64,000 nt of DNA from Monosporascus cannonballus (taxonomy: Eukaryota; Ascomycota; Sordariomycetes; Xylariales), in assembly GCA_004154925.1 (NCBI GenBank), contig QJNS01000084.1:62001-126000 (forward strand), written 5' to 3'. The translations under genes and the position numbers were made by a program. Position 1 is the first letter of the stretch, and each line of letters opens with the position of its first letter. Positions 1 through 64,000 of the stretch are shown piece by piece. The notes under the pieces were generated by a model that searched no databases, was not told the DNA's origin, and worked only from the letters and a program-made list of their open reading frames with translations.

Positions 1-625
1 GTATTTGGTTATATCAATAGGATTTACGAACGCATTAATAACCTTTTAACGGATAATTAATTATGTATTACGAAAATATATCGTTATTTTCGTCGTTTAC
101 TATTTCGACAACATTTTCATTTTCTCAAAAACGAAAAAAGAATATATAGGATACGTTTATAAAGTTTTTTAAGCTTTATCGGACGTAGGGTTATTTGTTA
201 ACGTAGAAAAAAAATCAGTTTTATATGCAGCAAATAGAATATCTGGGGTATATTATTACCTTGAAATATATCAGGATAGACCTAAAGAAAGTCGCTGCAA
301 TTATAGAATAGCAAACGCCAACTACGGCCAAGGAGGTATAGGTATTTATTGAATTCGCTAATTATTATAAAAAGTTTATCCGGAATTTCAGCAGAATAGC
401 CATACTTCTGATTAATTTTACGAAAAAAGAAAAAAAGTTCAAATAAACACCCGAAACAGAAAAAGCGTTTCAGGACACTAAGGATAATATAATTATTAAT
501 AAACCAGTATTAATTATGTAGGACCTAAACCGCCTCGTTAAATTAGAAACCGATATTTTGGATTACGCATTAAACGTAGTAATCGGATAACGAAATAATT
601 AAGGCAAATTATATCTTTGTTACGG
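1..625 (+). pseudogene. Ty3/gypsy (GyA) reverse transcriptase/RNase H fragment, RIP-decayed
   Basis: Plus-strand translation of the first 130 bases follows a gypsy reverse transcriptase through the region corresponding to the LTNAPATF block and into the catalytic box, which reads Tyr-Phe-Asp-Asn-Ile instead of Tyr-x-Asp-Asp. The downstream part matches the same stretch of GyA-3 (35,240-35,845), including the start of RNase H, and then homology stops near 620. Stops are TAA/TAG in place of Gln codons and Asp is changed to Asn, as expected from RIP. The 5' part lies outside the window and there is no 3' LTR. It is a dead fragment in the opposite orientation to its neighbour GyA-1. Confidence 0.8.
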
Positions 626-984
626 CACAGAAGAACAAGAGTCTAGCCATTATACCCCTAAAAGTAGAACGTTGTCAGGTCGAGCCCTGACCGCCTTGTT
701 CTGCCCAATATATCTACAAGGTGCCACTTGGGACTGTGACAAAGGGATTGTCGAAATCAAGAACTTAATCCGATTGTATTGATAGTGTTAAACCTCGATA
801 ACTGAAATGGCAGAAAACATGCTGAATGGTGATGGTCCTGGGTGATGCCTGGAGGTTGAACCTATGGCGAAAAAGAACTCCTTAATATACATGCGAGACC
901 CGGGCTTTCTGATCAGCCGAGCCAGATCATGGGCGTAACACCCCGCCCCATTTCATTGGTTAAGTATTGGTAATACCAATTAAT
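626..984. other. Low-RIP patch between two gypsy fragments, unassigned
   Basis: Composition jumps to balanced, with intact CpA and TpG, between two heavily RIP-mutated gypsy pieces of opposite orientation. Part of it (674-940) begins TGTCAGG and ends GTAACA, like an LTR, and starts with a small hairpin (TCAGG...CCTGA), but the flanking five bases (AACGT and CCCCG) do not match. I see no reading frame. It may be a solo LTR inserted at a rearrangement junction, or filler DNA joining the two fragments. Confidence 0.4.
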
Positions 985-3900
985 TTCTTAAAAACGCCGA
1001 CTGGGACGTAATTATTTCCTGTAGTTTCGTTGTTACTAGTGAAAATTCTTTAACAAACGCTGAGCGTTTATAAGGTTTTTAGTAGGTTCTTAGATGTTCT
1101 CGGAATTTGAGTACTTTTTTCATTTAATAAGGTATTGAGCAAATTTATTTTTCTTTCCTATATCTATTTTTTTATTTTAGATATCGTATTATTTTTTATT
1201 TTTATATTATTTTATACTGTATATATCTTGATTGTATTTACAGTTAATTCCAATAAGCAAATACGAAAAATTGGGTAAAATTTAAGCTTTGGTAAAAGTT
1301 TTATTTAATCGCTATTTTCTGAAGGTTTCTTGGCGATTTTATATAGTCTAATATATGTAAAATCGTGTTTTTTACTAGGTCGTCTTGTTTAAATGTTTTT
1401 TGTAGCGAAATAAACTAGTTTCCCTTTTTTGAAAATTGATTTTTAACCGTTTTTGTTATAATGTTTATTTATTTAATTACGTACTCATTTTAATACTGTT
1501 CTTATTTTTGATATAATTGCTTTAGTTATTCCGTTATAAGGATTATTTCGACATTAAAAGGTTTATCTACGCGTTTTTATAAATATTCGATATACCCCTA
1601 AAATTTGCGTATGCTGAAATAATTTTAATACTTTCGTAATAATTAACAATATAAGCTAATTAATTAACAAATAATTTTTTTAATTTAATTAATTTCTTTA
1701 GAGTTAATATAATATTATAAATATGTTTTTAATCTCTGCTTTATCGATTGTATTTATTTTTCTATTTAAGGTTTAAATACGTTAAATAAGTTACGATTTA
1801 TATTAATTTATAATATAAGATTTTCCTAAAACTTTAAGATAAATATATTGTTTTTATTTAAAACAGTTTCGTGTAGTAATCTGTATATATTAAATATATT
1901 TCTAAAAAAATACATGTTATTTATTCAACGTTTATATTCTTATGAAGTAAGAAATAAAAGGATTTAGTAAATATGTCGATAATAACGACAATAGTATTTT
2001 AATATATTTTTATTACTAGATTTTCGAATAAATAAAATTTAATAATAACGGTTATAATAATCGAATTTTATAGTTGTTTTAAAACTAGTAATAGCTGTAA
2101 TTTTCTATAAGGCTTGTATTAGCGTATTTTAATTTTGTTGCAGAGATTATATCGTTGTTAAATTCTTTGAATTATTATTTTTATTTTAAGAAAGGAATAT
2201 ATATGTTAAAGTCGTTCTAGAGTTTTGTAAACTTTTAGGTATTTATATAACTAATGTTCATATATTATTTATATCAAATCTTCTTGATGTTTTTCAACAA
2301 TTTATATTTTATTTAATTTTTATATTTTGTGAAATTAGTATTATATTATTGAATATTTAAAGTCTATTAAAAGGTATCACTCGAATTGTTGTAATTTGTT
2401 GTACGCGTAAATATTTTTTATACTGATATTAAAAATTGTACGGCTAATTTTGATTAACTTTTTTAAACTTTAGTCGTTTATTAAGAGTATTAGTTTTGTC
2501 GTTTTCTGAACCTTTTTTGTAAATGATAACGAAATTAAAGTTCGCTAATTTTTTTACGTAACAAAGTTATCGTTCTATAAGTTCTTTAGTCGTAGTAAAA
2601 CCGGTAAAATTCTGATAATCCGTATAAATTTTAACTTGATACAAGTTTTCTTTTAAAAAGTGCTTGAATTCTCGAAATGCTATAATAGTGGCCATAACTC
2701 TTTTAGTTAGAATATTGTAATTAAGTTCGATTTTTTTAATTTGTACGAAAAGAATATAATAGGATGTAATTTGCTTTAATCGTCGCGTTATCCGATTATC
2801 GCGCTTAAAGCGCAATTCGAAATATCAGTTTTTAGCTTAACGAAGTAAGTTAAATTGTATATAATTAATATTAATTTGTTAGTAATTTTATTTTTGATCT
2901 TTTAGAACGTTCTTTCTGTTTCGGGCGTTTATCTGAAATCTTTCTTTTTTGGTAAGACTAATAAGAGGTATAGCTGTTTTGGTAAAGTTTCGAATAAACT
3001 CTTTATAGTAATTAGCGAAGGCAAGGAATATCTGTACCTTTTTAACTATTATTGACATCTGCATTTCTCTAATTCTAGCGATTTTCTTAGAGTTTATCGT
3101 AATATATCCTGAGATAATAATATATTCTAGATATTTCATTTTCTGCATATAGAATTGTGGTTTTTCTGCGTTAATTAACAGTTTGACATTTTATAAAGCT
3201 TAAAAAATTTTGTAAACGTATTTTACGTATGCTTTTTTTGTTTTCGAAAAAATGATGATGTCGTCGAGATTGTATACAACAAAGACATCGAGATATTTTC
3301 GCAGTACATAATTTACTATCTGTTAGAAAGTTGCTGGTACCTTTGCAAATCATATTGGCGTAATTAAATACTTAAATAATTTGTATTTCGTTTTGAATGT
3401 TATTTTTTATTTATATCTTTTTTTATTTAAATAATATTGTATTTATCTTTAAGGTTAAGTATTATAAATTATTAAACTGTATAGAATCGGTTCTTTATTT
3501 CCGTAAATAAGGATAACGGTATTCGATTCTTAATAGTAATATTATTAAGTTGTCGGTAATTAACTATAAGTAGTAGTTTTCCGTTCTTTTTAGACACGAA
3601 AAATATAGAATATTCTGTAGATGATTTCGAAGATCGAATGTATCTTTTCTATAACCGAATTTTCAGGTATTTTTTTAAATGTTCGCAATTTATTTTCGCT
3701 AAGATTGTAAATCGGGTAAAATTTCGTTTATAAGCCTTTTTTAGTGATTATTTAGTAATTCTATTTGTTATATTTTAGTAATTTCGTATTAAGCCTTTTT
3801 TTTTGAAAAGCTGTTTGTATCGGTAATATTGTGGTGGCATATTGATTAAATTTTCTAATTTTTGGAGTTATTGTTCCAAATCGGTGTTTAGTTGCTTTAA

Positions 3901-6336
3901 TTTTGCTTTGATAGTAGTTACGATACGTCGTATTTTTTGATGCCCATTTTCTTTTTTGTATCGTGTTTCGGTAGGTAGTAAGATTTTTGTCATATTCTTA
4001 TATTTGTCTTCGTCGCCATTTTCGATCGAATATTAAGATCTCCTATTCTTTAGAGACTGTTTGCTAATAAGGTGTAAAACGAACTTTATCTAGCCAGTTC
4101 TTTTATTAATTAAAGCTTTGTACTGGTATATTTATGGTTTTCTTAATATTATATTGTAATTCCTAAATAAAATAATATCGATATCACCTGTTTAATATCG
4201 CTCTTAGATAAAAATCTCGAGGTAATTAATTTTGTACGTAATTCTTTCGTTATTGTAAACGAATTCCTGATCTTCGACATTTATCGCTATATAAGATTTT
4301 AACTTGTATCTTTATAGCAGTTTAAGCTTATTAACAACGTTTAATATAATATAGTTTCCGTTTAAAGTTTCGCAGTTCATTATTACAGTATACTAATACG
4401 TTCCGATTCGTATATCTAAGATAATAAGATTATTAACGGCTTTTATTATCGCGTTTAAATCTTTTCTTAGAAGCTTTTTCTCATTTTTCGAGATTTTATT
4501 ATTCTACGGCTTTTTTATAAATAACTTTCGTGTTTTTAATTTTTCGTTTCCAATTTATCGAGCCTCGTATATATTTTTTAATATACCGCGTTAAATTGAT
4601 AAATTTGCTATTATTATTAACGTATTATGTCTTCGAATTATGTTAATTATTTTCAATTTTGCTTTAATCTTTTTAATAAATATATTGTTTTTTATAGTTT
4701 CGACCGTATTCTATTATACGTCGTATTAGTAAACGTTTTATAATTCACTTATAAATTAATCTATTTTTTTAATCATTTTGCTTTCCTTAAAGTCCGTAAG
4801 AAATACCAATTAAAAATAAAGATCTATATTAATCTTTTACCAATGTGTTTTAGCGTACATTAAATTAATTTTTTTCCAATTAATAATCGCATTATTTATA
4901 ATAATAAAAAAGGTGTTTTTACAGATACTATTTTTTGGAGTTAGATTTTTACCGTAACTAATTAATAAATATCGTTTTTCGAAATTATAAATCGAAAATA
5001 CCGCTATTAATATTTATCGTTCTTATTATCTTTTATTCGGTTTAGAAAATTCAATCGCTTATGATACATATGGTAATCGTTTTATAAATCTACCGTTTCC
5101 ATTTTTTATAATTAGGATACTCCCGTTATCGACAATATATGGCGTATATTCTACGGTATTGATCCGAGGTTTTAGAACAGACGTCTTTCGTCCATTTCTA
5201 ATGTTTTTTCAGCTGTATCTTAAAGGTATTCCGCTATCTTTTGAACGCTCTCTGGGCCAGTTTTTTCGCTTTTCGCATCTCTTTCCGAATTTCTTATCGA
5301 AATGGCCCGTTTTCGTACTGGGATCGAATTATATTAATAACCTTACCATCGTTCCTTTACTTATTCCTAAACTATTTTTCCGGTACAAATACTCAATTAT
5401 TCTGTCGTGGCTTTTTAAGTACTAAACATTTCACAGCGTTATATCTTATTTTGCTATAATTAAAGCACTAAATTTGGCTTTAATTCCTTTTCTGAGCTGT
5501 ATTCAAATCCATAAGTTCTAATGCTGTACTATAACATGTTAATAATATATCGCGCTTTTTCTCTAATTGGCCGAATAACCTCCGTATATTGGAATATATT
5601 ATTCATTTTTCTCTATACGTTATTTATACAGCCTGTTATTAATCTTAACAATTTCGATAATACACCGGTTTAAGGTTTTAGGTTTTAAAAGTTTAATAAT
5701 TTTGTTCTTAATGTTACCCTTTAATTTTTTATACAACATATTTATCAAATTATTTCTTTCGTCGTTAATTTATCTTATCTTAGCTATAAGGCTTTTAAAA
5801 CTAATAGCATCTTTCGAAACAGATTTCTTCTATTATAATTGCAAAATCTGCTATATTATCGTTCGTTTTTCGTCTAAGTTTTCAAAATTAGCCTTTAAAT
5901 TCTTCTTAAAATTTATATAATTAAAAAAATCTTAATAACTTTTTCTTAATCGGTCTTAATGTTTTTTAAATAATTTCTCATAACTGGCTTAAACTAATTC
6001 AAAGTATTTTCTATAAGAAAAGCTGTTATAGCAATATTTCGATTTGCAGGCTCGTCCAAATCTTGAAAACGGAAATATATTCGTACTTATATAAGGAAAC
6101 CTTAAACGCTTTTATTTCTATCGTAAAATTAAGGCTTTTTAGCCTATTACTTAGGTGCGATATTTCGAATTGGAATAACTGCCACCTATTTCGTGAATTA
6201 TTAAATTTGTTCTTTAAATTTCTTAATTCTAGCTTGGAGCTGCGTAACTGCAAAAAATGCTTAGAACTGGTCGACATGGTAATTAAAGAAATATTGCTCA
6301 AAATCTGACGGTATTACGAAATAAAAACTTACAACG
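985..6336 (-). mobile_element. GyA-1: RIP-mutated Ty3/gypsy element body, 3' end missing
   Basis: Base-by-base resemblance to GyA-2 runs from 985 (equivalent to about 16,850) to the LTR at 6,337, so this is a minus-strand copy lacking its 3' LTR, polypurine tract and most of the antisense frame. Minus-strand translations show the expected order: gag-like N-terminal frame (6,301-6,026), reverse transcriptase/RNase H linker (3,148-2,888, ending in the FRRFI-like block) and RNase H (2,815-2,567, with the YTDxxN and TTKEL-type motifs). The frame is broken by many TAA/TAG codons. Nothing here can be functional. Plus-strand open frames such as 5,159-5,425 are shadows. Confidence 0.85.
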
Positions 6337-6733
6337 TATAACGGCTAGGCGGTTTAACCAATTATTAAACCTAAGTTCTTCGGATTTATATTAGCAAAAA
6401 TATCATAAAAATTAAAATAATAAATACTATAACGTATTACGTTTCGTAATATCAAGAACGTTTTAAGTAACAATATATTATTGCAAACTAAAGCTATTTA
6501 AATTATAAAAACTATAAGCGTATATATTTTCGTCCTGGCTTAAAAAATTTTAAGCAGCTCAAACTCTTAAGCTCTTTAAGCCCTTTAAGTCCTCCTATTA
6601 GCTCAAGAGGCTTAAGGCGCTTGGCACCTTAAGACCTTTAAGCCAGTTATATGATTTCTTGGCTTGGGTCGGATTTAGACTTTCTTATAACTCCGATCGT
6701 TTGTAGAAAAGCTAAGACCGTTAGATCATAACA
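6337..6733 (-). repeat. GyA LTR (5' LTR of GyA-1), 397 bp
   Basis: The plus strand reads from a mutated TGTGACGGCT end (TATAACGGCT) to TCATAACA, the same termini as the 439-bp GyA-2 LTRs. The middle differs: instead of the GGATCC-rich 53-bp repeat it carries a short repetitive stretch built on CTTTAAGCCCTTTAAG-like units (about 6,550-6,660). It sits at the gag end of GyA-1 and adjoins GyB-1 at 6,734. Confidence 0.8.
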
Positions 6734-9700
6734 TAAAAGTTTTATCTAGTTATTTTATTAGTAATTAACGTAATTTTGGAGGTACTATTTTAAGGTTTAA
6801 TTTAATATCTTAATTTAGCTATCCGTTTAAGCAAAATAAGTTATTAAAAACTTAACTTTTATCTCTATTTATTTGAAAAAACTAATATCGAATTTGGAGG
6901 TAAAAAATTTATATTTATCGGAAATAATATTTTTTAGTAGTTCATATTTGTTAGAGTAATATTTAATAAAATTAAAAGCTAATTATGTTATTATTACGTT
7001 TCTTTGAAAAGATAAAAAATACTTATATTTGATAAATCTATTAACGATTATTTATACTCCGTTATATTCGATTATAATACCTGAGTTTTCAAATGAAAAT
7101 AAGTGAATATTAAAATATTAAGCTATAAAGTTCTATATTTTGTTAGAAATATCGGTAAATTACAATAACTCGTAAGATATACAGCGCACTGCTTTAATTT
7201 TATTATAAATATTACAATTTTTAATAATTATTTTAATTATACGGCGTAACTTAGGGTAATTATATCGTTCTTATAGCCGTTTAATAATTTTAAAAAACTC
7301 TTAATGTTGTATAATAAGTTTTCGTAAATTTCTTTAACCCATTATTTTTATTAAATTTTGGAAATATAGATTTTGCTATAGTATAATAACTGATTTTTCA
7401 GCTGTTTTTTTAGCTGCTAAACTTTTATTATTCCTTAAGATTATAAAAGTTCTAAAACTGTATTAAAAGTTTATGAGTTGGCTTTTTCATTATTTTGCAT
7501 AATTGTATAATATTATCTTTATTATATTGTAATATTTGTATACTTTTTTGGGGTCATATAAACGAATAACTTTTTTGATATAATATATTTTAGAGTTGAA
7601 TTTTAATAGAAGAATTATCGAAATCCTATGTCGTTTATTTCATTTCTGCATTTTAATAAATCAAATTACGTTTTTATGATCGGAATAAATATTAGAAGCT
7701 GCTTTAATTCGACGAAAACATACTTCTTATTTTTTTAAATACGTTAATAATTGCTAATAATTCTTTGTTATAGATCGAGTATTTAAGTTCTGCATTTCGT
7801 AATGCTTTAAAGTAATATATTACGCGGTATTATTTACTATAATCTTTTTATTCTAAAACTGCGTTTAAGGCCTAATCTAAAATATCGATTTTTAATCGTT
7901 TTATTTTGTAAGCATTAAGTAGTTTTATTACTAGTTCTTTAGTGATCTTATTTTTAAGTATTTAAAAAGCCTGTTTGGTTTTCTTTAAAAATTGGAATTT
8001 TTTTTCCACGTATTTCCTAGTAATAAATTTCGTTAATAATTTAATTATATATTTATATCCTTGAATTAGGCTATATACGTAATTCGTGAATTTTAAAAGT
8101 TATCGAATATTTATAACAATTGCCTTATTAAAAATAAGCCAGTTCTTAATTGCTTTTAACATGAAACACTAAATTTAAATTTGACCGAAAATAAAAATAA
8201 ATCTTAGAAAATCTGGCTTTTAAGTATGCTATACGGTTTTGGCTAAATTAATTTAGATATTTACTTTATCTAAAAGTCTAAGCATTTATACTATATACTT
8301 TTTGTGCGTTTTAAGATTTCGGAATAAATAATAATGTCGTTAAGATAAAGAAATATAAGCTTATTTAAGAACTGTCTAAAAATAGTTATAACCAAACTTT
8401 AAAAACTGGCGAGAGCGTTAATAAGTTCTATAGGTATTATTTTATATTTATAAAATTTATATATGTTTCTAAACATCGTTTTCTATTTTTTCCCTATAGC
8501 TATTTAAATACGATAATAACTATTGCGGAAATTAAATGCTATAATTTACTTAATTTTGCTGGAATTTTTTAAGATATTTATAAGAGTTAAAAGATATTCG
8601 TTTTTAATAATAATATTGTTTAATTATTTCTAATCGATTATTTATTTAATAAACAGAATCTCCGTTTTTATCCATCCTTTACTTATCGTCTTTTATTTTT
8701 GGAACTATAAAAACGGGGTATCTGGTAAAAAAATGAAAAATTAAATATATATTTTTTTCAAATCAAATTATAAAACATTTTATAAGGCTTTAAATCTCCC
8801 GATATTTATATAATAGATTTTATAAAACTTAAGATAATATTTTTCTTTAAAAATATCCGGTAGTTTTATTAACTGTAAAAAGATAATTAATAATCCTTTT
8901 TATCCTCAAATAATTTCTTAACTTTTTGATATTCAAAAGATTCTATGAAGGCTTAGTTAAAAATTTGTATTTCCTTAATAATGTAACAAATTTCTCGGTC
9001 GTTTTCTTAGAGTATTTTTAGATTACTGTTTTAAAAAAAGTATTCGATTTTTTTTAATTAATCTACACGTCATTAAAATAAAGTCAAGATATTTTCAAAA
9101 TAATATTTTATCTAGAAATGTTAGAGATATTCAGCAAGAAATATTTTTAGTATCTCTAAATCCGTACGAGAAGTTTTTCAATTTTTTAGAAAATTCGTCT
9201 ATTTTCGTAAATCAACAGGTTCTCGTTTATTATACGTAAATTATTAAACCTTAATTTGTATTTTTAGAAAACATAATATTTTTTGTTACTATAAAAAAGA
9301 TAAAATTACTTTCGGCCCTCAAATCGATTATAACTTGAAATTTTTTATTTTTATATTGAAAAAGGATTTCGATTTAATTACGTATCCTTTTAGTTACTTT
9401 ATATAAAATCTTATTTATCGGGGTTTTTCGGTTTCTTAATTTTAAAAGCCTTTAAAGTTTTTGAATTTTTAATACCGTTTAATTTAAGCAAATCTTTATT
9501 CGCGAACCTTTTTAACAGTTCATTTGATGTATTGAATATTTTTGTACCAGAATTATGTTTTTTGCTGTATTTATATTAGATTATCGAAACCCTTTTTTTG
9601 TCTAGTTTATGCTTTAGTTTTATATCTTTCGAATTATATAGTTGGAAAACTATATTTTCAAAAATGTTATTTCTATATTTAACGGCTTATATTAAATGTA

Positions 9701-11690
9701 AAATATCGAAAAATAATATAAGTATCCTAACGAGACGGCCTTTTAGCTTCATATTAATTCGAGATATAAGTAATAAAATTTAGGATATTTTGGCTGTCGA
9801 AGATTTGTTATATTTCGATATTTCTCGTCTAATTCGATAGGTACTTTTGTTATTTAAGTCAAATAGTTTTTTTAATTTTAAAAGAAATAAGATAATTATT
9901 ACGTTAACAAATAATTAAATGTAATAAATAATAAGGCTTTGTGAATAATTCTTTAAGATAAATAATATATTTTATAAATTTATAAAAGTTCGAAAAAATA
10001 TATCCGTAATTATTAATGTTTAGTCTAAATTCACCGTTGTTATCATATATTTCGTATTTCTATATATTACAATAGTAAAAATATCGTAACTTTATAATTA
10101 TTTTAAAAGCTGTTTATTTTAAAAAATATTTTTAAGTTATAATCTTAAAATGTTAGCAAATAAAGAAATTTTCGTATTTTGTAATATTATTCTAAATTTA
10201 TGTAATTCTAGCAATAATGAAATATAGCTGGAAAGAAATCGAATTTCTTTTTTTGCCTTATTATCGATATTTTATTTCACTGCTTTGGCATTTTTCTGAG
10301 GTTAAATGATTTTTTGAAATCTCTTTATATAAAAAAACAATATTCGCTTTTGAAATATCTTTTTGGCTATAATTAAAATACTTTATTTTAAACATATTCT
10401 ATTTAGGTTTTTTCGCAACGAAATTTAGTTCTTTTTAAAATTTGTCTTTCTTTTCCTTAATTCCGCTACTGGAGTTATTGTGGTTACTCTATTTATTCGT
10501 TTTTTTTCTAGATATTGATTAAAGGTATATTCATCGCCGATAATAACCTTATCAATATATTTGGTAAAAAGTCGAATCTTAAATTATATGTACAATTTAT
10601 TTTTAATTTTAAATTTTAAATTATTATACTAAATATAATGTAATACGTTTTCGAATATATTCAAAATAGCTGCTAAACGATCAAATTTAGTCGTATATTT
10701 ATATACTTACTCAATTTGGCTAAAAAAATAAAATTGCTTAACTATATATTATTTTTTTATTCAGATGTTTAAGTAATGATCGCATTTTTTTAAACTTTTG
10801 TAATCGTTAACAATGTAATTAAGTACATTTAAAGATTTATGGAAATAGGTTTTAAAATATTTTCTTATAATAAGTTCAAATTATAGAAAAATCTTTTCGA
10901 TAGATAATTATACAATAACTATTACTTTTTAATAATTCCTCATTAAAAGACCTTTATACAACTTAAAATAAAGTCTAGTTTGGACCACAAATTCTTTTAT
11001 ATTTATAAATCTATTATAAGACGTAAATAGAATAGGTTTTAAATTTTTAACATCTAATATTTTATAATAAATAAACCGCGGTATAATTCTATCACAAATT
11101 TGGTTTATATTAAATAACGATAAAATCAAAAGTTTTTCTTCCGCCCGTTTTTTATCAAACGACAGTAATTCAAAACCACATTCTTGATTTTCTCTTTTAG
11201 CGGAATTAAATTGTAAAAAACACTGGCTTTTATTTCTTAGCGAACCGAATATTTTTCTTTTCTAGGCTTTAAACTTTCTGGGCTAAGAAATCCAGCTTCT
11301 ATAATAAGTTGTTTTCCTTTTCCTTTTAGAACTTCAATTTTATACTTTTTTTCAATTTCTTTTTTAGCTATCTCCTTTTTTAACTTATTGTCTGAACCTT
11401 AACCATATCCTTAAGAACTAGCGCAAGTTGTTATTTGGGCTGAGAAAAATTCTTTCTTAAAATCAAATAATAAATAGAACTATATTTTTATTAAATTAAA
11501 AATGAATTTTAATAAAAGGTAAATCGTTTAATCGAATAATTAACAATTTGCTGCATAATGACCAAAATCAAATAAAATATTTAAGTCTTAAATATCGGTT
11601 TGTGTTATAATTTATATTAAGTTTAAGAAACTTTATATCTTAACTAGGCAATAGATTATTCGTCAGTTCTTAAATAAACAATTATTAAAA
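6734..11690 (-). mobile_element. GyB-1: RIP-mutated Ty3/gypsy element body
   Basis: This is a second gypsy family in minus orientation. Minus-strand translation gives an integrase stretch (about 7,090-6,900) that aligns with plus-strand GyB-2 at 14,190-14,330, and a reverse transcriptase core at 8,358-8,321 whose catalytic box reads Tyr-Leu-Asn-Asp. A Lys-rich gag-like frame is visible near 11,390-11,230. The element is cut at 6,734 by the GyA-1 LTR, so its integrase C-terminus and 3' LTR are missing. The sequence is very AT-rich with RIP-type stops throughout. I could not place the gag/protease boundary. Confidence 0.75.
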
Positions 11691-12099
11691 TATAACGAAC
11701 TTGTTATATATTTATCTAGAGCTATAAATAATCTCCGAAAACGGTCTTAAGTTTTAGATAATAATAAAGCGAACAATAGTTCACTAATCTATTCGTTAAA
11801 AAGATTTAAAAACTCTTTGTATAGTAAAAACGGGCTATTTTTAACTGTAAGCTTAAATTAATAATTAAGAAACGAAAAATTAAGTGCTATTTATATAAAG
11901 GTCCGGTTTATATATCCTAATTTTTTAAAATAAGTATAATGTAGATCTATCTCATTTATATAATCTGGTTAGGTTACTTAAATTACTTAAATTATCCTTT
12001 AAGGCCAAGTGCCTCTATCCGAAGTTTAGCTCCCAGCCCGTTCCGCGTTAGGCCTTAAAAGTAGGTTCTTTCGAAATAGAAACTCCTGTTTTTATAACA
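11691..12099 (-). repeat. GyB LTR (5' LTR of GyB-1), 409 bp
   Basis: On the plus strand it runs from TATAACGAAC to TTATAACA and aligns along its length with the well-preserved copy at 23,790-24,202. Sense orientation of this family, fixed by the 3' LTR of GyB-2, is TGTTACAGG...GTTCGTTACA, so this copy is on the minus strand and lies at the gag end of GyB-1. Immediate flanks (TAAAA left, ATATC right) do not form a duplication. Confidence 0.75.
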
Positions 12100-14338
12100 A
12101 TATCGCCGATATCTTTAAGTACGATATTATTTTGAGAATGCCGTTGTTTCAATTTAGCAATTTATATATTAATTAAAAAAGCCAGATATTGATATAAACG
12201 GACGAGATAAAGGCGATTTAAAAAAAACGGAAAGGTTTAATATGTTACAAAGGAAGAATAAATCCAAGATTAGACCTTTATTGTTCATTTAGAATATCGA
12301 AAATTTAAAACATTATTTAAAAATAAAGAAAATTATAAGTCGCTTTTTTACGATTAATAGAATTATCGAATATCTCCTAGAAAAGGATATTATTCAAAGC
12401 TTTATTGAATTTACTATATAAATTTATAAAGGCTTAAGGTTTTATAAAATAACATATGATTTAATTGAAAAAAAGAATATTTTTAAGTTTTTTAACTTTT
12501 TGTAGAATATTTTGTTTTTGTGGTCCTAAAGATAAATGATAATAGGCAAAAGATCGACGAAAACGAAAATCTTATTTACCAAAAGAAATCCATTATAAAT
12601 AGTTAAATAATATTGTTATTAAAAATGGATATCCTTTAACTCTTATAAATACATTAAAGAAAAACGTTAATAACGTTAAGTGATTTATTATATTCGATTT
12701 CCGAAATAGTTATTATCGTATTAAAATAGCCAAAGGAAAAAAATGAAAAACGGCATTTAGAATAATGTACGGATTTTACGAATATCGAATAATGGCTATA
12801 GGACTTATTAACGCCTCCGCTAGTTTTCAAAGTTTGGTTATGATTATTTTTCGATAACCTTTCGATAAATTCGTATTTTTCTACCTCGACAACATATTTA
12901 CTTATTTTAAAATTCTAGAGGAATATAAAAAGTATGTTGCTTAAATACTTAAATTTTTAAATAAGGCAAATATTCGAAGTAATCAAGTAAAAAGTATACG
13001 GTATATAGAGCAATTAAACTTTTTAGGATTTACCTTTATTTTCGGCGAAATTCAAATTTAATGTTTTAATTTAAAAATAATTAAGGATTAGCTTATTTGT
13101 AATAAGGCAACCGTTGAAAGTATTCGATAAGTCTTAGAATTTACGAGTTATATACGTAATTTAATTAAGAGATACGGAAATATAATGAAATTATTAACGA
13201 AACTTATTACTAAAAAGTACCTCAAAATTCAAAGTCCTAGAAAAGCTAAGAAAGCGTTTCGATTATTAAAAAAAGTAATTATTAAAAGATTTATTATAAG
13301 AATTCTTAATTTAAATAAGAAAAACGCCTAAAAATAGACGTCTTAATTTACGCCTTAGATGATATTCTAAAATAATAAAAAGATAATAATAAATAGTATT
13401 TTATAGCATATTACTTTAAGGCATTACGAAATAGACAACTTAAATATCCGATTTATAATAAAGAATTATTAGCAATCGTTAATGCTTTTAAGGAATAAGA
13501 ACTTTTCTTTAGCGAAACTAAAAAAAACTTTTCAATATTTATTTTAATCGTAAAAGCTTTACTCGATTTATAAAAGTACAAGAACTAAATAAACGACATA
13601 AAACTTAAATAATTTTCTTAATATAATTCAATTTTGAGATATATTTTATTGAAAGAACGGAGAATACTGAGGCAGATATGCTTAGTTGAAAAGGAATTTA
13701 CAATTTTAAAATCTCTAAAAGAAGTATAAAAATATTATAATATAATAAGGATAATACTGTATAATTATAAACGAATATTAAAAAAAATTAACTTTCGAAC
13801 TTTTAATACGGTTTCGAAATCTTTACGATATTAAGCAATAATAAAAGATTTAATAACTAAAAAGGTAATTAAAAGATTAATTATTTTATTATAGCAAAAT
13901 TTATATTCTAAAGAATTAAGAAAAATAATTCGTAAAAAGATTTTACAAAAACATATTATATAAACACTAAGGAATTTTCAAAATTATTAAAAGGCTATAA
14001 GAAAAATACGATTTTCTAGAATTATGCCGTATAATTAAAATAATTATTAAAAACTAAAAGATTTTTAATAAAGCTAAGACAATACGCTATAAGCCTTATA
14101 GATTACTATAACTTATTAATATTTTTAATAAAGCCTGGAATAATATAATTTGGAACTTTATTATTAACTTATTTCCACTTACAAACTTAGTCACTAAAAT
14201 CGAATATAACGATACCTGGATAATCGTTAATAAATTTATCAAATATAAGTACTTTTTAATTTTTTAAGAAAAGCATAACGGTAAAATAATTAGCCTATAC
14301 TTTTATTAGATATTATCTCGATAAATATGGAATACTAA
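12100..14338 (+). mobile_element. GyB-2 part 1: gypsy pol (RT, RNase H, integrase start), RIP-decayed
   Basis: Plus-strand translation from about 12,600 follows a gypsy reverse transcriptase: the LPLI block, the FDFRNxYYRI stretch, the WKTAFR block, the GLINASASF block and a catalytic box Tyr-Leu-Asp-Asn-Ile at about 12,882. RNase H-like and integrase-like sequence follows up to the solo LTR at 14,339. No complete gag precedes RT: only some 300-400 bp separate it from the GyB-1 LTR, so the copy is 5'-truncated. It continues at 14,716 and again after GyA-2 at 22,673. Confidence 0.8.
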
Positions 14339-14715
14339 TGTGACGGCTAGGAGGTTTAACCAACTATTAAACCTTAAGTCGACGGGTTTATGTTAGCAGG
14401 AGTATCGTGGGAATCTGAGCAATAGATACAGTAACGTATCACGTCTCGTAATACCAAGGGTGCCTTGGGTAACGATGTTGTATTGCAAGCTGAAGCTATC
14501 CAAACTATGGAAATAATGAGCGTATATATCCTTTCATAGATCCCGTTGGATCCCTTGGAACACTCCGGATCCATATACGGATAACTGCATGGATCCTGTT
14601 GGATCCCTTGGATCACTCCGGATCCATGTCACGTGATTTCGATCCACTTGGGTCCTGTTTCGGTCATCAAGTGACCGTTTCCGAGACCCTCCTTTGGTTG
14701 GGTCGTAACAACTAA
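14334..14715 (+). repeat. Solo GyA LTR (14,339-14,710) with ACTAA target duplication
   Basis: A 372-bp LTR starting TGTGACGGCTAGG and ending GGTCGTAACA interrupts the GyB-2 integrase. The five bases ACTAA occur on both sides (14,334-14,338 and 14,711-14,715), so this was a real integration later reduced to a solo LTR. It holds two copies of a 53-bp GGATCC-rich repeat (about 14,541-14,640), one fewer than the GyA-2 LTRs, and is less RIP-mutated than its host. Plus-strand reading corresponds to the antisense of GyA pol. Confidence 0.93.
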
Positions 14716-15803
14716 GGAAAGTTATTTTCGATAAGAACAAACTTTTTACTTTTAAATTCGATACCAGCTTATTTAAATAAATTGGTACTAAACTTAAGTT
14801 TTCGATACCATATTATTTCTAAACGAATAGATAAAAACACCGTTTAATTAACCTTTAAAATAATATTTCGAAACTAAATTAGTTATCAGCAAAATAATTA
14901 GAGAAAAGTTCTACTTTTAGCGTAAATAACTTACAATATATTAATTAACGAAACTTTAGACCAATTTTTTATATAGCTATATACAACAATAACACAAAAA
15001 TATAGCAACTAGAACAATCGTTTATTAAGGTTTCGAAAATTACTATAATTACATTAAAAGCAGATATACTAGTAATACAAATTAAGATAATTTAAATTCG
15101 TTTCGAAGAGAATTTACTTACAATGTTTTAAACAAGACGCAACTTCAAATATCTTATAAATTAAAATAAAAAAGCCCAATAAGAGGCTTAATTTTATAAA
15201 CTTTGATCTATTGAAAGTTAACGAGGTTATGTCCAAAACTAAGGATCGGCTATCACTGCTCAAAAATATAAAAATATATCCTGTTTTTTATATTTCAATA
15301 TTCGAACCAATCTCCGAAAACGCCCGATTAGAAATAAATTTGAAAATTAAAAAAAGACGATAACGAATACAAGGTTAAAGGAATATGAGATTTTAAAATA
15401 ATCAAAAACAAAATTCAATACTTAGTTAAATAAGAAAAATATTTACATAAAGAAAACACTTAGAAACTACTTAACTATCTAACGAACGCTATAAACCTAA
15501 TTAAGACGTTTTATCGCTAAAATCCTAACCGACCGTTTCTAGCGCGGCTAATATCGTAGACAATAACGGTCTCTCGCTTAAATCTAAATTTGCGGTATTC
15601 CAGTCGAAGGAAGTAAAGGCCTTTGTTATAACGCTTAGTTCGAAAACAAGTTGCGCTCGTTTCGCCTTTACGTAACGACGTTTTTCTTTTAACCTTTCTT
15701 ATTTTTCTAGTTAATCCAGTTTATATCTTTTCTTCAGGATTATAAAGGCTTTCTTTTCGAGAATATTTTATTATAACCAAAGACGTTTTAATCAATTAAC
15801 GAA
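14716..15803 (+). mobile_element. GyB-2 part 2: integrase C-terminus and chromodomain-like end
   Basis: Plus-strand translation continues the integrase (the part that reads as the 'NKTLDQ' and 'LLPLAEF'-type region of gypsy elements), then a C-terminal module around 15,330-15,500 that resembles a chromodomain: an acidic start, IQYLVK-type strand, the ENTW motif and a following helix. Chromodomain tails are known in gypsy 'chromovirus' integrases, where they guide insertion to heterochromatin. Stops are RIP-type. The 3' part overlaps, on the opposite strand, the antisense frame described separately. It is interrupted at 15,804 by GyA-2. Confidence 0.65.
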
Positions 15804-16242
15804 TGTGACGGCTAGGCGGTTTAACCAACTATTAAACCTTAGTCGTACGGGTTTATGTTAGCAGGAGTATCGTGGGACTTTGTAATAATAAAATAACTTA
15901 ATTACGTCTCTTAATATTAAAGGTGTAAAAACGTATTATAAACGATTGGTATTAATAAGTGTTACAAGCTAAAACTATTTGAATTACGGAAATAATAAGC
16001 GTATATATTCTTTTATGGACCCCGTTAAATCCCTTAGATTATTCCGGATCCATATACGGATAACTGCATAAATCCCGTTAGATCTCTTAAATTACTCCGG
16101 ATCTATATACGGATAACTATATAGATCCCGTTAGATCTTTTGGATTACTCCGGATTTATATTACGTGATTTCGACCCATTTAGGTCCTGTTTCGGTCACC
16201 AAATGACCATTTTTAAGACCTTTCTTTGGCTGAGTTATAACA
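15804..16242 (-). repeat. 3' LTR of GyA-2, 439 bp
   Basis: The plus strand begins TGTGACGGCTAGG and ends GAGTTATAACA. It contains three 53-bp repeat units (about 16,017-16,170) related to CATGGATCCCGTTGGATCC, and a 14-bp insertion relative to the solo LTR at 14,339; one extra 53-bp unit plus this 14 bp exactly accounts for the length difference of 67 bp. Confidence 0.93.
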
Positions 16243-16262
16243 CGATTTTCCTTTTTCCCAAA
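16243..16262 (-). other. Polypurine tract of GyA-2
   Basis: Read on the minus strand, the bases directly before the 3' LTR are GGGAAAAAGGAAAATCG, a purine run of the kind that primes plus-strand synthesis in LTR retrotransposons. A closely similar run (GGGAAAAAGAAAATCG) lies directly before the 3' LTR of GyA-3 at 38,189-38,204, which supports both the orientation and the function. Confidence 0.75.
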
Positions 16263-16309
16263 TTTTGCCCTTAAGACTTTTCTGGTAAGTTTCTTTTTTA
16301 TTTGTAATT

Positions 16310-16924
16310 ATATGCGGCCGAATCACTAAGAACTGTAAACGTATTAACCAGAAAGAAAAGCGCGAAGCTTTAGCTTTTTTTGTTTTTAATTCTGGTTTTG
16401 GAATTATGCTTTATATACCTTGTTTTCGTGTTGGTAACTTTTGTATTATGTTAAATGGTATACCGCGTTATTAGTAATGCATCCTGAAAAAACGTTATTG
16501 CGATAATTCCGGTATTTCCTTTTCTTCCTTAAATAATATCAATAAAAAAATAAAACGTTTGCGGTTAGAAAAATTTTCCGCCCGGCAGAATTTTCGTAAT
16601 ACTTATTAAAAGTTATTAACCGTATTCCGTCGTTTGGATAAGGTGTTATTTCGTTTAAAGCGTTTTCGTACTTAGCAGGATTTTTTTCGCAAAAAGGGCG
16701 TGGAAATAATTAACTGAGGTTTTTAGTCCCTGGACGAACTGGAAAAGCAGGAAAAGGCCGATCGTCTGAAGGCGGAGTATGGACGTTTAGAAAACGAATT
16801 TCGTTCGGCATTTCCTGAATGGTTTTATTCCGTTGATCCTATCGTAAATGTGGATTGGAACGTAATTATCTTTGGTGGTTTCGTTATTGTTAGTGAAAAT
16901 TTTTCAATAGGCGTTAGGTGTTAA
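16310..16924 (+). pseudogene. Antisense frame in GyA-2: Zn2Cys6-type cluster plus coiled coil, about 204 codons
   Basis: On the strand opposite to pol, between the integrase end and the 3' LTR, one frame can be followed without a frameshift from 16,310 to the TAA at 16,922. The start codon is not certain; position 16,310 is ATA, one transition from ATG. Residues 35, 38, 45, 54, 57 and 64 have the exact Zn2Cys6 spacing C-x2-C-x6-C-x8-C-x2-C-x6-C; residues 35 and 54 are Tyr (TAT), one RIP change from Cys (TGT). A basic, Leu-spaced helical region follows, then SLDELEKQEKADRLKAEYG and an aromatic/acidic tail. The few internal TAG/TGA/TAA codons are mostly explained by Gln, Arg or Trp codons. The combination resembles a small fungal DNA-binding protein, but no function is shown. 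It is broken here. Confidence 0.72.
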
Positions 16925-19900
16925 TAAGATTTTTGGCAGGTTTCCAGATATTTTCGGAATTTGGGTGCTTTTTTCATTTGATTAGGTACTAGGTAAATCC
17001 GTTTTGTTTCCGCATGTCGAGAATTTTTTCCATTTTATATGCTTATTCGTTCTTTATTTCCACATTATTTTGTGCCGTATGCATTTTAATTATATCCGTT
17101 ATTAACTTAAGTAAAAAAACGTAAAAGATTTAATAAAGTTTAATTTTTGATATAAGTTCTAATTAGTAATTAATTTTTTAAAATTTTCTTGGTAATATTA
17201 TATAGACCGATATATTTGAAATCGAGTTTTTGCTGGGTTATTTCGTTTAAATATTTTTTATAATAAGGAAAACCATTTTTCCTTTTTCGAAGGTTAGTTC
17301 TTTTAACCTTTTCCGGTTATAATACTTATTTATTTGATTCCGTACGAATTCCAATTCTGTTTTTATTTTTTAATACAGTTATCGTAATTGTTTTAACGTA
17401 AGGATTATTTTAATATTAATTGAATTATTATCACATATTGTTTTATAAATTTCTGAAATAAAAATAAAAATTGGGCTTATAGGTGTTATTTTGATATTTT
17501 CGTAATAACTAGTATTATAAGCTAATTATACGATCGGTAACTTTTTAACCTAATTATTTTATTCGTAATTGATATAATATCGTAAGTAAATTTTTGAAAT
17601 TTAATTTATTTATTTTATTTATTTATTTATTTAAGATTTAAATTTGCTCGATAACTTATAATTTAGGCCGATTTATGCCATAAAGTTTTGCTAAAACTTA
17701 GATGTAAAAATTAATCCTTTATTTAATATAATTTCTATTCGTGATCCGTATATGCTAAAGATGTATTTGAAAAAAAAATATATTAGTTATTCGGCGTTTG
17801 TATTCTTATAATATGGTAAAAAATAGGAGAATTTCGTAAATCGATCGATAATTACGGAAATGCTATTATAATGTATTCCCGTAACTGGATTTTTTAAGGT
17901 AAGGAGTTTGGTAATAAAGTTAAATATAACTAAATACTATAGTCGCTTTGCGATTGGTAATAATTGTAATTTTTCGTATGGCTTATGTTATTAAGTTTTT
18001 GCTTTGGCGCAAACATCGTATTGTCGTATGAGCTTTTATATTGTTAATTTTATTCTAAAAAAAAGAATATATATGTTAAAGTCGTTTTAAAATTTTATAA
18101 ATCCCTGGATATCCATATAATAGATATTCGTATATTTTTCGTGCCAAATCCTTCTGGTATTTGTTTAGAATTTATATCTTATTCGTTTTTTAGTTTTTTA
18201 AAAATTGTCGTTATACTGCTAGATTTTCTAACATATATCGAAAAGTACTGCCCGAATTGTCGTAATCCGTTACGGTCGTAAATATCCTTTTATAATAGTA
18301 TTAAAAATTATATAGTTAATTTTGACCAATTTTGTTTCAAAATTTGGTCACCTGCTTAAAATATTTTTTCTGCCGTTTTTTAAGCCCTTTTTGTGAATAA
18401 TAACGGAGTTAAAATTCGCCAATCCTTTTGCGTCTCAAAGTTATTATTTTGTAAATTTTCCGGTCGTAATAAATTAGGTAAAGTTTTAATAATCCGTATA
18501 AACCTTTACCTGGTACAAATTTCCTTTTAGGAAGTGCCTAAATTTCCGAAATGCCATAATAATAGCCATAAATTCTTTATTTAAAATACCGTAATTAAAT
18601 TCGGCTTTTTTTAACTTATACGAAAAAAATACAATAAGGTATAATTTGTTTTAATTATTTTGTTATCGGATTATTACGCTTAATACGTAATTCGAAATAT
18701 CGGTTTTTAGTTTAATAAGGCGGTTTGGATTGTATATAATTAGTTCTGGTTTGTTAATAATCGTATTTTTAACTTTCTGAAATGTTTTTTCTGTATCTAG
18801 CGTTTATTTAATTTTTTTTTTCGTAAAACTCGTTAAGAGTATAATTATTTTGCTAAATTTTCGAATAAATTTCCTGTAATAGTTAGCGAATTTAAGGAAT
18901 GCCTATACCTTTTTAATTTTTATTGGCGTTAATTATTTTATAATTATAGCGATTTTTTTTGGATTTATCTTAATATATCCTGGGGTAATAATATGTCCCA
19001 GATATTTTACCTCTTATATATAGAATTAATTTTTTTCCGTATTAATAAAAAACTTTGCGTTTTGTAAAGCTTGAAAAGTTTTATAAACGTATCCGGTATA
19101 TGTTTTTTCCTTTTTTTAAAAAAATAAAAATATCGGCGAGATAGCAAATAACGAAAATATCGAGATATTTTCGTAATACGTAATTAATTATTTGCTGGAA
19201 GATTACTGGTACGTTCGTAAGTCTTATTAATATAATCAAATATTTAAATAATCCCTATTTCGTCTTAAAAGTTATTTTTTATTCGTATCTTTTTTTAATC
19301 CTAATAAGGTTATATTTATTTTTAAAATCGAATACTATCAATTATTGAATTTTATAAAATCGGCTTTTTATTTCCGTAATTAAAAATAATAATATTCGAT
19401 TTTTAATCATAATATCGTTTAATTGTCGATAGTTAATTATAAGTTATAATTTTTTATTTTTTATTTTTCGAAAAATATAAGGTATTTTGCTGGTAATTTT
19501 AAAAGTTAAATCTATTTTTTTCGTAACCGATTTTCCAAGTATTTTTTAAGAATGCATAACTCGTTTTTATTAAAGTTATAAATAGGGTAAAACTTCGTCG
19601 AAAATCCTTTTTTAAAAATTATTTTATAATCTTATTCGCTATATTCTGGTAATTTCGTATTAAGTTCTTTTTTAAAAAAACTGTTTATATATATAGTATA
19701 ATAATAATATATTAATTAAATTTTCTAATTTTTGGGGCTATTATTCTTATTTTTTTAAATCGTTATTTAATTACTTTAATTTCGCTTTAATAATAATAAT
19801 AATAATATGTTATATTTCTTTTAATACCCGTTTTTTTATATTTTATTCCTTTAGGTAATAAAGTGTGTATCGTATTCTTATGCCTATATTCGTTGCCATT

Positions 19901-22228
19901 ATTAATTAAATATCAAGATTTTAATTTTTTTTATCTATTAATAAGGTATAAAACGAACCTTACCTAACTAATGTTTTTATTAATCAAAATTCCGTATTAA
20001 CATATCCATAATAATCCTAAGACTGTATTATAATTTTCCAATAAAATGATATCGAAATTAATTATTTGGTATTATTTTTAATAAATATTTCGAAATAAGT
20101 AATTTCGCGTATAATTTTTCTATTATCGTAAGCAAATTCCTAACCTTTGGTATTCGTCGTTATATAAGGTTTTAACTTATATTTTCATGGTAATTTAAAC
20201 TTATTCACCATATTTAATATCATATAATTTCCGCCTAAAGTTCTATAATCTATTATTGCAGTATACCAGTACGTTCTAATTCGTATTTTTAAAGTAATAA
20301 AATTATTAACGTTTTTTACTGTCGCATTTAAAGCTTTTTTTAGGAATTCCATTTAATTCCTTTAGGTTTCGTTATTTTATGCCTTTTTTGTAAGTAATTT
20401 TTTTTAATTTTTATTCGAATTTGTCGAATTTTGCTTATATTTCTTCGTTTAACGCATTAAGCTGCTATATTTATTATTATTGCCGGCGTATTATTTTTTC
20501 GAGTTGTATTAATTACTTTTAATTTTTTTACAATTCTTTTTCTTATCGAATAAATTGTTTTTTTATATTTGGAATTATATCTTATTATACGTTATCTTAA
20601 TTATTGTTTTAAAGATATCCTATAAATTAACGTATTTCTTTTTTAATAATTTCTTTTTTTAGAAATCCGTAATAAATACTAGCTGAAAATAAAGATTTGT
20701 AATAATTTTCTAATAATATTTTTTTACCGTACGTGAAATTAATTGTTTTTCCGTTTAATAATTGTATTATCCATAATAAAAAAAAGGGTTTTTTTTATAA
20801 ATATTATTCTTTTTCGGGCCGGCTTTTTTTTTCGGCTAGTTACTGGATATTTCCTGGTGTTATAGTTCGAAATTGTCGATATTATTATTTATTGTTTTTG
20901 TTATTTCCGGTTCGGTTTGGAAAATCAAATCTTTTATAATATATACAGGTAATTTGTTCGTAAATATATGGTTTTTATTTTTTGTAATTAGGATATTCTC
21001 GTCGTCGATAATATATAGCGTACATTTTGCCATATCGATTAAGGGTTCCGGGACAGATTTTTTCCGTCCAATTCTGGTATTTGCGTAATTATCCTTATAA
21101 CGCTTTTTGTTATATTCGCGATATTTGTTAAATTCGCTTTCTGGTTTTTTGCATTTTCCGTCAAATTTCTTATCGTAATAGTTCTTATTGGACCTTTTGT
21201 TATAAATCTAATATATATTTGGTTTGGATTTTGTTAATAATTTTGCTATCGTTTTCTTAATTATTTCTGGATTATTCCTCCTGTACAGGTATCCAATTAT
21301 TTTATCATGGCTTTTTGAGTTTTCTGTATTTATAGGCCTTGTATTTTATTTTGCCGTAATTAAAGCATTTAATTTGGTTTTAATTTTTTCAGTGGGTAAC
21401 GTCGAGTTCTATCGGTCCTGGCGCCGTTCCGTAAAAAATAAAAGGTACGTTTCGTTTCTTCCCCTGGTTGGATTTGTTATATCCCGAATATAAGGTATAT
21501 TATCTTTTTTTTCTGATCGTTTTTCAAATTGTTAATTATTAATCTTAATTGTTTTTATAATATATCGGTTTAGGGCAATTAATCGTTTTATCTGAATCAT
21601 TTTATTTTTTATATCTTTTTTAACTTTTTATAAAATATATTAATAAAGGTATTAATTTCGTTATTTTTTCTTTAGCCTTAGCCGTAAAGTTTTTAAAATT
21701 TACGAAGTATTTAAATACCGATCCTTTTAATTAAAATTATAAGAATTATAAAACCGTAAATTATTTTTTATCTGAATTGCCAAAATTATCGCGTATTTTA
21801 TTTTCGAAATTAATATAAAGTAAAAAAATTTTATTAACAAAATTTTCTTTATTTAACTTTTTTATTTTTAAAAAATATTTTATAATAAGTTTAAATTAAT
21901 TCACCATATTTTCCGTTAGGCATATTTTTATTATTAAAACCTAATCCGCTAGATTATTAAGGTTTAGGAAACGAAAGTAAATTCGTACTTAAGTTAAAAA
22001 GGTTTAAGGGTTATTTTTTTTATCGTAAAGCTCCGGCTTTTCAGGCTTTATGCGGGCGAAAAAGGCTTAGGCAGATAGTATAGCCTTAATTTGTCGGATT
22101 TTTTTCTTTAGTTTTCGAATTTGAACCTCAAGCTGCTAAATAAGAGTTTTCGAAGCGTTGGTCGATATTTTAACAGTATTAAATATTGTTCAGAGTTTGA
22201 CGGTATTATTAAACAAAAGCTTATAACG

Positions 22229-22667
22229 TATAACGACTAAACGGTTTAATTAATTATTAAATCTTAGTTATACGGGTTTATATTAATAGAAATATCGGAA
22301 GACTTTATAATAATGGAATAACTGAATTACGTTTTTTATTACCAAGGGTGCAAAAACGTATTATAAACGATTAATATTAATAAGTATTATAAACTGAAAT
22401 TATTTGAATTACGGAAATAATAAACGTATATATTTTTTCATGGATTCCGTTAAATCTCTTGGATTATTCCGAATTTATATACAGATAACTGCATGGATCT
22501 CGTTAAATCCCTTGGATCATTCCGGATCCATATACGGATAATTACATGGATCCCGTTAGATCCTTTGGATTACTCCGGATCCATACCACGTGATTTCGAC
22601 CCACTTAGGTCCTGTTTCGGTCACCAAATGACCGTTTCTGGGACCCTTCCTTGGCTGGGTCATAACA
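22229..22667 (-). repeat. 5' LTR of GyA-2, 439 bp
   Basis: Same length and repeat layout as 15,804-16,242, with the leading TGTGACGGCT mutated to TATAACGACT. The right end, TCATAACA, is followed by the second ACGAA of the target duplication. The right third (22,540-22,667) is nearly free of RIP changes. Confidence 0.92.
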
Positions 22668-22890
22668 ACGAACTCCTTCGTTTTTTTAACAACTTTTTAA
22701 TATACCATTATGATATTTTTTAATTTACGTTGTTCTTTTTATAAGAATATTCGTTTTTTCCCGGTTTCAGCCTAAGAATTTATATTTAATACGTTGCAGG
22801 CTAAACGTTGACGACGGGTATAATAATTACAATACGGGATATTAATTAGGCAAAAATAATGAGATTTCTAAAATCGAATATAATTCGAAT
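22668..22890 (-). pseudogene. Antisense frame in GyB-2, N-terminal part (continues at 15,803-15,500)
   Basis: Minus-strand reading from about 22,890 gives a Cys/Tyr cluster (IPYCNYYTRRQRLAC, a C-x2-C-x7-C when the Tyr is counted as a RIP-mutated Cys), then a long Lys/Leu/Gln-rich helical region. Crossing the GyA-2 insertion (counting the duplicated ACGAA once), the same frame continues at 15,803 and runs to about 15,500 with RLKEKRRYVKAKRAQLVFEL and an aromatic/acidic tail. Stops are TAA/TAG/TGA replaceable by Gln or Trp. The placement, strand, order of segments and size match the antisense frames of GyA, but the second Cys triad is not visible. The start codon is unclear. Confidence 0.5.
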
Positions 22891-23098
22891 AAAAAACAAT
22901 GTTAAAATTAAACCTTTTAATAAAATTTGCATATGTATTACGGGATTCGCGTGAATTTAATCGAGGTTTCTTTTATTTCTAAATGCGGTCTATTATGATA
23001 AAGTTAGTTAAAAACTTACGGGACTTTTTCCACGTAAAATAAAGTGGCCATTTCTGGTTCTTATGTTCAGAATAAAGATTTTTGAAAAAGGAAAATAA
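22668..23098 (+). mobile_element. GyB-2 part 3: 3' end with polypurine tract
   Basis: This is the continuation of GyB-2 after the GyA-2 insertion. No pol motif is left on the plus strand here. The last bases before the LTR (about 23,083-23,098, GAAAAAGGAAAATAA) are a polypurine tract, which fixes the plus orientation of GyB-2 and shows that the following LTR is its 3' LTR. On the minus strand it encodes the N-terminal part of the GyB antisense frame. Confidence 0.7.
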
Positions 23099-23512
23099 TA
23101 TTACAAAATTAAAGGTTTATGTTTCGAAAAAACCAACCTTTTAAAATTAGCGTAAACCTATTACGACTAAATCTCAGATAAGAAAATTGGGCCCTTTATA
23201 ATAATCTAAATAATTTAAGTAACTTAATTAAATTATATAGATTATATAGATTTACGATATATTTACTTTAAAGAATTACGATATATAATAAATCGGTTTT
23301 TTGTATAAATAATACTTACTTAGTTTTGGTTTTTTTTGTTATTGATCTAAGTTTACAGCCGAAAGTAGCCGTTTATTATTATAGAAAAAGTATGCAAATT
23401 TCTTTAACAAATAGATTACTTGATTATTTCTCGCCTTATTATTACTTACAAATTAAGATCCTTTTCAGATACTGTTTATACTTCCAGATACATGTATAAC
23501 AGGTTCGTTACA
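23099..23512 (+). repeat. 3' LTR of GyB-2, 414 bp
   Basis: Reads TATTACA...GGTTCGTTACA, the reverse complement of the well-preserved GyB solo LTR at 23,790-24,202, and is moderately RIP-mutated. It is preceded by a polypurine tract and followed directly by DDE transposase coding sequence, so GyB-2 appears to have inserted into that transposon. The matching left flank has been lost with the 5' end of GyB-2. Confidence 0.8.
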
Positions 23513-24790
23513 TCAAAATATATCTTTCTTCCGGAAATTAAGCTTCGTTTCTATAATAAATAACGGTTACTTATTTTAAATAGCCATATTATATACGTAT
23601 CCCTTGCTTTTATATAGAAATACTTTGAAAATAAAGTCGCCCTTATTTATTTTCCACCTTATTCAAAGAATAACCTTCAGCCACTCGACGTTGCCGTATT
23701 TTCCGTACTTAAAAAGGAATATCGTATCGCTTTGCGAGAGGCCGGCGGAATATTCGCAATAGCTTCCAAATACAAACGCCGTATGCTAATGTAACGAACC
23801 TGTCATACATCCACCTGGAGGTATGAGCAGTATCCGAAATGGGTCTTGATTTGCAGGTAACAATAGGGCGAGGAATGATTCAATGGTTTGTTCGTTAAAG
23901 AGATTTAAAGACTCTTCCTGCAGTAAAGAACGACCGTCTCTGGCTGTAGGCTTAGATTGATAGCTAAAGGAACGAAACTAAGTAGGTGCTATTTACATGA
24001 GAGACCGATTCATTATATATCCCAATTTCTTAGAGTGAGTGTGTTTTGGATCTATATGATCTATATTATCTGATCAATCCATCAGATCACTTAGATTACA
24101 TCGTTCTCGCCAAGAACTTCCATCCGGAGTTTAGCCGTGGCAGGCCCACGCTAAGCCTTAAAGGTTGGTCTCCTTGAGACAGGAACCCCTGTTCCTGTAA
24201 CAGCTAAAAGCGTATCGCGAGGCTGCCGAAATTGCCTTTACCGACAAAAATATCAAAGCTGGATAACGTTATACCGGTTTATTTCCTTTCAGATCTGAAA
24301 TGATATTCAAGAACCCCGAAATAATATCCCAGCCGACCTTTAAACCGAAAACACTCCTAGAACAAATGATTAACAATAAAAACGAAATCGTATACAGTTC
24401 TTACAGAGTTCTAAAACTACGAAAAAGCATGCGAACGGCGTTATACAATCAGGCGAAAACATTTCGCGATATACGGAAAGTAATAATTAAAGCTGCTAAA
24501 AAGCTTAATAGTTTTAATATCGATAACGCCGTTTTTCGCTATAACAATTAGCTCTTACGAACGAAACTCGAGAAATACAAAGGTCGCAAACGCCAAACTG
24601 TTACTAAGCAACCGAATAAGATTTTTGCGAATTTATTTAACAATAAATCGGCTAAAAACAAAGCTATTAAACGTTTAAAGTCTATAAAAGCTAGTAATTA
24701 AGATATAATTAATAGTTATATTCAAAAGTAACTTGCTAAAAAAAGGCAGCGCAAATCTACATAGCTTAAATAACTTCATTTTATTAAGAA
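23513..24790 (+). pseudogene. pogo/Fot1-like DDE transposase remnant, interrupted by a solo LTR
   Basis: Plus-strand translation from 23,513 gives the DDE-1 superfamily block RLLIL(D/N)xH followed by NKVALIYFPPYSKNNLQPLD, the 'LPPHSSHxLQPLDVxVFxxLK' signature of Tigger/pogo/Fot1 transposases. After KYKRRML the frame is interrupted at 23,790 and resumes at 24,203 with KAYREAAEIAFTDKNIKAG, then the TGLFPF block and a basic C-terminus (24,300-24,690). A few TAA/TAG/TGA codons replace Trp, Gln or similar. The N-terminal CENP-B-like DNA-binding domain and the first catalytic Asp are missing, lost on the left of GyB-2. The open frame at 24,300-24,551 is the C-terminal piece of this pseudogene, not a separate gene. 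Confidence 0.85.
23785..24207 (-). repeat. Solo GyB LTR (23,790-24,202) with GCTAA target duplication
   Basis: A 413-bp sequence, TGTAACGAACC...CCTGTAACA, with GCTAA at 23,785-23,789 and 24,203-24,207. Removing it and one GCTAA restores a continuous transposase reading frame. It is almost free of RIP changes, unlike the other GyB LTRs, so it is the best preserved reference for this LTR family and probably the most recent event in this block. Confidence 0.95.
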
Positions 24791-25834
24791 ATACGTTGTT
24801 GCGATATTACAAGGCTTTGAAATATGTAGATAACTATCAATTTGTGGGTATTTTGGCTATGCGTTGCTAGGGCTATGCATTAGGTGGGGTCCGAGGTTAG
24901 CTACGCCCACTGAAGGGCTTGTCAGAAAAGCCTAGCACCAGACCATTCCAAGCGCTAAAGAACGGCGAAAACTTTAATAGCTGGGCCACTTATACCAAAA
25001 CCAGTATGCCGAAGGCCACGGCGCGGTACTTCACATGGATCATTTTATTCGGCTTCCCACTCAGTACTAAGTAAGTACTTAGTATGCCGAACATTGCTCC
25101 ACTATGGAATCAACTCCCGCATTGGATCCTGGCATGTCCCAAATAGGAAGGTAACACAAGCTCACCATGCGGCCCGTACCTCTGGGCCCGAATGATCCAT
25201 GGGTATTGGCCCGTCTCCTAGACCCTTGCTAATTTGTATGGTCCGTACAGGACCCCTGCCGATGCCTGAAGTCCTAGTAATCCCCTGGAAACCCTGAGTC
25301 TCGACCTTGCCCTTATCGTCGACCTCATCGTTGTTGACCTTATCGCCAACCCATCGTCGACCTAGCTATCCGTCGACGACCCCGCTAGCCGATGATCAGG
25401 TCGATAGCTAGTCAGGTTGATGGTTAGCCAGGTTACTAAAGGATTTTAAAGCTTTTAGGGAATATTGGGGGACGCCATCGTACTAGATGCCCGTCGACCT
25501 TATCTTTGACCCGAAAAAAAGCAGGGGAGCGCAGGAGGCTAGCGACCACTACCCCCCCAATCCGGGCCCTTATTTGGTTCTTGGATTTCAGGCGTTAAAA
25601 TGATGGCATATATTATACTTGCCGCGACGAGCGGTAGCCTCGCCTAAATTTGCCCGCCCCGTATTTTCGATATTATTTGTCGTAATTATAAAATAAGGTG
25701 TCATAGAGGTGTACTCTATCCTAAGACGTTCCGCCGAGTAGAGACAGGGGGAAAGTAGTTTTCTTAATAGATAAACCTAGCTAACTGATGTTATGGCATG
25801 AATGCGTTAACACCCTCTGATGAACCCCGGTTTC

Positions 25835-25835
<1 letters not shown>
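24791..25835. other. Transition zone without genes; GTCGAC-rich stretch
   Basis: Composition changes from AT-rich to balanced. I see no coding frame. Between about 25,300 and 25,440 the sequence is rich in GTCGACC/GGTCGA words and holds an imperfect inverted repeat (GACCTAGCTATC near 25,363 against GATAGCTAGTC near 25,408). The stretch directly before the A tract (25,680-25,835) could be the 3' end of a polyadenylated retroelement, but no LINE protein is recognisable. Confidence 0.4.

Positions 25836-25880
<45 letters not shown>
25836..25880 (+). repeat. Run of 45 A residues
   Basis: An uninterrupted A45 tract lies between unrelated unique-looking sequences. It could be the tail of a LINE/SINE-type insertion or processed copy, or a polymerase/assembly-length artefact. 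I could not find a clear target-site duplication. Confidence 0.9.
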
Positions 25881-25881
<1 letters not shown>

Positions 25882-25993
25882 CCTCTTCTGCATACTCCTG
25901 CAGTTAACAAGTGCTGATGGCCTAGTGTGTGTACTTATCTCTTTTGCCAGACCCTCTCAAAACATGCTCCATGCCAGACCGGGCAGTTAAATT

Positions 25994-27776
25994 TCAACTC
26001 CCCGACGAGAAGAGAGGTTGCAATCGAGAACTGTCAAGATCAGTCGCGAGGATGTGGAGGCTGTGTTGAGCAGGGTGACGTTGAGAAATCAAATCTGCGA
26101 TGCATGTCAGTGTCCACCGCCTACATGCTTTCTGGCAAGGCAACATGCCTCCCAAGTATGTTGTCTCGGCGGATAAACTGCCACGAACGGTATTGGAAAT
26201 GAGATCTGCGGGGGAGTTCCCCACAATCGACGACGCAAGGCACTTAAAGTGCTCCAGGTGACGGTTGCTGCACAGGCCGTTGACCAGCACCATGAAATCA
26301 AGGTGATATTCGCTCAAGATAAATCTCCAGAAGAGGCGGAGAGCACGGTGTTTCAACACTCCTACAGCTGGTCGTTGTGTTAGGAAATTATTACAACGCA
26401 GAGTGACATATCCCGCTCACCTTCCTCATCAACCCCGGGCTTCTCGCATTGCTCCACTTGCTCCCAGAAGACTCGGGCAAAGGACTGTCTGGCGGACTGG
26501 ATTTGAAGTGCTTCGGCGCCGTATTGATCTAAAAGTGCCAATGCCGCTGAGACGGACTGCGAGATCAAGGCCCAACTCCCCTTGACCCTCTCAATTTGCC
26601 CCTTCGCTTTGGCGGCACTGTCCGTTAATGAGTCAGGAGGGTCTTGGATAAAAGCCATTAAGTTAGCGTATCTCATGCGCGCCCAGGCTGGGCACTCCTG
26701 CCGCTTGTTGAAGATAGGCAACTCCTTTTCCAGCTGGCCTTCCAAGTCCGACTGCGGGTGCCGCCAACGCTTGCCAAACCTGACACCTTCATCGATGCCG
26801 GCGTTACACGGCACCCCGAGCGATAAGGTGAAGAACTCCATGGGAGCGGCAATGACCCATTCTATCGCACACGATCGCGGCTCAGGCTTGTTGCGATCAT
26901 CCATCTCCATAGGCCATTCAGGCCCTACCAGAAGAGTGTGGAAAGGAAGTTCTAGGTCAAGATTGTCGAAAATGCCAGTTCGGTACAGTTCCATGCAAAA
27001 GAGCTGGAATTCACGATATTCTTGAGCAAATGTACCACCGTTGAATAGCGTTGCAATCGACTCGTCATCCGCTGCGTAGAAGACTTTTAGCGAATAGTAG
27101 ATAGATATAATCGTCGAAGACTTACAGACATCCTCAATCGTTTCATACCAAACACTGTCGATAGCACTAAACAGCTCTTGCCGGGCCCTCTCTGCTCCGT
27201 GTTAACTCAGGGAAAGTTGGTCGAACATTCCATCAGCTGTGATCATACCTTTGGTCATGGTTACGCCATACATTCTGATGAAATCTTGCGTTCCCTAAGC
27301 GCATTGTTAGCTCTCTATGTGCCCATCCAAAACAGTTTTGAGTTCGCGTTGTACCAAAGGCTGATGAACCCCCGACGGGCGGGGCGTCCCGACCACCCAA
27401 ATCATTCTCGTTATGTTGAGGAGCACATCAGTCCGCGGCCCGCCGTCAACATTAAGGGCGGCTTCGCAGATGTTCACAAAAGTGGCCCGTAAAACTTGAT
27501 GCTTCTCAAACTGAGGATCGTAAGCGACTGCAGATATTCACTGGTAAGTCGGTATCTCCGTAGGCGGCTAGGGCTTGGAGGGGGAAACCGGGAGGCGAAA
27601 TTAAACTTACGTGGGAGCCAAGTGATCTTGTCGTAAGCCTCATTGATTTCCGCTTGCGATAGCTCCCCGTTTGGCTTAAAGCTCCTCAATTCGAATAGGG
27701 CCTTCAGCGCTGTAGTTGCCGCCCGGTAAAGGTGCGCAGTTCGAATTGCCAAGACTTCAGCCTCTGCAGAGTCCAT
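25994..27776 (-). CDS. Five-exon gene of unknown function, 507 aa (5' end uncertain)
   Basis: Exons on the minus strand are 27,776-27,611, 27,527-27,355, 27,294-27,249, 27,191-26,421 and 26,361-25,994. They are separated by introns of 83, 60, 57 and 59 nt, each with GT...AG ends (GTAAGT, GTACAA, GTATGA, GTGAGC donors) and CTAAC- or TTAAC-like branch points. Exon lengths add to 1,524 nt, exactly 508 codons including the stop, and every in-frame stop in the unspliced sequence falls inside an intron. The chosen ATG (27,776, context TTCAAAATGG) is the first that fits; further exons may lie upstream. The product is mixed alpha-type, acidic in the middle, with no signal peptide or membrane segment. 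I recognise no domain. The gene shows no RIP damage although it sits between two repeat blocks. Confidence 0.72.
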
Positions 27777-28475
27777 TTTGAAGCGTATACTACCAAGTAT
27801 GATAGAATACGACAGATTAAATCAACTAGCTTGTTGAAGATAACGACCCGGGAGCGTTGGCAACGGATAGAGATCTGAGGTGTAAAGTCCAAGCTCGAAA
27901 CCTCAGAAGTGCGTCCATCGAACCGCCCTTTATAGATATAGTATGCGTTGGAGAATTCGTGAAACGCAATCATCAACTTATCCATGGCGCATGAAGTGAA
28001 TCATAGGTATAGCTTGTAAACAAGTATTTGTAAGGGTATGCGATGAACCGACATACCAACCCCCCGGGTCAACACAAACTTGACGGTTTACTGGTGCAAA
28101 TTTGAATTCTGAAGTCGTGCAAGCATTGACACGTTTGATTATCTGGGTTACCTTGTTCTGGTGCATTGCCCGAGGTTAATACCTGGCCCTGCGGGATCGG
28201 ATAGGCACTACGCGACATTCCCTTATGCGAATGATGCAAACTGTCGAGAACAGCTCTTTGTTGCTTATCCAGCTGGTTGTGCGCAGAGTCGCTCGAAGAA
28301 GAGCGGTTGGTGTCCTCCACTGTTTCTTCTGTCCATAGTAAGCCTAAAGGCGTTGGGTGTTCCCTTTCGATTCAGTGGTTGTTCAGGGTCTCTAGCCGAG
28401 ATTCGGACCATGAGTTCTACTCCTCCCTCAGCATACCTTTCCATGTGACAGCGAAGAAGTGTGAACAAGTTCTGG
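27777..28475 (-). other. Possible upstream exons of the same gene, cut by the copia LTR
   Basis: Minus-strand frames with coding-like composition continue up to the copia LTR. One chain reads VEDTNRSSSSDSAHNQLDKQ from about 28,320, then can be spliced (GTAACC...TTCAG, about 28,175-28,130) into EFKFAPVNRQVCVDPGGW. Another open frame starts at 27,985 (MDKLMIAFHEFSNAYY). I could not join these to the 27,776 ATG in one frame. Either they are 5' exons of the unknown gene or remnants of a second, truncated gene whose upstream part was removed where the copia element begins at 28,476. Confidence 0.4.
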
Positions 28476-28681
28476 TGTCAGACCTAGTAAAGCCAGTCAG
28501 CACTAGCAGAAATTACTTCCTGTACCCCTAGTACCTTTTTCTCCCAGCTCCACCTGTATTTACGTGTATAAAAGGAGGGTTCGCTACCTTCACTTTCTAG
28601 CTAGGACCTTCTAAAAAAAAGGGCAACCTGTTAATACACTTTTTTTCAGTTATATGCTTCTATATGTGATATAAGGCCTCA
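28476..28681 (+). repeat. 5' LTR of the copia element, 206 bp
   Basis: Begins TGTCAGACCTAG and ends GGCCTCA; it aligns over its full 206 bp with 44,844-45,049. A TATA box (TATAAAA, 28,567-28,573) lies 92 bases into the LTR, as expected of an RNA polymerase II promoter there. Most differences from the 3' copy are G-to-A or C-to-T, so the pair carries light RIP. Confidence 0.93.
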
Positions 28682-28683
28682 CA

Positions 28684-28694
28684 GTTATGAGCCC
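28684..28694 (+). promoter_or_regulatory. Copia primer-binding site matching the initiator-tRNA(Met) anticodon arm
   Basis: Two bases after the LTR the sequence GTTATGAGCCC is complementary to GGGCUCAUAAC, the anticodon stem-loop of eukaryotic initiator tRNA(Met). Use of an internal, half-tRNA primer rather than the tRNA 3' end is known for Drosophila copia and yeast Ty5. The match beyond these 11 bases is weaker. Confidence 0.7.
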
Positions 28695-31600
28695 GGTCCG
28701 CACTTTTTTCTAACCGCGCTTTGATACACTTATTACATATATTCTGTTAAAGCTATTCGGAACCTCGCTGTCGCTTTGCGCTACATTTATTGTTCCGTTA
28801 TTAAGGATATCTATCGCTTAGTTATTACGTTTTTAATGATCTTAGCCCGCTTATCCTTTGTATCATTTTTAAAACTATAGTTGCCTAATTAAACTTTGAC
28901 GAATTCTTTTTAGGACGCGTTCTTAGGTATTTATTTAAAAATGGGACCTTTAAAAAGTATAACATTTTCGAATTTTACATTAATACGAAGGCTGATATAT
29001 TATGGGCATATATTAATCTTAATATGGCCAAAGTGCTGTCTTTGTTAACGATGCCGATTTTTCCTAATCCTTATTATTTCCAAAATAAAATAATTAACGA
29101 ATATGCCTTAAATGGCCCGAATTATTTGAAATTCGAAAGGTTCTTAAAGGCATATAACAGGAAGCAGTTTTTATATATCGCTTCGGAAAAAGCATTTGTT
29201 AAAATTAGCATATTTTTGAATTAATCCGTTTGTCTTAATTATTATTAGGTATATTGGCAATAAGTTACGTTTCGAAAAAAGTTAATTACTTTAAAAAATA
29301 AATTTAAACTTAATAATAACGTTCGAATTTACGAGGTCGACGTTCGATACAAATAAGTGTTAAAAACTAATAACATCCAGATAAATACTTAACTATCCAT
29401 GTACTAGAAAATATATATTAAAGTTGCGGAACTTTAGATACCAGCCGTCGTAAGTTATTACGGCCACCTTAATTTCCTAAAAGCTGTTAGCGCCTATTTA
29501 CCCGATTTCTCTGTTACCTAAAGGGCTAAGGTGAAAAAAGCTATATTTAAAGACAAGGATCCTGCTAAGTTTCCATCCGTATAAAAGCTCGTGAAACGGT
29601 TCCGAAGCCATATAAGGCTGCGGAAAGCGTTCGGCGTTGCCTTAAATAAAAAAATTCCTAATTAGATAAATACATTTTCAAGTAACCGAAATAATAATAG
29701 CCGGAATAACGGCGGCAGTAATAATAATAACTGCCTTATGCCAAAGTGCTATTATAAAAAGAAATATTTGTTAAGGATTACCTTTATATTAATAAAAGCG
29801 TTAAACTTGATAAGTAAAACGAAGTTCCTAAATCCCGAAAAAAGGTAAACAAGCATATTTCGAAAACTCCCTTTTAGCAAAAGGAAAAAATTAAGCGTTT
29901 ATAAAAGGAAAATAAACCATAAGTTCCTTATTTTGCTTTAACGTTTTCCGTAACAAAATTTCTTATATGTCCATAAGTTAATAATATTATTACCGAATAC
30001 AGCTTAAAAAAGTTTACGTTCCAAAATATTTGTTCCAATTTCCATATAGGAAATGGCAAAATTAATTTTTTTTCAATTTACATTTACCGAAAGTTAACGG
30101 AAAACTTTTAGCCGGAGAAAAATACCTCGATATCGTAAAGAAAGGTATACGAAAAATTACGCTTATTATACCGTCAGGAAAGTTTAATACATTTTTTAAA
30201 AAAATTATCTATATATTCTTAAGATGTATATTACCTTGATTTCGCATAAGTTTTTTTAATAAGCCGGGATTTATTGGAATTACGAAACTGACGTCGTATA
30301 TTGTAAGACATTAAGTACGAAAATAATTAAGATTAATTAGATCGAATACCAGCCTGTTATATATTACGTTAAAGTGATGCCGGAGAACGATAAGGACGAT
30401 ATTGTTCCAATAGCTTTTGTAGCGGCTAAAAAAGAGCTTACCGCCATCGTCCCGGAGGACGAAAGCGACTTAAAGGATAAAATTATCCTTAAGAGCAAAA
30501 ATAAGGATTTCGTTCCGGAGCTCCGAATTTAGGAATTTCTGTTTTTTAAGCTAATCCTATAGCAAAAGCTTTATGGTAATAACTTTAGGCTTCCTTTAAA
30601 GCTCCTAAAAGGAGGCGTTATAATATGGTACCGAAAGTTAGCTTACCGAGGCCTACGTGCCTTCGAAAATGTAATATAAGCAATTACCGAAACGAAAATC
30701 TATTTGTCTTTAACGATTTAATACCAGGATTACTAGGTCGTTAAAATACGAAAAAGGATATTACGACGGCAGCCAGTTAAGGAAAGTAAGCCTTTTAATG
30801 CGATATACGTTAATTTTTTTTCAATTTAACGACGTTTTTAACGGGCGTACGAAAGCGCTAATTATTACTTATCTAGTTATTAAGGCTAAGTTTAATTATA
30901 CCTTAAAACGGAAAAAACATACGTTTATCGTTTTTATAAACGTAATAATTTTGCTTAAAAACAGTTTTATATTAAGATTAAGATAAATATATTAGATAAC
31001 CAGATTTTTTTCGAAAACAGGTTTCGAAAATAGATCCTTAATATATGTATTACCTATAAATTTTCGCCTCTATATATTAAAAAGCCCGTAAGCGTTTAGA
31101 AACGCGCCAAGGGTGTAATTATTATAAAAACCCGTTATTTAATTATTAATAATAACCTTTTTTTCGTCTTATAGTCGAAAATAGTAAAAGTAGCTATATA
31201 TATCGTTAATTGCATATCTGTTCAAGCCTTAGATTAAAAAACCCCTATTTAGGTTTTTAACAAATAGCTAGTTAAAACAGATAAAATACCTATTCCCAAA
31301 AAAGGCATAAAAGCGAACGTTGCGAATATCGTACTTTTCGGATTAAAGGCTTATGCGTTTATAGAAATAACCTGTTAAGGCGTAAAGCGCTTTAAAAAAT
31401 AAAATTTAAAGCGTATATGGGATATTTCGTAAAGTACGTAACTAACAATATATATCGAATATGGATCCTTTTGTAATAATGCGTTATTACCGTTAAAGAC
31501 GTTACTTTCGACGAAACAAAAAAATATTAGGGCGAACGGAAAAATTTTTCGTTCGAAGTCGCGGAATTAAACGACCAGATAGACAGTATTCTTATTTCAC

Positions 31601-31868
31601 TTATAATAACAACCTTTTTAAGGACGTCTAAAGCTATTTTTAGTAACGATCTCTTAGAAACAGATATCGTTAAGAGGGTGGATAATTCGGTAAAATAAAA
31701 CGAATCCAAAGAAAATATTTACGATATTATCGTAATAATTATAAACTCTTTTAATTAAAATTTTTTATAAAAAGCTAAGGAGGTAAAGGCCAACAAAGCC
31801 TATAATTCGTATTTTGACGAAAATTTTTTTAATTCGCCAGTTAATAACAATTCCTAAAAAACCCTAGC
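28695..31868 (+). mobile_element. Copia element, 5' part: gag, protease region and integrase, RIP-decayed
   Basis: Plus-strand translations give a gag-like frame (about 28,900-29,224), a Lys/Ser-rich stretch with RIP stops, and an integrase end near 31,330-31,560 with the copia pattern of a GYLVGY-like strand (here IGYFVKYV-like), IYRIW and the VTFDE-type motif. The order gag-protease-integrase before reverse transcriptase identifies Ty1/copia. The sequence is moderately RIP-mutated. It breaks off at 31,868 where GyA-3 starts, before any reverse transcriptase. Confidence 0.75.
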
Positions 31869-32245
31869 TGTTACGATCTAACACGCTCCGGCCTCAGAAA
31901 ACGGTCAACAAGGATAACACGAACCACCCCTCGGGTCACGTAACGGGTGCTTAACAAAGATCTGCGGAGTACGAATAATTAGCACTGAATAATTACTTAA
32001 CAAGATTTTGCTTAATAAAGATAAATAAAGATAAATAGTACTTCCAAACACAAATATAATACGCTTATGATTTCAATAATTTAGATAATTTTATTTTATA
32101 ATAATAATTTATTATTTAAAGAACTTTTAATAATACGAAATATAATATATTATTATATTTATTATTCAGATTTTTACGATATTTTTGCTAATATAAACCC
32201 GTTGACTTAAGATTTAATAATTAGTTAAATTGCTTAGCCGTTATA
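31869..32245 (+). repeat. GyA-type LTR at the 5' side of GyA-3, 377 bp
   Basis: Starts TGTTACGATCTAACA and ends GCTTAGCCGTTATA, the GyA terminal sequences in plus orientation. Its middle (about 31,900-32,080) differs from both the GGATCC type and the 35-bp type found in the 3' LTR of the same element. Its left flank is CTAGC. Confidence 0.8.
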
Positions 32246-35200
32246 CGTTACAAATTTTTATTTAATAATACCGTTAAACTTTAAGCAATATTTAATACTG
32301 TTAAAATATTGACCAACATTTAGGAAACCCTTATTTAATATTTTAGGCTCGAATTCGGAAACTGGAAAAAAAAGTCCGATAATTTAGGGCTACGCCACTT
32401 ACTTAACCCTCTTTCGCCCGTATAAAGCCAAAAACGCCAGAACCTTATAATAAAAAAGGCAACCCTTAAATTTTTTTAATTTAGGTACGAATTTACTTTC
32501 GTTTTTTAAACTTTAATAACTTAGCGAATATGGTTTTAACAATAAAAATATGCTTAATAAAAAATACGGTTAATTAATTTAAATTTATTATAAATAATTT
32601 CCTGGAAATAAAAAAACAAATAAAAAAAATTTTATTAATAAAATCTTTTTAATTTATACCAATTTCGAAAACAAAATGCGCGATAATTTCGGCAATCCGG
32701 ATAAAAAATAATTAACGGTTTAATAATTTTTATAATTCCGACAAAAAAGATCCGCGTCCAAGTACGCCGTAATCTTTAAAAATTTGACGGTTAAGGCAGA
32801 ATAAAGAAACGATAAAGCCGATACTTTTATTAATATATTTTATAAAAAACTAAAGGATAATATAAAAAATAAAATTATTCGGATTAAATAATTAATTACC
32901 TTAAACCGGTATATTATAAAAGCAATTAAAATTAATAATCGACAGTTTAAAAAACGATAAGAAAAAAAAGGATAATACGCTTTACTTTCGGGATATAATA
33001 AGTCCAACCCGGAAAAAAAACGAAATACACCCTTTATTTTTTACGGAACGGCGCCAAGACCTATGGAACTCGGCGCTATTTACAGACAAAATTAAAGCCA
33101 GATTAAGTACTTTAATTATGGCAAAATGGAATATAAAGCTTACAAATATAAAAAGTCCAAAAAGTTACGATAGGATAACTAAATCCCTATACCGGAAAAA
33201 TAATCCAGGAACAATTAAGGAAACGATAGTAAAATTATTAACATAATCCAAGCTAAATACGTATTAGGCTTTAAGCAAAAAGTTTAACAAAAATTATTAC
33301 GATAAGAAATTCGACGAAGGATACGAAAAGTTAGAAAACTGGCTTAACAAATATTGCAAACATAATAAAAAACGTTATAAGGATAATTACGCAAATACCA
33401 GAATTAAATAAAAAAAAGTCTGTCCCGGAACCCTTAATTAATATAGCAAAATATACGTTATATATTGCCGACGACGAAAATACCCTAATTACGAAAAATG
33501 GAAATAATATATTTATATATGAATTACTCGTATATATTACGAAGGATTTAATTTTCCAAACCGTATAGGGCATAACAAAAATAATAAACAATAATATCGA
33601 TAATTTTGAATTATAGCTTCAAAAAATATTTAGCAGTTAGCCGAAATAAAACATTAACTTAAAGGAAAATAATATCTATAAGAAAACCCTATTTATTACT
33701 ATAAATAATATAATTACCAAACGGAAAAAAAGTTAATCTAGCGTATAATAAAAAAGTATTATCAGAAAGTTATTACGGATTTTTATTTTTAATTAATATT
33801 TATTACGGATCCCTAAGAAAAAAAGTTATTAAAAAAGAAATACGTTAATTTACAAAAGATTTTTGAAACGATAACCAAAATAACGCATAATAAGATATAA
33901 TTACAAACATAAGAAAACAATTTATTCGATAAGGGAAAAAATTATAAAAAAATTAAAAATAATTAAGACGGCTCGAAGGAATAATACGTTAATAACAGTA
34001 ACAAATATAACAGCTTAAAGCGTTAAACGAAAAAATATAAGTAAAGCTCGATAAATTCGAATAAAAATTAAAAGAAAAAGGTTACCTATAAAAAAAACCG
34101 CAAAATAACGAAACCTAAAAAAGTTAAAGAGAATTCCCGAAAAAGGCTTTAAACGCGACGATAGAAAACGTTAACGACTTTATTATTTTGGAAATACAAA
34201 TCGGAATATATTAATATACCGCGATAATAAATTACGGAATTCTAGGCGGAAATTATATTACACCGGATATAATTAATAAACTTAAACTGTTATGGAAATA
34301 TAAATTAAAACCTTATATAACGACAAATACCGAAAATTAGGAATTCGCTTACGATAACGGAAAAATTATACGCAAAATTAATTATTTTAAGATTTTTATT
34401 AAAAAATAATACCAAACGATTAATTTCGATATTGTTCTATTCGGAAATTACGATATGATCTTAAGATTATTATAAATACGCCAGTACGGAATTTTAATTA
34501 ACGGCAAAACTAATTAGGTAAAATTTATTTTACTCCTTATTAATAAATAAAAAAAAGTTAAAATCTTAATATTTAATCGATAATAATAACAAATGTAAGC
34601 ATAAAAATACAATAAATATCTTATTACTTAAAGGAACAAAATATAAGAAAAAAAACGGGCATTAAAAAAAAATACGACGTATTGTTATTATTATTAAAGC
34701 AAAATTAAAGCAATTGAATAATGATTTGGAATAATAAAAACAGCAACCCAAAAAATTAAAAAATTTAACCAATATATTACCATAATACTACAGATACGAA
34801 CAACTTTTTAAAAAGGAGCTCGATACGAAATTACCAAAATATAACAAATGGGATTACGAAATAATCTTTAAGAAAAGATTTTCGATAAAGTTTTACCTTA
34901 TTTATAATCTTAATAAAGACGAATTACGTATTTTCAGAGAATATCTAGAAAATCGGCTACAAAAAGGATAAATTCAACCTTTAAAGTTACCGGCAGGATA
35001 TCCAATATTTTTCGTACTTAAAAAAATGAAAAATTATAATTTGTAATTAATTATCGGCAACTGAACGATATTATTATTAAAAATCGAACATTATTACCTT
35101 TAATTATGGAAATAAAAAACCGATTTTACGGAACTAAATAATTTATAGTATTCGATTTCAGAAATAAATATAACCTTATTAGGATTAAGAAAGGATACGA

Positions 35201-38200
35201 ATGGAAAATAGTTTTCAGAATAAAATACGGATTATTTAAATATTTGGTCATATTAATAGGATTTATAAACGTATTAATAACTTTTTAACGGATAATAAAT
35301 TATATGCTATAAAAATACTTCGATATTTTCGTCGTTTGCTATCTTAACGATATTTTCATCTTTTTAAAGATAAAAAAAATATACGTAAAATATATTTATA
35401 AAGTTTTTTAAGTTTTATAAAACGCAAAGTTACTTGTTAACGCAAAAAAGAATTAATTCCATATATAAAAAGTAAAATATCTAAAACATATTATCACCTT
35501 AAAACATATTAGAATAAATCCCAAAAAAATTATTGCAATTACAAAATAACAAACGCCAATAATAATTAAAAAGGTATAGGCATTCCTTAAATTCGCTAAT
35601 TATTATAAGAAGTTTATTCGAAACTTTAGCAAAATAATTATACCCTTAACAAATTTTACGAAAAAAAAAGAATTTAAATAAATGCCAGATACGAAAAAAG
35701 TATTTTAAGTTATTAAGGATACGATTATTAGCGAGCCAATATTAATTATATACGATTTAAACTGTTTCGTTAAATTAAAAACTAATATTTCGGATTACGC
35801 ATTAAACGTAATAATCGGACAACGAAATAATTAAGGTAAATTGCACCTTATTACATTCTTTTCGTACAAATTAAAAGAAACCAAACTTAATTACGGTATT
35901 CCAAATAAAAAGTTTATGGCCATTATTATAGCATTTCGGGAATTTAGGTATTTTCTAAAAAGAAATTTGCACTAAGTTAAGGTTTATATAAATTATTAAA
36001 ATCTTACCCGATTTATTACGACCAAAAAGCTTATAAAATAATAATTAAAATATGCAGAAAAATTGGCGAACTTTGACTTCGTTATTATTTACAAAAAAAA
36101 ATTAGAAAACGGCAAAACAAATATTTTAAGCAAACGACCAGACCTCGAAAAGAAATTGGTTAAAATTAGCCATACAATTTTTGATACTATTATAAAAAAA
36201 TATTTACGCTTACGACAAATTGCGACGATTTGGGTAATACCTAGCGATATACATCAAAAAATCCAATAATATAATAATAATTTCCTAGCAAACCAAAAAA
36301 CGGACAAAATATAAGTTCCAGAAAAATACCAGAAAAATTTAATACGAAAAATATACGAACATTAATTATATGGACATTTAGAGATTTATAAAACCCTAAA
36401 AAAACTTTAACGCATATATTTCTTTTCTAAAATAAAATTAATAGTACAGAAAATTATACGGCAATACGATATTTGCGCCAAAGTAAAGGTTCGACGACAT
36501 AAACCATACGGAAAATTACAATTATTACCAATTACAAAACGACCATAATATTTAATTATATTCGACTGTATTATTAAGCTTCCTATATCAAAAATTCCAG
36601 TTACGGAAATATATTACGACAGCATTTTCGTAATAATCGACCGATTTACGAAATTTTCTTATTTCTTATTATATTATAAGGACATAAATACCGAACAACT
36701 GGTATACATTTTCTTTAAACACATTTTTAACATATACGGATTACTAATAAAAATTATATCAAATAAAGGATTAACATTTGTATTTAAGTTTTGGCAAGGC
36801 CTTATGGCATAAATCGGCTTAAATTATAAATTATTTAACGCGTTTAAACCTTAAATAAATAAATAAATAAAACAAATAAATTAAATTTTAAAAACTTATT
36901 TACGATATTATATTAATTATGAACAAAATAATTAGGTTGAAAAATTAATAATTATATAATTAATTTATAATACTAGTTATTACAAAAATATTAAAATAAT
37001 ATTTGCGAATACAAATTTTGGTTTTATTTCAGAAATTTACAAAAAAATACGCAACGACGGTCCAATTAATATTAAAGCAATCTTTACGTTAAAACAATTA
37101 CGATAACTGTATTAAAAAAATAAAGATAAAATTAGAATTCGTACGAAATCAAATAAATAATATTATAACCAAAAAAGGTTAAAGAAACTAATTTTCGAAA
37201 AAGGGGAGATAATTTTCTTTGCCACAAAAAACATTTAAACAAAACGACCTAGCAAAAAACTTAATTTTAAATATATCGGCCTATATAAAATCGCCAAGAA
37301 AATCTCAGAAAATAATTACTAATTAGAACTTTTACCAAAAGTTAAATTCCATTCAATTTTTCATATTTCCTTATTTAAGTTAACAGCAAATATAATCAAA
37401 GTACATATGGCATAAAACGATATGGAAGTAAAAGACGAACAGGCATATAAAATAAAGAAAATCCTTGATATGCGAAAATAAAATGGACTTATTTAGTATC
37501 TAATTAAATAGAAAAAATACCTAAATTCCGAAAATACCTGAGAACCCGCCAAAAATCTTATTAGCGCTTAGCGCCTATTAAAAAATTTTTACTAATAACG
37601 GCAGAACTACCCGAAATAATGGCATTTTAATTTACGAGATCTACGGAGGAAAACCTTTAATCCACCGCATTTTAATTAATAATGTCCACCCTTTTTAAGG
37701 CCTAAACCTCGATTACGGATTCCGATTTTAATTACGTAAAGTCGTTAAAATTATTTAAGGATTAAAAGGTACGATTAATAAATTTTATATCTTAAAATTA
37801 ATAATATTAACGCTAACGACGTATGCGAAAAAAACGTACAAAAATTTCGGACAAAGATTTTTCGGCCGTTAACTTTTTTTCTTTTAATTTTTTCGATTTT
37901 GCGATATGGCGATTAATTATGGAAATAAGGATTCCTGTTCCGTTATACGAACGATCTTGACGGACATATTCCTTATAACGAAAAACCCCATTTATTATTT
38001 GGCAATTAAGTTGCCGAACAAAACAAAAAGAACAAAATATTACGTTAAAACCTTCGAATTTAATTAAATTAGCTAAAGCAAATCCTTATTCGGATTTGCG
38101 AAAACGACGTTTGGACATACTAAAAAACATATTAAAAGTATGTAAAAAAAACTTACCAAGAAAAAAGAAATCTTAGGGACAAGATTTTGGGAAAAAGAAA

Positions 38201-38204
38201 ATCG
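32246..38204 (+). mobile_element. GyA-3: Ty3/gypsy body in plus orientation, RIP-mutated
   Basis: The plus strand shows, in order: gag-like sequence (to about 33,900); reverse transcriptase at about 35,020-35,560, recognisable by DYRQLND, LPLI, the WKxxFR block and a catalytic box Tyr-Leu-Asn-Asp (about 35,338); RNase H to about 36,110; integrase at about 36,290-37,250 with YGHLEIYKTLKKL and VIIDRFTKFSYF blocks; and a chromodomain-like tail at about 37,440-37,560 with IKKIL and SENT(W). Gln and Trp codons have become stops and Asp has become Asn in the catalytic box. It ends with a polypurine tract (38,189-38,204). Together with GyA-4 it splits the copia element. Confidence 0.85.
37561..38118 (-). 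pseudogene. Antisense frame in GyA-3: Zn2Cys6-type cluster plus coiled coil, 186 codons
   Basis: Minus strand, starting at the ATG at 38,118 (MSKRRFRKSE) and followed without frameshift to the TAA at 37,561. Residues 29, 32, 39, 48, 51 and 58 have the spacing C-x2-C-x6-C-x8-C-x2-C-x6-C of Gal4-type zinc clusters. The first three are Cys; the last three are Tyr (TAT), each one RIP transition from TGT. Between the cysteines lie Arg/Lys/Gln residues as in DNA-binding clusters. A Lys/Glu/Leu-rich helical region follows (residues about 70-110). Nearly all internal stops are TAA or TAG where CAA or CAG would fit. It lies between the integrase chromodomain and the 3' LTR, antisense to pol, exactly as in GyA-2, although the two proteins differ strongly in sequence. 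Confidence 0.75.
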
Positions 38205-38616
38205 TATTACGACCTAACAAGCCACGGCCTCCAGAAACGGTCGCAACGAAAAAGGCCAAAAAAACTATGTAAATCAGGTGACGTAATAAATTACCAACTT
38301 ACTGGTGGTAAGCCAATAAACCAGATCACCAACTTACTAATAGTAAGCCAGTAAGCCGGATTACCAACTTACTGGTAATAATCCAGCTAAAGAAAAAAGA
38401 TATATATGCCTACTAATCCCACAACCTAAATAACTTCAGCTTCCAATATTTACTAATACCAAATACTTACAATATAACATCGTTACCCAAGGCACCTTTG
38501 GCATTACGAGACGTAATACGTTACTATATCTATTGCTCAGATTCCCACGATATTTCTGCTAACATAAACCCGTCGACTTAAGGTTTAATAGTTGGTTAAA
38601 CCGCCTAGCCGTCACA
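38205..38616 (+). repeat. 3' LTR of GyA-3, 412 bp, with 35-bp tandem repeats
   Basis: Reads from TATTACGACC to TAGCCGTCACA with the GyA ends. The core holds three tandem 35-bp units starting at 38,293, 38,328 and 38,363 (consensus begins ACCAACTTACTGGTAATAAG), the last one partial. The right half (38,470-38,616) is nearly identical to the unmutated parts of the solo LTR at 14,339. The right flank is TTTAG, which does not match the CTAGC at the left of GyA-3. Confidence 0.88.
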
Positions 38617-41600
38617 TTTAGGCCGATTTGTACTATAAGGCTTTGCCAAAACTTAGATTCAAATAATTATTTTTTCGTTTAAAATAATTTCTATTAGTAA
38701 TCCGTATATGTTAAAAATATGTTTAAAGAAAATATGTGCCATTTATTCCGCATTTGTATTTTTATAATATAGTAAAAAATAAGAAAATTTCGTAAATCGA
38801 TCGACGATTACGAAAATACTTTTATAATATATTTTTATGGTTGGATTTTTTTAATATACGAAATTTAATCACAAAGTTAAAAATAATTAAATATCAAAAT
38901 TATTTTGTAATTAATAATAACTGTAATATTCCGTATAGCTTATATCGTTAGGTTTTCGTTCTGGTATAAATATCGTATTGCTATATGATTTTTTATATTA
39001 TTAATTTTATTCTAAAAAAGGAATATGTATGTTAAAGCCGTTTTAAGGTTTTGTAAATCTCTGGATATCCGTATAGCTAATATTCGTATATTTTTCGTAC
39101 TAAACCTTTCTGTTATTTTTTTAGAATTTGCATCTTGATTATTTTTTGGTTTTTTTAAGAAACCGTCGTTATATTGCTAAATCTTTTAGTATATATCAAA
39201 GGGTGCTGCCCGAATTGTCGTAATTTATTACGGACGTAAATATCCTTTTGTAATAATATCGAAGATTATATAACTGACTTTTACTAATTTCTTTTCGAAA
39301 TTTAGCCGTTTACTTAAGGTATTTGCTTTATTGTTTTTTGAACATTTTTTATAAATAATAATGAAATCGAAATTCACCACTTTTTCTACGTAACAAAATT
39401 ATCGTTCTGTAAATTTCTTAATCATAATAAATCGGGTAAGATTTTAATAATCTTTATAAACCTTAATTTAGCATAAATTTCTCTTTAAGAAATACCTAAA
39501 CTTTCGAAATGCTATAATAATAGCCATAAATTCCTTATTTGGAATACCGTGATTAAATTCGATTCTTTTTAATTTATACGAAAAAAATACAATAAAGTAT
39601 AATTTGTCTCAATTATTTCGCTATTCGATCATTACGTTTAATGCGTAATCCGAAATGTCGGTTTTTAATTTAACGGAACGGTTTGGATCGTATATAATTA
39701 ATACTTGTTCGTTAATAATTGCATTCTTAATATTCTGAAATAGTTTCTTCGTATTTAACATTTATTTGAACTTTTTGTTTTCGTAAAATTCGTTAAAGCT
39801 ATAATTATTTTAATAAAGTTTCGAATTAACTTCTTATAGTAATTGGCGAATTTAAGGAATACCTGTATTTTTTAACTATGGTTAATGTCTATTATTTTGT
39901 AATTGCAGCGATTTTTTTCAGGTTTAATTTAATATGTTCTAGGATAATAATATGTCCCAGACATTTTATTTCTTATACGTAAAATTCATTTTTTTATTAT
40001 TAATAAATAACCTTGCATTTTGTGAAGCTCAAAGAACTTTATAAATATATTTTATAGGCATTTTTTCCGTTTTTAAAAAGATAAAAATATCGTCGAAATA
40101 GCAAACGACGAAAATATCAAAGTATTTTAGTAATATAGGGTTTTCTAGCCGTTAAAAAGTTACTAGTACGTTCGTAAATCTCATTAATATAACCAAATAT
40201 TCAAATAATCCGTATTTCGTTTTAAATGTTATTTTTTATTTATATCGTTTTTTTAATTTTAATAAGGTTATATCCATTTTTGAAATCGAATATTATAAAC
40301 TATTTAGCTCCGTAAAATCGATTTTTTATTTCCGTAATTAAAGGTAATAATATTCGATATTTAATAATAATATTATTTAGTTGTCGATTATTAACTATAA
40401 ATCGTAATTTCTTATTTTTTAAGTATAAAAATTATAAGATATTGTAAAAGGTTTCACCTGAGTGGTCTGCAATCAGTTGCTAATGAAAGTTTATTTTTTA
40501 GTTAAAAAGAAAAGAAAGAGAAGATGAAAATATAGTTATATATATTCGCATATAAGGCGCTGCGCTAATGCTGCTTGGTACCCGCGTTTATCCGGTGCTC
40601 CATAATAGAGCTCCATACAGCCCCATCACAGATATCCTACTAATGATTTCGAAAATCGAATCTATTTTTTCTATAACCGATTTTCCAGGTATTCTTTAAA
40701 AATACGTAATTGGTTTTCGCTAAAATTATAAATGGGGTAAAACTTCGTCGAATATCCTTTTTTAAAAATTATGTCATAAACCTATTTATTATATTTTAAC
40801 AATTTCATATCGAATTCCTTTTTAAAAAAACTATTGGTATTTGTAATATTATAATAACATATTAATCAAATCTTTTAATTTTTTGAGTTATTGTTTTAAA
40901 TCGTTCTTTAAGTACTTTAATTTCGCTTTGATAATAATAATACGTGGTATTTTTCTTTAATACCCGTATTTTTTATATCTTGTCTTTTTAGATAATAAGG
41001 TTTCTGTCGTATTCTTATGCCTATATTTGTCGCTATTATCGATTAAATATTAAAATTTTAATTTTTTTAATTTGCTAATAAAATATAAAACGAACCTTAC
41101 TTAATTAATCTCTTTATTAATTCAGATTCCGTATTAGCGTATTTATAGTAATCTTAAGATTATATAGTAATTGTTAAATAAAATAATATCGAAATTAATT
41201 ATTTAATATCGTCCTTAGACAAAAATCTCGAAATAATTAATTTTGCGTATGATTTTTCCGTTATTGTAAACAAATTCTTAACTTTCGGTATTCGTTATTA
41301 TATAAGGTTTTAACTTATATCTTTATAATAATTTAAACTTATTAACTATATTTGGTACAATATAATTCCCGCGTAAAGTTCCGTAATTTATTATTATAAT
41401 ATATTAATGCGTTCTGATTGGTATGTTTAAAGTAATAAAATTATTAACGGCTTTTATCGTTATATTTAAAGCCCTTTTTAAAAATCATTTTTAATTCCTT
41501 TAGATTTCGTTATTTTATAGCTTTTTTATAGGTAACTTTTTTCTTTTAACTTTTTTTCGAATTTATCGAGCTTTATGTATGTTTTTTTGTTTAATGTATT

Positions 41601-43507
41601 AAATTATTATATTTATCGTTATTACCGATATATTGTTCTTTTAAATCGTATTAATTATTTTTAATTCTGTTATAATTCTTTTTTTATCGAATAAATTATT
41701 TTCTTATATTTTTAATTATATCCTATTATACGTTATCTTAATTGTCGTTTTAAAACTTTTTTATAAATTAACGCATTTTTAATAACTTTTTTTTCGTAAA
41801 AATCTATCATAAATGCTAAATGAAAATGGAAATTCGTAATAGTTTTCTGGCAGTATTTTTTACCGTATATTAAATTAACTCTTTTTTCGTTTAGTAATTA
41901 TATTATTAGAAATCATAAAAGGGATTTTCTTACGGATATTAATTTTTTCGAGCTAGCTTTTTGCTTTAGCTAATTATTAATTATTTTTAAGGTTATAAAT
42001 CGAAAATATCGATATTATTATTTATTATTTTTATATTTCCGATACGGTTTAGAAAATCGAATCCTTTATAGTATATACGAGTAATCCGTCCGTAAATATA
42101 TTATTTCCTTTTTTTATAATTAGGATATTTTTCTCGTCGATAATATATTGTATATATTTTGCCGTATTAAGCAGGGGTTCCGTATTAAACTTTTTTTTAT
42201 TTAATTTTGGTATTTGCATAATTATTTTTATAATGTTTTTTATTATGTTTGTAATATTTTTTAAATTAGAGTTTTAGCTTTGGGTATTTTTTAGACCTTT
42301 CGCTATAAAGGACCTGGTATATATTTAGGCTAAATTATATTAATAGATTTGCCTTCGTTTCTCTGGTTTTTTTTTTTGAATTATCCTTTAAGTATAGGTT
42401 TCTAGTTATGTTGACGAGGTTTCTTAGGTACCTTATATTATATTACTTTATGTTTTATTTTATTGTAATTATAGCATTTGGTCTGGCCCCAGTCCTTTTT
42501 ATAAGTAGCTTTTAGTTCTATAGGTCCTGGTTCTATGCCGTAAGAAATGTTATTACGTTAAGAAACGTTGATATTAGCCGTATATCGGGGTTTGTTATTT
42601 TTTTTCCTTTGGTACCTTCAATACGCCAAATGTATTGTCGATCGTCGATTTTGACCGCTATAACGATATAATCCGATAAATAATTAGGCCGATTAAGTTT
42701 AAAAAACTTTTTTTATATTTTTTAATGTGTCAAAAAACTTAGTTATTAATATTTTTTATCCTTAATTTAATTCAATTATTAATTAAATTTATATTGTACC
42801 GTAATTAAATACGGATTTCTTATTGTAATTATTAAATTTATATTTCTGCTTTTATTTCTTTGTTTATTATTCTTAAAATATTTAGTAATATTTATTCGAA
42901 TTATTCGTAATCGTTATAAATTTGCTTTATTTCCGAGTTTGTTTTTTAATTAATAAGGTAACGTATTTGTTTATAATAACTTCGAATTAAATAATTATAT
43001 TTCCGGTAAATCGTTCGATTACAAATTTAATTCGTATAATAAACGTAATAAATCGAATAAGAAAATATTTAAAATATATTCGGCATTAAATTAAAAATAT
43101 TTACAATTTGGTTAAAGTTTTAACGAAAAATTCTGGCTTAAAAGGCTTAAAATATTTTCTTAATTCCTTAATAATATTTAATTGAATAATCTAGTTTATT
43201 TAAAAAGGTTTTCCGGTTTTAGGAGCTTTTTTTTTTCTCTTAGGTTTTATATAGGCGGCTTAAAAGCACGTTATAAAATCGTTATCATCTTTTTTAAGTT
43301 AAATAATGCGTTCGTTTATAGTATTAAAGGGTTAAAAAAATTTCTCGTGAAAAAAGCGAAATTTTTCCTTTTTTTTCTCGGATTCTATTCTAGTATCCGA
43401 GTAATCAAGGATTTGGTAAATAGGCTGTTCGGGTTACTTGCTAATTAATATATTGTCGGCGATATTGCTCAAAGACTAACGGTATTATTTAATAAGAGCT
43501 TATAACG
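38617..43507 (-). mobile_element. GyA-4: Ty3/gypsy body in minus orientation, 3'-truncated
   Basis: Homology with GyA-2 begins at 38,617 (equivalent to about 17,667) and runs in the same minus orientation to the LTR at 43,508, so the 3' LTR, antisense frame and integrase C-terminus are missing at the junction with GyA-3. Reverse transcriptase/RNase H sequence lies at about 39,360-40,400 and gag-like sequence at about 41,900-43,400. It is heavily RIP-mutated and interrupted at 40,443 by a solo LTR of another family. The plus-strand frame at 43,182-43,448 is antisense of gag and not credible as a gene. Confidence 0.82.
40438..40635 (-). repeat. Solo LTR of a fourth family (40,443-40,630) with GATAT duplication
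   Basis: A 188-bp insert, TGTAAAAGG...CCATCACA on the plus strand, is flanked by GATAT on both sides (40,438-40,442 and 40,631-40,635). It has essentially no RIP damage, against a ruined host. The minus-strand reading (TGTGATGGGGC..., a TATATA stretch, then a pyrimidine-rich CTTCTCTTTCTTTTC tract) looks like an LTR promoter/leader, so I place it on the minus strand. I see no other copy in the window. Confidence 0.9.
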
Positions 43508-43825
43508 TATAACGGCTAAACGGTTTAATTAATTATTAAACTTTAATTATACGGGTTTATATTAATAGAAATATCCTAAAAATTTAAGTAATAAATACAA
43601 TAATCGTATTACGTTTCGTAATTGCAAAAATATTTTAAATAACGATGTTATATTATAAATTGGTATTATTTAATTCATGGACATAATAAATATATATATT
43701 TTAATTTAGTTTACTGGCTTATTACCAATAAGTTGGTAATTTATTACGTAACCTGCCCCACCGCGCATTTGTGGTTAGGTTCTAACAGACCGTTTTTGAA
43801 GACCGTGGCTTGTTGAGTTATGACA
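43508..43825 (-). repeat. 5' LTR of GyA-4, 318 bp
   Basis: GyA ends (TATAACGGCT at 43,508, TTATGACA at 43,825). The core has a single copy of the ACTTACTGGTA-type unit found three times in the 3' LTR of GyA-3, so these two belong to the same LTR subtype. Its right flank, CGTAG, is followed by the copia RNase H. Confidence 0.82.
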
Positions 43826-44843
43826 CGTAGCTAAAACTGCTTCCTATTTGTTACGTTATTGTAAAAACTCTAACTTTACGCACCTTAACGCCATTAACGA
43901 AACTATTTTTTACGCTTATTCCATACGTACCTTAGCCCTGGAATTCGGAAATAAGGAAAATTTTAACGTACGATCGTTTTTATATATAAACAACGCCTTT
44001 TTCACAAATAACCCTAACCGGAAAAGCTCCCAGTGATTCGTATTATCACTTTTCGATGGCCCTATCGTATAAAGGGCTAATAAGTAAAACATAGTTACTA
44101 TTTCGAATACGAAAGCTAAGTTGTTAGCCTTATTGCAAACCCTTAAGAAAATCTTCTTTATGCTAAACCTATTTAAGGTTATTTATTGGCCTAGAACTAA
44201 AAGAGGACCGAGTTATCCAGGTGGACAATAAGCAAACGATATAGTTAGTTACTGAAAAAACTATACGTCTGATTACGAAACTGAAATACATTAATATCTA
44301 TAATTATTAGTTTCACGAAATTTACGTAATAGGAAAATTAAAGATCAAATAAAGGTTTATTAATGCCATAATAATTAACGGGCTTATAAAACCTTTAAAT
44401 CCTTAATAATATTAATAATTCGTCAAAATATTAAACTTTTAGGATATTACTTCAAGGCTGGAAAAAGCCTAGGAAATATTAATATATTCTTAGCGTTACC
44501 CAATAACGGAAAAATATTGCCTCCGTTTTTTTCTTATCGTTTTTTCCTTTACCGCTTTTATGCCTTTATCCTTAAATGATCTTAAAGGTAAGGTTAATAA
44601 GAAAGCTTTTTAATAAAGCTTCTGTAATTTAGTAATATAGCGTTAAATTATAATATCTAGAAGTATGGATTTAAATCTTATTAAAAGCTTCTGAGGTACG
44701 TTATAAAAAATGTTTTATAACGTACCTCCCCGACCTTTTATTTTTGTTTCTGCTTACTTTGAACTACCACGGTATTTCCTTTTCGGGCAGTTATTCAGTA
44801 TTATAAGGGCTTTAGCCGTTAGTTCCTAATAACTGGGGAGGTA
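43826..44843 (+). mobile_element. Copia element, 3' part: RNase H end and polypurine tract
   Basis: Plus-strand translation gives a copia RNase H: a degraded SxTKAKLLALLQTLKK stretch (the 'SSTEAExxAL' motif), then VQVDNKQTI (the 'DNQSAI' motif), TKLKYINIYNY ('TKHIDIRYH') and INGLTKPLN ('ADxLTKxL'). A purine run, GGGGAGGTA, directly precedes the 3' LTR. Together with 28,476-31,868 this is one copia element, but the roughly 0.7-1 kb reverse transcriptase is on neither side of the gypsy block. Confidence 0.82.
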
Positions 44844-45049
44844 TGTCAGACCTAGTAAAGCTAGTCAGCACTAGCGGGAATTACTTCCTGTACCCCTGGT
44901 ACCTTTTTCTCCCAGCTCCACCTGTATTTACGTGTATAAAAGGAGGGTTCGCTACCTTCACTTTCTAGCTAGGACCTTCTGGAGGTTAAGGCAACCTGTT
45001 AATACACTTTTCTTCAGTTATATGCTTCTGTGTGTGATGCAGGGTCTCA
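44844..45049 (+). repeat. 3' LTR of the copia element, 206 bp
   Basis: TGTCAGACCTAG...GGGTCTCA, the same length as 28,476-28,681 and less RIP-mutated. The five bases after it (TAGTA) do not match those before the 5' LTR (TCTGG), so there is no target duplication across the composite. Confidence 0.93.
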
Positions 45050-46048
45050 TAGTAGCTTGCGCCGCTACAACCCATCGGGAGCTCCGCACACGATGACTAT
45101 CGAACCTATTCTCCCGTCCCGGTGGAAATCCCTAGGCTACGCGCCGCTCCACTCCCACCGTTGACGACGGAATATCCTGGAAGTGGTTCTCCCTTGCTAG
45201 CTCATACTCGCGGTGCGAATTCAGCTTCTTCATGGATCGGCTTACGACCCTCTCTGGGCTAGCTAGGCGTGCACAGAGCGTTCCTGGGTGGAAGCATTTT
45301 TGCGGTACTGTGAGAAGGGTCCCTCCAGTATGGAATAGCCCAGATAATGAAAACGCCCGCATCGAAACAAGCCAGCGAAAGATATATTGCACCATCCTGG
45401 TCCTAGGCCTCTGCACTCCATGCCTCAAATACACGATTTCTCTTCTGCGGTGTGCCGATGACCTTTAAGCTTCATTGACTACAGTTTGCGAGTGGCTCTC
45501 TCCAGTCGAAGTACTTAAAGTCGAAACCACGATCAGCGGGCCGGATCTCACAGGACCCGTTCGAGATGGGAAGCTGAGGACAAGAGGTAGTCTCGTCGGT
45601 ATCAGTTAGAGAACCTGGAAAGGTCTGGTTTGTACACGTAAGCGTATACGTAATTATAAACGTCATATTTCTTTCCCACGACCTTCTATGCTTATATCAA
45701 TAGGCATGGCGTTATACTTGATATTGTGGTAAATCTTGGGTCTGAGGAATACTTATAAAGGTATTCATATCCCCCAGTTTGGTCGTCTAGTTCACTAGGT
45801 ATCCTTATATATATGTAACAAGGGAATAACTCTATACTGCTTTCCCCCCGTTTGCATCCATTTCCCTTTTTATCAGTCCCCTGACCTCCTAGAGTCGGCT
45901 TCGGCTTCGACTTCGACTTTTAAGCGACGATTGGCATACGTGGCGGCACGCGAAGCTCGTCAACATCCTCGGTCTGTCACCACCGTCGATCTCTACTTGG
46001 GCGATTCACTGGAATAACTGACCTAAGCTCAGTTTCCTGTTTGTTGGT
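45050..46048. other. Non-repetitive stretch without a supported gene
   Basis: Balanced composition returns immediately after the copia LTR. Only short overlapping frames are present on both strands, and I recognise none. It could hold remnants of the gene interrupted on the left of the copia element, but I could not align them. Confidence 0.4.
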
Positions 46049-46167
46049 GTCACAGTTAAGCTGATGGGAAGATAGGTTGCATATGGTGTGGAAAGCGATG
46101 ATTGTCTTGTCACAGTTAGGCTGATCGCGAGAAAAGGTTGCATAGAGTGTGGGAAGTGATAATTGTC
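46049..46167. repeat. 60-bp tandem duplication
   Basis: TGTCACAGTTA(A/G)GCTGAT starts at 46,049 and again at 46,109; the two units agree along most of their length, including the words AGGTTGCATA and GTGTGG(A/G)AAG. Confidence 0.85.
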
Positions 46168-46429
46168 TGACTAGAATTGAGCTCCAAGGAGCGGTAGCTA
46201 GGAAGCTCTCTATATACTGTGGGAGCGCCGGAATAAGGTTCTTCCGGGTGCTGTGGAGCTTGATGACTAACACAGATACCCCTATTCCACGACATGTCTG
46301 ATTAGAATGGGCCCTAAGGAGTGGTGGCTAGGAAGCTCCCGATAGATATACTGTGGGCTCTCCGGAATAAGGCTGTTCCGGGATTCTTGGAGCTTTGATG
46401 ACTAACAGAGCTACCCCTATTCTATGACA
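46164..46429. repeat. Tandem pair of LTR-like 131/135-bp units
   Basis: Two directly adjoining copies, 46,164-46,294 and 46,295-46,429, each begin TGTCTGA(C/T)TAGAAT and end with GACA, and share GGTGGCTAGGAAGCTC, CCGGAATAAGG, TTCCGGG and TGATGACTAAC words. TG...CA ends suggest very short LTRs of a miniature retroelement (TRIM-like) without internal sequence, or a simple tandem duplication. Flanks (ATAAT, GTTGG) do not match. Confidence 0.75.
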
Positions 46430-48575
46430 GTTGGCTCCTACTGAGGACACAACAGGCGATCAGCGAAAGACCTCCGGAGCCGCCCATCGCGCTGCGGCCC
46501 ACGGGAATGTCCGCTAGGGCACCGAGAGTTTTTCCGCACGTATTCATTTTCGTCCCTTGGAAGGCTTTTGTATTTCTGTTCAGGGAGCAGTTGATATAGT
46601 ATGAGCTAAGTGGCCTCCGACGTCGATATAAGACTTTCAGGCACCGCGGAGGTACAGAAACGTAGGGAAAAGAAAAGGTATCACGAAGTGAGAAGTACTA
46701 GTTGTACAAATGCAAAGGTTTGAATTGTTGTCGGCTAGAAGGGGGCGGTGCGAGCTATTTATACGGGAAGTCACTAGGACTTCTCACAGGCTCCTCCTAT
46801 ACGGGTCCATGCGGGTCGCAACAGTCTTTAAAAGCAGCACGATCCTTGTACCTTGAAGAATGTGAATACTTTGAAAATATTTTCACTTAATAAAAATCAC
46901 GTTAAACTTGATGGGAACAGGAGTTACGTAATGGTTCCTGGTTTGGCTTGTTTGTCTGGCATAAAGGCTGCCATTTCCGGATCCCAAAGCCTCCAGTTTT
47001 AGAGGCTTCTATGCCGCGTAGGCATCATTTTATATGCAAACAGTCAATGGCTGATCCCATGTTCGGGTCGGAGTCTTGGCCCCAAGCGTGCTGAAAGGGT
47101 ATAACAGCGATAGCTGTGTTCTTGCCGAAAACGAGTTAGCTATTTCACGACACCTTAGCAAACACCATTAAACAAGAAAGGAACATACTCATGGACGGAC
47201 GAAATCAGGAAGCCCATCATAGCCAAAAACCTAAGACTTTTGCGCAGTGATCTATGCACTTACTCATGTCTGGTTGGGCAATAGGGTTGACGTGATAAGA
47301 ATCTGGAAAGCAGGGATTCACAGTAGCAGAGCAGTTAGAGCAAACAATAGGGGTAATACAAACATCGAGTAGCCGGGAGATATTCTCTAAGTGAAGTAAG
47401 TGATGGTCTGTTAGATGGTATTGCTCTGGTATATAAAGCTGCAGCTCGAGACTAGCCCAGCACTGCGGATTGATGGGGGAGTAACGTTTCCGGGGCCATG
47501 ACAGCCTTGAATAATCACCAGCTCACAGCGGCAGAGCTTCAGGCACGGGTATAAATCTCGGAGACTGGGACATCCGTCGCCAGGTACGTGGGCATGTCTA
47601 CCCGTTGCTGGGTAAAGGTCGGTGGTCCGGTTGGTCGACTATATGAAACACAAAAAGCGGGATTTTCCCAACCCGACGGCCTCTCCGCTGAAGCCTGACA
47701 TCGAGGGCAGAACAAACCCCCACGAGTGGACTCCTTAGCTCAACTACCTCTCCACTGAAGTATGACATGCGAGTTGGAAATTGCCAAAGTGGGTTTTTCG
47801 TGGGTTCAGAATTCGATTCGAAGCCTGGCCGAGCTTTTTTGCGACTTTCTTTGCTACTTTGACTTACCGTGTCCCTATTCACACTGGCTCCCTCTCTTTT
47901 TCTTTTTTATGCCACGTACGCTATTTATTAGATTCTCCTCGCTCATCGTCTTCCCAATTAATACCTGTCATAGAACATACACTTATTCTCCTCAGGGCAA
48001 TCCGACCTTTCAGCCTTCATAGCTCAAAATGATAATCAACCACTACATTTGGCTGCATGGAGTATTTCACATATAACCTTGCAGACCTCGAAGACTATAC
48101 AGCGGGATGCGGAAATATAAGAAGGCTTTTCAACACTTGTCACCGGAAAGGGCGTGTGTCTCAGAGGTGATAATCAACAACCTACCCTCATGAAAACAAA
48201 AGCTAGTCCAGCATATTCTCAGTTGTTGTTATTGATGAGAGAGTTTTGTTAGGTAAGCAGCTTCCTATCTATACAGGTAGGTAGGTGGCACCCTCCGTCA
48301 CGGGCCCAGACACGCAAAAAGCATATAACACACCTTGGAATCCGAAGAACCTGGTTTCGGACTTGGTCACACGCAGCAATTGCGCATGGTTACTTCGTAG
48401 TGCAAAACACTGACTCAAAATTCTACACACGGCTTGCCAACTCTCGGCTTGAACGTGCCATTTCCATTCTGAGTATACTCTGCGAAAATGTCATCTCACA
48501 GCAACACCCTGTTTGTCTAGCATTTCAATCACCTTCCTTGGCTGACCACTAGCTGCCTCGCGGATCTTACCAACC
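46430..48575. other. Intergenic region without a supported gene
   Basis: No frame longer than about 95 codons, none with recognisable motifs, and no tRNA-like fold that I can see. The final few hundred bases should contain the promoter of the following 2EXR-type gene. Confidence 0.45.
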
Positions 48576-49960
48576 ATGGACTCGGACGACCCAGCCAAGC
48601 CTCTGGTGTCTATCGGCGGACTCCCCACGGAGCTATTGACCAAGGTCTGGGAGATGGCCATCATCGAGTACCAAAAGACGCGCGTTGTCATGCTTCACCG
48701 ACCTACACCCGAAGGGGAACTGCGCCTCGTCCCGTTCAAATCCCTCGCGAACCCCTTCTTGTCCGTCAACAAACAGAGTCGCGCCGTGGCGAGCTATTTC
48801 TACCCCTACAAGGTCGCCCGTCTTTTCCGTATCTGTAAGTTTTGTCTCCGAGCTTGTTATGACTTGGTCCGGACGTCTGTTGTGGACGATGCCTGTTCTT
48901 ATCCCCTCTACGAATGGTGTAGCTAACTTGACACCATCAGGTATCACAGGAGGGCATCACGTCTAAGAAGCAATGTGGCAAACGCAACTTAGTGCCACAC
49001 ATGGAGGAGAACGCTCGAGAGCTGGATGGGGAGAATGGTCTTGAGATCGACTTCAATCATGACGACTCGGACGGATACTCGACGGATCCATGGCTAAAGG
49101 CTTCATGTACGAGGAGTATGTGGAGAAACGACGGCGCCAGGCCACGATACACGCCTTAGACCAAAAGTCTGCAAGGGTCGCGTCTATATCAGCGCGGTCA
49201 GCGACGTCTTCGTATTCTGAGAAGAGGACAACGGACCATTCGATGAAGCAGAGGACAGAACCATGAAGCATTTCTACAGGAACCAGAGGCTTGCCCTGAT
49301 GGGTAGAGAAGTACTGGAACAGCAAACGATGTGGAACCCCAGCTCCGGTCCCTTGTCTGCGACCCTCTGTGTCAGGGAAAAGGGTGAGCACAGAGTGAAA
49401 GGCAGGAAGCTAGCTGTTAGGTATAAGTAGAGATGACCATTAACGCCTGTCCTTCCTAAATATCTAGGGGCGAAGCCCCCTTTATATAGCCGTAAGACCC
49501 CTGTCCAGAATGTTCCACCGTATCCCGACTTTAGCACCTGACACTCTTTCAACGCATCGGGGATATGGTGTGCGCACAGCAATGGGGATGGCAGACTTGG
49601 AGTCCTGGGAGGACGTGTACTACTGGTGTCTTAAAGAGTGGGAAGTTGAGGAACTCTGGATGACAAGTACATTCGCGACTCTCCAGAGATTCCTTCACGT
49701 CTCGGTCGACGAGCCGAACGAGGAGCTCGTCTACAAGGCCGTACATAGCAAGTGACCTATGAAGCCGGTACGAGCTGTACGAATGGAGATGGGAGACCGG
49801 GCGGTACGGGGACGGGGACGGGGTCCGCAAGAGAAGGAGCTCGTCGACCGTCCGGCCTTGGTCGTGGGCGGAGCGTCAGCGGAAGCTACAGGAGATGACG
49901 GGTGGAGAATACGATGAGTTGGAGGAGCACATGGACACGTATTTTAATGTGTCCAACTCT
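48576..49960 (+). pseudogene. Broken 2EXR/F-box-like gene
   Basis: The first exon (48,576-48,834) encodes about 86 residues starting MDSDDPAKPLVS, then the GLPTELLTKVWEMAI motif and a following PFLSVNKQSRAVASYFY, the two conserved stretches of the fungal 2EXR (F-box-like) family. A GTAAGT donor (48,835) and CAG acceptor (48,940) define a 106-nt intron, but the reading frame then ends at 48,965. Further family-like pieces appear in other frames: GRVYISAVSDVFVF then a TGA (about 49,219), EEDNGPFDEAEDRTMKHFYR, and after the solo LTR a WEDVYYWCLKEW...FLHVSVDEPNEE stretch and WAERQRKLQEM. Frameshifts, a stop and the LTR at 49,370 make it a pseudogene; an unusual splicing pattern could rescue only the first part. 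Function of 2EXR proteins is poorly known. Confidence 0.6.
49370..49543 (+). repeat. Solo LTR of a fifth family, 174 bp, inside the 2EXR-type pseudogene
   Basis: TGTCAGGGAAAAGGGTG...GCACCTGACA. It aligns with 56,689-56,874 over most of its length (shared purine-rich start, AGGAAGSTAGC word, ...CCCTNTATATA..., ...CCTGTC...AGAC/AGAA...GCAC-TGACA end). Flanking five bases are CTCTG and CTCTT, a near-match that would fit a duplication with one later change. Confidence 0.75.
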
Positions 49961-51185
49961 GAAATGACAGCTTTTGCTCCCCGGCATTGGGTTGAGGAGT
50001 TTGTTCAGGAGCCAGGTTAGGCTCTCCTAAGCAGCGTACGAAGAAGAGGAGACAACAACGACCCCTCAAAACCCTTTGGACGGGATGGTAGTTACAGAAA
50101 TGAGCTCTTGGTATCAATAGTACCAACCAATCTTCAGGGCCCTTGCTACGTACATAAGTACTATTTTGCAACTACGGTAGCCAGCTTCTCATTCCACGTG
50201 CATGACTGACAGTAAAATATGATGAAATCAGATTGGACTAGGGGAGTTAGGTCGCATATAACATGACCTAGAGGTAATGGATACAAGAATACGGAGTATT
50301 CTTATAGGATAAAGGGGGTTGCAAAGCACCAGTTGACAACTTCGATATTTGAACCTTGGAAGTCAGGAGGCTAGGGTACGTACTAAGTTAAGTACGTTGG
50401 ATGAAGCTCAACGTGGGCTTGGCTGTGTGGGAACCTGGCTGTCGATATGTAGCCTTGGTGATCGCGGTTGCCCTGGCAATTGACGCCCCATACCCCACAT
50501 CGATACTAGGCAAGGGCACAGACCATCGAAGCGGGCCATGCTTGCTTGGGCTTGATTGGAAAAGATAGGAGAGGTGAAGACTTCCCACTCCCAAACTCAT
50601 TATTTCAGTTGGGCTAACTTCACCATTTCTCCTCCCTAAACATTCTCTTGATACCGCGGTCCCAAATCTGCAAGGTATTGAGGCTTCAACTTACTCTCTC
50701 ATAGCTATCTAAATACCAGAAGTACTCAAGATGGTAAGTCCTGCAATCCCTAGCGCCCGTCACATTGCCTGCCAGTTGGTTGGCCCCTTTTGTTGTCAGC
50801 GGTGGCAAGAGTAAACAGACAACCCCTCGCAGCCGATGAAACCCCAAAACCCCCCCAAACCCAAAATCCCGGTTTAGTGCGATGGCGGCATTCGGAAAGC
50901 AGCCATTCAGGAATGCAGAAACCGGATAAAATACGACAGCAACGGTAGCAAGCAGCAGCAGCAGCAGCAGCAACAACGGCGATCAGATGTTCAGGGAACC
51001 GAACCTGCCAAAATCTGACATCTGCCGACCGTTACCGCATAAAAACATTCAACATAACAACACCAGTGCATTTTCGACTGTTCCGCTCTCCACGCTGCAA
51101 TCTACACTCGAATTCTCTGCCCTTCATTTTGCCATATCGCGCACGCTCCTATCATCAGAATAATCGAGACATTTTAGTTTTCAAC
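49961..51185. other. Intergenic region; AGC microsatellite and leader of the light-chain gene
   Basis: No gene supported. An (AGC)7-type microsatellite lies at about 50,951-50,971. ATGGTAAGTC at 50,731 has a perfect intron donor directly after an ATG and could be the start of a 5'-leader intron of the next gene, but I cannot confirm it. Confidence 0.5.
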
Positions 51186-51855
51186 ATGGCGGCTAATTAC
51201 GAACCCCAGGCTTCTACCAACTACAAGGAGGCTTTCTCTCTGTTCGACAAGCGAGGCAACGGCCGCGTTTCCCTCGATAGCCTCGGCGACCTCCTGCGCG
51301 CCTGTGGACAGAACCCTACGCTCGCCGAGATTCGCGATCTCGAGAAGAATGTTGGTGGTGATTGTGAGTCACACTCTTTTTATTTTGGGCCTGCTCCCGT
51401 ACCGCCTCGCGATTGGGCGTGTCGACCGATCATGACTGCGATGCGTAACCCGGGCCCCGACGAGCCTTGCCGCGCCGATTATCTCATCGAGGGGAAAAGT
51501 ACGCTTGGCTAACGAGTTCCCCGTTACAGTCGACTTTGAGACGTTCCAGCGGGTTCTAAACCGACCGGGTGGCTTCCGCGATCCCGGCGAACCTGACGAG
51601 TACTGTCGCGGCTTCCAGGTGTTTGATAAGGACATGACAGGCTTTATCGGTGTCGGGCAGTTGAAATATATCTTGACGAACCTTGGCGAGAAGATGACGG
51701 AAGAGGAGGTGGACGAGCTGCTCAAGGCCGTCGACACGAGTTCCGGGCAGGTCAACTACGCTGGTACGTACATCCCCGGTACATGTAGCCCAACAAAACA
51801 GGGCGAGGCTAATGATTGTGATACAGATCTTGTCCGCACCGTCTTATCCAACTAG
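51186..51855 (+). CDS. cdc4: Myosin essential light chain (Cdc4/Mlc1 type), EF-hand protein, 146 aa
   Basis: Exons 51,186-51,363, 51,530-51,763 and 51,827-51,855 total 441 nt. Introns (166 and 63 nt) have GTGAGT and GTACGT donors and GGCTAACG or GGCTAATG branch points. The protein is colinear with fission-yeast Cdc4: FSLFDKRGNGRVSLDSLGD, DLLRACGQNPTLAEI, VLNRPGGF, GFQVFDKDMTGFIGVGQLKY, LGEKMTEEEVDELL and a C-terminal VNYADLVRTVLSN. EF-hand loops are at about residues 20-31, 92-103 and 126-137; the first has poor calcium ligands, as is usual in essential light chains. Known role of the family: binds the IQ motifs of myosin II/V and is required for the contractile ring in cytokinesis. The longer upstream frame has no ATG, so the start at 51,186 (context CAACATGGC) is well supported. 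Confidence 0.95.
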
Positions 51856-52668
51856 GAGACGGCGAGCCAGGGCGAATTAGGAGTTCGGGAGAGGGACATG
51901 GATCCTGCACTGTGCGGCGACTGGGAAGGGGTCAAGATGTTGCATGACTGATGGGTATTCTGGCGTTTTCGTTTTCTCTATTACGATGAAGAGGCGATGC
52001 GAGTTTGTTTGCATTGGGTAGCCTGATTTTGGCTGTAAAGTACGGATGGCTGTTCTCTAGTCCTACAAAGACGAAACACGGGGATAAAGCTGTACCACGG
52101 ATCAAAAAGCATTACCTGCCTTGGTATGCCGTTCTTCGGTAGCCTGATAAAATGAGGCCACTGCATTCCCGAAATGCTGTCCGCCTCATGTAGTTCTCCT
52201 TTTTCCAAATGCGGGCAAGAAAAGGGTGCCGGGGCGGGGATGGACAGGGAGTGATAGACACCTGCAATTCCCCATTCGGCAAGGGCCGCAGTATGTATAT
52301 ATGCATATATGTGTATGTGTATATATATATATGCCTATCAAAGAGCTAGCCTCGCCTCAAGAAATGCATATGTGGCTTATGCTCCATCCGCCCGCCCTGA
52401 TTACTTACTTACTTAGTACATTAACTTAGCGCTGCGCTCCATGAGCAGTCATGCAGCTAACCCCACTATACGACACCGTCAGGACCCACAATTCTACGGT
52501 CCACAGCCCACAGTATAGTAGTAACACCCTGAGTGAGGCTTTCTTAGAGCCACCTGGGCCACCAGCGCCACCAGCTATCGATACCTACCTAGGTAGGCTC
52601 GACTCTCTCTGTACTTATATGGGAGATCTGGTCACCGCCTGTCTATTATTATATTAAACCCTTGCCCC
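51856..52668. other. Intergenic region with a TA/TG simple repeat
   Basis: 3' flank of the light-chain gene and promoter of the oligopeptidase. A TATG/TATA dinucleotide-like tract lies at about 52,292-52,333. No gene supported. Confidence 0.5.
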
Positions 52669-52953
52669 ATGTCTCTCTTATCCTTTCGTATCACCCACAC
52701 CACACCGTTGGCCCTGGCCTCGCTTATTGCAACACGCCGTCGACCCCTCCCCCTCCCCCGCCGCTCCCTCCTTCTCCTTCTCACTTCGCTTCTCGTCCTC
52801 CTCCTCGCCGTCGCCTTCAATCTGGCGGTCCCGCGAGCTCTTCCCCGCCTCACTTCGTACCTAAACCGGGTGCGTTTTAGAGCGCCCCCCTCGTCCAGCC
52901 TATCCTCCTTCACCCGGACTTCTTCGCTATACCGCCCCGTCACGACCGCCGCT
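52669..52953 (+). other. Optional N-terminal extension of the oligopeptidase (targeting-like)
   Basis: The 95 codons are open and in frame with the main ATG at 52,954. They are rich in Arg, Ser and Leu, lack acidic residues, and include a strongly hydrophobic run at residues 34-54. A mitochondrial presequence with anchor is one reading; a 5' leader that happens to be open is the other. Confidence 0.5.
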
Positions 52954-55227
52954 ATGGCTCTCGACAAGTACAAGAACCCTCCCCAGGCCCCGCCGACATT
53001 CACCGGCACCAAGGACTCCATCATCAGCGATGCCAAGGGTCTCTGCGACACCACGCGGTCCCTGCTCGACAAGATCGTCGCCGAGGTCCCGGCGGGCAAG
53101 GCGAGCTTCGCTTCCGTCCTTCGGCCCATCGTCGAGGATGAGAACCACGCTCAGCTCAGCGGTCGCATCTTGGGTTTCTACCAGTACGTGTCCGGCGACG
53201 CCGACCTTCGGAATGCTTCCACCGAGGCCGAGAAACTCATGGACGACTTCTCCATCGAGTGCAACATGCGCGAGGACGTCTTCACCCTGGTAGATGCCGC
53301 CTTCAAGGCCCAGAATGAAAAGGAGCCGGGCCTGGATCCCGAGAGCCTGCGGCTGCTTGAGAAGGAGCGCAAGAGCTACGTCAGGAATGGTCTGGGACTT
53401 CCGAAGGGCCCCCAGCGGGACCGGTTCAAGGAGATCAAGAAGAGGCTCAGCCAGATTGGAATCCAGTTCCAGAAGAACCTCAACGAGGAGAACGGTGGCC
53501 TGTGGTTCACGAGGGGGGAGCTGGACGGCGTACCGGACGACGTTTTAGACAACCTAGAGAAGGGCACCGGCGAGAACGAGGGCAAGATCAAGCTTAGCTT
53601 CAAGTATCCGGACCTCTTCCCTACTCTCAAGTTCGCCAAGAACCCGGAGACCAGGAAGAAGGTTTTTATCGCCAATGAGAACAAGGCATGTCCTATCGAC
53701 CACGCAATGGCTGTCTAGCTAGTGGTTTTCGTGTCGGGGTACGGAGCTAATGCGTTCCATAGTGCAACCAGAATATCCCCCTATTCAAGGAGGCCATTGT
53801 TCTGCGCGATGAAGCTGCCCGCCTGCTCGGATACCCGAACCACGCCGCCTTCCGGATAGAAGACAAGATGGCGAAGGACCCGGCAGCTGTCAACGCATTC
53901 TTGTCAGATCTTCGAACGCGACTGGCGCCTGGTGGTGCCAAGGAGAAGGACCATCTGCTGGAGCTAAAGAAGAAGGACGAAGAGTCGAGAGGGCTAAAGT
54001 CGGACGGGAGCTACTATCTCTGGGATCATCGCTTCTATGACCGCATGATGGTTGAGCAAGAGTACAGCATCAATGAGAATTTGATTGCTGAGTATTTCCC
54101 CTTGCAGAGCACAGTCCAGGGAATGCTCAACATCTTCGAGGAGTTGTTCGGATTTGTCTTCGTTGAGCTGGGACCAGAGGAGAGACAGAGATTGTCGCCC
54201 ACCGGCAAGGCAGAGGACATCACATGGCATGAAGATGTCATTGTGTTCTCCGTCTGGGATGATAGCTCCGAGGGCGACGGATTCGTTGGCTACCTGTATC
54301 TAGACCTTCACCCGCGGCAAGGCAAATACGGCCACGCCGCTAACTTCAACTTGCAGCCCGGTTTCCTGAGGAAGGACGGATCGCGGAGGTATCCCGCGAC
54401 CGCGTTGGTCTGCAACTTCTCCAAGCCCACGCCCAAGAAGCCCTCACTTCTGAAGCACGATGAAGTTGTCACCCTCTTTCACGAATTAGGGCACGGCATC
54501 CACGACTTGGCAGGCCGCACCAAGTACAGCAGGTTCCACGGCACCGCCACCGTTAGAGATTTCGTCGAGGCGCCCAGCCAGATGCTCGAGAACTGGTGCT
54601 GGACGGCGAGCCAGATCAGGTCTCTCTCCAACCACTACCAGACCGGCGAGAAGATCCCGGATGGATTGATCGAGAAGCTGATCTCGGCCAAGCACGTCAA
54701 CGACGCTCTGTTCAACCTCCGGCAGCTACACTTCGGCATCTTCGACATGACCGTCCACTCTCCTTCCAGTCACGAGGAGTTGGAGAAGCTGGACGCCAGC
54801 GTTCTCTATAACGACCTGCGTCAGCAGATCTGTGGCCTGGAGGGCCCCGAAGCTCTGGGCGAACCGAGGTATGTTTACTCCCATCAAGTTCTACTATGCC
54901 CTTTTAATCCTCGAGACATGCTTGCTAACGTCAAAAAAAAGCACATGGGGCAACGGTCAGGCCACCTTCGGCCACCTGATCGGCGGATACGACGCCGGCT
55001 ACTACGGTTACCTGTCCTCGCAAGTGTACAGCACCGACATGTTCTACACGGTGTTCAAGAAGAACCCGATGGACGGCAAGGAGGGCCGCAGGTACCGCCA
55101 CACGGTCCTCGAGCGCGGCGGCAGCCAGGACGAGATGACGACGCTCGAGCAGTTCCTCGGCCGCAAACCCAACAACGACGCCTTCTACGCCGAGCTGGGC
55201 CTGACTAACACCGCTGCCACCACATGA
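52669..55227 (+). CDS. M3-family zinc oligopeptidase (saccharolysin/thimet oligopeptidase)
   Basis: Exons are 52,669-53,685, 53,763-54,868 and 54,942-55,227. The first intron (77 nt) has a GC donor (AAG/GCATGT) and TAG acceptor; the second (73 nt) is GTATGT...AAAAG with CTAACG. From the internal ATG at 52,954 the product is 707 aa, the usual size of yeast Prd1 and fungal MepB; from 52,669 it is 802 aa. The active site HELGH (residue 484 of the short form, 54,480) with the downstream Glu region of the M3 fold (FVEAPSQMLENW) is intact. It cleaves small cytosolic peptides and, in mitochondria, presequence fragments. The 95-residue extension is Arg-rich with a hydrophobic segment (LLLLLTSLLVLLLAVAF), as in a targeting or anchor sequence, so two starts could give two locations. 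Homology to the family begins after MALDKYK. Confidence 0.95.
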
Positions 55228-56688
55228 CTCGATCATACTAGCGGAGGCGCGGGAAGGTCTATGCTGCAGTGGGCACTGCAGAGGAGCGCGTGAGAAGGCA
55301 TGCGGGGCGGATGCAAGGAGATATGGCTGTACTCCCACCTACATACCTTGGGGCCTCTTTTCCACTAGCATCGCACGCCCCCGAACCCTCTACCCTTTGA
55401 GTATGAGGATGTAGAGCCGGCTTGAGCGCGTATATAGTATAACCTCACCAAATTCAAAGGAAGGAATCCACCCCAGACACAAAATCAACTTGTCATCTCG
55501 CGAAGTGACTTTAAGTAAAGGGTTTCAATTGGCCGCAAGCGTCATTTGGTCCTGTTTGAGTATTTGAATTCTCTCCTGCTAAGCTTACAGCCCCTAAGTG
55601 TCAATAGCCACCTTGTATAGCCGAAGAAGTGGGGGATCGTGGTCACGGCAGATGCGTCGTGTTAGGGAGCCCAGTCCCGACCCCGAGTATCGTGTCCCGG
55701 TGCCCGTGGTGGTGGACCCTGACGGTTGTTTCGGACATGATTGGTGGGGCCTTGAGGCTTTTGCTCTCAACATGATACGTATTGACTCTTGCGTGGCCTA
55801 TACTGTCCAGTGGAACAGTGGATAGAGTGTGCTAGTGACGCCGGACTTCTAACGCGATGCCGGCTTGTTTCGAGGGAAGACTGGGGTATGCGGTCGACCA
55901 CACTGCTTTTCACTGCCCTGTCCGGCTATTTTGCCTCCCGAGAAACCCCTGCGTCTTGGTATAGTCCCCTGTCCGTTTTCAAAATGGCACGAAATGCGTT
56001 CGTCCATCTTACATCACCTTTGTAGCCTTCCACTCCGTCCCCTGTACCATCAACCCCCAATACTCTGTGGAGATTCCCACTTGTGAGGCAAAAGGAGAGC
56101 ATTTCGCCCAGGGAGACTGATAGCTCCGAATGAGCCTTTCGCTCTGGTGGAGGACCGCGACCCCCTTTTTACTGTAAGCTTCAGGGTCTGTTCAGGCCTA
56201 TCATAGAGGACGAATTCCCCGCTTGGAATCGACCCCCTAGGGTATCTAAGGGTATGGTACCAGGTTTCTCCCTCTCGTCTTCGACAAGACTAAGTATATG
56301 GATACCTAGGGGCACCGCGGTCCAGGCAAATATATCTTCGATGATGGAGAGGTAAGTCGCAGACCTAGGAGAGTGGAATTCCTATATCTTGACACTCATC
56401 GAAGGAAATATAAAGATGGGCGCAGGGAAAAGGAGCACAAACTTGGACAAGGAGCTGTCCGACTCGGCCGAGCGCTGCGTCAACCTAGAACCGACCGCAC
56501 GTTCTACACCAAGAAACTTGATCACGGTAGCCGAAGCTGCTATCGGGAAGAAGGTGGGGTCTGATCAAGTTGAAGGGAAACCGCAGGCGTCACAGGAGGC
56601 AGGAGGCGGCTCCAGAAGATTCGTGACTGAATATATATCCTTAATGGGCTCCGGATATGACTCACTAGCACAGACGGTGCCGGTAGAA
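55228..56688. other. Intergenic region without a supported gene
   Basis: Several 60-100-codon frames exist (for example 56,389-56,691) but none has recognisable motifs or splice structure. It may contain further unrecognised fragments of the decayed gene that follows. Confidence 0.4.
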
Positions 56689-56874
56689 TGATAGGGGAAA
56701 GGGTGCAACAGCGTGAAAAGCGGGAAGAAGTAGTCTCGCAGGAAGGTAGCAGTATATCGGTTAGACCAGTAACGCATGTCCCCTTCTAATTTACGAGAGG
56801 AAAAGCGCCCTCTATATACGGCCTAATAACCCTGTCTAGACCCTATCTGGAAGGTTCGACATTGGCACGTGACA
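56689..56874 (+). repeat. LTR-like repeat, 186 bp, related to 49,370-49,543
   Basis: Runs from TGATAGGGGAAAGGGTG to GGCACGTGACA and aligns with the solo LTR in the 2EXR-type pseudogene. It ends exactly where recognisable isoleucyl-tRNA synthetase sequence begins (56,875). The five bases on each side (TAGAA and GTTAC) do not match, so one flank has probably been rearranged. Confidence 0.65.
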
Positions 56875-58760
56875 GTTACCTGGGTCGCGAATGCCCACGA
56901 CTGAAACGTCTCGCGCACACGGTATTGGGGCCACACCCATTCGTCTTGGGTCAGCGACGATTGCGAAGGGGTTGTCTGCATGGGAAGTATTGCGGAGCTC
57001 AAAGAATTGAGCGGGTTTGCCGGAGACTTTACAGATATTCACCGAGATAAAGTTGACTCCATAACGATTCCTTCCCCTCGAGGTTAGGACATCTTGCTTC
57101 GAGTAGACGAGATTTTCAACTGCTGGTAAGCGATATGTTGATAAGGTGGCCGGATAGAGTAACCTGTATATAGATTCGATTCAGAAAGCATGCCATACGC
57201 GTCGAGGCGCTTCCCTTTCGAGAACTCCGATTGATCCCAGCAAGGCTTATTCCTCGCAGACTTCATTGCCGAGCGTGCAGATCCGACTTGTCGCTCGTTC
57301 TACACATTAAGTGTACTGGGGAATCACCTTTCTCAAACGGCCCCCTTCAGGAAACTCCATTGTCAATGGTATTGTGCTCGCTGAAGACGGCATGAAGATG
57401 TCCAAGAGGCTGGAGAACTACCCGGATCCCGCGGACGTGATGAAAAAGCCCTGTTCGAACGTTCTCCGCCTGTACTTAATCGACTCACTGGTTGCGCGTG
57501 CAGAGCCTGTCCGCTTCGAGGAATCGGATGTCAGAGAAATCGTATCCCGAGTGATCCTTCCTTACGGAACAGCTATCGCTTCTTCTCCGAGCAAGCAGCC
57601 TTGTACGCAAAGACTGCGGGACAGAAGTGTACATCATCTCTTGACGCCGGGAAGTTGACAAATGTTATGGACAAATGGGTCCTCGCCGACTGCCAAAGTC
57701 TGCTGCGATACATGGATCAGGAAATGTTGGGTAAGTTGCCATGACTACCTTCGTGCTTCGTGTGCTGGCCGGAGTTCTGACTACACTGAAGGTTACCGGC
57801 TCTACACCGTAGTGCCGCGTCTACTTCGGGGCATTGACAACTTGAAAAACTGGTACATCCGGTTTAACAGGAAGCTACTAAAGGGAGCCGCAGGTCTCGG
57901 GGCTGGTGATACCGTCGCGGCTTTGAATACTTTGCTTTGACGTGCTTTTCACATAGTTCGAGCCCCAGGGCCCCTCATTCCGTTCATCACGGAGCATGTC
58001 TACGGGCTCTGAAGCGGCACCAAGGTGATCTCTCCAGATTCGTAGACTCTAGGAGCGTGAATTTCTTGCCCTTCTTAACCGCCCAAGGGTCCCCGATGAA
58101 TGAGGAGGTCGAAAGAAAGCAGTCGGCAATGCAAAGAGCCATCCAGCTTAAGAGAACAGCCAGGGGCCAGCGCAACGCCACTTCGAAGACACCGCTCATC
58201 GCCATTGCAGATCCGCACATCACCTCGGATATAGAGTCCCTGAAGACATATATCCTCGAGGAACTCAACGTTACAGAAATAATTATAACCGGCAAGGAGC
58301 AAGACTGCGGCATTCAGCTAGAGGCCATGGTCAACTGGCTTGTACTAAGGGGGAGGGGTAAAACTCGTCCGAGATGCTCTGCCCAGGCTGTCGTAGGAGG
58401 AGCTCCGAAGTTATTTTCTTGAGAATAAGATCACGGTTGACCGGATAGGACTACGAGAGGGTGATCACACGACAGTCCGTTTCCTTAGGAAAGACCGATC
58501 TACCACGGCTGGGAGAAGGATCGAAATGGGAGGCCGCTTTCGCTGACGGCATGATAGTCATGCTCGTGAGCTTATCAGCAGATTCAGAAGCTGCGGAAGG
58601 TGGGCTTGACGTCTACCGACGACGCCCTAGTCCAGTACAGGGCACACGCCAAACCCAAGGAGATCCATGTCGAAACGCTTGTCTGGCTGAGACGTCCGCT
58701 ATTCGAGCAGTCACTCCGTGGGCCGGTGGAGCATGTTTAAGGTGCTGCGTCGGGGGGTGA
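56875..58760 (+). pseudogene. Isoleucyl-tRNA synthetase pseudogene, C-terminal half
   Basis: Plus-strand pieces in several frames follow a cytosolic eukaryotic IleRS in order: TWVANAHD and RYWG (about 56,880-56,930), CMGSIAELKELSGFA and DIHRDKVDSITIPS, an ADFIAE-like block, IVNGIVLAEDGMKMSKRLENYPDP with the KMSKR signature at 57,395-57,409, RLYLIDS, the anticodon-binding region with YRLYTVVPRLLRGIDNLKNW and YIRFNRKLLKGAAGLG, RSVNFLPF, ILEELNVTEIIITG, and C-terminal KITVDRIGL and GLTSTDDALVQYRAHAKP-like stretches up to about 58,750. Frameshifts and stops occur throughout, but a 61-nt intron with intact GTAAGT and AG ends remains at 57,731-57,791, so it arose by DNA duplication, not reverse transcription. 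The N-terminal half with the HIGH motif is absent. The functional gene must be elsewhere. Confidence 0.88.
57731..57791 (+). other. Conserved intron inside the IleRS pseudogene
   Basis: GTAAGTTGCC...CTGACTACACTGAAG. Removal joins the codons before (DQEMLG) to YRLYTVVPRL in frame. Confidence 0.8.
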
Positions 58761-59568
58761 CCTGATTTAGGCGGAGGAAAGAGAGTATTCAGGCCACCTA
58801 AGGTTGATAGTGCGCCTGGTTAAGATTTGAAAAGGCTGGAATTGCCACTGTACTGCAGGGTGGCCCCAAGCGCTTTCCACTCGTCCATCCGGGACCCTTG
58901 TGTACGGGATCCGATAGAGATCCATAGCGGTGGCATATACCAAGGATTTTGATAGCTTTCTATTTTACAGCATTACTTTGTGATATGAGCGACGCAAACG
59001 ATTAGCCATATGGTAAACCAGCGCCTTAGACTGTCAATGCTTACTTAAGGGGGACCGGTGGTGCCACTTTCGGACCAACTTAATAATCCAGTACTTGCAA
59101 ATACATGTAAGCAGCAAGTGCCACGATGCCTGTAGAGGTCTTCGAGGGCCGTTTATAGAAGGTTTAAATTCATTCCGTCGATTCAACGTTCGATATCATA
59201 CGTTTGTTGCATGTGTGACCCATGTCCATTCCCACATCATCTTAGTTAAAGCCGCAGTTGACTAGACCCCTCTTTCCGTCCACCGTGATGGATGGAGACA
59301 TACCTGAAAGTCTCCGAGATAACTCACCGATGGGAGAACGGAAATCACACCCGCCTATAAAAGGGGGGCTTGCCACCTCGAGTGATTCACACCATCCCGA
59401 CGGGATTCATTAATCCAATGACAATCTTGAACTCCATATGAGGCAGTTTCCCCCGCAGCTTCTTCTCGTACTCCCCCTACAAAAGTTTGAGCGTTCACCG
59501 TCAAGCAAACAAAATTTCTCTCCAGAAAGCTCTGTCTAATCGCCAACTTCAGAGAATTGTCAACCGCT
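58761..59568. promoter_or_regulatory. Promoter region of the flavoprotein gene
   Basis: No gene is supported in this stretch. A TATA box, TATAAAA, is at 59,356-59,362, about 207 bases before the start codon, in CGCCTATAAAAGGGG. Pyrimidine-rich leader sequence follows. Confidence 0.6.
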
Positions 59569-60655
59569 ATGACTACTAGCCTAGTAGACGTCCTGATCCT
59601 CGGCGGCGGCCCAGCCGGGCTCTCCTGCGCGGGCGGCCTCGCGCGCCAGCTGCACACGGCCATCGTCTTCAGCCATGAGCAGTTCCGCAACGCCAGGGCG
59701 AGCCACATGCACAACGTGGCCGGGTGGGACCACCGCCCCCCGGGGGAGTTCCGGCAGAAGGCCAAGACCGACATCCTGGACCGCTACGGCGACACGATCC
59801 AGTTCAAGAACGTCAAGATCCGGAGCGTGACGAAAATAGAGGAGGGGAAGTTCGAGGCTGTCGATGCCGACGGCGACAAGTACCTAGGGCGCAGAGTCGT
59901 CATCGCCAGCGGAGTCAGGGACATCATGCCGAGCCTGCCTGGCTACGAGAAGTTGTGGGGTCGTGGCATGTGAGTCTTCTCTGTCTCGTGACTTCGTGAG
60001 GTTAAGCATTTTGCTAACCCCGTGTGATATAGCTTCCATTGCCTCTTCTGTCACGGCTACGAAGAAAGGGGCGCTACTTCTGCAGGGATTCTTGCCGCAG
60101 GACTGCTGGCAAACCCCGCCTTCGCTCCTGTCATTGCGAGGATGGCTGGCCGGTTGGCCGGGACGGTGAATGTGTATACGAACGGCGCGGGAGAGGAGCT
60201 TATCGAAGAGTTCCGGGCCCTGCTCAAGAACACCAAAAAGTACCAGTTCGTCGACACCAGTATCAAGAAGCTTATGAAGGACCCTGACGTAGAAGGAGAA
60301 GCCGGAGTTCTTGTGTATCTCGAGGATGGAACGGTGAACAAGGAAGGCTTTATCGTGAGTTCATCCGTCGCTCTCATCTGCGGTATTGGAAATGATGACT
60401 AACCAGAGTGCGTAGGCGCATGCCCCTCATTTCGAGCTCAATGGCCCCTTCGCCAAAGAACTAGGCGTCGAGGTCACGCCTCAGGGTCACATAGACGTCC
60501 AATCGCCGTTCTGCAACACCTCGGTTTCCGGCGTCTTTGCAGTTGGCGACTGTGCGACGTTCGTCAAGTCTGTGGCACAGGCTATGGCTATGGGCAGTTT
60601 CGTGGCCGCTGGAATAGCGCACTCGGTGCAAGCTGAGGATGATGTTGCCGAATGA
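59569..60655 (+). CDS. Thioredoxin-reductase-like flavoprotein (GliT/HlmI-type dithiol oxidase family), 320 aa
   Basis: Exons 59,569-59,969, 60,033-60,354 and 60,416-60,655 total 963 nt. Introns of 63 and 61 nt have GTGAGT donors, TGCTAACC or GACTAACC branch points and AG ends. The N-terminus carries the FAD dinucleotide motif (ILGGGPAGLSC, residues 10-20), the redox pair is C137-L-F-C140 followed by HGYEERG, and the C-terminus has GVFAVGDCATF for the second FAD contact. The CLFCHGYE motif is that of the fungal dithiol-oxidase branch that includes GliT. I see no GxGxxA/G NADPH motif after the CxxC, as reported for that branch, whose members oxidise dithiols with oxygen. No other gene of a gliotoxin-like or other peptide-toxin pathway is nearby, so the substrate is unknown; a general redox or detoxification role is an inference. 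Confidence 0.9.
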
Positions 60656-61408
60656 GATACGGCACCTGAGAAATTATCAATGAGCCTCAGTAGCCGAAGC
60701 CCTTGCTACTACCAATGCCTTGACCTCGCGGGATGCCATGTGCGATCATGGGTGCGCAGCTCATAGATATCTTTCTCTAGGCGATTCCCCTTGTCGATGA
60801 TGGACTCTTGCTAAGAATAGTCGAAGCGGCCAATGGCTGCTTCAGCCAGAAATAGCGAAGCACATGGGCCTATTCTGGCACTTATTTGTCCCCAGGTCTA
60901 GTCCGCTAAAACAACACCCTGCGATCTCTTGCTTTGACCGCTCAAATGTGACAACATTGCCGCAACTTATATCCTGTATTCAGTTGTAGACATCAACCTA
61001 ATTACGAAGTGGGCAGGCTACAAAACCGTCGATTACCTCATTCTTCGTAGGAATGTTTGTTGACATAATAAGAGCCGAGTTAATACAGAATAGGCAAAGA
61101 GTTGGAGATAAGCACGCAGCTAACGGACGTCCTTCCTTACTATACCACGTCTATGCTAGTCCCGGGGTTTCCACGCTCCTCCACGCCAATTGCCCAATCA
61201 TGATGTCCCCGACTATTAGGCCGGTATCACCATCGCGCACTACGCTGCTTTAGTACACCTACACCGGCATTAATAGTCATATTAGGGCCGCCCTCCCACG
61301 ACCCGAGACTCGATCTACCAATACCGCTATCGGTAGCAGAAGCATGCGTCTGCATACTCATCTTGCATCTTTACCGTTTCATTGACACCTCTTGGCGATC
61401 GATCGACC
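60656..61408. other. Intergenic region without a supported gene
   Basis: Contains the 3' flank of the flavoprotein gene and the promoter of the permease gene. No coding motifs were seen in the short frames here. Confidence 0.5.
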
Positions 61409-63049
61409 ATGCGTAGACCATCAACCACCAGCGCCGGCAGCGGCGGGCGCAGAGGCGTCACCACAGGCGGCGCGGCCGACGACGCGCTCGCGCGCATGGG
61501 ATACAAGGCGGAGCTGCCGCGCAGCCTGAGCATGATCTCGGTGCTGGGGCTGTCATTCGCCATCATGGCGGTGCCGTACGGGCTGAGCACGACGTTCGCG
61601 TTCTCGCTGGCCAACGGGCAGTCGGTGACGGTACTGTGGGGGTGGGTGCTCCTGTCGCTGCTGTCCGTCGCCATCGCCGCGTCGCTCGCCGAGATCTGCT
61701 CGGTGTACCCAACGGCCGGCGGCGTCTACTACTGGTCGGCGCTGCTGTCGACACCGAGCTGGGCTCCCGTCACGAGCTGGATCACCGGCTGGTTGACCCT
61801 CGTCGGCAACTGGACCGTCACGCTGTCCATCAACTTCGGCGGCGCCCAGCTTATTCTCAGCGCTATCTCGCTGTGGAACGAGGACTTCGTCGCCAACGCG
61901 TGGCAGACCATCCTCATGTTCTGGGCTGTCATGGTCTTGTGCTACCTCATCAACATCTTCGGCTCCAAGTACCTGGACCTCATCAACACGGTCTGCATCT
62001 ACTGGACAGGCGCGTCAGTCATCATTCTGCTGGTTACACTCTTGTCCATGGCCGACCAGCGACGGAGCGGCGAGTTTGTCTTCGCGCATTATGACGCCTC
62101 CGGGTCGGGGTGGCCTTCCGGGTGGTCTTTCTTCGTCGGCTTGCTGCAGCCGGCGTACGTACTGACGGGTTATGGCATGGTCGCCGCCATGTGTGAGGAG
62201 GTGCAGACGCCAGAACGCGAGGTCCCCAAAGCCATGGTGCTGTCAGTGGTTGCTGCCGGCATCACGGGCCTGCTCTATATTATACCCATTCTGTTCGTGC
62301 TCCCCGATGTCCAAGCGCTGCTTGATGTCACAAGCGGTCAACCAATCGGTCTCATCTTCAAGACCGCCACAGGCAGCGCTGGTGGCGGCTTCGCCATGCT
62401 ATTCCTAATCCTCGGCATCTGGTTGTTCGCCGGCGTAGGAGCACTGACCGCCTCAAGCCGCTGCACCTATGCCTTTGCGCGCGATGGAGCTATCCCTGGC
62501 TCTGGACTATGGAAGAGAGTCGATAAGCGGTTTGACATCCCTCTCTGGGGTCTCACGCTGTCATTCATCGTCGACTGCCTCCTGGGTCTCATCTACTTCG
62601 GCTCATCGGCGGCATTCAGCAGCTTTACGGGCGTGGCCACCATCTGTCTCGCTACCTCTTACGGCCTACCGATCTTAGTCTCAGTCATCCGTGGCCGCAA
62701 AGATCTCAAGTATGCGTCGTTTTCGCTCGGCAAGCTTGGATTCATCGTGAATATTACGACCCTATGCTGGATTCTCCTGTCTATCGTCTTGTTCTGCATG
62801 CCCACCACCGTGGCCGACCTGGACGCGTCGAGCATGAACTACGCCTCTGCGGTGTTCGCTGGGTTCGCGTCGATCAGCGTGATCTGGTACTTCGTCTGGG
62901 GTCGCAAGCACTTCACGGGACCTCCCCTGCTGAAGACGGAAATCTCCGGTCAAAGCATAGGGGTCGTGAGCGGTCAGGATCTGGAGACTGCTGCACCAAC
63001 GAGAGATGCAAACCTCAAAGTGGATGACATGGATGACGCAAAAGCATAG
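61409..63049 (+). CDS. APC-superfamily amino-acid/choline-type permease, 546 aa
   Basis: A single exon from the ATG at 61,409 to TAG at 63,049. The hydrophilic N-terminus (residues 1-42) leads into MGYKAELPRSLSMISVLGLSF, the conserved first segment of the fungal ACT/GABA-choline permease group, followed by about twelve hydrophobic segments. Further family marks are YPTAGGVYYW after TM2, GYGMVAAMCEEVQTPEREVPKAM (the conserved 'E-E-x-x-x-P-x-R-x-x-P' loop) and ASSRCTYAFARDGAIPGS. These proteins import amino acids, GABA, choline or polyamines at the plasma membrane; the exact substrate cannot be read from sequence. The in-frame extension to 61,382 has only a TTG, so 61,409 is preferred. It is co-oriented with the flavoprotein gene 750 bases upstream, with no sign of joint regulation. 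Confidence 0.95.
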   Translation: MRRPSTTSAGSGGRRGVTTGGAADDALARMGYKAELPRSLSMISVLGLSFAIMAVPYGLSTTFAFSLANGQSVTVLWGWVLLSLLSVAIAASLAEICSVYPTAGGVYYWSALLSTPSWAPVTSWITGWLTLVGNWTVTLSINFGGAQLILSAISLWNEDFVANAWQTILMFWAVMVLCYLINIFGSKYLDLINTVCIYWTGASVIILLVTLLSMADQRRSGEFVFAHYDASGSGWPSGWSFFVGLLQPAYVLTGYGMVAAMCEEVQTPEREVPKAMVLSVVAAGITGLLYIIPILFVLPDVQALLDVTSGQPIGLIFKTATGSAGGGFAMLFLILGIWLFAGVGALTASSRCTYAFARDGAIPGSGLWKRVDKRFDIPLWGLTLSFIVDCLLGLIYFGSSAAFSSFTGVATICLATSYGLPILVSVIRGRKDLKYASFSLGKLGFIVNITTLCWILLSIVLFCMPTTVADLDASSMNYASAVFAGFASISVIWYFVWGRKHFTGPPLLKTEISGQSIGVVSGQDLETAAPTRDANLKVDDMDDAKA

Positions 63050-64000
63050 CACCGAGACGTACTAGACTTGGGGTTGAGGCGGATTCGAGGTTATGAACTG
63101 TTGGCATGACCTGTAGGATATCATTCTTGACTGAGCGTAATAGCAATCCAAAAATAGGGCAGTACGCTCCGACATATCCTGATAGAATACCGTTCGAAAC
63201 TCAGGTCATCACGATGTCCTTGACGCCCCTGACTAGCCCATCATCCATGAATGGCCGTAACTAAAGAGAATCGACTCGAAGGTCGGCATTAACCCGGTGT
63301 GACGGGCTCGACATATTCCATAAAAAGATCTTAGCCGCTCCCATGATACCTACTATGGAGCTTCTAGGTCCACCTGCCACAGGTATAATGACTGTATGCC
63401 CGCCTTGTAATTAGAGTGCATCCAGTGCCCACAACTAGGAGTAACAAGGATGAATATTACAGTATGCGACTTCAGCGAGCCCCGCATTACTGCTGCCGGT
63501 GTATGAAACAAAGCACGCCCAACAAATCACTTGGTTCGCGTCAAGTACCTGCGGTTGGGCTCAGGTTCGTTGACTACTTGTTTCGCAGCAACAACTTATA
63601 ACAATCGCCCTGTCTACCAGATACGCATTCCGTCAAAGATAACACTTGTCGGCACGGAAGTTGTCGTCTACATATGGTCCTAGGCGGCATGTAACACTGA
63701 TGGGGAACCAACAGCCAAGTCTCCTAACTGCAGCTGTGCCCCATAGGGAACCAATGATGTAACTTAGAAACCCCAGTCATCCGTGATAACCACGTAGAGA
63801 ATGCCAGCTTATCAGGTACAGTTCTATTCGAGCAAATATTAAGCTCCTGCAGGGAGGCTGTTAGTAGAAGGGCCAGAAGCAAGGGGGTTAGGCCCCGGAA
63901 AGCTGGCGGAACTAATTAGGAACAAAGCCCATCTTACTCCAACCAATGTTCTTGAGTGGCAAACTTGATAAATGAAATTATAAATAGTAATTGTTTTATG
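63050..64000. other. Downstream region without a supported gene
   Basis: Balanced composition, only short frames, no repeats or RNA genes that I can recognise. Confidence 0.5.

What the first reader, a model, noticed from the sequence alone, without database searches (positions are those of the whole stretch)
16310..16924. Antisense Zn2Cys6-like, coiled-coil protein frame inside gypsy element GyA-2
Seen: on the strand opposite to pol, a single frame without frameshift gives six positions at the exact Gal4-type spacing C-x2-C-x6-C-x8-C-x2-C-x6-C (residues 35, 38, 45, 54, 57, 64). The two positions that are not Cys are TAT codons, one G-to-A step from TGT. A Leu/Lys/Glu helix with LDELEKQEKADRLKAEYG follows. 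Known: gypsy elements normally encode only gag-pol (sometimes env) on the sense strand; Zn2Cys6 proteins are fungal DNA-binding regulators. Inference: the element carried an antisense-transcribed DNA-binding-like accessory gene, possibly acting on its own LTR, on integration or on host silencing. I know of no description of such a gene.
Basis: partly seen in the sequence, partly recalled or inferred. Interest (0 to 1): 0.9.

Follow-up and report, generated by a model that had tools for sequence, protein, structure and literature searches.

The report
Antisense zinc-cluster gene in fungal retrotransposon
A mutated fungal jumping gene carries, on its opposite strand, the remains of a conserved gene for a protein that looks like Gal4-type DNA-binding regulators, and this gene together with the neighbouring half of the element's terminal repeat comes in several very different versions on an otherwise similar element.

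Summary
Frame 16310-16927 (+) lies antisense to pol of a Ty3/Gypsy element, between pol and the 3' LTR, in RIP-like AT-rich fungal DNA. Across 42 copies of two versions, the only codon columns that are at least 90% TGY/TAY are the six Gal4-spaced ones. Relatives elsewhere keep the cysteines (exact spacing in 58 of 135, looser in 103 of 135). For one modelled relative, 26 of 27 PDB matches are Zn2Cys6 domains, none individually significant. Antisense genes in such elements are not new: brtn of Botrytis Boty elements was published in 2011.

What I found in no paper searched: in this genome the antisense gene comes in several versions (seven at the cut-off used, five to ten by cut-off) on one element backbone. 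The LTR half next to the gene changes with it (35 loci), while the other LTR half and the end of pol show no clear version signal, even by transversions. I infer an element-encoded DNA-binding regulator matched to its own U3. Zinc binding, DNA binding, expression and function are untested.

The parts
16310..16927 (+). Antisense accessory frame, type A, about 205 codons plus stop; interrupted by stops in this copy
16412..16501 (+). Six positions at C-x2-C-x6-C-x8-C-x2-C-x6-C spacing (residues 35-64); here Y,C,C,Y,C,C
16520..16790 (+). Predicted long coiled-coil helix followed by the LDEL helix (placed by alignment to the P0001 model; approximate)
16866..16868 (-). Probable pol stop codon (inferred from the frame of the RNase H piece); pol and the antisense frame would overlap tail to tail by about 60 bp
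16015..16247 (-). Inner half of the 3' LTR next to the antisense gene (U3 side by pol orientation, inferred); differs between antisense-gene types
16014..16161 (.). Tandem array of a 53-bp unit, 2.8 copies, beginning where the LTR half shared by all types ends
15804..16014 (-). Outer half of the 3' LTR (R-U5 side, inferred); common to types A to G
22224..22667 (-). 5' LTR of the same element, 83% identical to the 3' LTR
18489..18650 (-). pol: RNase H piece (RT_RNaseH E 4.2e-12)
19084..19254 (-). pol: reverse transcriptase piece (RVT_1 E 0.00093, below the Pfam cut-off)
37558..38130 (-). Second antisense frame in the window, type C, in the inverted element at about 32.04-38.62 kb; same spacing with C,C,C,Y,Y,Y (start approximate)

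Best explanation
The frame is a RIP-damaged copy of a long-lived accessory gene of Ty3/Gypsy elements, lying antisense between pol and the 3' LTR. Shown: position, strand, conserved cysteine spacing, relatives in many ascomycetes, a predicted zinc-cluster-like head followed by a 59 to 70 residue helix, and association of gene type with the type of the adjacent LTR half on a shared backbone. Inferred: the protein dimerises through the coiled coil and binds DNA like Gal4/Put3/Hap1; its main target is the U3 of its own element, where it sets the element's transcription (copy-number control or self-activation); protein and U3 stay matched because they travel as one cassette, which strand transfer in R plus a template switch in pol could move between elements. 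My estimate is about 0.93 for the gene identity and about 0.4 for the own-U3 mechanism.
For: Codon columns at the six positions. Relatives: 45 of 66 exact and 57 of 66 loose spacing in the first set; 58 and 103 of 135 over both sets. Zn_clus is the Pfam family most often met, 27 of 57 members at E up to 1, best 0.00017. Fold: 26 of 27 PDB matches are Zn2Cys6 domains. RNase H on the opposite strand 1.5-1.8 kb beyond the frame's 3' end in 21 of 25 co-located pairs. U3-plus-leader similarity follows gene type: 0.39 within and 0.16 between types, shuffle null 0.058, Mantel r 0.69, 0 of 2000 permutations. pol end: transversion difference 0.045 within type A, 0.034 between A and other types. Tandem arrays of a type-specific unit in the inner LTR half of 7 of 8 type A and 2 of 2 type C loci.
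Against: Pfam cut-off for Zn_clus was passed by one relative among those whose scores I saw (P0056, 22.0 against 21), on half the profile, and none of the 6 copies in A1 hit it. No fold match reaches E 0.001. U3 and the gene are adjacent, so linkage alone does not prove function. Nine between-type pairs have U3 similarity 0.25-0.29 and five pairs within type F only 0.13-0.15. With the whole 1.8-kb stretch as query BLAST runs through the variable block at 64-66% in five loci, so the block edges (about 16012 and 16882) are seen directly only in L059. Arrays are absent or rare in types B (0 of 3), E (0 of 1), F (3 of 16), D (1 of 4). CGG/CCG in the window U3 is 12 against 7.9 expected, sd 3.1, not convincing. 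No expression or binding data for this family here; codon-position test moderate (48/28/52, p 0.017).
Confidence: 0.5

Rival explanations
1. Same gene, but the protein acts elsewhere in the cycle: nuclear import, target-site choice or chromatin binding of the integration complex. U3 changes with it only because it is next to it in the same exchanged block.
For: Plant antisense gene products such as Grande GENE23 are nuclear, and roles in retrotransposition were proposed (passages of PMC7264820). In Tnt1 elements U3 alone is the fast-evolving module (abstract and passages of PMC1838419), so U3 can vary without a matched protein.
Against: The variable block reaches into the LTR, to the start of tandem arrays whose unit is type-specific, which is expected if the protein targets U3 and coincidental otherwise.
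Confidence: 0.25
2. The protein targets host genes or host silencing, and its versions diversify in an arms race with the host.
For: Versions are deeply diverged: types B, C and H group with proteins from other sources rather than with type A in the tree. The AT-rich part shows heavy RIP-like decay.
Against: No host target was found or sought; deep divergence also fits matching to U3.
Confidence: 0.12
3. The antisense RNA, not the protein, is what matters (double-stranded RNA control of the element).
For: Antisense transcripts of Ty3 elements occur in Blumeria (passages of PMC10648671) and an RNA role is discussed for plant antisense ORFs (passages).
Against: Protein-level conservation of the six cysteines between fungal genera is not expected from an RNA role alone.
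Confidence: 0.06
4. A host zinc-cluster gene captured recently by one element.
For: Zn2Cys6 proteins are abundant in fungi (recalled; 99 in Morchella crassipes, passage of PMC7014384).
Against: 150 scored antisense loci of 1291 candidates in this genome, relatives in many genera and a fixed position relative to RNase H show an old element gene.
Confidence: 0.03
5. Chance frame and chance motif.
For: Near-fixed stops are as frequent in this frame as in the best other frame, 4 each.
Against: The six TGY/TAY columns are exactly the motif, relatives keep it, motif absent from 30 simulated windows.
Confidence: 0.01

Closest known systems
brtn, antisense gene of Boty-like Ty3/Gypsy elements of Botrytis (Zhao et al. 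2011, Virology 417:248; paper not held, seen only as a cited title and as described in passages of PMC8365987, PMC7264820, PMC4227169 and PMC5987419)
   Same: Fungal Ty3/Gypsy element with an additional antisense gene; PMC7264820 places it among genes between pol and the 3' LTR and also in Sclerotinia, where relatives of this frame exist (SS1G_00408 and others). A Monilinia transcript resembles both Pol and BRTN.
Plant antisense aORF-3R genes (Grande gene23, RIRE2, Retand, PvRetro13)
   Same: Antisense gene between pol and 3' LTR, nuclear protein in Grande (passages).
   Different: No Zn2Cys6 pattern is mentioned in the passages read ('zinc' occurs 0 times in that text); not tested for homology here.
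Zn2Cys6 DNA-binding domains (Gal4, Put3, Hap1, Ppr1, Leu3, Pho7)
   Same: Cysteine spacing, two short helices, a linker and a coiled coil; closest folds in PDB.
   Different: Sequence scores mostly below the Pfam cut-off; mean net charge is higher in the second cysteine loop (2.6) than in the first (1.3) over 58 relatives; element-encoded.
Tnt1 superfamily U3 modules
   Same: U3 varies as a module while the RNase H region is conserved (PMC1838419, abstract and passages).
   Different: No protein gene is described as changing with U3 in the passages read.
Additional ORFs of bdelloid rotifer LTR elements
   Different: Enzyme-like, env-like and other ORF3 types; no zinc cluster or U3 linkage in the passages read.
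Lambdoid phage immunity regions (recalled)
   Same: A DNA-binding regulator and its sites replaced together as one cassette on a shared backbone.
   Different: Analogy only; repression, binding and immunity are untested here.

Membership tests
Fungal Zn(2)-Cys(6) cluster (PF00172) | Six Cys at the binuclear-cluster spacing | tested here: met
   Codon columns in 42 copies; exact in 58 and loose in 103 of 135 relatives
Fungal Zn(2)-Cys(6) cluster (PF00172) | Pfam gathering score | tested here: not met
   No hit in the 6 copies of A1; P0001 8.3 and P0002 9.3 bits against 21; P0056 passes with 22.0 on half the profile. I therefore call it Zn2Cys6-like, not a PF00172 member
Fungal Zn(2)-Cys(6) cluster (PF00172) | Fold of the domain | tested here: inconclusive
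Fungal Zn(2)-Cys(6) cluster (PF00172) | Binds two zinc ions and DNA | not testable with these tools
   Needs purified protein
[quoted passage not shown]
   Window; genome: 21 of 25 co-located pairs
brtn | Sequence homology to BRTN | not testable with these tools
   Zhao et al. not held; no listed hit bore that name
Ty3/Gypsy element | RT and RNase H of the gypsy type, LTR pair | tested here: met
   RT_RNaseH E 4.2e-12 over its cut-off, RVT_1 E 0.00093 under it; LTR pair 83%
Chromovirus (Ty3/Gypsy with chromodomain) | Chromodomain at the end of pol | tested here: inconclusive
   Chromo E 3e-17 on the strand opposite the antisense frame in L053, which matched the window element in none of six segments; in the window family only a pattern seen by eye

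The most novel reading that the evidence does not exclude
A eukaryotic retroelement carries swappable self-recognition cassettes: an antisense zinc-cluster regulator plus the U3 sites it binds, exchanged together on a common backbone, so that resident copies control newcomers of their own type but not of another type, much like immunity regions of temperate phages.
Probability: 0.25. Interest if true: 0.93.

Novelty: new variant of a known kind. Interest (0 to 1): 0.74.

Why it matters
Antisense genes of LTR elements have been described for years without a known function (PMC7264820). The Zn2Cys6-like head and the linked U3 give a concrete, testable hypothesis for one large fungal group: the gene is a regulator of the element's own promoter. 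If so, fungal retroelements would have matched regulator-promoter modules that recombine as units, which bears on how element families escape control and diversify.

Tried and rejected
Rejected: chance motif. Stop counting as proof of coding: it does not separate this frame from the others. Codon-position test within type A: 14/8/21 transversion-polymorphic columns, weak. CGG enrichment in U3: not convincing. Viral contigs: 600 pattern matches, no relative confirmed. Pfam on window pieces 17790-17936 and 17933-18043: nothing. Foldseek with the full-length P0001 model: two unrelated weak matches. The genomic context of relatives in other fungi could not be seen; their antisense position rests on the literature for Boty only. 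Host species not identified. The A+D+E+F grouping in the tree may be biased by base composition (warning). The number of types depends on the cut-off: 10, 7 and 5 at three cut-offs.

Full report
Setting. The window (G000:C610:62001-126000 of an 88.8 Mb, 618-contig assembly) is AT-rich from 1 to about 25 kb and from about 29 to 45 kb. In 1-23000, CpA and TpG stand at 0.53 and 0.61 of expectation and CpG at 2.21, as RIP leaves. Several related LTR elements lie in it. The element of the finding has LTRs at about 15.80-16.25 and 22.22-22.67 kb, 83% identical. RNase H and RT pieces lie on the - strand, so the 3' LTR is the left one and the frame 16310-16927 (+) lies between pol and the 3' LTR in antisense.

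The observation. The residues, the spacing and the two TAT codons are as stated. In this copy the frame has six internal stops plus one at codon 205, and ATA at codon 1. In 30 copies of the same type (the window plus 29 others of the 40 matches scored; ten were not fetched) codon 1 is ATG in 21 and ATA in 9, and codon 206 is TAA in 28. Cys-column states in those 30 copies: 35, TGY 10 and TAY 20; 38, TGT 11, TAY 18, CGT 1; 45, TGY 24, TAT 5, GGT 1; 54, TGT 5, TAY 24, AAT 1; 57, TGY 10 and TAY 20; 64, TGY 7, TAY 22, TTT 1. With 12 copies of a second version added, six columns of the 222-column codon alignment are at least 90% TGY/TAY (columns with at least 35 of 42 codons tested) and they are the six motif columns. 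Fixed transversions between the two versions fall 48/28/52 on codon positions 1/2/3 (p 0.017). Stop counts do not discriminate.

Relatives. A profile of six natural copies found three proteins (E 1e-25, 4e-20 in Apiospora rasikravindrae, and 4.5e-11), all with six cysteines in the pattern, one of them with looser spacing. Searching with those three gave 66, the named ones mostly Sordariomycetes plus Sclerotinia (class names recalled); 45 of 66 have the exact spacing, 57 of 66 a looser one that includes the exact, and 9 have neither: seven lack all or part of the head, one has an insertion, one has lost the last Cys (reasons judged by eye). A further search gave 69 new proteins, 13 exact and 46 loose; total 58 and 103 of 135. 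Both searches scored only the roughly 8000 candidates sharing most words. In an alignment of 57 of the 66 (nine short or headless rows left out), five Cys columns are invariant and the sixth is at least 90%. One metagenomic relative, P0116, reads Tyr at the six places (by eye).

Genome-wide. P0001 matched 150 scored loci of 1291 first-look candidates, all 150 with stops inside. P0002 also matched 150 scored of 1302; five of these have no stop, of which four cover at most about half of the query and one, C132:112202-112606, covers most of it and lies beside an open RNase H frame. That an uninterrupted copy exists is all I claim; its first two Cys positions read Tyr. Crossing the 150 frames with 150 RNase H hits (best 150 each) gives 25 pairs within 8 kb: 21 have RNase H on the opposite strand 1.5-1.8 kb beyond the frame's 3' end; the other four are 4.8-6.6 kb away, two on the same strand. 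In L053 a chromodomain (E 3e-17) lies opposite the 3' end of the frame.

The cassette. Against the window element, nine non-A loci with LTR data all match the outer LTR half (73-80%) and none the inner half in full (two match 86-87 bp at 67-68%), while 28 of 29 type A loci match the inner half over 128-234 bp. In the leader and most of the gene the non-A loci give no match or partial, weaker ones; identity returns at the last roughly 100 bp of the gene and in pol. With the whole stretch as one query BLAST bridges the block at 64-66% in five loci and 59-61% in three type B loci, and breaks at 16012 and 16882 only in L059. L053 matched in no segment and L060 in no LTR segment. For 35 loci (8 type A chosen from 30; B 3, C 2, D 4, E 1, F 16, G 1; picked from top hits; L060 left out for lack of a matching LTR), similarity of the stretch from outer LTR to gene start is 0.39 within and 0.16 between gene types, null 0.058, Mantel r 0.69, 0 of 2000 permutations; nine between-type pairs reach 0.25-0.29 and five within-F pairs fall to 0.13-0.15. 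Types are clusters at one cut-off; two other cut-offs give 10 and 5. Mean transversion-only differences: outer LTR 0.057 within A and 0.065 A to others (52 loci); pol end 0.045 and 0.034 (35 pieces); four A loci were left out beforehand and pieces under 85% coverage dropped; no significance test was made. So the backbone carries no clear type signal. In a tree with the relatives (75 rows), type B groups with Monosporascus P0012 (100/96) and then P0001 (100/99), type C with P0037 (98/92), type H (L060) with P0003 (100/92), and A, D, E and F form one clade (100/97, with a composition warning). The inner LTR half holds tandem arrays: about 52-bp units in 7 of 8 type A, 35-bp units in 2 of 2 type C, 10-bp units in 3 of 16 F, 1 of 1 G and 1 of 4 D, none in 3 B and 1 E. 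In the window the array starts at 16014, where the shared LTR half ends. The pol stop is probably at 16866, a tail-to-tail overlap of about 60 bp that would account for the shared end of the frame (inference).

Mechanism. Zn2Cys6 proteins bind DNA as dimers through a coiled coil (recalled for Gal4, Put3, Ppr1, Hap1). The head, linker and helix here fit that plan. Because the part of the element that changes with the protein is the promoter half of the LTR, in some types with iterated repeats, I take the element's own U3 as the likeliest target. Chimeras with a joint inside the LTR are what strand transfer in R during reverse transcription would give (recalled mechanism). Whether the protein represses or activates is open; repression in trans, with exchange of cassettes to escape it, is the boldest reading.

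Literature. brtn: PMC8365987 (passages and reference title), PMC7264820 (abstract and passages), PMC4227169 and PMC5987419 (passages); the 2011 paper itself is not held. Eight completed searches showed, in titles, abstract openings and the passages I opened, no paper that joins a zinc cluster or a U3-linked cassette to a fungal antisense retroelement gene. Long lists were shown only in part (15 of 303, 12 of 47), and most subscription papers are outside the library.

Noticed in passing
window 32043-38618: A second, inverted element whose pol is 79% identical to the first over 5.3 kb but whose antisense gene is of another type with the same cysteine spacing.
   Followed up: yes
window 1076-6528: A third related element; of the antisense region only about 80 bp at the end of the frame matched (992-1073, 72%).
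   Followed up: partly
window 14334-14710: A further LTR copy of the window element's type (78-80% in two pieces), with parts of both halves, next to no complete element that I traced.
   Followed up: no
window 25000-28500: A GC-normal island inside the AT-rich region with frames such as 26380-27201 (-); it largely lacks the RIP-like signal.
   Followed up: no
window 28476-28685 and 44844-45053: Direct repeat, 91% identical, less diverged than the other listed repeats.
   Followed up: no
L059: A very divergent antisense gene (type G, long branch) on the common backbone.
   Followed up: partly
L053 (G000:C132:111900-112950): An uninterrupted antisense frame opposite a chromodomain, in an element that matched the window element in none of six segments; first two Cys positions are Tyr.
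   Followed up: partly
P0116: Metagenomic relative with Tyr at the six cysteine positions, as RIP of TGY codons would give.
   Followed up: no
L060 and P0003: A separate LTR lineage in the same genome has its own version of the antisense gene, 58% identical to a protein from elsewhere.
   Followed up: partly
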